The position numbers were made by a program, and so were the translations under genes. From NCBI GenBank assembly GCA_903844825.1, contig CAIMVC010000043.1, forward strand, positions 1 to 47,481: a stretch of 47,481 bases of DNA, read 5' to 3'. The notes under the pieces are model-generated. The model was not told the origin of the DNA and searched no databases. It worked only from the letters and a program-made list of their open reading frames with translations. The DNA comes from an uncultured Burkholderiales bacterium. Lineage in GTDB: Bacteria; Pseudomonadota; Gammaproteobacteria; Burkholderiales; Burkholderiaceae_C. The first letter of the stretch is position 1. Every line of letters begins with the position of its first letter. Of the stretch, positions 1-47,481 are shown piece after piece.

Positions 1-369
1 ACCCTCAACGTCCTCGGCACCCCCCTGATGCCCTGCTCCTATGACCCGCTGACCGGCTACTTCCGGGACGGTTGCTGCGAAACCGATGAGAGCGACAGCG
101 GCTCTCACCTGATCTGCGCCCGCATGACGCCAGAGTTTCTGGCGTTTTCCGTGGCGCAGGGCAATGACCTGGTGACGCCGCGACCGGAGTGGCGTTTTGC
201 CGGCCTCAAGGCTGGCGACCGATGGTGCCTGTGCGCCATTCGCTGGCGCCAAGCCCTGCTGGCCGGTCTGGCTCCTCCTGTAATTTTGGAATGCACCCAC
301 CAGCGCGCCACTGAATTCGTGAGCCTGGAAGAGTTGCAGCGTCACGCTTTTGGCAGCGCTCGCCAGTAA
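1..369 (+). CDS. DUF2237 family protein (5' end outside window)
   Basis: Frame 1 is open from base 1 (TLNVLGTPLMPCSYDPLTGYFRDGCC...GDRWCLCAIRWRQAL), characteristic of DUF2237; stop TAA at 367-369. The ORF-track ATG at 28 is internal. Confidence 0.85.
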   Translation, partial: TLNVLGTPLMPCSYDPLTGYFRDGCCETDESDSGSHLICARMTPEFLAFSVAQGNDLVTPRPEWRFAGLKAGDRWCLCAIRWRQALLAGLAPPVILECTHQRATEFVSLEELQRHAFGSARQ

Positions 370-480
370 TGGCCTTCGCTGCGCCATCGCCTCGGTCGCA
401 GGGATTCGCTGGGCCGTAGCGAGAGCAGCAACATGAGCGAGGAAAGGCACTCGCTCGACTGCTACAATGCGAGGCTTCGC

Positions 481-570
481 GGAAAGGTGGATGAGCGGTT
501 TAAGTCACACGCCTGGAAAGCGTGCGTGGGGTTATACCCACCGCGGGTTCGAATCCCGCCCTTTCCGCCA
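481..570 (+). tRNA. tRNA-Ser (anticodon GGA)
   Basis: 7-bp acceptor GGAAAGG/CCTTTCC, anticodon arm CACGC-CTGGAAA-GCGTG, long variable arm GTGGG-GTTATA-CCCAC, T-arm GCGGG-TTCGAAT-CCCGC, encoded CCA. A TACAAT -10-like box lies just upstream (462-467). Confidence 0.95.
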
Positions 571-625
571 GAGTTACGTCAAGGTTGAATTTTTAGCCGT
601 CCCGTACGGCCTTAAAAACACCTCT

Positions 626-652
626 AAAAGCCCCTTGCACAGGGGCTTTTTT
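626..652 (+). terminator. Rho-independent terminator downstream of tRNA-Ser
   Basis: AAAAGCCCCTTGCACAGGGGCTTTTTT: GC stem AAAAGCCCC/GGGGCTTTT plus T-run. Confidence 0.85.
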
Positions 653-782
653 AATCCGTGCGCCCATCATGGTGTCCGGCTCCAACGGGCAGTTAGGCAG
701 CGACGGGCCTCAACAGATGCGTCGACCCATCAAAAAATGCCAGGCCGGCCGCGTTTGCGGCAGCCGGCTCCACTTTAATAAC

Positions 783-1748
783 TCACAGCTTGGCGCCAGA
801 GAGTTGCACGATCTCTTTCCATTTGACGCGCTCGGCGGCGGCAAAGGCGGCGGTCTCTTGCGGCGTTGAGGGCACCGCTCTGGCACCGATCTTGAGAAAG
901 CGCTCTTTGACCTCCGGCTGGCTCAAAATTTCTTGAATCGCTTTTGACAGCTGCGCCGTGATCGCTGCGGGCGTGCCGGGTGGCATGACAAAAGCGCCCC
1001 AGGACGTGATCACAAAATCGGGCAGGCCCACTTCCCCCATGGTCGGAATCTCGGGCAAGCTGTTCCAGCGATCCGAAGAGGTGACGGCCAGCGCTCTGGC
1101 TTTGCCAGCGCGAATTTGAGGCACCCAGCTCGCGACGTTATCAATCGCAAAGTCAACCGTTCCGGCAACGACTTCGATAGTGGCCGAACTCCTGAACGGC
1201 ACATGAACGCCTTTGACTCCGGTACGCTTGGCAAACAGCTCGCCCGCCAGATGCGGCGTGGTGCCCACCCCCGACGAGCTGAAAGTCACCCCTTTGGGCT
1301 GGTCTTTGCCCCAGGCGATGAACTCCTTCATGTTCTTGGCGGGGTGCTCGGCAGACACCACGACGACGTTGAAGTTCTCCCAAATTCGGGAGACATAGGT
1401 GAAATCCTTGGCCGGGTCATAGCCCACGTTGGCATACAAGAACTGGTTGATCGACAAGGTGCCGATGGTCGCCGACGCAATGGCATAACCGTCGGGCGGC
1501 GAGTTCATGACGTTGATCATGCCGATGTTGCCGCCCGCGCCGGTCTTGTTTTCGACCGGAAAGCTCTGGCTGAAATAGGCCTGCAGCTTTTCGCCCACCA
1601 CGCGGGTCAAGGTGTCCGATGCACCACCTGCGCCAAACAACACCACAATGCGCACCGGCTTGGCCGGCCAGGCGGCTTGGGCCATGACGCTCAGGCTACT
1701 CAGACCCCATGTGGCCGCGGCCCCTTTTAAGACTTCCCGACGCAACAT
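783..1748 (-). CDS. Tripartite tricarboxylate transporter (Bug/TctC family) substrate-binding protein
   Basis: Signal peptide then WPAKPVRIVVLFGAGGASDTLTR...NKTGAGGNIGMINV...PPDGYAIA, the Bug family pattern. Confidence 0.92.
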   Translation of the reverse strand: MLRREVLKGAAATWGLSSLSVMAQAAWPAKPVRIVVLFGAGGASDTLTRVVGEKLQAYFSQSFPVENKTGAGGNIGMINVMNSPPDGYAIASATIGTLSINQFLYANVGYDPAKDFTYVSRIWENFNVVVVSAEHPAKNMKEFIAWGKDQPKGVTFSSSGVGTTPHLAGELFAKRTGVKGVHVPFRSSATIEVVAGTVDFAIDNVASWVPQIRAGKARALAVTSSDRWNSLPEIPTMGEVGLPDFVITSWGAFVMPPGTPAAITAQLSKAIQEILSQPEVKERFLKIGARAVPSTPQETAAFAAAERVKWKEIVQLSGAKL

Positions 1749-2219
1749 ACGTGCTCTCCTGTGTTGAAAACTGGCTGATTGTTAGTTCGCAGACAAGCAA
1801 TCTTACTGGTAAGTATGTTTTTTGATCTAGTGAGTAACCCCGATCTTCATCCTAGGCCGAACAAGGTCGAGGCCGGGCGCGCCATCGGGTCTTTCATGGA
1901 TTCCTGCAGCCTGGGGCCTCGCAATAAAAGGCTTTTTTCTGCGTCGTGAGGGCTGCGTGGCAATCCACGGACCCGAATTGATGCGTTGCCAAGGGCACCC
2001 AACTCATGCCAGTCGAACTAAGTGACGAGTCGCAGCAGTCGACCACGTCCAGCCTGCGCCTGACGGCTGCGCCAGAACGCGCAATTGACCACCCACGGCG
2101 AGTCCAAGAACGCATAGGGTATGTACCGGGTATCTTGGCTTGCGCACCAGCGGCCTTCGCACAATAATTTTCAATGTAAAAAATCAATACGCGTTAATCC
2201 GAAATAACGCAAAAAACAT

Positions 2220-3233
2220 ATGACGCGATTCAAAAGCAGATTTCTTCTGATCCCTACGCTCTGCTTATTTCTGGCTGGATGCGCAGGAATCGCTGTCAGC
2301 CCGCCCGCAAACGACCCCATAACGCTGCGCGTGAATGTTTTCCGCAGTGCGACCAATATTCCCCTCTACATGGCTGAAGAAAAGGGCGCGTTCGCAAAAC
2401 GCAACCTCCGCCTTGAGTTGCAGTTCACCCCCAACTCCACTGAACAGCGCGCAGGTCTCGCCGCAGGCCGCAGCGACATTGCCCATACGGCGGCTGACAA
2501 TGCCGTGGCCATGGTTGAGGTGGCAAAGGTCGACGCCGTGATTGTGGGTGGCGGCGATAGCGGTCTTTTAGAACTCTTCGTGCGCCCAGAGATCAAAACG
2601 CTTGCCGACGTGCGCGGCAAAGTGATGGTGGTTGACGCGCCCAACACAGCTTACGCACTGCTTGCACGCAAGATTCTCAGGAACGCCGGCCTTGTTGACG
2701 GACGCGACTACCGCCTCGCGCCCATCGGCGGCACAGAAAGCCGAGTCAACGCCTTCTCGCAAAGTCCCGACAACGTGGTGGGAATGCTGAACCCGCCGTG
2801 GACCTTTATTGCGGAGAGTCGAGGCGCGCGTAGCTTCGGTAAAGCCAAAGATCTTTATGGGCCCTATCAGGCCATCGCACCGATCGTGATGCGCTCCTGG
2901 GCGCAGGCGAACAGCGGGGCGCTTGAGCGCTACCTCGCCGCCTACATTGAGGGTTGCCGTATGACCTTCGACCCGGCCAATCGCGCCGAGGTGATTGCAG
3001 TGCTTCGTAAGCGACTCGACCTGACCGAGGATGTTGCCAGGCGCAGCTACGAGGGCTTGATACTGCCGGGCTATGGTCTTTCGCGCGACTGCCGGTTTGA
3101 CATGGCGGGCTTTCGCAATGCGCTCGCCCTGCGGGCAGAAATTGAGGGGCAATGGGGCGGGGTGCCACCCGAGCCTGCCAAATATCTGGAGCTCGGATAC
3201 TTTGAGCGTGCGATGGTGTTTGCGTCTCCCTGA
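2220..3233 (+). CDS. ABC transporter substrate-binding lipoprotein (NMT1/SsuA-like)
   Basis: Lipobox LFLAGC; LRVNVFRSATNIPLYMAEEKGAFAKRNLRLELQFTPNSTEQRAGLAAGRSDIAHTAADN, typical of NMT1/THI5/aliphatic sulfonate SBPs. Confidence 0.85.
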   Translation: MTRFKSRFLLIPTLCLFLAGCAGIAVSPPANDPITLRVNVFRSATNIPLYMAEEKGAFAKRNLRLELQFTPNSTEQRAGLAAGRSDIAHTAADNAVAMVEVAKVDAVIVGGGDSGLLELFVRPEIKTLADVRGKVMVVDAPNTAYALLARKILRNAGLVDGRDYRLAPIGGTESRVNAFSQSPDNVVGMLNPPWTFIAESRGARSFGKAKDLYGPYQAIAPIVMRSWAQANSGALERYLAAYIEGCRMTFDPANRAEVIAVLRKRLDLTEDVARRSYEGLILPGYGLSRDCRFDMAGFRNALALRAEIEGQWGGVPPEPAKYLELGYFERAMVFASP

Positions 3234-3384
3234 CAACACAGAACTGGGGCAAGTCGCTGGCGACGTCACCATGGTGCGTCGGCCTGTCATGCGTGCGTTT
3301 GGGGACAAAAGCGACAGACGCAAGCAAGCCGTAGCGCGCCTCGCCACTGTCCCACCACCGTCATAAGCCGCCGTCGCTGCCTCG

Positions 3385-3410
3385 CCTCTCCCTCTCCCTC
3401 TCCCTCTCCT
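3385..3410. repeat. Hexanucleotide tandem repeat (CCTCTC)x4 plus partial
   Basis: CCTCTCCCTCTCCCTCTCCCTCTC read directly at 3385-3408. Confidence 0.95.
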
Positions 3411-3479
3411 TTTGCGCTCAGGCGCCATGGTGCCTGAGCAGACAGGGCGCGCGCAAGCCATCCTGCACAATGCGGGTCA

Positions 3480-4391
3480 ATGATTTCGCAAGCAACACCC
3501 GCCTCACGCCACCGACTGGCGCTCACCCTCTTGTGGATCACGCCGGCCATGTGGTCCGTCAACTACATCGTGGCCCGGATGGCTCCGGGGGTGGTTGCGC
3601 CGCACATGCTCGCCCTTGGCCGCTGGGCTTTGGCCGGTCTGATTCTGAGCATGGTGACACGCAAGGAACTCTGGCGCGAACGGCACAGCACTTTGCAGGC
3701 GGCCTGGCAGTATCTGGTGTTGGGCGCGCTGGGCATGCTGGTTTGCGGGGCCTGGGTCTACCTGGGAGCGCAAACCACCACCGCTCTGAACATCTCACTG
3801 ATTTATGCCGCCTCGCCAGTGCTGATTGCGCTGGGTGCTGTGCTGTGGCTGGATGAACGCTTTTCCTGGCGCCAGGGCCTGGGCGTGCTTGTCGCCATGA
3901 CGGGGGTGTTCCATGTGGTGGTCAAGGGTCAGTGGCTGTCACTGGCTCAGGTCCAGTGGACGGCGGGAGATGGCTGGATTGTGCTGGCCATGATCTCTTG
4001 GGCAGGCTATGCCCTGCTGCAAAAAAAATGGACCAGCCCACTCAGCGGCGCCGCGCGTCTGGCGGCCATTTGCCTGGGCGGGGTGGTCGTCCTTTTGCCT
4101 TTTGCCGTTTGGGAATCGCTTCAAAGCAACACCCCGCCCTGGAGCGCGCAGGCCACCGGTCTGGTGGTTGCCGCCGGCCTGGTGCCGGGCATAGGCGCCT
4201 ATTGGGCTTACGGGTTTTGCCAGCGCGTGCTGGGAGCCAGCCGGGTCGCCACCAGTTTGTACCTGTGCCCTTTGTACGGCGGCCTGGCCGCCTGGGTGGT
4301 GTTGGGCGAAGGCATGGGCTGGCACCATGTCATGGGTGCCAGCCTGATCCTGCCGGGGATTTACCTGGCAACGCGCAAAGCCACTGCATGA
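3480..4391 (+). CDS. DMT superfamily (EamA-type) transporter
   Basis: About 300 aa, ~10 TM segments, two EamA repeats (ITPAMWSVNYIVARMAPGVVAPHMLALGRWALAGLIL; GYALLQKKWTSPLSGAARLAAICLGGVV). Confidence 0.9.
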   Translation: MISQATPASRHRLALTLLWITPAMWSVNYIVARMAPGVVAPHMLALGRWALAGLILSMVTRKELWRERHSTLQAAWQYLVLGALGMLVCGAWVYLGAQTTTALNISLIYAASPVLIALGAVLWLDERFSWRQGLGVLVAMTGVFHVVVKGQWLSLAQVQWTAGDGWIVLAMISWAGYALLQKKWTSPLSGAARLAAICLGGVVVLLPFAVWESLQSNTPPWSAQATGLVVAAGLVPGIGAYWAYGFCQRVLGASRVATSLYLCPLYGGLAAWVVLGEGMGWHHVMGASLILPGIYLATRKATA

Positions 4392-4448
4392 AACGTGTAA
4401 CGGATCAGGCGGTGGCGCGTTGCGCGCATAGTTCCCCGGACGGTCGGC

Positions 4449-5501
4449 TTACTCCGGCAAAACGCCAAGTTCCCGAGTGATCTGCGACCAGCGCTGGTGC
4501 TCGTCCTTGAGGAAGGCTGCGACCTGATCGAGGCTCATGCCTGACTCCGCGACCGGGCCTGCCGAAAGTATTTTTGCGGCGACCTCCTTGTCGGCAGTGA
4601 CCGCGTTGAACTCCTGGTTCATGCGCTCGATCACGGGCCGCGGCGTGGCCGCCGGCGCCACCAGCGCAAACCAGCCACTCAGGTCAAAGCCCGAATAGGT
4701 TTCTGCCACCGCCGGGACCTGGTCCCAGCCAGCGACCCGCTTGGCTGTGGTCACGGCCAGCATTCTCAAGCGCCCCTGGCGCACCAGTTGCGCGGTCGAC
4801 GCGATATCTGCCACAACCGCGTCCACATGGCCACCAATGGCGTCTTGTACCGCCACGCTCACCGAAGCGTAAGGCGTGAGGTTGAACTCAGCCTTGGCTC
4901 GGGCATTGAGAAAGCGCGCAATCATCCCGCTGAAAGTACGTGGCCCTTCGTTACCCAGCGACACCTTTCCCGGCGTCGAGCGGGCGCGAGCGAGCAAGTC
5001 CTGGAGCGACTGCACGGGGGAGTCGGCGCGTACCAGCACGGCAAACGGGCTCTTGCCAACAAAGGCCACCGGAACAAAGTCCTTTTGCGGGTCGTAGGGC
5101 AAGGTTTTGAACAGGTAGCTGTTCGTGACCAGCGCGGCCGTGGTTGCAAAGTAGAAGGTGTAACCATCGGCCGCCGAGCGCGCAGCCGCCTGCGCACCGA
5201 TGACGTTTTGGCCGCCCGGCTTGTTGTCCATGACAAGTGGCTGGCCCAGACCTTTGGCCAGACGCTCACCGATGATTCGCGCCACGTTGTCCGGACCCGA
5301 GCCGGCCGGTTGTGACAACACGAAACGAACCGGCTTGTCAGGCCAGGCGGCAGCCGCGCCCTGCGCCCAGGCCGAAGGACCGGTCCACGCGGGCAGCACC
5401 GTCAGCGCGAGCGCGCCGCGCAGCAGCGTGCGCCGCGGCAGCGAGCCCTGGCCCAGGTCCTGGCCTTGGACCTGGAGAAATTTTTTTGTGGTGGGGTTCA
5501 T
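4449..5501 (-). CDS. Bug/TctC family tripartite tricarboxylate transporter substrate-binding protein
   Basis: WPDKPVRFVLSQPAGSGPDNVARIIGERLAKGLGQPLVMDNKPGGQNVIGAQAAARSAADGYTFYFAT. Confidence 0.92.
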   Translation of the reverse strand: MNPTTKKFLQVQGQDLGQGSLPRRTLLRGALALTVLPAWTGPSAWAQGAAAAWPDKPVRFVLSQPAGSGPDNVARIIGERLAKGLGQPLVMDNKPGGQNVIGAQAAARSAADGYTFYFATTAALVTNSYLFKTLPYDPQKDFVPVAFVGKSPFAVLVRADSPVQSLQDLLARARSTPGKVSLGNEGPRTFSGMIARFLNARAKAEFNLTPYASVSVAVQDAIGGHVDAVVADIASTAQLVRQGRLRMLAVTTAKRVAGWDQVPAVAETYSGFDLSGWFALVAPAATPRPVIERMNQEFNAVTADKEVAAKILSAGPVAESGMSLDQVAAFLKDEHQRWSQITRELGVLPE

Positions 5502-5567
5502 GCTTGTCTCCTTGTTGATTGAGTCGGGCCGGTCGGCATTGCCAGCGATTGCGTTTGCGTTGACCTA

Positions 5568-7133
5568 TCAGCGTTCACGGCCGATGAAAGCGCTCATTTG
5601 AGCCAGTTGCGCATCGAGTTCATCGACCGAGCCGCTGACGCCAAACACATAGTGATCCGGGCGAACCAGCGCTGCCGCTGCCTGGTGCCGAGCCATCCAG
5701 CTGGCGACCACGCCATCGGCCTCGGTCCAATCGGGCTGGGCCAGATCAATGAGCGTGAGCCCTGCCCTGCCGGCAACTGCGTTGGCATGCGCACGCAGCG
5801 CATCGACGACGCCTCCGGCCAGCACCAGACGCCAGCCGCAACCGGCGAGGCGGTCGAGCCGTTGCTTGCCGGTCGGCCGCAGGATCCAGGGTTGGGGAAA
5901 CAAGGTGCCATGCGCCGGGTGGGTCGGCGTTGCCAGGCAGGCCGAGGCATCCTCACTGTTGCCAATGGGCGGCTGCACATCCTGCCTTGGCGTGGCTTGT
6001 ACCTGCCCGCCAGCCTGGCTGAGCAGTTGCTGGTCGCGCGCCCGGGCGGCGGCCAGGTCGCGCTCACCGATCAACTGGCCAATGTGCTTGATGCGGCGTG
6101 TCAGTTCGGTCACATGCGTCTTGCGTTCGGGGGTGTAGGTGTCGAGCAAACTGTCGCTCGCCTGCTCGCGCAGCACAGCGTGAAGCTTCCAGCACAAATT
6201 GGCCACGTCGCGCAGGCCCTGGCACATGCCCTGCCCCAAAAACGGCGGCTGCTGGTGGGCGGCATCGCCCGCTAAAAACACCCTGCCCGAGCGCCAGCGC
6301 TGCGCCACCAGCGCATGAAACCGATAGCTGGCCTGGCGCCAAAGCGTGGCGTCGGCGGGCGAAATCCAGCGCGCCAGCAAGGCCCAGGTGCCCTCCGGGG
6401 TGGCCAGATGCTGGGGGTCTTCGCCTTCATTGATTGAAATCTCCCAGCGCCTGTGCCGGCCTGGCCCGATCAGATAGGAGCACGGCCGCTCGGGCTCGCA
6501 GTACTGCACGCTCACCTGCGGCAACTTGGCCAGGCCCTGATCATTGACCAGCACGTCCACCACCAGCCAGGGCTCGTCGAAACCGAGGTCCTGCAGGGGC
6601 AGGTTCAGCAAACTCCGTACGGTGCTGGAGGCGCCATCGCAAGCGATCACGTAGCGCGCATGGACTTCGGACTGAATGCCATCATCAGCGCGAAGACTCA
6701 GGGTGGCGCGTTCGTCGGACTGCGTCAGCGCGGTCAAGGTCTGACCCAGGGCCAGCGTCACGCTGCCCAGAGTGGCCACATGCGCCCTGAGCACGCGCTC
6801 CACGGGCGGCTGCGAAAAAACCACCGAGGGATGGTGGGCCAGGGGGTAAGGCGGCTTGACGGTCGACATGCACTTGATCAGCTCGCCACCGACGCCAAAA
6901 TAGTGGGAGTCGGTAAACGGCTCCATGTAGGGCGCCACCGCCTCGTCCACCCCGAGCTCCTGAAAAAGCCGCAAGATTTCGTGGTCCAGGGCGATGGCGC
7001 GAGGCTTGTCATAGACCGCGTGGAGCCGGTCGCAGACGAAGGTGGAAATCCCGCGGCGGCCCAGCAAGCCAGCGGCCACAACGCCGGCCGGGCCAAAGCC
7101 CACGATCGCCACTTCGTAGATCGGCTGCACCAT
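5568..7133 (-). CDS. FAD-dependent aromatic hydroxylase (MhpA-like, 3-(3-hydroxyphenyl)propionate hydroxylase family)
   Basis: MVQPIYEVAIVGFGPAGVVAAGLLGRRGISTFVCDR (FAD GxGxxG), VFLAGDAAHQQPPFLGQGMCQGLRDVANLCWKL. Start ATG at 7133 overlaps the stop of the upstream gene by 1 nt; the ORF track start at 7295 is upstream and unsupported. Confidence 0.88.
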   Translation of the reverse strand: MVQPIYEVAIVGFGPAGVVAAGLLGRRGISTFVCDRLHAVYDKPRAIALDHEILRLFQELGVDEAVAPYMEPFTDSHYFGVGGELIKCMSTVKPPYPLAHHPSVVFSQPPVERVLRAHVATLGSVTLALGQTLTALTQSDERATLSLRADDGIQSEVHARYVIACDGASSTVRSLLNLPLQDLGFDEPWLVVDVLVNDQGLAKLPQVSVQYCEPERPCSYLIGPGRHRRWEISINEGEDPQHLATPEGTWALLARWISPADATLWRQASYRFHALVAQRWRSGRVFLAGDAAHQQPPFLGQGMCQGLRDVANLCWKLHAVLREQASDSLLDTYTPERKTHVTELTRRIKHIGQLIGERDLAAARARDQQLLSQAGGQVQATPRQDVQPPIGNSEDASACLATPTHPAHGTLFPQPWILRPTGKQRLDRLAGCGWRLVLAGGVVDALRAHANAVAGRAGLTLIDLAQPDWTEADGVVASWMARHQAAAALVRPDHYVFGVSGSVDELDAQLAQMSAFIGRER

Positions 7134-7996
7134 CAGGCGGCCTCGTCCTCGATGAGGTTGCTGAGCACGCCAATCTGATCGATCTCGATCTCGATGGTGT
7201 CGCCATGCTTCATCCACACGGGCGGCGTGCGGGCCTGACCGACACCGGCCGGCGTGCCCATGATGATCACGTCGCCGGGCTCGAGCGTCATGCACTCGGT
7301 GACGAGCATGATGGTCTCGGCCACACCCCAGATCATGTCGCGCGTATTGGCGTCCTGCATGATCTGACCGTTCAGCCGCGACTGAATGCGCAGCTCGCTC
7401 GCCCCTGCTGGCAGCTCATCGGCAGTGACCAGGACCGGGCCAAAGCCGCCGGTGCGGTCGAAGTTCTTGCCAATGCTCCACTGCGGCGTTTTCTTTTGAT
7501 AGTCGCGCACTGACATGTCGTTAAAGCAGCTGTAGCCAAAGACCGCGTCCAGCGCGTTGTCCAGGCTGGCGTGCTTGGTGCGCTGACCAATCACCACGGC
7601 CAGCTCAGCCTCGTAGTCAAAGCGGCTGGAGACTTTGGGACGCAGCGCCTTGGCGCCGGGCGCCAGCAAAGACGATGCCGTGCGCATAAAAAACCAGGGG
7701 TACTCGGGCTTGTCGCGCCCGCCCTCTTTGGCGTGGTCAAAGTAGTTCAGGCCCAGGCAGATAATCTTGCCGGGCTCGGGCAGCAAGGGCGAGAGTTCAA
7801 GGCCGGCCAAGGGCAGCCGCGGTGCCGAGGAGGCCGCCGCCGCGCGGGCCGCAGCCATCAGGTCAACGCCCGAGCGCAGGTTGGCACGCAGGTCACTGCT
7901 GAGTTGGGGCTGAGCTTGTTGCAGGTCGATCACCTCGGCACCAAGCACCAGGCCCAGACGGTCTTGCCCGAGGTGGCGAAAAGTGGTCAAACGCAT
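7133..7996 (-). CDS. Fumarylacetoacetate hydrolase (FAH) family protein
   Basis: KIICLGLNYFDHAKEGGRDKPEYPWFFMRTASSL...RFDYEAELAVVIGQRTK...GTPAGVGQARTPPVWMKHGDTIEIEIDQIGVLSN. Confidence 0.92.
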   Translation of the reverse strand: MRLTTFRHLGQDRLGLVLGAEVIDLQQAQPQLSSDLRANLRSGVDLMAAARAAAASSAPRLPLAGLELSPLLPEPGKIICLGLNYFDHAKEGGRDKPEYPWFFMRTASSLLAPGAKALRPKVSSRFDYEAELAVVIGQRTKHASLDNALDAVFGYSCFNDMSVRDYQKKTPQWSIGKNFDRTGGFGPVLVTADELPAGASELRIQSRLNGQIMQDANTRDMIWGVAETIMLVTECMTLEPGDVIIMGTPAGVGQARTPPVWMKHGDTIEIEIDQIGVLSNLIEDEAA

Positions 7997-8090
7997 GGGG
8001 CATCCTTTAAGAATAAAAAATTAGAAAATGCTCTGGCCGCGCCGGCAGGCCCGCAGCCCTACAGTCAGCGCACCGGCAGCCACCAGCCCA

Positions 8091-9008
8091 TCAGCCGGCC
8101 GGGTCTGCGTCAACAAAGCGCACCGTGCGCTGCGCCTCCTTGAGCCGCCCGCTTGGGGGCTGCGAAATTCCCCACCGGTCCACGCGCCCTGGCGGCCAAG
8201 TCCAGTCGCCGGGTTGACCGGTGACGTAGCTATCGTCGATCTGCTCGACATCGGCGGTGTACTCGACCACCACATCGAAAGGGCCGACGAAGTAGTTAAA
8301 GACGTTGTTGCCAGGGCCATGCCGGCCCGGTCCCCATTCAATGCCGTAACCGGCATCGCGCATGCGGCCACCGCCGCGCATGACGGCGTCAATATCGGAC
8401 ATCACGAAGGCGATGTGGTTCAGCGCGTCGTTGTCGGTGATGCCCACGGCGATGCTGTGGTGGTCGCTGTTGCAGCGCATGAAGGCCATGATGCGAGTTT
8501 TGTCGGACAGCGAGAAGTCCAGCGCGGAGGCCAGAAAAGCCTGCGTCGCCTCAACGTCATGGCTATTGAGCACCGCATGCGCCAGGCGAATCGGTGCGTC
8601 GGGGCGCGGCGTGGTGTCGGTATGCTGCGCATCCCCGAAAACAAGTTGAAAAATCCGCCCGTGCGGATCAGCAACAGTCACAGCCGTTCCGCCCCCAGGC
8701 TCCTGCAACGGCCCGGGCGCACTCAAGACACGGCCACCCGCGGCCACCGCAGCGACCGCCACCAGGTCGAGCGCCTGGCGGCTGCGCGCGCGCAGAGTGA
8801 CATGACGAATTTGCGCTGCGCCAGCGCGCTGATGCAAGGCCAGCACGTGGTGATCGGCACCAGTGGCGCGCAGGTACAGCGCCTGATCCTGGCGGGCGAC
8901 CACACTTAAGCCCCAGATGCGCGTAAAAAAGTCCTCCGCCAGCACCAGGTCTGGCACATTCAGCGCCACACTGCGCAGCGCGCTGACAAGGCTGGAGGCG
9001 TGACTCAT
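8091..9008 (-). CDS. Two-domain VOC family / type I extradiol ring-cleavage dioxygenase
   Basis: Two vicinal-oxygen-chelate repeats; putative Fe(II) ligands in RLAHAVLNSHDVEAT (H), ALNHIAFVMSDID (H), FDVVVEYTADVEQID (E). ATG start chosen at 9008 (MSHASSLVSALRSVALNVPDL). Confidence 0.85.
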   Translation of the reverse strand: MSHASSLVSALRSVALNVPDLVLAEDFFTRIWGLSVVARQDQALYLRATGADHHVLALHQRAGAAQIRHVTLRARSRQALDLVAVAAVAAGGRVLSAPGPLQEPGGGTAVTVADPHGRIFQLVFGDAQHTDTTPRPDAPIRLAHAVLNSHDVEATQAFLASALDFSLSDKTRIMAFMRCNSDHHSIAVGITDNDALNHIAFVMSDIDAVMRGGGRMRDAGYGIEWGPGRHGPGNNVFNYFVGPFDVVVEYTADVEQIDDSYVTGQPGDWTWPPGRVDRWGISQPPSGRLKEAQRTVRFVDADPAG

Positions 9009-9048
9009 GCTCGGCTCCGGGTCACAGGCAGGTTGATGAAGGCGGTAC

Positions 9049-9471
9049 TCATCCCGCGACCAGGCCCGCGGCCTCCACACCCGCGATACAAATCGCTTCG
9101 TCTTCATCCCCGGTCCCGCCGCTGGCGCCGACGGCGCCCAGGATTTCACCGGCCGCGTTCTTGATCAGCACGGCACCGGTTTGAGGCAGAAATTTGCCGC
9201 CCGCTGTGGCCGCGAGTGTGGTGAAAAAATTCGGGTTGTCTTTAGCGCGTCCGGCCAGCACCCGGCTCGACGCGCCCATGCCAACAGCCGCCCAGGCCTT
9301 GCCGGTGGCAATGTCGAGGCGAAACATGCTGGCGCCGTCCTCGCGCTGAGCCGACTTCTGGTGCCCCGCGTCGTCGATCACGACCACCCCCATCGGTTTG
9401 TAGCCGGCCTTGGCCGAATGGATCAGCGCCGCAGCGATGATGGTGTTGGCTTGTTGCAGGCTCAGGCCCAT
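9049..9471 (-). CDS. GlcG/HbpS family (DUF336) heme-binding-like protein
   Basis: MGLSLQQANTIIAAALIHSAKAGYKPMGVVVIDDAGHQKSAQREDGASMFRLDIATGKAWAAVGMG; typical HbpS-like. Confidence 0.85.
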   Translation of the reverse strand: MGLSLQQANTIIAAALIHSAKAGYKPMGVVVIDDAGHQKSAQREDGASMFRLDIATGKAWAAVGMGASSRVLAGRAKDNPNFFTTLAATAGGKFLPQTGAVLIKNAAGEILGAVGASGGTGDEDEAICIAGVEAAGLVAG

Positions 9472-9614
9472 GAGGTGGTCTCCAATTAAGTTGTGTACAA
9501 CGCTAGCAGCGCTCGCCGCTGAGCGGGCCCCGTCCGAGCGTTCGGCCCGACGCTTCGGCACGCAGTTTAGAGGCCATCACTTCGTTTATCCAGTCGATTC
9601 CATGGATAAATACA

Positions 9615-9629
9615 ATCCATCCGATGGAT
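9615..9629. promoter_or_regulatory. Palindrome ATCCATC-C-GATGGAT overlapping the annotated LysR start
   Basis: Perfect 7-1-7 inverted repeat, preceded by a related CCATGGAT at 9600-9607. Confidence 0.5.
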
Positions 9630-10568
9630 ATCAAGAACATGGATCTGAACCTGCTGGTGGTCTTTGCCGCAATGGTGGAGCAGCGCAGCGTGACCCGGGC
9701 CGCCGACACGCTGGGCCTGAGCCAGCCCGCCATGAGCGCAGCTGTGGCGCGCCTGCGCAAGCTCTTTGACGACCCGCTCTTTGTACGCTCCGGCTGGGAG
9801 ATGCAACCCACGCCCCGCGCCCTCGAACTGGCCGGGCCGGTGGGGCAAGTCGTCGAGACCATACGCACCGACATCTTGCAGCGTCTGAGCTTTGAGGCCG
9901 CAACCGCCAAACGCCGTTTCACGCTGGTCATGCCCGATATTGGCGAGGTCAATTTTTTGCCGCGCATTTTGAGCCATCTGGCCGTGCATGCGCCGCATAT
10001 CGACCTGCGCACCCTGGCGATGCCTCGCCACGCCGCTGCGTCGGTGCTCGAGTCCGGTGCGGCCGAGCTGGCGCTGGGCTACTTTCCCGACCTCAGAAAG
10101 CCCGGCTTCTACCAGCAAAAGCTGATCGACAACAAGCATGTGTGCATCGTGCGCAGCGCTCACCCGATTGCCGGGCCGCGCATCACGCAGGCGCAGTTTC
10201 TCGCGGCGTCCCATGCCGTGGTCAAGCCAGACGGGCGGGAGCACGTCTTTGAACAATTCCTGCAGGAAAAGGGCTTGCAGCGGCGCGTGGTGGTGGAGCT
10301 GTCTCACTTCATGAGCCTGCTGCCCATTGTTGAGAGTTCGGATCTGGTGGCCACGGTGCCGCAGGATCTGGCCGAATTTTTTGTCACGCACGGTCAGGTC
10401 CGGATGCTGCGCACACCCATCCGGCCACCCAAGATTGATGTTTTTTTGTTTTGGCATCAACGCTTTCAAAAGGACCCGGCGCATGTCTGGTTACGATCGG
10501 CCATCCATGGGGTTTTCACCAAGACAGCCAAAAGCGTCAATAGCGTCAAGAGCCTCACTAGCGCCTAG
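9624..10568 (+). CDS. LysR family transcriptional regulator
   Basis: MDLNLLVVFAAMVEQRSVTRAADTLGLSQPAMSAAVARLRKLFDDPLFVRSG; alternative start ATG at 9639. Confidence 0.92.
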   Translation: MDIKNMDLNLLVVFAAMVEQRSVTRAADTLGLSQPAMSAAVARLRKLFDDPLFVRSGWEMQPTPRALELAGPVGQVVETIRTDILQRLSFEAATAKRRFTLVMPDIGEVNFLPRILSHLAVHAPHIDLRTLAMPRHAAASVLESGAAELALGYFPDLRKPGFYQQKLIDNKHVCIVRSAHPIAGPRITQAQFLAASHAVVKPDGREHVFEQFLQEKGLQRRVVVELSHFMSLLPIVESSDLVATVPQDLAEFFVTHGQVRMLRTPIRPPKIDVFLFWHQRFQKDPAHVWLRSAIHGVFTKTAKSVNSVKSLTSA

Positions 10569-10643
10569 GGCGCAGGCGCTCATGGGTCTGAACGGCAGCA
10601 CACGGCGCGTCGGTCCCACCACCCGCCAATCAAAGGAGCCGAG

Positions 10644-12029
10644 ATGAATATTGCCTTTTTAGGCGCTGCCCGCGAGGTCACCGGCTCGTGCTATCTGGTC
10701 CAGACCACGCAATGCCGGTTTTTAATTGATTGCGGCATGACTCAAGGCTCACGCGAGTCCACCGAGCGCAACCGAAAGCCTTTTGGCTTTGACCCGCGCA
10801 GCATCGACTTTGTCCTGCTCACTCACGCCCACATCGACCACAGCGGTCTGCTGCCCAAACTCAGCCGCGAGGGCTACACCGGCCCCGTCTACACCACCGC
10901 CGCCAGCGCTGACCTGCTCGGCGTGATGCTGCCGGACGCTGGCCATATCCAGGAGATGGACGCCGAGCGCGCGCTGCGCAGACACCGGCCCAACCCGCAA
11001 CCGCCCATCTACACCGTGCAGGACGCGCGCGAATGCCTGCCGCAATTGCAGGCCGTGCGCTATGACCACCCCTTTTCGCCGCACCCGTCGGTGACATGCT
11101 GCTTTCGCGACGCGGGCCACATTCTGGGTTCGGCCATCCTCGAGATAGAGCTCACCGAAGGCGGCCAGACCCGCAAGCTGGTGGCCTCGGGCGACCTGGG
11201 CCAGCCGGGCCGCCCCATTCTGAAGGATCCAACGCGCATCTTGCGGGCCGACGTGTTGCTGATGGAATCCACCTACGGCGACCGCAACCACAAAGATTTG
11301 CCCAACACCCTCGACGAGCTGGTCAGCGTGGTTCAGGACACGCTGCTCAGGCGCAAGGGCAATGTCATCGTGCCGGCCTTTGCCGTCGGCCGCACCCAGG
11401 AGCTGATTTATCACCTGTTTCAGCTGACACGGCAAGGGCGGCTGCACGACCTGGACATCTTTATCGACTCGCCCATGGCCGTGGCGGTGACCAAAATCAC
11501 CCAGAAGCATTTTGAGCTGTTCGACGCCGAGGCGCGGCAGGTCACCGACTGGCGCGCCAGCAGTCCGAACCTGCCGCGCCTGCATTTTGTGGCCGACGTG
11601 ACCGAGTCCATGGCCCTGAACCAGCGGCAGTCGGGCGCCATCATCATTTCAGCCAGCGGCATGTGCGACGCCGGACGCATCAAGCATCACCTCTTGCACA
11701 ACCTCGGGCGCAGCCAATGCAGCGTCCTGATCACCGGCTACCAGGCCGGCGGCACGCTGGGTCGGCGCTTGGTCGATGGCGAGAAGCTGGTGCGGATATT
11801 TGGCGAGGACGTGGCCGTTCGCGCCTCCATTCACACCCTGGGCGGCTTTTCCGCCCATGCGGATCAGCACGCCTTGCTGGGCTGGGCCGCAGGCTTTGAG
11901 CAAGCGCCGGGCCGAACCTTTATCGTCCACGGTGAAGTCAAGGCCGCCAACGACCTGGCACAAGCCCTGCGCAGCCAGTTGCACTGGCGGGTCGACGTCC
12001 CTGAAATCGGTCAACGCTACGAACTCTGA
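10644..12029 (+). CDS. MBL fold metallo-hydrolase with beta-CASP / RNA-specificity domain
   Basis: LTHAHIDHSGLLPKL, DAGHILGSAILEI, STYGDRNHKD, SASGMCDAGRIKHHL, IHTLGGFSAHADQ. Confidence 0.92.
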   Translation: MNIAFLGAAREVTGSCYLVQTTQCRFLIDCGMTQGSRESTERNRKPFGFDPRSIDFVLLTHAHIDHSGLLPKLSREGYTGPVYTTAASADLLGVMLPDAGHIQEMDAERALRRHRPNPQPPIYTVQDARECLPQLQAVRYDHPFSPHPSVTCCFRDAGHILGSAILEIELTEGGQTRKLVASGDLGQPGRPILKDPTRILRADVLLMESTYGDRNHKDLPNTLDELVSVVQDTLLRRKGNVIVPAFAVGRTQELIYHLFQLTRQGRLHDLDIFIDSPMAVAVTKITQKHFELFDAEARQVTDWRASSPNLPRLHFVADVTESMALNQRQSGAIIISASGMCDAGRIKHHLLHNLGRSQCSVLITGYQAGGTLGRRLVDGEKLVRIFGEDVAVRASIHTLGGFSAHADQHALLGWAAGFEQAPGRTFIVHGEVKAANDLAQALRSQLHWRVDVPEIGQRYEL

Positions 12030-12038
12030 AACGCGGTG

Positions 12039-14861
12039 TCATGGCCAGCCCCAGCGTCGCCGGTAGATGCCTTTCATGGCCTGTGTCAGTGCCATGTAGC
12101 CCAGCAGGATCAGCGGCAGAAACAAGAAGTACTGCGCGGGCAAGTGCTGCAGGCCAAAATAGGGCGCCAGTGGCCCCATCGGCAAAAATATGCCCAGCGC
12201 CATCACGGCCACTGTCATCACCACCAGTGGCGCAGCCGCCCGGCTCTGGATGAAAGGCAAACGGGGCGTGCGCACCATGTGCACCACCAGGGTCTGCGTC
12301 AGCAAACCCACCACAAACCAGCCCGACTGGAACAAGCCCTGCTGCTGCGGGGTATCGGCTTTGAAGACAAACCACATCATGGCGAAGGTCGTCAGGTCAA
12401 AGACCGAGCTGATCGGCCCGAAAAAAAGCATGAAATGTCCAATATCGCCCGCCTGCCAGCGCAGCGGCTGGCGTAGCAAATCCTCGTCGACGTGATCAAA
12501 GGCAATCGCTGTCTGCGACACGTCGTAGACCAGGTTTTGCAGCAGCAACTGCACCGGCAACATCGGTAAAAATGGCAGGAACAAGGAGGCAACGAGCATC
12601 GACAGCACGTTGCCGAAGTTGGAGCTGGTGGTCATCAGGAGGTACTTGAGCATGTTGGCAAATGTCCGCCGCCCCTCGCGCACGCCCTCTTGCAGGACCA
12701 TCAGACTTTTCTCCAGAAGAATGATGTCGGCCGCCTCCCTGGCAATGTCGACCGCGGTGTCCACCGATATGCCGATGTCGGCCATGCGCAGTGCCGGTGC
12801 ATCATTGATGCCATCGCCCATGAAACCCACCACATGGCCATTGGCTTTGAGCAAACGCACGATGCGCTCTTTGTCCAGTGGCGTCAGCCGGGCGAACACA
12901 TTGGCTTTCTCCAGCACCGGCGCCAGTTCGGCGTCACTCAGGCGCGCCACCTCGGCGCCTGTCAGCAGGCCATGCTCGGGCAGACCCACTTCACGGCAAA
13001 TCTTGGCGGTGACGCGGTCGTTGTCGCCGCTGAGCACCTTGACCTGCACCCCCAGCTCTTGCAGAGCCTTGAGCGCAGGCGTGGTCGAGTCCTTGGGCGG
13101 ATCAAGAAAGGCCACATAGCCGCTGAGCACGAGATCCCGCTCGTCGGCCACGCTGTACACGCTTTGCGTGGGTGGCAGCACCTTGGATGCCACCGCCACC
13201 ACCCGCAAACCGGCGTCGTTGTAGCTGCTGGTCAGGCTGCGGATGCGTGTCAGCCGCTCGGGCGTGAGCGGCTCATCGCCCTGCCCCTCCCGGACCCGGT
13301 TGCAGACCGTCAAAATCTCGTCAAGCGCACCCTTGGTGATCAGCAGATGGCGCTGGTCACGCTCGGCCACCACCACCGACATGCGACGGCGATTGAAGTC
13401 GAACGGAATTTCGTCGACCTTGCTGTAGGCCGTGGCCAGTTCCAGCACGCTGTGCATTTCCACGTGCTGCAAGACTGCTACGTCCAGCAGGTTCTGCAGA
13501 CCGGTCTGGTAGTAACTGTTGAGGTAGGCCAGCGCCAGCACCTGGTCGCTCTCCTGGCCCCAGGCGTCCACATGCCGGTACAAAAAGATCTTGTCCTGGG
13601 TGAGGGTTCCGGTCTTGTCGGTACACAAAACATCCATGGCGCCAAAGGTCTGAATGGCGTCAAGCCGTTTGACAATCACCTTCTTGCGCGACAAAAAAAC
13701 TGCGCCCCGGCCCAGCGTCGACGTCACGATCATGGGCAGCATCTCCGGGGCCAGCCCGACTGCAATCGACACGGCAAAGAGCATCGAGGCCATCCAGTCA
13801 CCCTTGGTCAGTCCATTGATCAACAACAGCACCGGCACCATGATCAGCATCATGCGAATGAGCAACCAGCTGACTTGATTCAGACCCAGCGTCAACGCAG
13901 AAGCCGGGCCCTCGGCCTGCGCCAAGCGCCCTGCCAGCGCACCAAAGTAGGTGCGCCTGCCGGTATTCACCACCAGGGCAAAGGCCGAGCCGGACAACAC
14001 GTGGGTGCCCATGAAAAGCAGGTTGTCCAAGGCCAGCGGATTGACAAGGTCGGCCGGACGCGGATGGGCAAACTTTTCGACCGGTGCCGACTCGCCCGTC
14101 ATGGCCGACTGCGAAACAAACAAGTCCCTGGCACCCAGCACCCGGCAGTCAGCCGGGATCATGTCGCCGGCTGACAACTTGACCACATCGCCCGGCACCA
14201 ACTGGGCCAGGGGAATGTCCACCAGGTCAGCCGGCTGGACTGGCGCCACCGTCGGGTCCGGGCGGTCCTGATTCTGTCCCTGCACCGACGCGGCCCGCAC
14301 AGGCGGGCGGCAGACCCTGGCGGTGGTGCTGACCATGGCCTTGAGCGCATCGGCCGAGTGTGCGGCGCGCGCCTCTTGCCAATAACGCAGCGAGGTCGCC
14401 AGCACGACCATGGAGCCAATCATGGCGGCGGCCTTGAGGTCCTGGGTCAACCAGGACACCAGCGCCAGCGCGCTGAGCAACAGGTTGAACGGGTTGCTGT
14501 AACTGTGCCAGAGGTGCGCCCACCAGCGCATGGGCCGGTCACGCTCGACCTCATTGGACCCGACCCGGCGCCGGATGGCTGCGGCCTGCGCTGGCGTCAA
14601 GCCACTGGCCCGGCTGCCCAGTTGCGCCAGCGCCGCTTCGGGGCTGCCAGCCGACGCCGCCAGCAGCGCCGCCCCCACCGACTCGGGCAGGTCGCGGCTG
14701 ACGCCGCTTTGCACAACACCCTGAAGAACCGGGTGCCGATGAAAATGCCGATGGAAATGCCGCGGCAGGTAACGAGTGCGGAACACGCTGGCAAGAAGGC
14801 GCGCGACAAGGCTCCTGAGCCTCTCGATGTGCCAGCTTTGGGTTTCTTTGGTTTTTTGCAC
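12039..14861 (-). CDS. mgtA: Magnesium-translocating P-type ATPase (MgtA/MgtB type)
   Basis: DVLCTDKTGTLTQDKI phosphorylation motif, MTGES, GDGINDAPALRMADIGISVD. Start uncertain: ORF is open to 15050; a GTG at 14861 (VQKTKETQSWHIERLRSL) gives the expected size. Confidence 0.9.
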   Translation of the reverse strand: MQKTKETQSWHIERLRSLVARLLASVFRTRYLPRHFHRHFHRHPVLQGVVQSGVSRDLPESVGAALLAASAGSPEAALAQLGSRASGLTPAQAAAIRRRVGSNEVERDRPMRWWAHLWHSYSNPFNLLLSALALVSWLTQDLKAAAMIGSMVVLATSLRYWQEARAAHSADALKAMVSTTARVCRPPVRAASVQGQNQDRPDPTVAPVQPADLVDIPLAQLVPGDVVKLSAGDMIPADCRVLGARDLFVSQSAMTGESAPVEKFAHPRPADLVNPLALDNLLFMGTHVLSGSAFALVVNTGRRTYFGALAGRLAQAEGPASALTLGLNQVSWLLIRMMLIMVPVLLLINGLTKGDWMASMLFAVSIAVGLAPEMLPMIVTSTLGRGAVFLSRKKVIVKRLDAIQTFGAMDVLCTDKTGTLTQDKIFLYRHVDAWGQESDQVLALAYLNSYYQTGLQNLLDVAVLQHVEMHSVLELATAYSKVDEIPFDFNRRRMSVVVAERDQRHLLITKGALDEILTVCNRVREGQGDEPLTPERLTRIRSLTSSYNDAGLRVVAVASKVLPPTQSVYSVADERDLVLSGYVAFLDPPKDSTTPALKALQELGVQVKVLSGDNDRVTAKICREVGLPEHGLLTGAEVARLSDAELAPVLEKANVFARLTPLDKERIVRLLKANGHVVGFMGDGINDAPALRMADIGISVDTAVDIAREAADIILLEKSLMVLQEGVREGRRTFANMLKYLLMTTSSNFGNVLSMLVASLFLPFLPMLPVQLLLQNLVYDVSQTAIAFDHVDEDLLRQPLRWQAGDIGHFMLFFGPISSVFDLTTFAMMWFVFKADTPQQQGLFQSGWFVVGLLTQTLVVHMVRTPRLPFIQSRAAAPLVVMTVAVMALGIFLPMGPLAPYFGLQHLPAQYFLFLPLILLGYMALTQAMKGIYRRRWGWP

Positions 14862-15196
14862 TTTTGAATTGACCGCGCCCGAACAAGCAGCCTGATCGAA
14901 GGAACCCGGTCGTTGAAGGTCGCGCCTGCCAGGTGCTTTGTCAAGCGCGGCAGCCATCGAAAATTGCCCACAGCGCGGCGCCAGGCACCTTGCAAGCCGG
15001 GCCATGGCAGCCTGGCCGGGGCATTGGACGCCTGGGCGACGCGACCACACAATTTAACGGCCCTCCCCGGGTTTCCTCGGGGTCTTTTGCACTTGTCAAC
15101 GAAGGTCAGCTGGTTTACCTTCGGCATCAAGTTAGTTCAATAGAGAAAGCGATACGAGCCGTACCCCTTCGGTTGGCTTGGAGCCAGGAGACACAC

Positions 15197-15739
15197 TTGA
15201 GTCATTCGACCGCACCCGACGACGCCCGCCCGCCGGCAAACCCCGCATCGCCCAGCCAGACCACACCTGGCTCGTCGGCATCGCCAGCCTCCGACTTGTG
15301 TGGCGTCTGGCAGCTGGTGCGCTGGGAAATAGCCTACAGCGACGACCGACCGCCAAGCCACCCTTTCGGGCCTGACGCGACCGGTTTGATTCAGTACACC
15401 ACTGACGGCGGTATGTCCGCCTGCATCGCGCGGGCGGCCCGCCCACCCCTGTCCAGCGACAGCGTGCGGCATGCGCCCGAGGCAGAGCGGCTGTCCGCCT
15501 TCGAAAGCTATTTTCAATACGCAGGCAGCTACTTCGTGCGCGAGCACGAGGGGCGCTGGCAAGTAGTGCACCAGGTCAGCCACGCGCTGAACCCCAACTT
15601 CGTGGGCACCGACCAGGTTCGAAACATGGACTTCGACCGGCTAGGGGGCCTGACGCTGTCGGCCTCTGACGCCTTGCCCGGTGCCGCTGGCGTGGTCCGC
15701 CATCACCGCCTGATCTGGCAGAAAAAGACTGCGCCATGA
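15197..15739 (+). CDS. Lipocalin-like domain protein
   Basis: LCGVWQLVRWEIAYSDDRPPSHPFGPDATGLIQYTTDGGMSACIAR; TTG start at 15197 preceded by CCAGGAG. The longer ORF from 14933 is less likely. Confidence 0.75.
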   Translation: MSHSTAPDDARPPANPASPSQTTPGSSASPASDLCGVWQLVRWEIAYSDDRPPSHPFGPDATGLIQYTTDGGMSACIARAARPPLSSDSVRHAPEAERLSAFESYFQYAGSYFVREHEGRWQVVHQVSHALNPNFVGTDQVRNMDFDRLGGLTLSASDALPGAAGVVRHHRLIWQKKTAP

Positions 15740-17433
15740 GCCTCTTTAAAAAGCATGAGGCCTTGCTCGACCGAGCGCGCACGGCCTGCCGCGAGCGCCA
15801 CTGCTGGAGCCCGTTCCCGGACATGCCCGGCAAGTACCCCAATGCCGAAGCCGCACAGGCCGCCGGGCTGCGCGCCTTTGAATCGCACCTGCCCGCGGCC
15901 GGTCAGCGCAGCCGTTTTGCCCTGGAGCAACCTGGCACTGTGGGCGTGCTGGGGGAGGAAATATCGCCCTACACCCAGCAAGCACTGAACATCGACTACC
16001 CGCAGGCCGACGTCGATGTGCTGTTCGAGGCGGCCAGCGTCGCCATGTCAGGCTGGGCGCAGGCCAGCATCGACACCCGTCTGGGCGTGCTCATGGAAGT
16101 GCTTGACGCGATCTACCGTGAGCATCTTTTTGAAGTCGCCCACGCCGTCATGCACACTGCCGGGCAAAGCTACAACATGGCCTATGCCGGTTCGGGCGTG
16201 AATGCGCTGGACCGCGGCATCGAGGCGTTGGTCTATGCCGAGCAGGCCATGCGCAGCGTCACGACCCAGGCCCACTGGCAGCGCCCCTTTGGCAAGGAGC
16301 TGATCTCGCTGGACAAGACCTATCGCCTGGTGCCACGCGGCACCGCCGTGTGCTTTACCTGCGCAAGTTTTCCGACCTGGAACGCCTGGCCCTCGATGAT
16401 GGCCAGCCTGGCCACCGGCAACGCTGTCATCGTCAAGCCGCATCCGGCCACGGTGCTGCCCATGGCCATCAGCGTGCGGGTGTTCAGGCAGGTCCTGCAA
16501 GCCGCGGGCTTCGACCCCAACCTGGTCACACTGGCGCTGGACAGCAGCGCCGAGCCCATCGGCAAGCTGCTGGTGACGCACCCGCGCACCGCCATCGTCG
16601 ACTTCACGGGCAGTGTGCAGTTTGGTCAATGGGTCGAGCGCAACGCCTACCCGGCGCTGTGTTTTACCGAAACCGCCGGCTGCAATACCGTGGTGCTGGA
16701 ATCTTCCGATGACCTGGACGCCGCCCTGCGCAGCCTGGCCACCACCTTGTGCATGTTCAGCGCCCAGATGTGCACCAGCCCGCAAAATATTTACGTGCCC
16801 CGCCAGGGCGTGCGCACGCCGGCCGGGCTGGTGTCATTTGACGAGGTCGCCAGGCGCCTGGCGAATGCAGTCGAGGCCCTGACGGCCGACCCCAAGAAGG
16901 CGGCCATGATCTTGGCGACCATTCAGTCCGCGCAGACCCTGGCGCTGCTGGACCGCCTGAGCGCTGACGGGCAAGCCCGCGGCGCCGTGTTGCTGGCGCC
17001 CAAAAGCTACCCGCACCCCGAGTTCCCGCAGGCCCGCACCAGCACCCCTTTGATGCTCAAACTGAGCACGGCAGAGCGCGCCTGGTACGCCGGTGAAAAA
17101 TTCGGCCCGATCAGTTTTGTGATTGCCTGTGACAGCGCGGACGACGCGCTGGCACAGGCCAGCGCCGACGTCAGGGAGTTTGGCGGTCTGACGGCTTTTT
17201 TGTATTCGGACGACGAAGACTTTATTGCCCGGGCCGAAACGGCTTACGCTCGCGCCGGCGCACAGTTGACGATCAACCTCACCGGGCCGATGCCATTGAA
17301 TTTTGCAGCCGCCTACAGCGACTACCACGTCACCGGGCTCAACGGCGCCGGCAACGCCAGCCTGACCAACCTGGCTTTTGTGGCCAGTCGGTTTTGCATC
17401 ACGCAGTCGCGCCGGCCGCGCCCAGTGGGCTGA
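15736..17433 (+). CDS. paaN: PaaN-like aldehyde dehydrogenase (phenylacetic acid degradation protein PaaN family)
   Basis: N-terminal LFKKHEALLDRARTACRERHCWSPFPDMPGKYPNAEAAQAAG; ALDH core FTCASFPTWNAWPSMMASLATGNAVIVKPHPATVLPMA, MCTSPQNIYVP. ATGA overlap with the upstream stop. Confidence 0.85.
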   Translation: MSLFKKHEALLDRARTACRERHCWSPFPDMPGKYPNAEAAQAAGLRAFESHLPAAGQRSRFALEQPGTVGVLGEEISPYTQQALNIDYPQADVDVLFEAASVAMSGWAQASIDTRLGVLMEVLDAIYREHLFEVAHAVMHTAGQSYNMAYAGSGVNALDRGIEALVYAEQAMRSVTTQAHWQRPFGKELISLDKTYRLVPRGTAVCFTCASFPTWNAWPSMMASLATGNAVIVKPHPATVLPMAISVRVFRQVLQAAGFDPNLVTLALDSSAEPIGKLLVTHPRTAIVDFTGSVQFGQWVERNAYPALCFTETAGCNTVVLESSDDLDAALRSLATTLCMFSAQMCTSPQNIYVPRQGVRTPAGLVSFDEVARRLANAVEALTADPKKAAMILATIQSAQTLALLDRLSADGQARGAVLLAPKSYPHPEFPQARTSTPLMLKLSTAERAWYAGEKFGPISFVIACDSADDALAQASADVREFGGLTAFLYSDDEDFIARAETAYARAGAQLTINLTGPMPLNFAAAYSDYHVTGLNGAGNASLTNLAFVASRFCITQSRRPRPVG

Positions 17434-17498
17434 TCCCGGAGCGCATGGGCCTTGCTTGAATCTCTTTGACCTTCACTTGACCAACTCAGGAGTACGCC

Positions 17499-18944
17499 AT
17501 GGGCATCAACGAAATCAAGGTATTGACGGGCGGCTTTGCCCCCGTGCAGCACGAAATGACCATCGACCTGACCGACGTCGAGGGCGAAATTCCAAAGGAC
17601 CTGACCGGCATGTACGTGCGCAACGGCCCGAACCGCCGCTTTGAAGCCGGTGGCCGCTACCACTGGTTTGACGGTGATGGCATGCTGCACGCCGTGCGCT
17701 TCGAGGGCGGTCGCGCCCAATATCAAAACCGATGGGTCATGACCGCCGGTCTGCAAGAAGAGCTGGCCGCCGGCCAGGCCCTGTGGCAAGGCATCAAGGA
17801 TCCCCCACGCAAGGACCGGCCCGATGCGCCCCTGAAAAACACCTCCAACACCGACGTGAAGTTCTACGCCGGACACCTGGTGTCCATGTGGTACCTCGGC
17901 GGCGCGGTGTACCAGGTGCGTCCTGGCGATTTGTCGACCGTCGGAAAGCTCGAGTTTGACCCGCGCATGCAAGGCCTGCCCGTGTCGGCGCACTCCAAGG
18001 TCGATGAGCGCACTGGCGAGTTCTTGTTCTTCGCCTATGGCAAGCAGAGCCCTTACATGCACTACGGCGTGATGGACAAGGCCGGCGCACTCAAGACCTT
18101 CATGCCCGTGCAACTGCCGGGCCCGCGGCTGCCCCACGACATGGCGATCACGCCCAACTACAGCATCGTGCACGACTTGCCGCTGTTTTATGACATGGAC
18201 GCTTTTGCCGCCGGCCGCCACAAGCTCAAGTTCTATCACGAGACACCCTCGCGCTTTGGCGTGATTCCCCGTCACGGCACGCCCGAGCAGATCCGCTGGT
18301 TCGAAGCCAGCCCGACCTACATGTACCACGTCTCCAACGCCTGGGAAGAAGACGACGGCCAGGGCGGTACCGAGATCGTCATGACCGGCACCCCCTTCAG
18401 GCTGCCACGCGACTGGCGCGGCCAGGTCGATGTCGAGCGTTTCCCCAAGATGCTGGCCAACCTCGAAAATGACTTCATGTTCTACGAGTGGCGCTTTAAC
18501 TTGCGCACCGGACAGACCCGAGAGCGGGTGATCGACGACATCATCAACCAAGAGTTTCCGGTCATCAACTCGTGGCAACAGGGCTACAAGACCCGCTATT
18601 CGTGGAACCTCCTGATGGGCCGCAGCGAACGTCCGGAAGAGCCCCGCTTTTGCGGCTTCGCCCGCTACGACCTGCAGCGCAACAGCTGCACGACCTACCA
18701 TGAAGGCGTCGACAAATGGTTCAGCGAAGCCCCATTCGCGCCGCGTGACAACTGGCAGGAAGAAGACGACGGCTACCTGGTCGGCTTCATGTGGGACGAC
18801 CAGCAAAAAGCCTCGTTCGTCACCATCTTCGACGCCAAGGACATCAGCCGGGGGCCGGTGGCACGCATCCGCATGCCCCAGCGCGTGCCCAACGGCTTTC
18901 ATGCCACCTGGGTCAGCGGCGAGCGTCTGGCGCGCGGCTACTAA
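17499..18944 (+). CDS. Carotenoid/stilbene cleavage oxygenase (RPE65/lignostilbene dioxygenase superfamily)
   Basis: GMYVRNGPNRRF...YHWFDGDGMLHAVRF; four candidate Fe(II) His: PVSAHSKVD, RLPHDMAIT, YMYHVSNAW, GFHATWV. Confidence 0.93.
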   Translation: MGINEIKVLTGGFAPVQHEMTIDLTDVEGEIPKDLTGMYVRNGPNRRFEAGGRYHWFDGDGMLHAVRFEGGRAQYQNRWVMTAGLQEELAAGQALWQGIKDPPRKDRPDAPLKNTSNTDVKFYAGHLVSMWYLGGAVYQVRPGDLSTVGKLEFDPRMQGLPVSAHSKVDERTGEFLFFAYGKQSPYMHYGVMDKAGALKTFMPVQLPGPRLPHDMAITPNYSIVHDLPLFYDMDAFAAGRHKLKFYHETPSRFGVIPRHGTPEQIRWFEASPTYMYHVSNAWEEDDGQGGTEIVMTGTPFRLPRDWRGQVDVERFPKMLANLENDFMFYEWRFNLRTGQTRERVIDDIINQEFPVINSWQQGYKTRYSWNLLMGRSERPEEPRFCGFARYDLQRNSCTTYHEGVDKWFSEAPFAPRDNWQEEDDGYLVGFMWDDQQKASFVTIFDAKDISRGPVARIRMPQRVPNGFHATWVSGERLARGY

Positions 18945-19058
18945 AGTAGGACGCAAGCCAGGCATGGCCCTCTTGACCCACGCATCCAGGCAAAACACAA
19001 GCCGTGGCTGCAGCACCCTGACAGGCCTCGGTTCTGACCAGCGCTCGGGTGGCAAGGC

Positions 19059-20051
19059 ATGACCGACGGCGCCGTCCCCGTGCCGAGCTGGCTGCTGCCC
19101 TGGCTGGCCGTCTGGCTGGGCCTGGCCGTGGTCTGGCTGGCAGCCTTGCCACGCCAGACAAGCCGTACCATCGACCGCGCCTACCCACTGCTGCCGCTGC
19201 TGGTGGGCGGCGCCTGCCTGGCCTTTGGCCCGGCCTGGCCGCCCACCTGGCTGGCGCTGGTCTTGAACTGGCTGCAGCTGGGCTGGTGGTTGTGGCTGAT
19301 GCTCACGGCGACCTGGCTCGTGAGCCTGCTCAAGCGCGACAGCAGCATCATGGACATCGCTTACGGCTTTTTGATGCTGGGCGCGCCCTGGTGGTTGTGG
19401 CACCAGCTCGGGCAAGATGCCTCGGCCCGCAGCTGGCTGGTGCTGGCGCTCGCCACGCTCGGCTTTGGCCGCTACGGCCTGTACATCTGCTGGCGTAATT
19501 TGCCGCATGGGGAAGACCCGCGCTATGCGCGCTGGCGCGCCCGCTTCGGCGGCCGCTGGGCCTGGTGGAGTTACTTTCAGGTTTTTTTATTGCAGGGTGT
19601 GGTGCTCTGGCTCTGGGCTGTGCCGATGGTGCTGACGCTGCTGGCGCCGGGTGCGTTGGGCGGCTTGCACATCGCCGCCACGGCGGTCTGGCTGGTCGGC
19701 CTGGTCTTTGAAGCCGGTGGCGACTGGCAGCTCACGCGCTTTAAAAAGCAGCGCCATAGCCGCGACCAGTTGCTCGAGACCGGCCTGTGGGCCTGGAGCC
19801 GGCACCCGAATTACTTTGGCCAGACCTGCATGTGGTGGGGCTATGGCCTGCTGGCCCTGGCCCATCCGCTGGGCTGGCTGGCCCTGGCACCTATGGCCTA
19901 TGTCACCTGGTTCATGAACCGTGGTTCGGCCACTTCCCTGATGGAGCGCCACATGCTGAAAACCAAACCGGGCTACGCCGACTACTGCGCCCGCGTGCCG
20001 GCCTTCTTTCCCAAGCCACCCGCACTGCAGCGCAAGGCAGACAAGTCATGA
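19059..20051 (+). CDS. DUF1295 family membrane protein (steroid 5-alpha-reductase-like fold)
   Basis: Multi-TM; DWQLTRFKKQ...LLETGLWAWSRHPNYFGQTCMWWGYGLLAL, the DUF1295 signature. Confidence 0.88.
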   Translation: MTDGAVPVPSWLLPWLAVWLGLAVVWLAALPRQTSRTIDRAYPLLPLLVGGACLAFGPAWPPTWLALVLNWLQLGWWLWLMLTATWLVSLLKRDSSIMDIAYGFLMLGAPWWLWHQLGQDASARSWLVLALATLGFGRYGLYICWRNLPHGEDPRYARWRARFGGRWAWWSYFQVFLLQGVVLWLWAVPMVLTLLAPGALGGLHIAATAVWLVGLVFEAGGDWQLTRFKKQRHSRDQLLETGLWAWSRHPNYFGQTCMWWGYGLLALAHPLGWLALAPMAYVTWFMNRGSATSLMERHMLKTKPGYADYCARVPAFFPKPPALQRKADKS

Positions 20052-21250
20052 GCCAGGCCCTCATCATTGACGCGATTCGAAGCCCACGCGGCCGGGGCAG
20101 CGACAAAGGCAGCCTGCGCCCGATCAAGCCGGTGGACCTGCTGGCCGGGCAACTGCGTGCCCTGGCTTCGCGCACCGGGCTGGACACCAGCGCGGTCGAG
20201 GACGCGATCATCGGCTGCGTTTCACAAACCGGCGAGCAAGGCAGCAACATCGCCAAGCTCGCCACCATTCGCGCCGGCTGGAGCGACGCGGTGTCGGGCC
20301 TGAGCATCAACCGCTACTGCGCCTCAGGCCTGAGCGCGGTGCAACTGGCTGCTCAGCTGGCCGTGTCTGTGGACGGTCTGGCGGTGGGCGGCGGCGTGGA
20401 GATGATGTCGCGCGTGCCCATGGCCGCCGACCAGGGCCCGCTGACGCACGACCTTGAGCTGCAGCGCGCCACCGCCCTGGTGCCGATAGGCCTGGCCGCC
20501 GATGCGGTTGCCACGCTTGAGGGCTTTAGCCGCGCCCAATGCGACGACTACGCGCTGGCCTCGCAGCAACGCGCAGCCCTGGCGCGCAGCAGCGGCTACT
20601 TTTGTTCGGTCGCCCCCGTCACCGACAGCACTGGTGTGACCCTGCTGGCTGAAGACGAAACGCCCAGGCCACAGACCACGGCCGACTCGCTGGCCCAATT
20701 GCAAAGCGCCTTCGCGGCCATGGGCGAAAAGCAGGGCTGGAACGCCCTGCTCTGCCAGCGCTACGGCCTGAGCGCCATGCACCATGTGCAGCACGCCGGC
20801 AATTCACCGGCCATGGCGGATGGTGCCGCAGCGGTGCTGGTGGCCAGCGAGCGTGCTGCCCGGCACCATGGCTTGAAGGCCAGGGCGCGCATTCTGGCCA
20901 CGGCCGACGCCTCGGTCGACCACACGATGGCGCTGACCGGCGCCGTTGACGCGACGCGCAAGGCGCTCAAGCGCGCCGGCCTGGGGGTGGCCGACATCGA
21001 CCTGTTCGAGGTCAATGAATCCTTTGCGGCACTGATGCTGCACTACATGCGCCATTTGAATGTCCGGCACGATCAGCTCAACGTCAATGGCGGCGCGATT
21101 GCGCTGGGTCACGCCATGGGCGCGACCGGCAGCATGCTCATCGGCATGGCGCTCGACGAGTTGGAGCGGCGCGAGCAGCGCCGCGCCGTGATCTCGATTT
21201 GCGGCGCCGCTGGCGTGGCCGCTGCCATGGTCATCGAAAGGCTGGTGTGA
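20048..21250 (+). CDS. Acetyl-CoA acetyltransferase / thiolase family protein
   Basis: LSINRYCASGLSAVQLAAQLAV catalytic Cys motif; NVNGGAIALGHAMGATG catalytic His motif; C-terminal ISICGAAG. ATGA overlap with upstream gene. Confidence 0.92.
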   Translation: MSQALIIDAIRSPRGRGSDKGSLRPIKPVDLLAGQLRALASRTGLDTSAVEDAIIGCVSQTGEQGSNIAKLATIRAGWSDAVSGLSINRYCASGLSAVQLAAQLAVSVDGLAVGGGVEMMSRVPMAADQGPLTHDLELQRATALVPIGLAADAVATLEGFSRAQCDDYALASQQRAALARSSGYFCSVAPVTDSTGVTLLAEDETPRPQTTADSLAQLQSAFAAMGEKQGWNALLCQRYGLSAMHHVQHAGNSPAMADGAAAVLVASERAARHHGLKARARILATADASVDHTMALTGAVDATRKALKRAGLGVADIDLFEVNESFAALMLHYMRHLNVRHDQLNVNGGAIALGHAMGATGSMLIGMALDELERREQRRAVISICGAAGVAAAMVIERLV

Positions 21251-22245
21251 GCCCTTCCACAACCGATCTCGACTTGACGCGCGACGCACTCGCCACCAGC
21301 ACGCTCAGCCATGGCCTGAAGCTGCTGGGCGACCGCTGGACGGTGCAGGTGCTGCTGGGCACCTTCATGGGCATACGCCGTTTTGACGACTGGCAGGCGC
21401 AGCTCGGCATGTCCCGCCACACCCTGGCCGAACGGCTCAAGTCGCTGATGGCGCTGGGCCTGCTCAAACCGCGCCGATACCAGGACCGCCCTCCCCGCCA
21501 GGCCTACCACGCCACCGCCAAAGCCATGGCGCTGTACCCGCAGACCCTCATGATCTGGGCCTGGGAGCGGCGCTGGGGCAGCCGCGACGTCAGCCTGCCC
21601 AGGGCCTTGCGTCACCGCCCGTGCGGACAAGTGTTCGACCCGCAGCTCGCCTGCGCGGCTTGCGGCGACGATGTGACCATGAAAGACCTGAGTTTTAGCC
21701 TCAGGCCCAACTCGGCGCTGCCCGCCGAGACCGCTGGGCCGCTGCGCTCGCCGCGCTTGTCGGCCTCGGCCGCGCCGCGCATGGGACTGGGTTTACGGCT
21801 GGACCGCTGGAGCCTGCTGATCATCACCGCCGTGGTGCTGGGCTGCCGCTACTTCGACCAGCTCTCCCATGTGCTGGGCATTGGTCCGAGCGTGCTGGCC
21901 AAGCGGCTGGCCGGCATGGTGGAGTCGGACCTGCTGCGCTGCGAGGTCGACCGCAGCGACGCGCGCCGGCGGGTCTACCGGCTCACACCCGCCAGCCGGG
22001 GCCTCTTTGGCTACATCGTCTGCGTCTCGACCTGGGCCAGCGAGCACCATTTTCATCAGCGCAGTGCGATCGAGCCGCGTCATACCTGCGGCCATGCGTT
22101 TGTGCCACGCGTGGTCTGCAGCTGCTGCCGCCAGCCGCTACAAGCCTGGGACGTGCAGCCCGAGCTGACTGGCGCCGGCAAAACGCCTGCGGCCGATACA
22201 CCCTTGAACAAGGCATCAGACAGGAAGCAGGAGGCCTTGGCATGA
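21247..22245 (+). CDS. HxlR family regulator with two tandem HxlR winged-helix domains
   Basis: Domain 1 SHGLKLLGDRWTVQVLLGTFMGIRRFDDWQAQLGMSRHTLAERLKSL; domain 2 GLRLDRWSLLIITAVVLGCRYFDQLSHVLGIGPSVLAKRLAGMVESDLL. GTG start at 21247 in a GTGA overlap. Confidence 0.85.
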   Translation: MSPSTTDLDLTRDALATSTLSHGLKLLGDRWTVQVLLGTFMGIRRFDDWQAQLGMSRHTLAERLKSLMALGLLKPRRYQDRPPRQAYHATAKAMALYPQTLMIWAWERRWGSRDVSLPRALRHRPCGQVFDPQLACAACGDDVTMKDLSFSLRPNSALPAETAGPLRSPRLSASAAPRMGLGLRLDRWSLLIITAVVLGCRYFDQLSHVLGIGPSVLAKRLAGMVESDLLRCEVDRSDARRRVYRLTPASRGLFGYIVCVSTWASEHHFHQRSAIEPRHTCGHAFVPRVVCSCCRQPLQAWDVQPELTGAGKTPAADTPLNKASDRKQEALA

Positions 22246-23126
22246 ACGCCGGCTTGCAAGTGTTTGTACAACTGAGCGTCAACGGCATCGCCGTGGGCGC
22301 TATTTACGCGCTGGTGGCCCTGGGCATTGTGCTGATCTACAAGGCCACAGAGGTCCTTAATTTTGCGCACGGCGACCTGCTGGTGGTCTCGGCTTTTTCG
22401 GCCTGGAGCCTGATCACGGTGGCCGGCCTGCCTTTTTGGGCCGCCATGCTGATCACGGTGGCCATCACCTCGCTGCTGGCCTTCGGACTCGACGCGCTGG
22501 TCATACGCCGCATTGCCGGGCAGCCGCAATTTGCCGGCGTGATGCTGACCATTGCCCTGGCCTTCATGCTGCGCGGCCTGGTCAGCATGGTCTTTGGTCC
22601 CGAGGCGCGCAACTACGCCACCCCTTGGAGCGGCCACAACACCACCATCGCCGGCATCGCCATTGGCAACCTGCAGCTCATGATCCTGGCCGTGGCGCTG
22701 GCGGTGACGGCGGCATTTTTTGTGTTTTTCCGCAGCACGCGCCTGGGCGTGGCCATGCAAGCGGCCTCGCAAAACCAGCTCGCGGCCTACCTCAACGGGA
22801 TTCGCGTCAAGCGTGTCAACTCCCTGGTCTGGGCGCTGGCGGGCGCAACGTCGGCCGTCGCTGGCGTGCTGCTGGCGCCGATCACCCTGGTGGACCTGAC
22901 GCTGTGGTTTGTCACCCTCAAGGCCCTGGCCGCGCTGGTGCTGGGCGGCTTTGGCAGCATTCCCGGGGCGATCCTGGGCGGCCTCTTGATTGGCTTGATC
23001 GAGCAGTACGCTGGCGTCTACATGCCCGATGGCTCCAAAGACATCATTGCCTACCTGGTCCTGATTGCCGTGCTCATCGTGCGGCCACGCGGCCTGTTGG
23101 GCGAAGCGCACGGCAAACGGGTCTGA
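22242..23126 (+). CDS. livH: Branched-chain amino acid-type ABC transporter permease (LivH)
   Basis: LSVNGIAVGAIYALVALGIVLIYKATEVLNFAHGDLLVV; ATGA overlap with upstream gene. Confidence 0.93.
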   Translation: MNAGLQVFVQLSVNGIAVGAIYALVALGIVLIYKATEVLNFAHGDLLVVSAFSAWSLITVAGLPFWAAMLITVAITSLLAFGLDALVIRRIAGQPQFAGVMLTIALAFMLRGLVSMVFGPEARNYATPWSGHNTTIAGIAIGNLQLMILAVALAVTAAFFVFFRSTRLGVAMQAASQNQLAAYLNGIRVKRVNSLVWALAGATSAVAGVLLAPITLVDLTLWFVTLKALAALVLGGFGSIPGAILGGLLIGLIEQYAGVYMPDGSKDIIAYLVLIAVLIVRPRGLLGEAHGKRV

Positions 23127-23139
23127 AGAAAAGCAAACC

Positions 23140-24216
23140 ATGCGATTTGACTACGCCACCCGATACCGCGACAGCTTCGCGCTGCTGCGCCACCGTGACG
23201 AACGCCTGCTCTATGGCCTGCTAATGGCTGTACTCGCTGCGCTGCCCTGGCTCCTGAGCCCGTTTTTCCTCGGTGAGCTGAGCTATGTGTTTATCTTGTG
23301 CATTGCCAGCCTGGGGCTGATGCTGCTGACCGGCTACACCGGGCAGGTCTCGTTGGGGCATGCAGCTTTTGTGGCCATTGGCGCTTACGCGCAGGCCTGG
23401 CTGTTGTCAAAAGGGGTGCCGCTGCCGCTGTCCCTGACGCTGGCGGCGCTCATCAGCGCGGCGGCCGGTCTGTTGATTGGCGTGCCGGCAATTCGCGTCT
23501 CGGGGCTGTACCTGGCCATGGTCACCATGGCTTTTGCCATCATCGTCGAGCAGGTCATTGGCCACTGGAGTTCGGTCACCGGCGGCTTTACCGGCCTGGC
23601 CGTTGAGGAGCCCTCGATCGCTGGCTTCTCACTGGGCGGGCCGCGGGCTTTTTACTACCTGTGCCTGGCGCTGCTGACGCTGGTGCTGCTAGGCTTGCTG
23701 AACCTGCTGCGCTCGGGTCTGGGCCGGGCGCTGGTGGGCGTGCGCGACTCCGAGGCTGCCGCCTACTCACTGGGCATTCACGTGCAAGGCGTCAAGACCG
23801 TGGCCTTTGGCCTGTCGGCCGGCGTGACCGGCCTGGCCGGCGCCCTGCTGGCGCATCACCTCAAGTACCTCACGCCGGACGGTTTTACGCTGATCCTGTC
23901 GCTGGAGCTGGTGCTGATGGTGGTCATCGGCGGCCTGGGCAGCCTGCGCGGTGCGCTGCTGGGCGCCGCCCTGATCAGCCTGTTGCCGACGGCCATTTCG
24001 CGGCTCAAGCCTTGGTTGCCCGACAGCCTGGCCAAACAGTTCGGCCTGGAAATCTTCATCTTTGGCCTGGTGCTGGCGATCTTTGTGCTGTTCGAGCCGG
24101 GCGGACTGAATGCCCGCTGGCTCAAGTTGCGGGCCCTGATCGAGAGCTTCCCGCTGTACCGGCGCGACACCTTCAAGCGCAACAAGCGCTACATGAAATC
24201 GGAGCGCTACAAATGA
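23140..24216 (+). CDS. livM: Branched-chain amino acid-type ABC transporter permease (LivM)
   Basis: SLGLMLLTGYTGQVSLGHAAFVAIGAYAQAWL; GGLGSLRGALLGAALISLLP. Confidence 0.93.
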   Translation: MRFDYATRYRDSFALLRHRDERLLYGLLMAVLAALPWLLSPFFLGELSYVFILCIASLGLMLLTGYTGQVSLGHAAFVAIGAYAQAWLLSKGVPLPLSLTLAALISAAAGLLIGVPAIRVSGLYLAMVTMAFAIIVEQVIGHWSSVTGGFTGLAVEEPSIAGFSLGGPRAFYYLCLALLTLVLLGLLNLLRSGLGRALVGVRDSEAAAYSLGIHVQGVKTVAFGLSAGVTGLAGALLAHHLKYLTPDGFTLILSLELVLMVVIGGLGSLRGALLGAALISLLPTAISRLKPWLPDSLAKQFGLEIFIFGLVLAIFVLFEPGGLNARWLKLRALIESFPLYRRDTFKRNKRYMKSERYK

Positions 24217-24983
24217 CCAGCCCCGACATCTTGCTCAGCGTCAGGCAGCTCAGCCTGGCTTTTGGCGGCGTGCAGGCGATTGCCGAGTTGAGCCTGGAGG
24301 TACGGCGCGGCGAGGTGCTGGCCGTGATCGGGCCCAACGGCGCCGGCAAGACCTCCATGCTCAACGCGGTCACCCGGGTTTTTGACGCCAGTGGCGGGCA
24401 GATTCTTTTCAAGGGCCAGGACCTCGCGCAAGTGCCACGCCACCGCGTCGCAGCGCTGGGCATGGCGCGCACGTTTCAAAATATCGAGTTGTTTGAGGCG
24501 GCCACCGTGCTGGAGAACCTGCTGCTCGGGCGCCATCGCTTTGGCAGTGGCGCCTGGTGGCAGCAACTGCTCAGAACACCGGCCTTGACCGCCCGCGAAG
24601 AAGCGGCCCGTGGCGAAGTCGAGGCGGTGATCGAATTTTTAGAACTCTCACCCTGGCGCAACGCCCTGATCAGCAGCCTGCCCTACGGTGTGCGCAAGGT
24701 GGTTGAACTCGGCAGGGCGCTGTGTACCCAGCCCGAGCTGCTCTTTCTCGACGAGCCGGCATCGGGTCTGAACCCGGAGGAAACGCGCGACCTGGCCTTC
24801 TGGATTGACGACATCCGCAGCGAGCTGGGCATCACCGTGGTGATGGTCGAGCACGACATGTCGCTGGTCAGCGCCGTCGCCGATCGGGTCATCTGCATGG
24901 CGCAAGGGCGGCTGCTGTCGGAAGGCACGCCGCAGCAGGTCCAGCGCGACCCCGCGGTAATCGCCGCCTACCTGGGAGCCTGA
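24213..24983 (+). CDS. livG: ABC transporter ATP-binding protein (LivG)
   Basis: Walker A GPNGAGKTSMLN; GMARTFQNIELF; LLFLDEPASGLNPEETRDL. ATGA overlap with livM. Confidence 0.93.
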   Translation: MTSPDILLSVRQLSLAFGGVQAIAELSLEVRRGEVLAVIGPNGAGKTSMLNAVTRVFDASGGQILFKGQDLAQVPRHRVAALGMARTFQNIELFEAATVLENLLLGRHRFGSGAWWQQLLRTPALTAREEAARGEVEAVIEFLELSPWRNALISSLPYGVRKVVELGRALCTQPELLFLDEPASGLNPEETRDLAFWIDDIRSELGITVVMVEHDMSLVSAVADRVICMAQGRLLSEGTPQQVQRDPAVIAAYLGA

Positions 24984-24986
24984 GGC

Positions 24987-25763
<777 letters not shown>

Positions 25764-25774
25764 GTCCCGCAGCC

Positions 25775-27646
25775 ATGCACAACACCACCGACACCACGAG
25801 CACCATGAGCCGCACGGGCGCCATCACCTTTTTGCAGCAGGACACGCCCGCCCGGGTGTTCCGGGAGCGTTGCCGCCAATGGGCAGATCAGCCGGCGCTA
25901 CGCCACAAACAGCGCGGGTTGTGGCAAAGCAGCAGTTGGCGTCAGTACTACGAGCGAGCTCGCGCCGTCGCTCTGGCCCTGGCCGACCTCGGCCTGCAGG
26001 CGGGAGACGTGGTCTGCGTGTTGGCCGAAAACCGACCCGAATGGCTGTACGTGGACCTGGGCGCGCAATGCATGGGCCTGGTCGGCAATGGCGTTTACCC
26101 GACCTCATCGCCGGATCAGGTGCAGCACATTTTGCTGGACTCCGAGGCACAGATCTTGTTTGTTGAAAACCAGGAGCAGCTCGAAAAAGCACTGGCCGTG
26201 CGGGCACAGTGCCCTCGCCTGCGACGCATCGTGGTGATGGAGCGCGAAGGCCTGCGCCACTTGTCGGACCCCCAGGTTGAATTTTTCGACGACTTCTTGG
26301 CGCACGGGCTGCATTTGGCCGGCTCGCGCTCTGACGCCTTCGAGCAAGCCATCGATGCAGGCCAGGCCAGTGACATTGCCTTTTTGGTCTACACCTCGGG
26401 CACCACCGGCACGCCCAAAGGGGCCATGATCCTGAACCGCAACGTGGTCTTTCAAATGACGCAGGCGCCGCTGTACCTGGACGTGCAGCCGGGCGACAAG
26501 TCGGTGTCGTTCCTGCCGCTGTGCCACATTGCCGAGCGCATGGCCTCGGTCTTTAACCCTCTGGCCGTCGGGCTGATCGTGCATTTTCCCGAAAGTTCGG
26601 GCACTGTTTTCAACGACATGCGTGAAGTCGCTCCCCACGTGGTCTTTGCACCGCCACGTTTTTGGGAAAAGCTGTACTCGCAGATCGACCTCTTCATGCG
26701 CGATGCTGTCGCCCCGGCCCGCTGGATTTACCGGCAGGCGCAACAGCGCGGAGCCGCCGATGTGCAGGCGCGGCTGGCGGGACAGCGCAGCAGCGGGCGG
26801 TCCTTGCGCACTGGCTTGCTGCAGTGGCTGGCGTTTCGCAATATTCGCATTTTTCTGGGCCTGCAAAACGTCAAGAGCGCACTGACCGGCGCGGCCCCCG
26901 TTCCACCCGAGCTGATTCGCTGGTACCTGGGCGCCGGCATCGAGTTGCGTGAGGCCTTCGGCATGACCGAGACCTGCGGCTTTTGCACCGCCACCCCCAA
27001 GGGGCGCATTCGCCTCGGCTGGGCCGGCACGCCCGCTCAGGGCACGTCGATCCGCATTGGCGAGCAGGACGAAATTCTGGTGCGCGGCCCCAACGTCTTC
27101 GGCGGTTACTGGAAGAACCCGGGCAAAACGGCGGAGACGCTGGACGCCGAGGGCTGGTTGCACACCGGCGACTGCGGCGAGATCGACGCCGATGGCTACC
27201 TGGCCATTCGGGACCGGATCAAGGACATCCTGATCACCTCGGGCGGCAAAAACATCACGCCCAGCCACATCGAAAGCCTGCTCAAATTCAGCCCCTACAT
27301 CACTGACGCCGTGGTCATCGGCGACGGCCGCCACTACCTGACCTGCCTGGTCATGATCGACCAGGAGCACGTGGCCCGTCACGCCCAGGAGCAGCAGGTG
27401 CCGTACACCGACTTCGCCAGCCTGACCCGGGCACCGGAGATCCGGGCGCTGCTGCACAAAGAAATAGAGCAGGTCAACAGCCAGCTGGCGCGGGTCGAGC
27501 AGATCAAGAGCTTTCACCTGATCGCCGAGCTGCTGACGGCCGAAGACGAGGAGTTGACGCCGACCATGAAGCTCAAGAGAAAAGTCATCGCCAGCAAGTA
27601 CGCGGCGGTGATTGACAGCCTGTATGCCAGCACGGGAAGCGCCTGA
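25775..27646 (+). CDS. Long-chain acyl-CoA synthetase / AMP-binding protein
   Basis: AFLVYTSGTTGTPKGAMILNRN; EAFGMTETCGF; GWLHTGDCGEIDADGYLAIRDRIKDILITSGGKNITP. Confidence 0.92.
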   Translation: MHNTTDTTSTMSRTGAITFLQQDTPARVFRERCRQWADQPALRHKQRGLWQSSSWRQYYERARAVALALADLGLQAGDVVCVLAENRPEWLYVDLGAQCMGLVGNGVYPTSSPDQVQHILLDSEAQILFVENQEQLEKALAVRAQCPRLRRIVVMEREGLRHLSDPQVEFFDDFLAHGLHLAGSRSDAFEQAIDAGQASDIAFLVYTSGTTGTPKGAMILNRNVVFQMTQAPLYLDVQPGDKSVSFLPLCHIAERMASVFNPLAVGLIVHFPESSGTVFNDMREVAPHVVFAPPRFWEKLYSQIDLFMRDAVAPARWIYRQAQQRGAADVQARLAGQRSSGRSLRTGLLQWLAFRNIRIFLGLQNVKSALTGAAPVPPELIRWYLGAGIELREAFGMTETCGFCTATPKGRIRLGWAGTPAQGTSIRIGEQDEILVRGPNVFGGYWKNPGKTAETLDAEGWLHTGDCGEIDADGYLAIRDRIKDILITSGGKNITPSHIESLLKFSPYITDAVVIGDGRHYLTCLVMIDQEHVARHAQEQQVPYTDFASLTRAPEIRALLHKEIEQVNSQLARVEQIKSFHLIAELLTAEDEELTPTMKLKRKVIASKYAAVIDSLYASTGSA

Positions 27647-27736
27647 GCTGGCCGTTCATTCGGGCCTTGCGGTGATCACGGTAACGTGATGCCGCAAAGC
27701 CTTGGATAAGTTGTGTTTGATAAAAAAGGAGACTGT

Positions 27737-28903
27737 ATGAAACTCAATCGAAGAAGCCTGATCGTTGCAGCTGCAGCGTTCACTGTCGCCACCACGCAGG
27801 CCGCCGGGGTCAGTGACACCGAAATCGTGATCGGCAGCCACCTCGACCTGTCAGGGCCCACCGCGGCCGGCATGCCCATGCTGCGCAACGCCATGCAAAT
27901 GCGCATTGACGAAGCCAACGTGGCCGGCATCAATGGCCGCAAGCTGCGACTGATCGTCGAGGACAACGGCAGCCAGCCGCAACTGGCCGTGCGCGCCGCC
28001 CAAAAGCTGATCAAGAGCGACGGTGTGTTTGCCATCATCAACGCCTTTGGGTCGGGCCCGAACGCTGCCACCGTCAAGGCGGCCACCGATGCCGGCGTGG
28101 TGGTCTTCGCGCCCTGGGCTGCCTCGTCCATCATCCAGAAAGTCTCGGGCAACAGTCCCTTGCTTTTCACCACAGTGCAAAACTACGACGCCACCACGGC
28201 CACTGGCCTGAGCTGGGCGATCAAGAACTGGAAGTCGCAAAAGATCGGCGTGATCTACCAGGAAGGCCCCTTCGGTGACCTGATCCGCGCCGGCGTCAAT
28301 TCGGCCCTCAAGTCGGCCAACCTGACCGTGGCGGCCGAGGCCGCCTACAAGGTCGGCGATATCGACTTTTCATCCCAGGTGGCCAAGATGAAAGCTGCCA
28401 ACGTCGACCTGATTCTGGCCGGCACCGTGGTCCGTGAGACGGTCGGCGTGATGGCCGAGGTCAAGAAACTGGGCTGGAATGAGGTCAAGGTGCTCACCGC
28501 CCTGCCAGGGCGCAGCAGCATCGTCGCGCGGCTAGGCAAGGACACGGTCGAAGGCCTCTACGGCCTGGGCGGCTGGAACCTCTACGAGCCAGACACCAAG
28601 GTGGCCGAAGCCCAAAAATTCTTCACGGCCTACAAGCAAAAGTTTGGCGCTGACGCGGACGAAAACGCCGCCAACGCCTACTCCTACACCAGCTGGTTCA
28701 TCGCCGGCTTGCAGGCCGCCGGTCGCAACCTCACGGCAGACGCCTTCGCCAAGGCCATGCAAGGCGTCAGCCACCAGGACTTCACCACCTACACGCGCCA
28801 GACCTTCGCCGGCAACCACGTCACGCCGGAGCTGGTGTCCGTCGACCGGGTGCAGGGCGGCAAGTGGGTGCAAATCGCGGCGCCAACGGGGGCGACGAAG
28901 TAA
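27737..28903 (+). CDS. Branched-chain amino acid-type ABC transporter substrate-binding protein (Peripla_BP_6)
   Basis: Signal peptide; VSDTEIVIGSHLDLSGPTAAGMPMLRNAMQMRIDEANVAGINGRKLRLIVEDNGSQPQLAVRAAQKLI. Confidence 0.92.
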   Translation: MKLNRRSLIVAAAAFTVATTQAAGVSDTEIVIGSHLDLSGPTAAGMPMLRNAMQMRIDEANVAGINGRKLRLIVEDNGSQPQLAVRAAQKLIKSDGVFAIINAFGSGPNAATVKAATDAGVVVFAPWAASSIIQKVSGNSPLLFTTVQNYDATTATGLSWAIKNWKSQKIGVIYQEGPFGDLIRAGVNSALKSANLTVAAEAAYKVGDIDFSSQVAKMKAANVDLILAGTVVRETVGVMAEVKKLGWNEVKVLTALPGRSSIVARLGKDTVEGLYGLGGWNLYEPDTKVAEAQKFFTAYKQKFGADADENAANAYSYTSWFIAGLQAAGRNLTADAFAKAMQGVSHQDFTTYTRQTFAGNHVTPELVSVDRVQGGKWVQIAAPTGATK

Positions 28904-28905
28904 AT

Positions 28906-28935
28906 AAAAAAAGCCACCCGAAGGTGGCTTTTTTT
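28906..28935. terminator. Bidirectional Rho-independent terminator between convergent SBP genes
   Basis: AAAAAAAGCCACC-CGAA-GGTGGCTTTTTTT: perfect 13-bp stem with tetraloop. Confidence 0.95.
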
Positions 28936-28954
28936 CTAAGCGCAGATCAGTGCA

Positions 28955-30091
28955 TCAATTGGTCAGCGCAGATTTCTTGCCGTCCTTGTAGACGTACAAG
29001 GTGATCGCCGGGTTTTTGAGCTCGCCGTTGCCTTCAAACGCGATGGTGGTGGTCACGCCCTTGAAGTTGGTTTTGATCAACTCGGGGGTGTAGACCTTGG
29101 GGTCGGTCGACTTGGCACGCTTCATGGCGTCGACCAGCACGAAGGTCGCGTCGTAGGTGTAGGGGCTGTAGACCTGGAACTGGGCAGGGTATTTGGCGTC
29201 GTAACGCTTTTTCCAGGCATCGCCGCCGGGCATCTTGGCCAGCGAAGCGCCGCCTTCGGCGCAGATCACGTTTTCAAGCGTCTTGGCGCCCGCGGCCAGT
29301 TTGGCCAGTTCCAGGGTGCAGAAGCCGTCGCCGCCGAAGTACTTGACTTTGCTCATTCCCAGTTGCTCCATCTGGCGCAGCATCGGGCCGGCCTGTGGGT
29401 CCATGCCGCCGAAGAACACGGCATCGGGTGCCTTGGCCTTGATGGCGGTCAGGATGGCCATGAAATCGGTGGCTTTGTCGGTGGTGAACTGCTCGTCAAC
29501 GATCTGCATGCCCTTTTGCTGGGCGGTCTTTTTGAACACTTCAGCCACGCCCTGGCCGTAGGCCGTACGGTCGTCTATGATGGCAACTTTCTTGAGCTTG
29601 AGGTTGTCGGCTGCATAAAACGCCAGGCCAGCGCCCAGAGCGTTGTCGTTGGCAATGATACGGAAGGTGGTCTTGTAGCCGGGCTTGGTCAGGTTGGGGT
29701 TGGTGGCGGCGCCGGTGACGTGCGGGATACCGCAGTCGTTGTAGACCTTGGCGGCGGGGATGGTGGTGCCCGAATTGAGGTGACCCACCACGCCGGCGAC
29801 CTTGGAGTCGCACAGTTTTTGTGCCGCGGCGGTGCCCTGTTTTGGATCAGCGGCATCGTCTTCGGCGACGATTTCGAACTTGATCTTCTTGCCGCCGATG
29901 ACGATGTTTTGCCCATTGAGGTCTTCAATGGCCATGCGAACACCGTTTTCGTTGTCCTTGCCGTAGTGAGCCTGGGCGCCCGAAACAGGTGCCACGTGAC
30001 CGATTTTGACCACCTGAGTGTCCTGGGCGTGCGTCAGGCCAGCGACCAGGGTCAGGACGGCTGCTGCGCTTAGTTTGAGTTTAAGTTGCAT
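28955..30091 (-). CDS. Branched-chain amino acid ABC transporter substrate-binding protein (LivJ/LivK-like)
   Basis: VVKIGHVAPVSGAQAHYGKDNENGVRMAIEDLNGQNIVIGGKKIKFEIVAEDDAADPKQGTAAAQKL. Confidence 0.93.
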   Translation of the reverse strand: MQLKLKLSAAAVLTLVAGLTHAQDTQVVKIGHVAPVSGAQAHYGKDNENGVRMAIEDLNGQNIVIGGKKIKFEIVAEDDAADPKQGTAAAQKLCDSKVAGVVGHLNSGTTIPAAKVYNDCGIPHVTGAATNPNLTKPGYKTTFRIIANDNALGAGLAFYAADNLKLKKVAIIDDRTAYGQGVAEVFKKTAQQKGMQIVDEQFTTDKATDFMAILTAIKAKAPDAVFFGGMDPQAGPMLRQMEQLGMSKVKYFGGDGFCTLELAKLAAGAKTLENVICAEGGASLAKMPGGDAWKKRYDAKYPAQFQVYSPYTYDATFVLVDAMKRAKSTDPKVYTPELIKTNFKGVTTTIAFEGNGELKNPAITLYVYKDGKKSALTN

Positions 30092-30317
30092 AAGTACTCC
30101 GGTTTATAAAAAAGATCAAAGATAAAAGTGTTTTAGCCAAAACAGCAGTTCTGCTAAACGGCGCAAAGATAACGCAATTTCCAGACCCGGACCATAGCGT
30201 GACCCCTAAGAAGCAAGGTCTATTAGCTGCGGCACGAGCGCAGCAGCTGCGCTGATGTAATCGTTTTGAGCAGCCTGGCGCGGCGCTAAGGAAGACTCAA
30301 GAAAAGTACTTAAGTAG

Positions 30318-30754
30318 TCATTGCGGACGTGAAACGCTTTTGGCCAGATCGTGCCGCTTGAGCGCATAACCACGATCGGCGTAGTGTTTCCAACGGCGCC
30401 GGCCGGCCTGCACGTCCTCCGGGTCCTGGCTGACAACTTCGATGAAGCGCTCAAATCGCTCAATACCCTCGGGAACACCAGCGCCCAGGTTGACCAACAC
30501 GCCATAGTCGGTCTGACCCGCCAGCGTTGCAGCCAGCAGCACCGGCGAGGCGGCCAGGGTCGCGGCCGGGGCTTGGCTGCGGCAGTGCGGCACAAAGTCG
30601 GTGGTCGAAAAAGTCCACAGCAAAGGGTCCAGCTGTGTCAGCGTTTCGGGTTCAGCCAGCACGATGATGCGAGCGCCCGTGGCATACGCCTTTTTCAGCA
30701 GACGACAGCTGTGGGCGAGCTTGTCGCCCACATTGAAGTGAAACTCGACCTCGG

Positions 30755-30758
<4 letters not shown>
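30318..30758 (-). CDS. holC: DNA polymerase III subunit chi
   Basis: EVEFHFNVGDKLAHSCRLLKKAYATGARIIVLAEPETLTQLDPLLWTFSTTDFVPHC; downstream of pepA with ATGA overlap. Confidence 0.92.
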
Positions 30759-32347
<1,589 letters not shown>

Positions 32348-32389
32348 AATTGAGTCTGGCAAGCCGTAGCAAAAGCAAATAGTCTCTCA

Positions 32390-33538
32390 ATGTTATTCCA
32401 ATCTTCGATACGCAAAGAGCTGGCTCGCAGTTTTGGCGCCACACTGGTAGTGCTGGTCACCATCATTTTGACTATTGTGCTGATTCGCACGCTGGGCCAA
32501 GCCTCCCGGGGCTCGTTCAATCCGCAGGACGTCATGCTGGTCATGGCCTATGCCACGCTGGGTCGCCTGCCGACCATCCTGACGCTGTCGCTGTTCATCG
32601 CCATGGTCAGCACCTTGTCTCGCATGTACCGCGACAGCGAAATGGTGGTGTGGTTTGTCAGCGGGCGGGGTCTGGCGAGCTTTCTGGGGCCCCTTTTCCG
32701 CTTTGCCTGGCCGGTGTTGCTTGTCATCGCTGTGTCGTCGCTGTGGGTCTGGCCATGGAGCAACCAGAAAACGCTGGAAATGAAGGACCGCTATGAACAG
32801 CGCAGCGACCTGGACCGCGTGGCACCGGGGCAATTTCAGGAGTCATCGGACGGTAACCGGGTCTTTTTCATTGACCGCAACTCGGCCAACAGCCAAGGCA
32901 GCGACATCTTCATCGCCAGCACCGACAACGGCAGGCATTCGGTCACCACCGCCCGCGCCGGGCGCATCGAGCGCGTCGACGGGGCTCAGGTGCTGACCCT
33001 CGAAAAAGGCCAGCGGCTCGAATTTTCAGAGGGCAACATCGGAGCCGTACCCCTGAGACTGAGCGACTTCGACACCTACACCGCACGTATTGGCAGCGAA
33101 GGGCCGCTGGTGCCCGACCTGCAGCAGGCCAAGTCCGTGCCAACGCTTGAGCTGGCCGCGTCGACCCGTCGCAACTATCTGGGTGAGCTGGCCTGGCGGC
33201 TGGGGCTGGCGCTGGCCGCGGTCAATTTCGTGGTCATGGCGACTGCCCTGGCCAGCGTCAACCCCAGGGCGGGCCGCAGCAGCAACCTGATTTTTGTGCT
33301 TTTTGCGTTCTTGCTTTACAGCAACCTGATCAACCTCGGGCAAAACTGGATCTCGGTGGGCCTGGTCAACTTTGGCACCCTGCTGCTGGCTCTGCACGGC
33401 GGGGTTCTGCTGCTAAGCCTGCTCTGGCTGGGCAAGCGACATCTGGGCTGGACCTTGCGCGGCTCGCCGGGCAAGTGGGCCGGCCGTTGGAGCAACCCGT
33501 CCGCCAGCAAGCGGGCAAGCGAGCGGGCCGGGTCATGA
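32390..33538 (+). CDS. lptF: LPS export ABC transporter permease LptF
   Basis: MLFQSSIRKELARSFGATLVVLVTIILTIVLIRTLGQASRG; DSEMVVWFVSGRG; divergent from pepA. Confidence 0.93.
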   Translation: MLFQSSIRKELARSFGATLVVLVTIILTIVLIRTLGQASRGSFNPQDVMLVMAYATLGRLPTILTLSLFIAMVSTLSRMYRDSEMVVWFVSGRGLASFLGPLFRFAWPVLLVIAVSSLWVWPWSNQKTLEMKDRYEQRSDLDRVAPGQFQESSDGNRVFFIDRNSANSQGSDIFIASTDNGRHSVTTARAGRIERVDGAQVLTLEKGQRLEFSEGNIGAVPLRLSDFDTYTARIGSEGPLVPDLQQAKSVPTLELAASTRRNYLGELAWRLGLALAAVNFVVMATALASVNPRAGRSSNLIFVLFAFLLYSNLINLGQNWISVGLVNFGTLLLALHGGVLLLSLLWLGKRHLGWTLRGSPGKWAGRWSNPSASKRASERAGS

Positions 33539-34695
33539 AGTCCATCCGGAAACTCATTTACGGGGAAGCGCTGAGCTCCATTGCCGCGGTCACATTGGGC
33601 TTTTTGGCGCTGTTTTTCTTTTTTGACCTGGTCGATGAGCTGCAGCATCTGGGCAAGGGCAACCTCGTCGAGGGCACCACTTACCAATTGCGGCACGCCC
33701 TGCTGTACGTGGGTCTTCTGGTGCCGGGCCGGCTCTATGAGCTGCTGCCAATTTCGGTGCTGATTGGCACCATTTTTGTCATGGCCCGCCTGGCGCAGAG
33801 CTCTGAGTACACCATCTTGCGCACCAGCGGCCTGGGCCCCTGGCGGGCACTGAGGCTTTTGGCCAGCATGGGCGGCTTGTTTGTTCTGCTGAGTTTTGGC
33901 GTGGGCGACTACCTGGTGCCTGCCGCCGACCGGGTTTCGCAGCAGATCAAGGCGCATTTTCAGGGCAGCATCACGGTCGGGCGCACCGGCGCCTGGCTGC
34001 GCGAAAAGCAGGGCTCGCGCAGTTTTGTGGTCAATGTCAAGTCGCTCAGTCCCAGCAATGAGTTGCAAGCTGTCCAGGTCTTCGAGTTTGACCCGCAAGG
34101 GCTGGTGGTGTCGGTCACGCAGGCGGCCAGCGCCAGCATTGCGGACGACGAAGCCTGGCTGCTCAAGGACAGCCTGCGCACCGAATTCGAGCCCGCCGCA
34201 GCGGGCTCAGACGCTGCGGGGAAGGTGAGCGACAAGGCCACGCCGAACAACGCGGGCGTGGTCCGCCGCACGCGCGCCGAGACCCTGCGCTGGTCGACCG
34301 GCATCAGCAACGAAATGGTTTCGGTGGCACTGCTCAAGCCCGACCGCATGCGCACGCTGGACCTCTTTACCTATATCCGTCATCTGCAGGCCAACGGCCA
34401 GAGCGCACAGCGCTACGAGATCGAGTTCTGGAAAAAAGTGTTCTACCCGATGAGCTGCCTGGTGATGGTGGTGCTGGCCTTGCCCTTTGCCTACATGCAC
34501 TTTCGCGCTGGTGGCACCGCCTCCTACGTCTTCGGTGGCGTCATGATTGGCATCAGCTTCTTTTTGCTCAACAACCTGTTTGGCTACGTCGGTAACCTGC
34601 AGAACTGGGAACCTTGGCTGGCGGCGGCGGCCCCCGGCTTGCTGTACTCGGCCATATCACTCACCGCCTTTGGCTGGCTGGTGCTTAGGCGCTAG
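33535..34695 (+). CDS. lptG: LPS export ABC transporter permease LptG
   Basis: ALSSIAAVTLGFLALFFFFDLVDEL; SSEYTILRTSGLGPWRALRLL; ATGA overlap with lptF. Confidence 0.93.
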   Translation: MKSIRKLIYGEALSSIAAVTLGFLALFFFFDLVDELQHLGKGNLVEGTTYQLRHALLYVGLLVPGRLYELLPISVLIGTIFVMARLAQSSEYTILRTSGLGPWRALRLLASMGGLFVLLSFGVGDYLVPAADRVSQQIKAHFQGSITVGRTGAWLREKQGSRSFVVNVKSLSPSNELQAVQVFEFDPQGLVVSVTQAASASIADDEAWLLKDSLRTEFEPAAAGSDAAGKVSDKATPNNAGVVRRTRAETLRWSTGISNEMVSVALLKPDRMRTLDLFTYIRHLQANGQSAQRYEIEFWKKVFYPMSCLVMVVLALPFAYMHFRAGGTASYVFGGVMIGISFFLLNNLFGYVGNLQNWEPWLAAAAPGLLYSAISLTAFGWLVLRR

Positions 34696-34731
34696 CTGGG
34701 CCGGGCCGCCTTCAACTTCAACCACAACGCC

Positions 34732-35091
34732 ATGACATCAGCCATTATTTTGTTCGCGCACGGCTCCCGTGACCCCCTGTGGCGCCTGCCGATCGAGGCC
34801 GTTGCCACCGAAATCCGCAGGCGCGACCCGGCCGCCCTCGTCAGCTGCGCCTACCTTGAGTTGTGCCTGCCCAGCTTGCCCGATGCGGCAGCCGCGCTGG
34901 TCGCCCAAGGCGCCGCGCGGATCAAGGTCTTCCCCCTTTTCCTGGGCGTGGGCAAGCACGCCCGCGAGGACCTGCCGTTGTTGATCGCCGAGCTGCGCAG
35001 CCGCTATCCGGCGCTGCAACTCGACTTGCTGCCGACAGCGGGCGAGTCAGCCCAACTCACCGCCTTGATGGCCGATATCGCGCTGGCTTAA
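34732..35091 (+). CDS. CbiX/SirB-like sirohydrochlorin/cobalt chelatase family protein
   Basis: ILFAHGSRDPLWRLPIEAV; AYLELCLPSLPDAAAALVAQGAARIKVFPLFLGVGKHAREDLP. Confidence 0.9.
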   Translation: MTSAIILFAHGSRDPLWRLPIEAVATEIRRRDPAALVSCAYLELCLPSLPDAAAALVAQGAARIKVFPLFLGVGKHAREDLPLLIAELRSRYPALQLDLLPTAGESAQLTALMADIALA

Positions 35092-35198
35092 AGGAAAGCG
35101 GCCGGTTTTGGGCGCAATTTCAGACGCAGGAGCACGGGCTCTTAGCGCCTTGCGGGCATAATGAACCGCTGAAACTGTCGCCATTTGGCATATCCCAC

Positions 35199-36143
35199 AT
35201 GAATCTTCATCAATTCCGATTTGTTCAGGAAGCGGTGCGCCGCAACCTCAACCTGACCGAGACCGCCAAGGCCTTGCACACCTCGCAGCCAGGGGTCTCC
35301 AAGGCCATCATCGAGCTGGAGGAAGAACTCGGCGTCGAGATCTTCGCGCGTCACGGTAAGCGCCTCAAGCGCGTCACCGAGCCGGGCCAGCATGTGCTCA
35401 AAAGCATCGAGCTGATCATGCGCGAAGTCGGCAACCTCAAGCGCATTGGCGAGCAATTTTCGGCCCAGGACAGCGGCACCTTGTCGATCGCCACCACGCA
35501 CACCCAGGCGCGCTACGTCCTGCCGCAGCCCGTGGCGCGCTTGCGCGAGGCCTTCCCCAAGGTCAACGTGAGCTTGCACCAGGGCTCGCCCGACCAGGTG
35601 GCACGCATGGTGATCGACGAAGTCGCCGAAATCGGCATTGCCACCGAGTCGCTGACCCAGTATGCCGAGCTGGTCACCCTGCCCTGCTACGAATGGCAGC
35701 ATGTGCTGGTGATGCCGGCAGACCACCCGCTGGCGCGGCAGACCGCCATCACGCTCGAAGAGCTGGCTGAGCAGCCGCTAATTACCTACCACCCCTCGTT
35801 CACCGGCCGCACCCGCATTGACGAGGCCTTCGCTGCCAAGCGACTGCAGCCGCGCATCGCGCTCGAAGCCATCGACTCGGACGTCATCAAGACCTATGTG
35901 CGGCTGGGCCTGGGCGTGGGCATCGTGGCCGAAATGGCGCTACGCGACGACGGCACCAATTCCGACCTGGTGACGCTGCCCGCCGGCCCCTTGTTTGGCA
36001 TGAACGTGGCGCGTGTGGCCTTCAAACGCAGCGCCTACCTGCGCAACTTTGTCTACAAGTTCGCGGAGCTGGTGAGCCACAAACTCAGTCGCGACGCCAT
36101 CATCAAGGCCATGTCAGGCCACTTCAACGACCACGAGGTTTAA
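35199..36143 (+). CDS. cysB: CysB-family LysR transcriptional regulator
   Basis: MNLHQFRFVQEAVRRNLNLTETAKALHTSQPGVSKAIIELEEELGVEIFARHGKRLKRVTEPG. ATG at 35199; the ORF-track start at 34863 overlaps the upstream gene and is rejected. Confidence 0.9.
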   Translation: MNLHQFRFVQEAVRRNLNLTETAKALHTSQPGVSKAIIELEEELGVEIFARHGKRLKRVTEPGQHVLKSIELIMREVGNLKRIGEQFSAQDSGTLSIATTHTQARYVLPQPVARLREAFPKVNVSLHQGSPDQVARMVIDEVAEIGIATESLTQYAELVTLPCYEWQHVLVMPADHPLARQTAITLEELAEQPLITYHPSFTGRTRIDEAFAAKRLQPRIALEAIDSDVIKTYVRLGLGVGIVAEMALRDDGTNSDLVTLPAGPLFGMNVARVAFKRSAYLRNFVYKFAELVSHKLSRDAIIKAMSGHFNDHEV

Positions 36144-36147
36144 ACCC

Positions 36148-37335
36148 ATGACCGCTACTTCATCAGCCGTTCGAGAACACACCCCTGCGCTGCAAAGCCG
36201 CCTGCCCAACGTGGGCACCACCATCTTTACGGTGATGTCGGCGCTGGCCACCGAAAAGAACGCCGTCAACCTGGGTCAGGGCTTTCCCGACTTTGCCTGC
36301 GACCCGGCCCTGGTCAATGCGGTGACCGATGCCATGCAACGCGGCCTGAACCAATACCCGCCCATGACGGGCGTGCCGGTGCTGCGCGAGGCGATTGCCG
36401 CCAAGATCGAAAAACTCCACGCGCGCCACTACGACTCGACCACTGAAATCACCGTCACCGCCGGCGCCACGCAAGCCATCATCACCGCCATCCTGGCCAT
36501 CGTGCACCCGGGGGACGAAGTCATTGTGCTCGAGCCCTGCTACGACAGCTACGTGCCCAATATCGAGCTGGCCGGCGGCACCGTGGTGCGTGTGCCGCTG
36601 ACCCCGGGCACCTTCCGGCCCGACTTCGACAAGATTGCCGCCGCCATGAGCAGCCGCACGCGGGCCATCATCATCAACTCGCCGCACAACCCCAGTGCCA
36701 CGGTCTGGACCCGCGCCGAGATGCTTGCGCTGCAAGACCTGCTGGCGCCCACCGACATCTTGCTGATCAGCGACGAGGTCTACGAGCACATGGTGTTCGA
36801 CGCCGCCCAGGGCCACGAACACCAAAGCGCGGTCCGCTTTCCCGGACTGGCCGCGCGAGCCTTCATTGTCAGCAGCTTTGGCAAGACCTACCACGTCACG
36901 GGCTGGAAGGTCGGCTACGTAGCCGCGCCGGCGGCGCTGTCGGCCGAGTTTCGCAAGGTGCACCAGTTCAACGTTTTCACCGTCAACACCCCGGTGCAGC
37001 ACGCCCTGGCCCAGTACATGTTGCAGCCGTCCGCCTACCTCGACCTGCCGGCGTTCTACCAACGCAAACGTGACCTGTTCAGGCAAGGCCTGGCCGCGAC
37101 CCGCTTCAAGCTGTTGCCCAGCGAAGGCACGTATTTCCAGTGCGTGGACATCTCCGACGTCAGCGATCTGGGCGAAGCCGAGTTCTGCCAATGGCTGACC
37201 CGCGAGATCGGTGTGGCCGCCATCCCCCTGTCAGCGTTCTACGGCAACGGCTTTGACCAGCGCGTGGTGCGTTTTTGCTTTGCCAAAAAAGACGAGACGC
37301 TGCAAACCGCGCTGGAGCGCCTGGCCAGGCTCTGA
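36148..37335 (+). CDS. PLP-dependent aminotransferase (methionine aminotransferase/YbdL-like)
   Basis: NLGQGFPDFACDPALVNAV; NSPHNPSATVWTRAEM; SSFGKTYHVTGWKVGYVAAP. Confidence 0.92.
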   Translation: MTATSSAVREHTPALQSRLPNVGTTIFTVMSALATEKNAVNLGQGFPDFACDPALVNAVTDAMQRGLNQYPPMTGVPVLREAIAAKIEKLHARHYDSTTEITVTAGATQAIITAILAIVHPGDEVIVLEPCYDSYVPNIELAGGTVVRVPLTPGTFRPDFDKIAAAMSSRTRAIIINSPHNPSATVWTRAEMLALQDLLAPTDILLISDEVYEHMVFDAAQGHEHQSAVRFPGLAARAFIVSSFGKTYHVTGWKVGYVAAPAALSAEFRKVHQFNVFTVNTPVQHALAQYMLQPSAYLDLPAFYQRKRDLFRQGLAATRFKLLPSEGTYFQCVDISDVSDLGEAEFCQWLTREIGVAAIPLSAFYGNGFDQRVVRFCFAKKDETLQTALERLARL

Positions 37336-37453
37336 GCGGAGCAGTCGCCACGGGGATGGTGAGCAATGGGTTGGACGCTCCCACCTAAAGGGCATCGTAA
37401 TGCGCCGAAGGGGGGATGTTGATCAACCACTTCAACAAACAGAAACGTCCGAT

Positions 37454-37671
37454 ATGAAGACTAAAGAGCTGGGCTCAATCTGGCTAAAAATGTCTTTCAA
37501 CCGCACGGAGTCAATGAGTTTGGCAAGGCCGTCATTCAACAGCAGATCCGGCGCGACCCGATGGCCGAGCTCTTTATGAATCTGCCTTCTTGCCGCCGGG
37601 CAGTAGGGGCACGAACGTTTGGCGAATCGATTGACGCGGCGTCCGCCGCTGCATGGCGGCAGCCGAGCTGA
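37454..37671 (+). pseudogene. Truncated, frameshifted IS110-family transposase N-terminus
   Basis: ATG at 37454 reads MKTKELGSIWLK; then in frame 1 from 37477 NLAKNVFQPHGVNEFGKAVIQQQIRRDPMAELFMNLPSC, matching the IS110 DEDD transposase N-terminus (DLAKNVFQ-HGV-E-GK). The frame changes between the two segments and homology is lost after about 37600. Confidence 0.75.
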
Positions 37672-38754
37672 TCAGACTGGCGCGACAGGTCGCCCCATCA
37701 ATTGCTCGAAGCGCCTTGCGAACAGTGGCCAGACTTGCGGGTTGATCAGACGCGAAGGGCGCTGACCACCGGCAACCTGTATCAGTTGTGTTGCCGCCAG
37801 GGTGGCCATCTCGCGACGTGCGTCAAGGCTAACGCCTGCCGTATGGTGGGTGGCAATGACTTGGTCCAGCGACAGCAGCGGATGCGTCGCCTCGGGCGGC
37901 TCGGCCGTCCATACATCGAGGCCGGCACCACGCAAGTGGCCGGACCGCAGCGCCTCGAACAAGGCAGCTTCATCATGAATTCCGCCGCGTGCCGTGGTGA
38001 TGAACAATGCACCCGGTTTCATGGCGGCAAACGTGGCTGCATTAAAAAGCCCTAGCGTTTGCTCGTCGCGGGGGCAGTGAACTGACACCACATCCGAGCC
38101 TGCCAGCAACTCTTCAAACGACACGGCCTTGGCACCCCGCTGCAAAATAGTTTGTTCGCTCAACAAGGGGTCGTAGGCCAGCACGTTCATACCAAAGGCC
38201 ATCGCCAGCTCAGCCACCAAGGACCCGATGTAGCCAATGCCAACCAGGCCTAGGGTACGTCCCCTCAACTCAAAACCCATGCCCTGCACCCGAGTGAAGT
38301 GCTCGCCACGGCGCAGGCGCCGATCGGACTCGGCCAGACGCTTGGCCAAGCCAAGCATCATGCCCAGGGTGTGCTCGGCTACCGCGCCAGCGTTGCTGCC
38401 GGCCTGGTTGACCACACACACACCCGCACGGGTGCAGGCGGCCACATCGACAGTGTCATAGCCGGCACCATAAGACGTCACGACCAGCAAATTGGGGCTG
38501 GCTTTGAGCAACTGTTCGCTCACGCGCCAGACATCGGGCAGATCGTCTTTAGCCGAGGACACATGGTAGGCGTGGGTTGTGGACATCGCCCGCATCACAG
38601 CATCATCCTGGCCAAAGGCCGAGAGAACCTGCAGGCTCAACCCGCTAGCGGCGCCGATCAGACTGTCGAACGTGAGGTGGTCTAACGGAAGATCGAGCCT
38701 CAAGACAGAAAAAACAGATTGCGTTGCAGTCGTGCGAGTAGATGCGGTGACCAT
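37672..38754 (-). CDS. D-2-hydroxyacid dehydrogenase (NAD-binding, phosphoglycerate dehydrogenase-like)
   Basis: GRTLGLVGIGYIGSLVAELAMAFGMNVLAYDP; SDVVSVHCPRDEQTLGLFNAATFAAMKPGALFITTARGGIHDEAAL. Confidence 0.9.
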   Translation of the reverse strand: MVTASTRTTATQSVFSVLRLDLPLDHLTFDSLIGAASGLSLQVLSAFGQDDAVMRAMSTTHAYHVSSAKDDLPDVWRVSEQLLKASPNLLVVTSYGAGYDTVDVAACTRAGVCVVNQAGSNAGAVAEHTLGMMLGLAKRLAESDRRLRRGEHFTRVQGMGFELRGRTLGLVGIGYIGSLVAELAMAFGMNVLAYDPLLSEQTILQRGAKAVSFEELLAGSDVVSVHCPRDEQTLGLFNAATFAAMKPGALFITTARGGIHDEAALFEALRSGHLRGAGLDVWTAEPPEATHPLLSLDQVIATHHTAGVSLDARREMATLAATQLIQVAGGQRPSRLINPQVWPLFARRFEQLMGRPVAPV

Positions 38755-39079
38755 GGATTACCCCGGGTGAGTGACTGACAATTATCTTCAGTTGATTCGG
38801 CTAGATAAGGGTGCTCGCAAAGCTAGGACGAACCTGACCTTGCCCCCGAGAAACGTATCCTGTTGGTGATGAAGCGCCACCGTGTGGTCTTGGCCTCGAG
38901 CTTGGCCCCCTGTGGGCAGCAACTGGCGCACGCCGGCGGTGTAATCCTGAGCATCACGCAGGTACTAGGAGCTTTGAGCGCGCGTCAGCGCCTCCTCCTA
39001 GGTGTTGGGCAGGCGGTTGCGCCCGTCGGCGGCCGACAAAGTGGCAACGGGCTGGAAGGCGGCTACCAAATGCCCACGA

Positions 39080-39124
39080 TGAAAAACCCCGATGCCGCTG
39101 CCCTGCGGCGCAGCCATCGGGGTT
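39080..39124 (-). terminator. Rho-independent terminator of the SapC-like gene
   Basis: Perfect arms AACCCCGATG (39085-39094) / CATCGGGGTT (39115-39124); on the minus strand the stem is followed by a T-run. Confidence 0.8.
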
Positions 39125-39135
39125 GCCCTGACGGC

Positions 39136-39918
39136 TTACTGCAGGGTTTCTTTGCTGCGGCGGCGGCTGCCCGTGGCGGCCTTGTCGTCGTCGACCGCTG
39201 CCACAGCGGCTACCGCTGCCGGCTTTTTCATGCTGGCCAGGCGCTCAATCTGCGACAGGGAAATCAGGTGCGCGTAAATCGCAGGCAGGTAACCCTTCTG
39301 GCGGATCTCGGCAAATTTGGCATCGCTGAAGTTGTTCAGGCGCTCTTCATTGATGACGTAGCAACCGGTGATGTTGCGCACCTGGTTGGCCGCGTTCACG
39401 CGCATGTTCAGCGGCGTCAACAGGTTGTTTTGCACCAAAAACTTGCTGAACTCATGGGTCATGGTGTCCATCTGCTGCAACTCGCCGAGGTAGCGCTTGA
39501 CGTTTTCGATCACCTGGGTCGGGTTGCCCTCCTCGTCGAACATGGCCGCGCCTTCGGTGTCGCTGAGCAGGTCACTGGCTTCGTCCACACACACGATGTA
39601 GCGGTCAGCCTCTGCGGCCTTGGTCAGGGCAAATGGGTAGCGGCGGATGATGGCCGGAATATAAGAGCCGGACCACTGACCTTCGCTGTCCACAAACAGG
39701 TTCTCCCCCGCGTCCAGCCCCATCAGGGCAACCGGGCGAAAGTCGTCATTGGCCTTGTCTTCCAGAAAGACCAGCGGATAAAGGGCCGCTGCCCGTGCAA
39801 ACTCGTGCACGGTGACATAAGCCACATGAAACTTCGATGCGAACTGAAAGTTGTTGCTGACGCGAATTTTTTTGCCAGCGTGACGATCTTTGTTAACGGG
39901 AACTACTTGTTCAAACAT
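39136..39918 (-). CDS. SapC family protein
   Basis: VSNNFQFASKFHVAYVTVHEFARAAALYPLVFLEDKANDDFRPVALMGLDAGENLFVDSEGQWSGSYIPAIIRRYPF, the SapC family pattern. Start MFEQVVPVNKDRHAGKKIRV at 39918. Confidence 0.9.
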   Translation of the reverse strand: MFEQVVPVNKDRHAGKKIRVSNNFQFASKFHVAYVTVHEFARAAALYPLVFLEDKANDDFRPVALMGLDAGENLFVDSEGQWSGSYIPAIIRRYPFALTKAAEADRYIVCVDEASDLLSDTEGAAMFDEEGNPTQVIENVKRYLGELQQMDTMTHEFSKFLVQNNLLTPLNMRVNAANQVRNITGCYVINEERLNNFSDAKFAEIRQKGYLPAIYAHLISLSQIERLASMKKPAAVAAVAAVDDDKAATGSRRRSKETLQ

Positions 39919-40146
39919 TTCTTTCTCCAGTGAAAAATCATTCAATACACCTGCCGCCCATCCGCCCCCCCGGTCCTCGGCACGAAAATGGGTCGCAGAA
40001 CTCCACAGTAGAGTTAGGCTCGGTGATAATAATTTTAACAATTTTGGCGGCAAATGCACGATCTTCGACAAATAGGAGACAAATCCGACATTTCTACCCC
40101 TTGTCACTCTTTCGAAGTCGTATTTGACTAAAAACAGCTCTTTTGC

Positions 40147-42147
40147 ATGCGTTTCTTTTCCTACTTTTGCATTCTGCCGGTGTTCCTGCTAGGCCTGCTG
40201 GGCTCTGCCAGTGCCGCCGTGCTGCAGGCGCAGACCCTGTCCATGAGTCAGCTCGCCGGGCTGGCTGTTCTGGAGGATGCAAGCGGGACTTTGACAATTG
40301 ACGATGTGAGCCGCTCCGACATTGCCGGGCAGTTCCAGGTCTGGGCGCCGGATCGCGGCCAGATCAATGTGGGCTTCACGCGTTCGGCCTACTGGGTGCG
40401 GGTGGCGCTGCAGCGCGCGTCTGACGCGCCCAGCAACTGGGTGATCGAGCTGCCCTTTTTTCAGCTCAACACCGTGGACTTTTACGCACCGGGTGCCAAA
40501 GCGGTGAAAACCGGCGGCAGCCGCCCGATCGCAACGCGCCCGTTTTTGCACCGTTTTTATGCGTTCCCGGTAGAAGTCAGCACCGAGCCCCGGATGTACT
40601 ACCTGCGCGTGACCAGCAACCACAGCCTGACCGTGCCGCTGACGCTCTGGCAAGAACAGCCCTTTCGCCACCAGATTCAAAACACTTTCATCCTGCAGGC
40701 GCTGTATTTCGGCGGTTTGTTCGCGCTGTTGATCTACAACCTGTTTCTGGCCGTGTCGCTCAGGGATTTGCGTTTTCTGCTCTACACCTTGTTCGTGGGC
40801 AACTTTGCCTTGGGCATGCTGGCAGGCAATGGCCTGGGGCAGATGTACCTCTGGCCTGGACGGGGCGAGTTCGACGGCATTGCTGGCACGTTCTTTCTGT
40901 GCCTGGCGGGCAGCTTTTCCATGCTGTTTGCCGACCGGTTTTTGCAGACAGCCCGGTATTTGCCCTGGGCTTCGCGAGGCTTTCAGGCGTGCGCCCTGAT
41001 CTATCTGGTTAATGCTTTGGCGCTCGTGACCGCTCCCTGGCATGGGCTGCCCCTGCCGGGGATTGTGATTTTTATCTTTCTGGTGACCCTGCCCGCCGGC
41101 GCCCTGGTGGTGGGCACCGGCATTCAGGTTCGCAGGCTGGGCCACCGGCGAGTGCGATTTTTCTTGCTGGCCTGGCTGATCTTGTGGCTGGGCGCCATCA
41201 CCGCCACTTTGCGCGCCTTCGAGCTGTTGCCCACCAACACCTTCACGTCTTACAGCCTGCAAATCTCGTCGGCTTTCGAAATGCTGCTGCTGGCGCTGGC
41301 GCTGGCCGACGTGGTCCACCTGGAGCGTCAGGAGCGCGAGTCGGCCCAGCGCGAAGCCCTGCAAGCCAACCAGCGCCTGCTGGAGAGCGCGCGCACCTCC
41401 GAAGAGCGACTCGAGCGCGAAGTCAAAAAACGCACCGTTGCACTTGAGCGCGCGCTCGATACCGAAACCCGGCTGCTGGAAAAGTACCTGCGCTTTGGCG
41501 CCCTGATTTCCCACGAGTTCCGCAACCCGCTGGGCATCGTCAACAGCCAGATCAGCTTGTTGCGCAAAGAACACCAGATGGGCCAGTTGAATCTGGAAAA
41601 GCGCCTGGACACCATGGCCAGCGCCACCCGACGCTTGCTTTCCTTGTTTGAAACCTGGCTGATCGGCGACCGGCTGCAACACGCCATGCAGGACTTCGAG
41701 CCGCAGCATATTCCGCTGGCGGCCTGGCTGCGCGGGCTGGTGGACGCGCAGACGGCCTACCACGACAGCCACCCGCTTGAGCTCAGAATTACCCGCGCCG
41801 TCAGCGACGTCTGGGCCGACGAAGGCCTGCTGGAGGTGGCCTTGGTCAACCTGATCGACAACGCCTGCAAGTACTCCCGCGCCGGGCAGCCGGTACTGAT
41901 CGAAACCCGGCAAAAAAGCGGCTGGATAGGGATTGCCGTAACCGACCAGGGCTGCGGCATTGACAAAAGCAACCACACGGCGGTTTTTGAAGACTATCGC
42001 CGCGTGAGCCCGGAGAGCACGATCTCGGGCATGGGACTGGGCCTGGCCTTTGTGCGACGCATTGTGGACAGGCACCAGGGCGAGCTCGAACTCAAGAGTG
42101 CGTTAGGCGAAGGCAGCAGCTTTTGCCTGTGGCTGCCGCATAAATAA
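40147..42147 (+). CDS. Sensor histidine kinase with 7TMR-DISMED2 extracellular and 7TM-DISM domains
   Basis: Signal peptide, QINVGFTRSAYWVRVALQRASDAPSNWVIELPFFQLNTVDFY, seven TM segments; H-box LISHEFRNPLGIVNSQ; N-box VNLIDNACKYS; G-box DQGCGID, GMGLGLAFVRRIV. Confidence 0.92.
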   Translation: MRFFSYFCILPVFLLGLLGSASAAVLQAQTLSMSQLAGLAVLEDASGTLTIDDVSRSDIAGQFQVWAPDRGQINVGFTRSAYWVRVALQRASDAPSNWVIELPFFQLNTVDFYAPGAKAVKTGGSRPIATRPFLHRFYAFPVEVSTEPRMYYLRVTSNHSLTVPLTLWQEQPFRHQIQNTFILQALYFGGLFALLIYNLFLAVSLRDLRFLLYTLFVGNFALGMLAGNGLGQMYLWPGRGEFDGIAGTFFLCLAGSFSMLFADRFLQTARYLPWASRGFQACALIYLVNALALVTAPWHGLPLPGIVIFIFLVTLPAGALVVGTGIQVRRLGHRRVRFFLLAWLILWLGAITATLRAFELLPTNTFTSYSLQISSAFEMLLLALALADVVHLERQERESAQREALQANQRLLESARTSEERLEREVKKRTVALERALDTETRLLEKYLRFGALISHEFRNPLGIVNSQISLLRKEHQMGQLNLEKRLDTMASATRRLLSLFETWLIGDRLQHAMQDFEPQHIPLAAWLRGLVDAQTAYHDSHPLELRITRAVSDVWADEGLLEVALVNLIDNACKYSRAGQPVLIETRQKSGWIGIAVTDQGCGIDKSNHTAVFEDYRRVSPESTISGMGLGLAFVRRIVDRHQGELELKSALGEGSSFCLWLPHK

Positions 42148-42168
42148 AAGAGTGACAATTCGAGCACG

Positions 42169-42867
42169 ATGAGAACTACCGACACCCCACCCGGCCGCGT
42201 GCTGGTCATCGAAGACGAGGCCGCTTTGCTTGAGGCTCTGGTCACCTACCTGAACATGGAAGGTTTCTCGGCCGATGGCGTCGCCAGCCTGAACGCGGCG
42301 TCTCAGTGGATGCGCACCCACCAGTTCGATATTCTGGTGCTCGACCTGGGCTTGCCCGACGGCGACGGCCTGAAGTGGCTGGGCGAGAACGCGCAACTGC
42401 GGGAAAAAGGTGTGATCATCACCACCGCCCGCGGTGAAGGCCAGCAGCGCGTCGAGGGCATACGCGCTGGTGCCGACATCTACCTGGTCAAGCCGATTGA
42501 GCTCGAAGAGCTGGCCTCGCTGGTGAACAATTTGATGCGCCGGCTACAGACCAAGGCCAGCCCGCAATGGAGCCTGAGCCGTACCAACTGGACCTTGCAG
42601 TCGCCCTCGGGCGTGGCCATCAAGCTGACCCATTCCGAGTCGATGCTGCTGCGCAAAATGGCCGAACACCCGGGCCAGGCGGTGTCGCGCCAGGACCTGG
42701 CGCTGAGCCTGGACCACGACCCTGAAGCCTACGACTTCAGGCGCATGGAAATTCTGGTCAGGCGCCTGCGCAACAAGACAAAAGAGACGCTGGGCTCGGA
42801 ACTGCCCCTGGAGACGGTGCACAAAGTGGGCTACGCGTTTGCCGCGCCCATCGTGGTCGCCGGATAA
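42169..42867 (+). CDS. OmpR-type response regulator
   Basis: RVLVIEDEAALLEAL; phospho-Asp ILVLDLGLPDGDGL; KPIELEEL; C-terminal winged helix ETVHKVGYAF. Confidence 0.92.
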   Translation: MRTTDTPPGRVLVIEDEAALLEALVTYLNMEGFSADGVASLNAASQWMRTHQFDILVLDLGLPDGDGLKWLGENAQLREKGVIITTARGEGQQRVEGIRAGADIYLVKPIELEELASLVNNLMRRLQTKASPQWSLSRTNWTLQSPSGVAIKLTHSESMLLRKMAEHPGQAVSRQDLALSLDHDPEAYDFRRMEILVRRLRNKTKETLGSELPLETVHKVGYAFAAPIVVAG

Positions 42868-42922
42868 GGCCGGGCGAAAAGAGCCCGTCATTGAGGCCGC
42901 AGGCCATGGCAACCCATGAACT

Positions 42923-42976
42923 CAGGGGCCGTGGATGGCCACGCTGCGCTCGCCATGACGGGAAAAAAAGCCCCTG
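42923..42976. repeat. Degenerate copy of a widespread interspersed repeat (minus-strand translation ..SRHGERSVAIHG..)
   Basis: CCGTGGATGGCCACGCTGCGCTCGCCATGACGG resembles the common TGGATTGCTTCG..CGCTCGCAATGACG repeat. Flanked by 7-bp inverted repeats CAGGGGC (42923-42929) and GCCCCTG (42970-42976); a second partial motif CGCTCGCAATAACG follows. Confidence 0.6.
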
Positions 42977-43015
42977 TGCGGCGCTCGCAATAACGAGGCG
43001 CGCCCACGCGGGGCA

Positions 43016-46000
43016 TCAGGAATTGATCTGGCCCCAGGCTTTGTCCAGCCGCTTGGCGCTGACCGGTTGCGGTGTGCGCAGCTCTTGCGCAAAAAAGCTA
43101 ACCCGCAATTCTTCGAGCAACCAGCGGTATTCCTGCATGCGGCTGTCAACAGCGCCCTTGCGTTCGGCCACCAGCCGCCAGTAGCGTTGCTCCAGCGGCC
43201 GCAGTTCGGCCAGGCGCGCCGCGTCTCTGGCCGGGTCGGCCCGCCATTTGTCCAGTCGCTGGGTAATAGCTTTGAGGTAGCGCGCAAAGTGCTGCAGCTG
43301 GGGGTACGGTGTGCTGCTGAGAAATCGCTTGGGAACCAGGCGCTGCAATTGCTGGGCCGCGTCGGCCGCCGCGTCGGCCGCGTTTTTGCTGTCCTTGATC
43401 TTGCGCTGCGCCGCCGCGAACTCCACCAAGATGGCGCCGGCCAGTCGGGCGACTTCAGTGGCGATCAGGGTCAGGCGGGCGCGGCCTTCTTCGACACGTT
43501 TTTTAAATTGCGGCTCGTCGCTGGGCAAGGGATCGAGCAAAAAGGCCCGGTCCAGCGCGACTTCCAGAATCTGCTCGCGCAGCTCTTCGAGCGTGCCGCC
43601 GCCAGTGTTGTCGGCCGCACGGCCGACCAGCATGAAGGCGGTCGCCATTTTTTGCAGGTCGGGAATGTTTTTTTCGAGGTATTTCAGCGCATCCTTGATC
43701 TGCAGCGCAAACAGCCGGCGCAAACCGGCCCGGTGCTTGAGCGCGGCCACATCGGGCTCGTCAAACACCTCCATGGTGACCGCGTCGCCCAGATCGATCA
43801 GGGCCGGAAAACCGATCAGGGTCTGCTGACCCTTGCGGATTTCCATCAGCTCCGGAAGTTCGCCAAAGGTCCAGCTGGTGTAGCGCTGCGCCTCGGTGAC
43901 CGCAGGCCTGGCTGGCGGCGCTGCGCTCGCAGCCACCTTGACGGCCTGGCCGCCCGCCGGTGTGGGCGGCTCGGCTGCAACAGCGCGGGTTTTGAGCCCG
44001 GCCAGCGCCTGGAAGGCGCCGCGCGCCTGCGAGCCCAGCTCGCCCTTGAGCGCTGCAAGGTTGCGGCCCGTACCGAGCTGGCGTCCGTGCTCGTCGAGCA
44101 CCCGAAAGTTCATGAACAGGTGGGGGGCCAGCATGTCCAGCTTCATGTCGTTGCGCTTGATGTCCAGCGAGGTGGCGTCGCGCACCCACTTGAGCACCGC
44201 GTCGGTGAGCGAGCCGGCGCCCCACTTTTGCGGCAAGAGCAAATCGGTGGCCATGCGGGCGGCCGTCTCGGGCAAGGGCACCAGGCGCGAGCGCGGGCGC
44301 TGATGCAGCGTCTTGATCAGGGCCTGAATCTTGTCCTTGAGCATGCCGGGCACCAGCCACTCGCAGCGCTCTTCGTTGACCTGGTTGAGCGCAAACAGCG
44401 GCAGCTCCACAGTCACGCCATCGCGGGCGTCGCCCGGCTCGTGCAAGTAGGTGGCCAGGCAGTCCACGCCGCCCAGCCGCAGGGTGCGGGGAAAGGACTG
44501 CGTGGTGATGCCGGCGGCCTCGTGGCGCATCAACTCTTCGCGGGTCAACAGCAGCAGCTTGGGCTGCTTTTTGACTTCGTCCTTGTACCAGTGCTCGCAG
44601 GCAGCGCCGGTGCACATGTCGGCGGGCAATTGCTGGTCGTAAAACGCGTAGATCAGCTCCTCGTCGACCAGCACGTCTTGCCGGCGCGCCTTGTGCTCGA
44701 TGTCCTGCACCTGGGTGATCAGCTTTTGGTTGGCACTCAAGAAAGGTAGTTTGGTGTCCCAGTGGCCAGCCACCAGAGCTTCGCGAATAAAAATCTCGCG
44801 GGCACCGACCGGGTCGACCCGACCAAAATTGACGCGCCTGCCGTTGTAGATCACCAGGCCGTAGAGCGTGGCGCGCTCCAGCGCGGTGACCTGCGCGGCC
44901 TTTTTTTCCCAGTGCGGATCGAGCAGCTGCTTTTTGAGCAAATGGCCCGCCACTTGCTCCACCCACTGGGGCTCGATGTTGGCAATGCCACGGCCAAACA
45001 GACGCGTGGTTTCCACCAGCTCGGCGGCGACGATCCAGCGCCCCGGCTTCTTGCTGAGCCTGGCGCCGGGGTGGCGGTAAAAACGGATGCCACGCGCGCC
45101 CAGGTAGCCCTCTTCTTCTTCGCTCTTGACGCCCAGATTGCCCAGCAGACCGCAGAGCATGGACAGGTGCAGCTGCTCGTAGCTGGCCGGCCGGTCGTTG
45201 AGCTGCCAGCCCTGCTCACCGATGACGCTGTGCAGCTGCGAATGGATGTCGCGCCACTCCCGAACACGGCGGATGTTGATGTAGTTCTCGCGCAGCAGGT
45301 TTTCGTACTGGCGGTTGGAGATTTTATGGGTGGGCTGCGCCACCGAGGCCGGAGCGCCCCTCCCCCTGCTCTCCCCCAGCGTAGGAGGGAGCGAAGCCGA
45401 TGGGGGGGGAACTCTGCTTCCTGCCCCTCTGGGCGAGGGTTGCGGAGGGGGCTGCCCGCCGCGCGAATCACCGAGCCACTTCCACAACTTCAAATAGCCG
45501 CTGAATTCGCTTTTCTCATCATCAAACTTGGCATGCGCCTGATCGGCCTGGGCCTGCTTGTCCATCGGACGGTCGCGCACGTCCTGCACGCTCAAGGCGC
45601 TGGCAATCACCAGCACCTCGTCGAGCGACTGGCGCTCGCGCGCCTCCAGAATCATGCGACCCACGCGCGGGTCCAGCGGCAGCTTGGCCAGGGTGTGGCC
45701 GACCGGCGTGAGGTGGTTGTTGTCGTCCACCGCGCCCAGTTCGTTGAGCAACTGGTAGCCGTCGGCAATGGCGCGGCGCTGGGGCGGCTCGATGAACTCG
45801 AAGTCTTCCACCGCGCCCAGCCGCAAGGCCTTCATGCGCAAGATCACCGCCGCCAGTGAGCTGCGCAAGATTTCGGGGTCGGTAAAACGCGGCCGACCCA
45901 AAAAGTCGGGCTCGTCGTACAGCCGGATGCAAATGCCGTCGGCCACGCGGCCGCAGCGCCCAGCCCGCTGGTTGGCCGCCGCCTGCGAGATCGGCTCGAC

Positions 46001-47050
46001 CATCAGCTGCTCGACCTTGCTTCTGAAGCTGTAGCGCTTGACGCGGGCGGTGCCGGCGTCGATCACGTAGCGAATGCCAGGCACCGTCAATGACGTCTCA
46101 GCCACGTTGGTGGCCAGCACAATGCGGCGGCCGCCATGGCCTTCAAAAATCCGGTCCTGCTCAGCCTGGCTCAGCCGGGCAAAGAGCGGCAAGACCTCGG
46201 CATTACGCAGCAGCGGCTGGTGGCTCAGGTGCTTGCGCAAGTGATCGGCCGCCTCGCGGATTTCGCGCTCGCCGGGTAAAAAAATCAAAATGTCGCCAGC
46301 ACTGTGCGGGCTGCGCCAGAGCTCGTCCACCGCGTCGGCGATCGCGTCATTGAGGTCGTACTCACGCGACTCCTCAAACGGACGGTAGCGCTGCTCGACC
46401 GGGAACATGCGTCCCGACACCATGATCACCGGCGCCGGCGTGACCACCCGCCCGACGCCGCCAGGGCCCGTGCGGCTGGCGGCAAAGTAGTCGGCAAAGC
46501 GCTGCGCGTCAATCGTGGCCGAGGTGATGATGACCTTCAGGTCAGGCCGACGCGGCAGCAGCTGGCGCAAATAGCCGAGCAAAAAGTCGATATTCAGGCT
46601 GCGCTCGTGGGCTTCGTCAATGATGAGGGTGTCGTAAGCCCTGAGCAGCGGATCGGTCTGGGTCTCAGCCAGCAAGATGCCGTCGGTCATGAGCTTGACC
46701 GAGGCGTCACGGCTCAAACGGTCTTGAAAGCGCACCTTGTAGCCCACCACCTCGCCCAGCGGTGTCTTGAGCTCGTCGGCAATGCGCTTGGCCACACTGG
46801 AGGCGGCAATACGGCGGGGCTGTGTGTGGCCGATCAGCTGGCCGCGCTCGCCCGGTCTGGCGTTGAGTTTGCCGCGGCCCATGGCCAGCGCGATCTTGGG
46901 CAACTGGGTGGTCTTGCCCGAGCCGGTTTCACCGCAGACGATGACCACCTGGTGACCGGCAATGGCGGCGGTGATTTCGTCACGCCGGCTTGACACGGGC
47001 AGCGACTCGGGGAACTCAATGGTCAGGGATGGCGGGGAAATGGCAGACAA
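43016..47050 (-). CDS. hrpA: ATP-dependent RNA helicase HrpA (DEAH box)
   Basis: VIVCGETGSGKTTQLPKIAL; IIDEAHERSLNIDFLLGYL; ITSATIDAQRFADYF; NQRAGRCGRVADGICIRLY; about 1344 aa. Confidence 0.95.
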   Translation of the reverse strand: MSAISPPSLTIEFPESLPVSSRRDEITAAIAGHQVVIVCGETGSGKTTQLPKIALAMGRGKLNARPGERGQLIGHTQPRRIAASSVAKRIADELKTPLGEVVGYKVRFQDRLSRDASVKLMTDGILLAETQTDPLLRAYDTLIIDEAHERSLNIDFLLGYLRQLLPRRPDLKVIITSATIDAQRFADYFAASRTGPGGVGRVVTPAPVIMVSGRMFPVEQRYRPFEESREYDLNDAIADAVDELWRSPHSAGDILIFLPGEREIREAADHLRKHLSHQPLLRNAEVLPLFARLSQAEQDRIFEGHGGRRIVLATNVAETSLTVPGIRYVIDAGTARVKRYSFRSKVEQLMVEPISQAAANQRAGRCGRVADGICIRLYDEPDFLGRPRFTDPEILRSSLAAVILRMKALRLGAVEDFEFIEPPQRRAIADGYQLLNELGAVDDNNHLTPVGHTLAKLPLDPRVGRMILEARERQSLDEVLVIASALSVQDVRDRPMDKQAQADQAHAKFDDEKSEFSGYLKLWKWLGDSRGGQPPPQPSPRGAGSRVPPPSASLPPTLGESRGRGAPASVAQPTHKISNRQYENLLRENYINIRRVREWRDIHSQLHSVIGEQGWQLNDRPASYEQLHLSMLCGLLGNLGVKSEEEEGYLGARGIRFYRHPGARLSKKPGRWIVAAELVETTRLFGRGIANIEPQWVEQVAGHLLKKQLLDPHWEKKAAQVTALERATLYGLVIYNGRRVNFGRVDPVGAREIFIREALVAGHWDTKLPFLSANQKLITQVQDIEHKARRQDVLVDEELIYAFYDQQLPADMCTGAACEHWYKDEVKKQPKLLLLTREELMRHEAAGITTQSFPRTLRLGGVDCLATYLHEPGDARDGVTVELPLFALNQVNEERCEWLVPGMLKDKIQALIKTLHQRPRSRLVPLPETAARMATDLLLPQKWGAGSLTDAVLKWVRDATSLDIKRNDMKLDMLAPHLFMNFRVLDEHGRQLGTGRNLAALKGELGSQARGAFQALAGLKTRAVAAEPPTPAGGQAVKVAASAAPPARPAVTEAQRYTSWTFGELPELMEIRKGQQTLIGFPALIDLGDAVTMEVFDEPDVAALKHRAGLRRLFALQIKDALKYLEKNIPDLQKMATAFMLVGRAADNTGGGTLEELREQILEVALDRAFLLDPLPSDEPQFKKRVEEGRARLTLIATEVARLAGAILVEFAAAQRKIKDSKNAADAAADAAQQLQRLVPKRFLSSTPYPQLQHFARYLKAITQRLDKWRADPARDAARLAELRPLEQRYWRLVAERKGAVDSRMQEYRWLLEELRVSFFAQELRTPQPVSAKRLDKAWGQINS
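45353..45455. repeat. GC-rich imperfect palindromic repeat-like insertion in frame within hrpA
   Basis: GCGCCCCTCCCCCTGCTCTCCCCCAGCG...CCCCTCTGGGCGAGGGTTGCGGAGGGGGCTGC: imperfect terminal inverted repeats; translated in hrpA as Pro/Gly/Arg-rich QPPPQPSPRGAGSRVPPPSASLPPTLGESRGRGAP. Confidence 0.65.
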
Positions 47051-47115
47051 GCGAGCAACTTAGGTGAAAATCGGCGACCGGGTTTTGAAAAAAGCCTCCA
47101 AACTCCAAAGAAGCC

Positions 47116-47481
47116 ATGTCAGCAGTTTTCAATTTTACCTTCGTGCCCTGGTTTCGCTCGGTCGCGCCTTATATTCATTTGCACCGTGGCAAGACCTTCG
47201 TGGTGGGCATGGCTGGCGAGGCGATTGCCGCGGGCAAGTTGCAGCACATTGCGCAAGACCTGGCGCTGATTCAAAGCATGGGCGTGAAGATCGTCCTGGT
47301 GCACGGCTTTCGCCCACAGGTCAACGAACAACTCGCTGCCAAGGGCCACAGCGCGCAGTACTCGCACGGCATGCGCATCACCGATTCGGTCTCGCTCGAC
47401 TGCGCGCAGGAAGCGGCCGGCCAGTTGCGCTACGAAATCGAGGCCGCCTTCAGCCAGGGCCTGCCCAACACCCCGATGGCG
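47116..47481 (+). CDS. argA: Amino-acid N-acetyltransferase (N-acetylglutamate synthase), 3' truncated by window end
   Basis: MSAVFNFTFVPWFRSVAPYIHLHRGKTFVVGMAGEAIAAGKLQHIAQDLALIQSMGVKIVLVHGFRPQVNEQL; open to the end of the window. Confidence 0.9.
   Translation, partial: MSAVFNFTFVPWFRSVAPYIHLHRGKTFVVGMAGEAIAAGKLQHIAQDLALIQSMGVKIVLVHGFRPQVNEQLAAKGHSAQYSHGMRITDSVSLDCAQEAAGQLRYEIEAAFSQGLPNTPMA

What the first reader, a model, noticed from the sequence alone, without database searches (positions are those of the whole stretch)
15197..28903. Candidate undescribed uptake-and-degradation island built around a carotenoid/stilbene cleavage oxygenase
Seen: a same-strand array, mostly with ATGA/GTGA or near-zero junctions, in the order lipocalin-like, PaaN-like ALDH, carotenoid-cleavage-family oxygenase (four iron His retained), DUF1295 reductase-fold membrane protein, thiolase, tandem HxlR regulator, LivH-M-G-F, long-chain acyl-CoA synthetase, periplasmic SBP. 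Known: RPE65/lignostilbene-type oxygenases split alkenes to aldehydes or ketones; ALDHs oxidise aldehydes; AMP-binding ligases make CoA thioesters; thiolases cleave beta-ketoacyl-CoA; steroid-5-alpha-reductase-fold proteins reduce conjugated enones; lipocalins bind lipophilic ligands. Inference: the order encodes import, oxidative C=C cleavage, aldehyde oxidation, CoA activation and thiolysis of a lipophilic phenylpropanoid, stilbenoid, apocarotenoid or terpenoid. No dedicated acyl-CoA dehydrogenase or enoyl-CoA hydratase is in the window, so beta-oxidation would borrow enzymes from elsewhere.
Basis: partly seen in the sequence, partly recalled or inferred. Interest (0 to 1): 0.75.

Follow-up and report, generated by a model that had tools for sequence, protein, structure and literature searches.

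The report
Bacterial multi-oxygenase lipid-degradation gene island
A block of twelve genes in an aquatic-type bacterium looks like a pathway for importing and breaking down an oily, carotenoid-like molecule; the same block, often with several copies of the key cutting enzyme, is kept together in many unrelated bacteria and seems to be undescribed, although its exact food is not known.

Summary
The array is real and where stated: Lipocalin_5, PaaN-type aldehyde dehydrogenase, RPE65-family carotenoid-cleavage oxygenase (CCO), DUF1295, thiolase, tandem HxlR, LivHMGF, acyl-CoA synthetase and binding protein, on one strand. It is conserved: Comamonadaceae of many genera and Rhodobacter/Pararhodobacter keep most of the order, and a smaller core (CCO, CoA ligase, two thiolases) recurs in Actinomycetota, Chloroflexota and Myxococcota, but near none of 17 control CCOs of other clades.

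In relatives the array also holds genes that this genome keeps on a second contig (C103): two more CCOs, CoA ligase, hydrolase, TctC-type binding protein, FabK/NMO-like flavoprotein and SCPx-type thiolase; C103 also has an acyl-CoA dehydrogenase. One relative has four CCOs in one array.

The stilbene reading is not supported: island CCOs lack the Tyr-101/Lys-134 pair of lignostilbene dioxygenases, and four paralogues tested all match plant carotenoid 9,10-dioxygenase (CCD1) best. Nine of 17 relatives lack a phytoene desaturase, so turnover of own carotenoids is unlikely. Best reading: uptake and catabolism of an exogenous polyene isoprenoid (carotenoid or apocarotenoid). The substrate is inferred, not shown. 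No published description was found in the open-licence library.

The parts
15197..15739 (+). Lipocalin_5 (PF13924) gene, probable TTG start
   Evidence: Pfam 2.2e-30; next to PaaN or CCO in Comamonadaceae, Rhodobacterales and Nitriliruptoraceae
15736..17433 (+). PaaN_2-type aldehyde dehydrogenase
   Evidence: TIGR02288 602 bits, over cut-off; only over-cut-off copy in the genome
17499..18944 (+). Carotenoid-cleavage oxygenase (CCO1, RPE65 family)
   Evidence: PF03055 2.9e-119; four iron His; best PDB match CCD1
19059..20051 (+). DUF1295, steroid-5-alpha-reductase-like membrane protein
   Evidence: PF06966 9.6e-48; linked in L053, L061, L056, L074, G143
20048..21250 (+). Thiolase (PRK08242-like), Cys/His/Cys motifs present in the sequence
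   Evidence: NF006090 485 bits, below its 514 cut-off; TIGR01930 332 bits, over its cut-off
21247..22245 (+). Regulator with two HxlR domains in one protein
   Evidence: PF01638, two stretches
22242..23126 (+). LivH-type permease
   Evidence: PF02653
23140..24216 (+). LivM-type permease
   Evidence: gene call; orthologues in relatives
24213..24983 (+). LivG-type ATPase
   Evidence: NF008449 250 bits, below its cut-off
24987..25763 (+). LivF-type ATPase
   Evidence: gene call; orthologues 69-87% in relatives
25775..27646 (+). Long-chain-type acyl-CoA synthetase (AMP-binding)
   Evidence: PF00501, PF23562
27737..28903 (+). Periplasmic substrate-binding protein (Peripla_BP_6)
   Evidence: PF13458 1.9e-66
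28906..28935 (.). Terminator-like stem after the binding protein
   Evidence: consensus match only

Best explanation
A catabolic island for an exogenous lipophilic polyene, most likely a carotenoid breakdown product (apocarotenoid) or related isoprenoid. Proposed steps, all inferred from family: the Liv-type ABC transporter and its binding protein (in relatives also a TctC-type binding protein) import an acid or short apocarotenoid; one or more CCOs cut conjugated C=C bonds to aldehydes or ketones, several paralogues allowing cuts at different bonds; PaaN oxidises aldehydes to acids; the AMP-binding ligases make CoA thioesters; DUF1295 and the FabK/NMO-like flavoprotein reduce conjugated double bonds; an acyl-CoA dehydrogenase and two thiolases, one of SCPx type (a family that includes branched-chain 3-ketothiolases), complete a methyl-branched beta-oxidation. 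HxlR (and IclR on C103) regulate. Shown here: gene content, conserved linkage, residue and clade placement of the CCOs. Not shown: substrate, activities, co-transcription.
For: Conserved array in many genera, two classes of Pseudomonadota and, as a core, several phyla. Core thiolases and ligase near 23, 14 and 22 of 47 island-clade CCOs outside the Comamonadaceae, near 0 of 17 control CCOs. Partner genes, including acyl-CoA dehydrogenase, on C103 of the same genome and fused to the array in G143 and G066. CCO1, CCO2, CCO3 and the fourth paralogue of G143 all match plant carotenoid 9,10-dioxygenase best among solved proteins (250, 256, 222 and 213 bits against 162, 188, 148 and 144 for LSD-I). 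Island CCOs form one clade with CCD1/VP14 apart from LSD and 13,14-cleaving groups. No Tyr-101/Lys-134 pair. Nine of 17 relatives lack CrtI over cut-off, which points to an outside substrate.
Against: No substrate or activity data. About ten CCO1-like genes at 70-72% identity have no island neighbours. The sister relation to CCD1/VP14 rests on a quick, midpoint-rooted tree with partial, long-branched plant rows. TM-scores do not separate CCD1 from LSDs. A Sphingopyxis plasmid relative includes a Rieske oxygenase subunit, which is open to an aromatic reading.
Confidence: 0.5

Rival explanations
1. A lignin-type or phenylpropanoid pathway: the CCO cleaves a stilbene, isoeugenol or another aryl alkene to an aromatic aldehyde, PaaN oxidises it, and ligase and thiolases process the side chain.
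For: Bacterial CCO-family enzymes can cleave isoeugenol and 4-vinylguaiacol (PMC6700365). PaaN is named for an aromatic pathway. A Rieske oxygenase subunit sits in a Sphingopyxis relative. A separate MhpA-like aromatic gene group lies elsewhere in the window.
Against: Tyr-101/Lys-134 absent in all island CCOs; all below the LSD model cut-offs; outside the LSD clade; LSD-clade neighbourhoods lack the module. The isoeugenol (Cso2) group itself was not placed in the tree.
Confidence: 0.2
2. Catabolism of another lipophilic alkene, such as an acyclic terpenoid, an unsaturated branched fatty acid, an abscisic-acid-like compound or a polyketide, with the CCO recruited for one cleavage.
For: The SCPx-type thiolase, CoA ligases and Liv-type transporter are generic; substrate residues for this CCO clade are unknown.
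Against: Several CCO paralogues per island fit a long conjugated chain better than a single double bond.
Confidence: 0.2
3. Turnover of the host's own carotenoids rather than growth on an outside substrate.
For: The genome has a CrtI/CrtB pair on contig C97, and eight of 17 relatives have CrtI over the cut-off.
Against: Nine of 17 relatives, most of them 98-100% complete, have none; the island is patchy within the genus; importer genes travel with it; parts occur on plasmids.
Confidence: 0.06

Closest known systems
Plant carotenoid cleavage dioxygenase 1 (CCD1, Osmanthus fragrans; PDB 7vud, 9m3e, 9m6z)
   Same: Best solved relative by sequence and fold of the window CCO (31% identity in the structural alignment); same iron ligands; no LSD Tyr/Lys pair
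   Different: A eukaryotic single-gene enzyme; the island CCOs form their own clade with an F-[ILV]-Y signature where the plant rows read F-gap-S, and sit in catabolic operons
Lignostilbene dioxygenases (LSD-I, LSD4, NOV1; PMC8191317)
   Same: Same fold and iron ligands; bacterial; used in catabolism
   Different: Lack of Tyr-101 and Lys-134 in island CCOs, separate clade, different neighbours
8'-apo-carotenoid 13,14-cleaving dioxygenase (NF052295)
   Same: Best NCBIfam model for CCO1 and CCO3
   Different: 250 and 226 bits against a cut-off of 675; separate clade in the tree
Isoeugenol/4-vinylguaiacol-cleaving CCOs (Cso2, HsCCO, RbCCO; PMC6700365)
   Same: Bacterial CCO-family enzymes, one from a Rhodobacteraceae
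   Different: Tested on phenolic propenes; their position relative to the island clade was not tested here

Membership tests
RPE65 / carotenoid cleavage oxygenase superfamily | Full-length RPE65 domain with four His iron ligands | tested here: met
   PF03055 2.9e-119 over residues 13-473; H165, H213, H277, H468
Lignostilbene-alpha,beta-dioxygenase (LSD) | Tyr-101 and Lys-134 that bind the 4-hydroxyl | tested here: not met
   Ile and Tyr (MAFFT) or Ile and Trp (phmmer) at these positions in CCO1; F-Y-K in curated LSDs (PMC8191317)
Lignostilbene-alpha,beta-dioxygenase (LSD) | NCBIfam cut-off and clade membership | tested here: not met
   212 bits against 800; outside the LSD clade
8'-apo-carotenoid 13,14-cleaving dioxygenase | NCBIfam cut-off and clade membership | tested here: not met
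   250 bits against 675; separate clade
CCD1-type carotenoid 9,10-dioxygenase | Nearest relationship to CCD1 | tested here: inconclusive
   Best sequence and fold match, but the tree joins two partial plant rows to the whole island clade
CCD1-type carotenoid 9,10-dioxygenase | Cleavage of carotenoids at 9,10 | not testable with these tools
   Needs an enzyme assay
Isoeugenol monooxygenase / Cso2 group | Clade membership and activity on phenolic propenes | not tested
PaaN_2 aldehyde dehydrogenase (TIGR02288) | Score over the curated cut-off | tested here: met
   602 against 578.75 bits; the name does not show function in phenylacetate degradation
SCPx-type thiolase PRK06289 (partner on C103) | Score over the curated cut-off | tested here: met
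   590 against 375 bits; sole over-cut-off copy in the genome

The most novel reading that the evidence does not exclude
A previously undescribed, horizontally spread bacterial pathway for complete degradation of carotenoid-derived polyenes, in which several CCO paralogues of one operon cut a substrate at successive double bonds and feed a dedicated branched-chain beta-oxidation; it would be a route by which carotenoid carbon is returned to central metabolism.
Probability: 0.35. Interest if true: 0.82.

Novelty: new variant of a known kind. Interest (0 to 1): 0.6.

Why it matters
Carotenoids are abundant pigments, yet a bacterial operon for their full catabolism was not found in the open literature searched here. 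The island gives a compact, recurrent gene set, a CCO clade without a characterised member among the references used, and named isolates in which the hypothesis can be tested directly. It also warns against annotating these CCOs as lignostilbene dioxygenases.

Tried and rejected
Stilbene or lignostilbene reading: rejected as the leading explanation by residue, clade and neighbourhood tests. Own-carotenoid turnover: disfavoured because nine of 17 relatives lack CrtI over the cut-off. Structural match as a substrate test: not discriminating, TM 0.87 for CCD1 against 0.88 for LsdA. Literature searches for a carotenoid-catabolic or CCO/Liv/thiolase cluster found no description; the library holds open-licence papers only. 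Promoter scan: one weak match, on the other strand, uninformative.

Full report
OBSERVATION. The window is contig C43 (47,481 bp) of a 4.66-Mb, 464-contig draft genome. Its nearest island relatives are Comamonadaceae, many of them metagenome-assembled genomes. Seven of eleven junctions overlap by 4 nt or lie within 3-11 nt, and LivH-LivM is 13 nt. The gaps on both sides of the CCO (65 and 114 nt) and before the binding protein (90 nt) are wider. A terminator-like stem follows (28906-28935). These data fit an operon but do not prove one.

CONSERVATION. Close orthologues of the CCO (82-88% identity) occur in about a sixth of sampled genomes of the same genus and in several other genera of the family. 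Gene-by-gene comparison shows LIPO-PaaN-CCO at the head of the array in Variovorax sp. E3 (L055), a Polaromonas MAG (L061), a Rhodoferax MAG (L057), G013, G143, G193, G209 and others, with DUF1295, thiolase and HxlR downstream in L053 and L061 and the Liv genes following in L061 and G143. Rhodobacter sp. NTK016B (L076) and Pararhodobacter (L079-L081) carry CCO-LIPO-PaaN, the NMO-like gene, thiolase, HxlR and LivHMGF (plus the synthetase in L079 and L081) at about 50-77% identity. Nitriliruptoraceae (L097, L099, L100) link a divergent Liv system, synthetase, CCO and LIPO, with PaaN and SCPx thiolase in the last two. A smaller core of CCO with two thiolases, and in many cases a CoA ligase, is found in Chloroflexota, Acidimicrobiia, Myxococcota and other Actinomycetota.

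CONTROL. Around 17 loci of other CCO clades (lignostilbene, 13,14-cleaving and a third group), none has the SCPx thiolase, the thiolase or the CoA ligase within the roughly 20 kb read. In 47 island-clade loci outside the Comamonadaceae the counts are 23, 14 and 22. These loci are not independent samples, so no p-value is given, but the contrast is clear. A limit on the claim: about ten CCO1-like genes at 70-72% identity in Comamonadaceae and other Burkholderiales have no island genes nearby.

THE OTHER HALF. In most relatives the CCO is followed by a CoA ligase, an alpha/beta hydrolase, a TctC-type binding protein, a FabK/NMO-like flavoprotein and often an SCPx thiolase. The window lacks these, but contig C103 of the same genome carries IclR (reverse), CCO2, ligase, hydrolase, TctC, NMO-like, CCO3, SCPx thiolase and acyl-CoA dehydrogenase. 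In G143 and G066 both halves lie in one array. G143 has four CCOs in it; G247 has four CCO matches on one contig and a fifth on another. The window is therefore about half of a two-part system. Whether C43 and C103 adjoin in the chromosome is unknown. Cupriavidus necator C39 plasmid p1 has IclR-CCO2-ligase-CCO3-SCPx followed by an enoyl-CoA hydratase; a Sphingopyxis plasmid has a related set and C. necator NH9 another. Parts of the system are thus plasmid-borne.

WHAT THE OXYGENASE IS. The four iron His and two conserved Glu are present. The LSD substrate residues Phe-59, Tyr-101, Lys-134 (PMC8191317) read F-Y-K in the curated LSDs and LSD-I, and F-[ILV]-Y in nearly all island CCOs. No island CCO has the Lys, and the exceptions (Y at the first position in CCO2 types; W, S or F at the third) do not restore the pair. 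One sampled relative, L177_ref, reads F-Y-Y. The two alignment methods differ by one residue at the Lys column (Trp-131 or Tyr-132), neither being Lys. By sequence the best solved relative of CCO1, CCO2, CCO3 and the fourth paralogue of G143 is plant CCD1. The AlphaFold2 model (pLDDT 90.1) also matches CCD1 first, although TM-scores do not separate CCD1 from LSDs. A maximum-likelihood tree groups the 110 island-type CCOs (SH-aLRT 99) and sets them with CCD1/VP14 apart from the LSD and 13,14 groups (98). It was a quick search, midpoint-rooted, and the plant rows are partial, so the sister relation is a lead rather than a proof.

MECHANISM. The most economical reading is uptake of a lipophilic polyene acid or aldehyde, oxidative C=C cleavage by one to several CCOs, aldehyde oxidation (PaaN), CoA activation (two ligases), reduction of conjugated bonds (DUF1295, NMO-like), and thiolysis with one SCPx-type thiolase, a family that includes branched-chain thiolases (established knowledge). 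A methyl-branched isoprenoid polyene fits all of these. The substrate remains inferred. Own-carotenoid turnover is unlikely, since nine of 17 relatives with island CCOs lack a CrtI over the cut-off, although this genome has CrtI/CrtB.

NOVELTY. Nine literature searches aimed at such a cluster found no description of it in the open-licence library; a tenth was for LSD residues. All parts belong to known families; the combination, the several CCOs per operon and the CCO clade appear undescribed. I rate it a new variant of a known kind (substrate-specific catabolic island), interest 0.6, rising if the carotenoid substrate is confirmed.

Noticed in passing
window 4449-9471 (-): A separate aromatic-type gene group on the other strand: TctC binding protein, MhpA-like 3-(3-hydroxyphenyl)propionate hydroxylase (NF004829 over cut-off), FAH-family hydrolase, glyoxalase/dioxygenase-superfamily protein and HbpS-like protein.
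   Followed up: partly
G000 contig C97 (L224, L242): CrtI and CrtB genes side by side, with an MFS gene that looks like a PucC/LhaA-type protein by eye, so the host may be an anoxygenic phototroph that makes carotenoids.
   Followed up: partly
L065-L073, L131: A subgroup of CCO1 relatives (70-72% identity) in Burkholderiales stands without any island gene; in several a phosphotransferase-like gene lies divergently upstream, as also near the island of G143.
   Followed up: partly
window 21247-22245 and relatives: The island regulator is a fusion of two HxlR domains; a Pseudomonas relative (L095) has a single-domain HxlR protein of 152 aa next to its CCO.
   Followed up: no
G143 contig C4, 24547-25056 (L134/L135): A short tandem repeat array (GRAGRFGAAVRAGLCMKDAPRLSGFTSCKPAEPPTG units when translated) sits between LivG and LivF of the relative's island.
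   Followed up: no
L207 (G438): An LSD-type CCO (F-Y-K) sits beside FAH, MhpA-like and glyoxalase genes resembling the window's group at 5568-9008, a lead for an aromatic pathway there.
   Followed up: no
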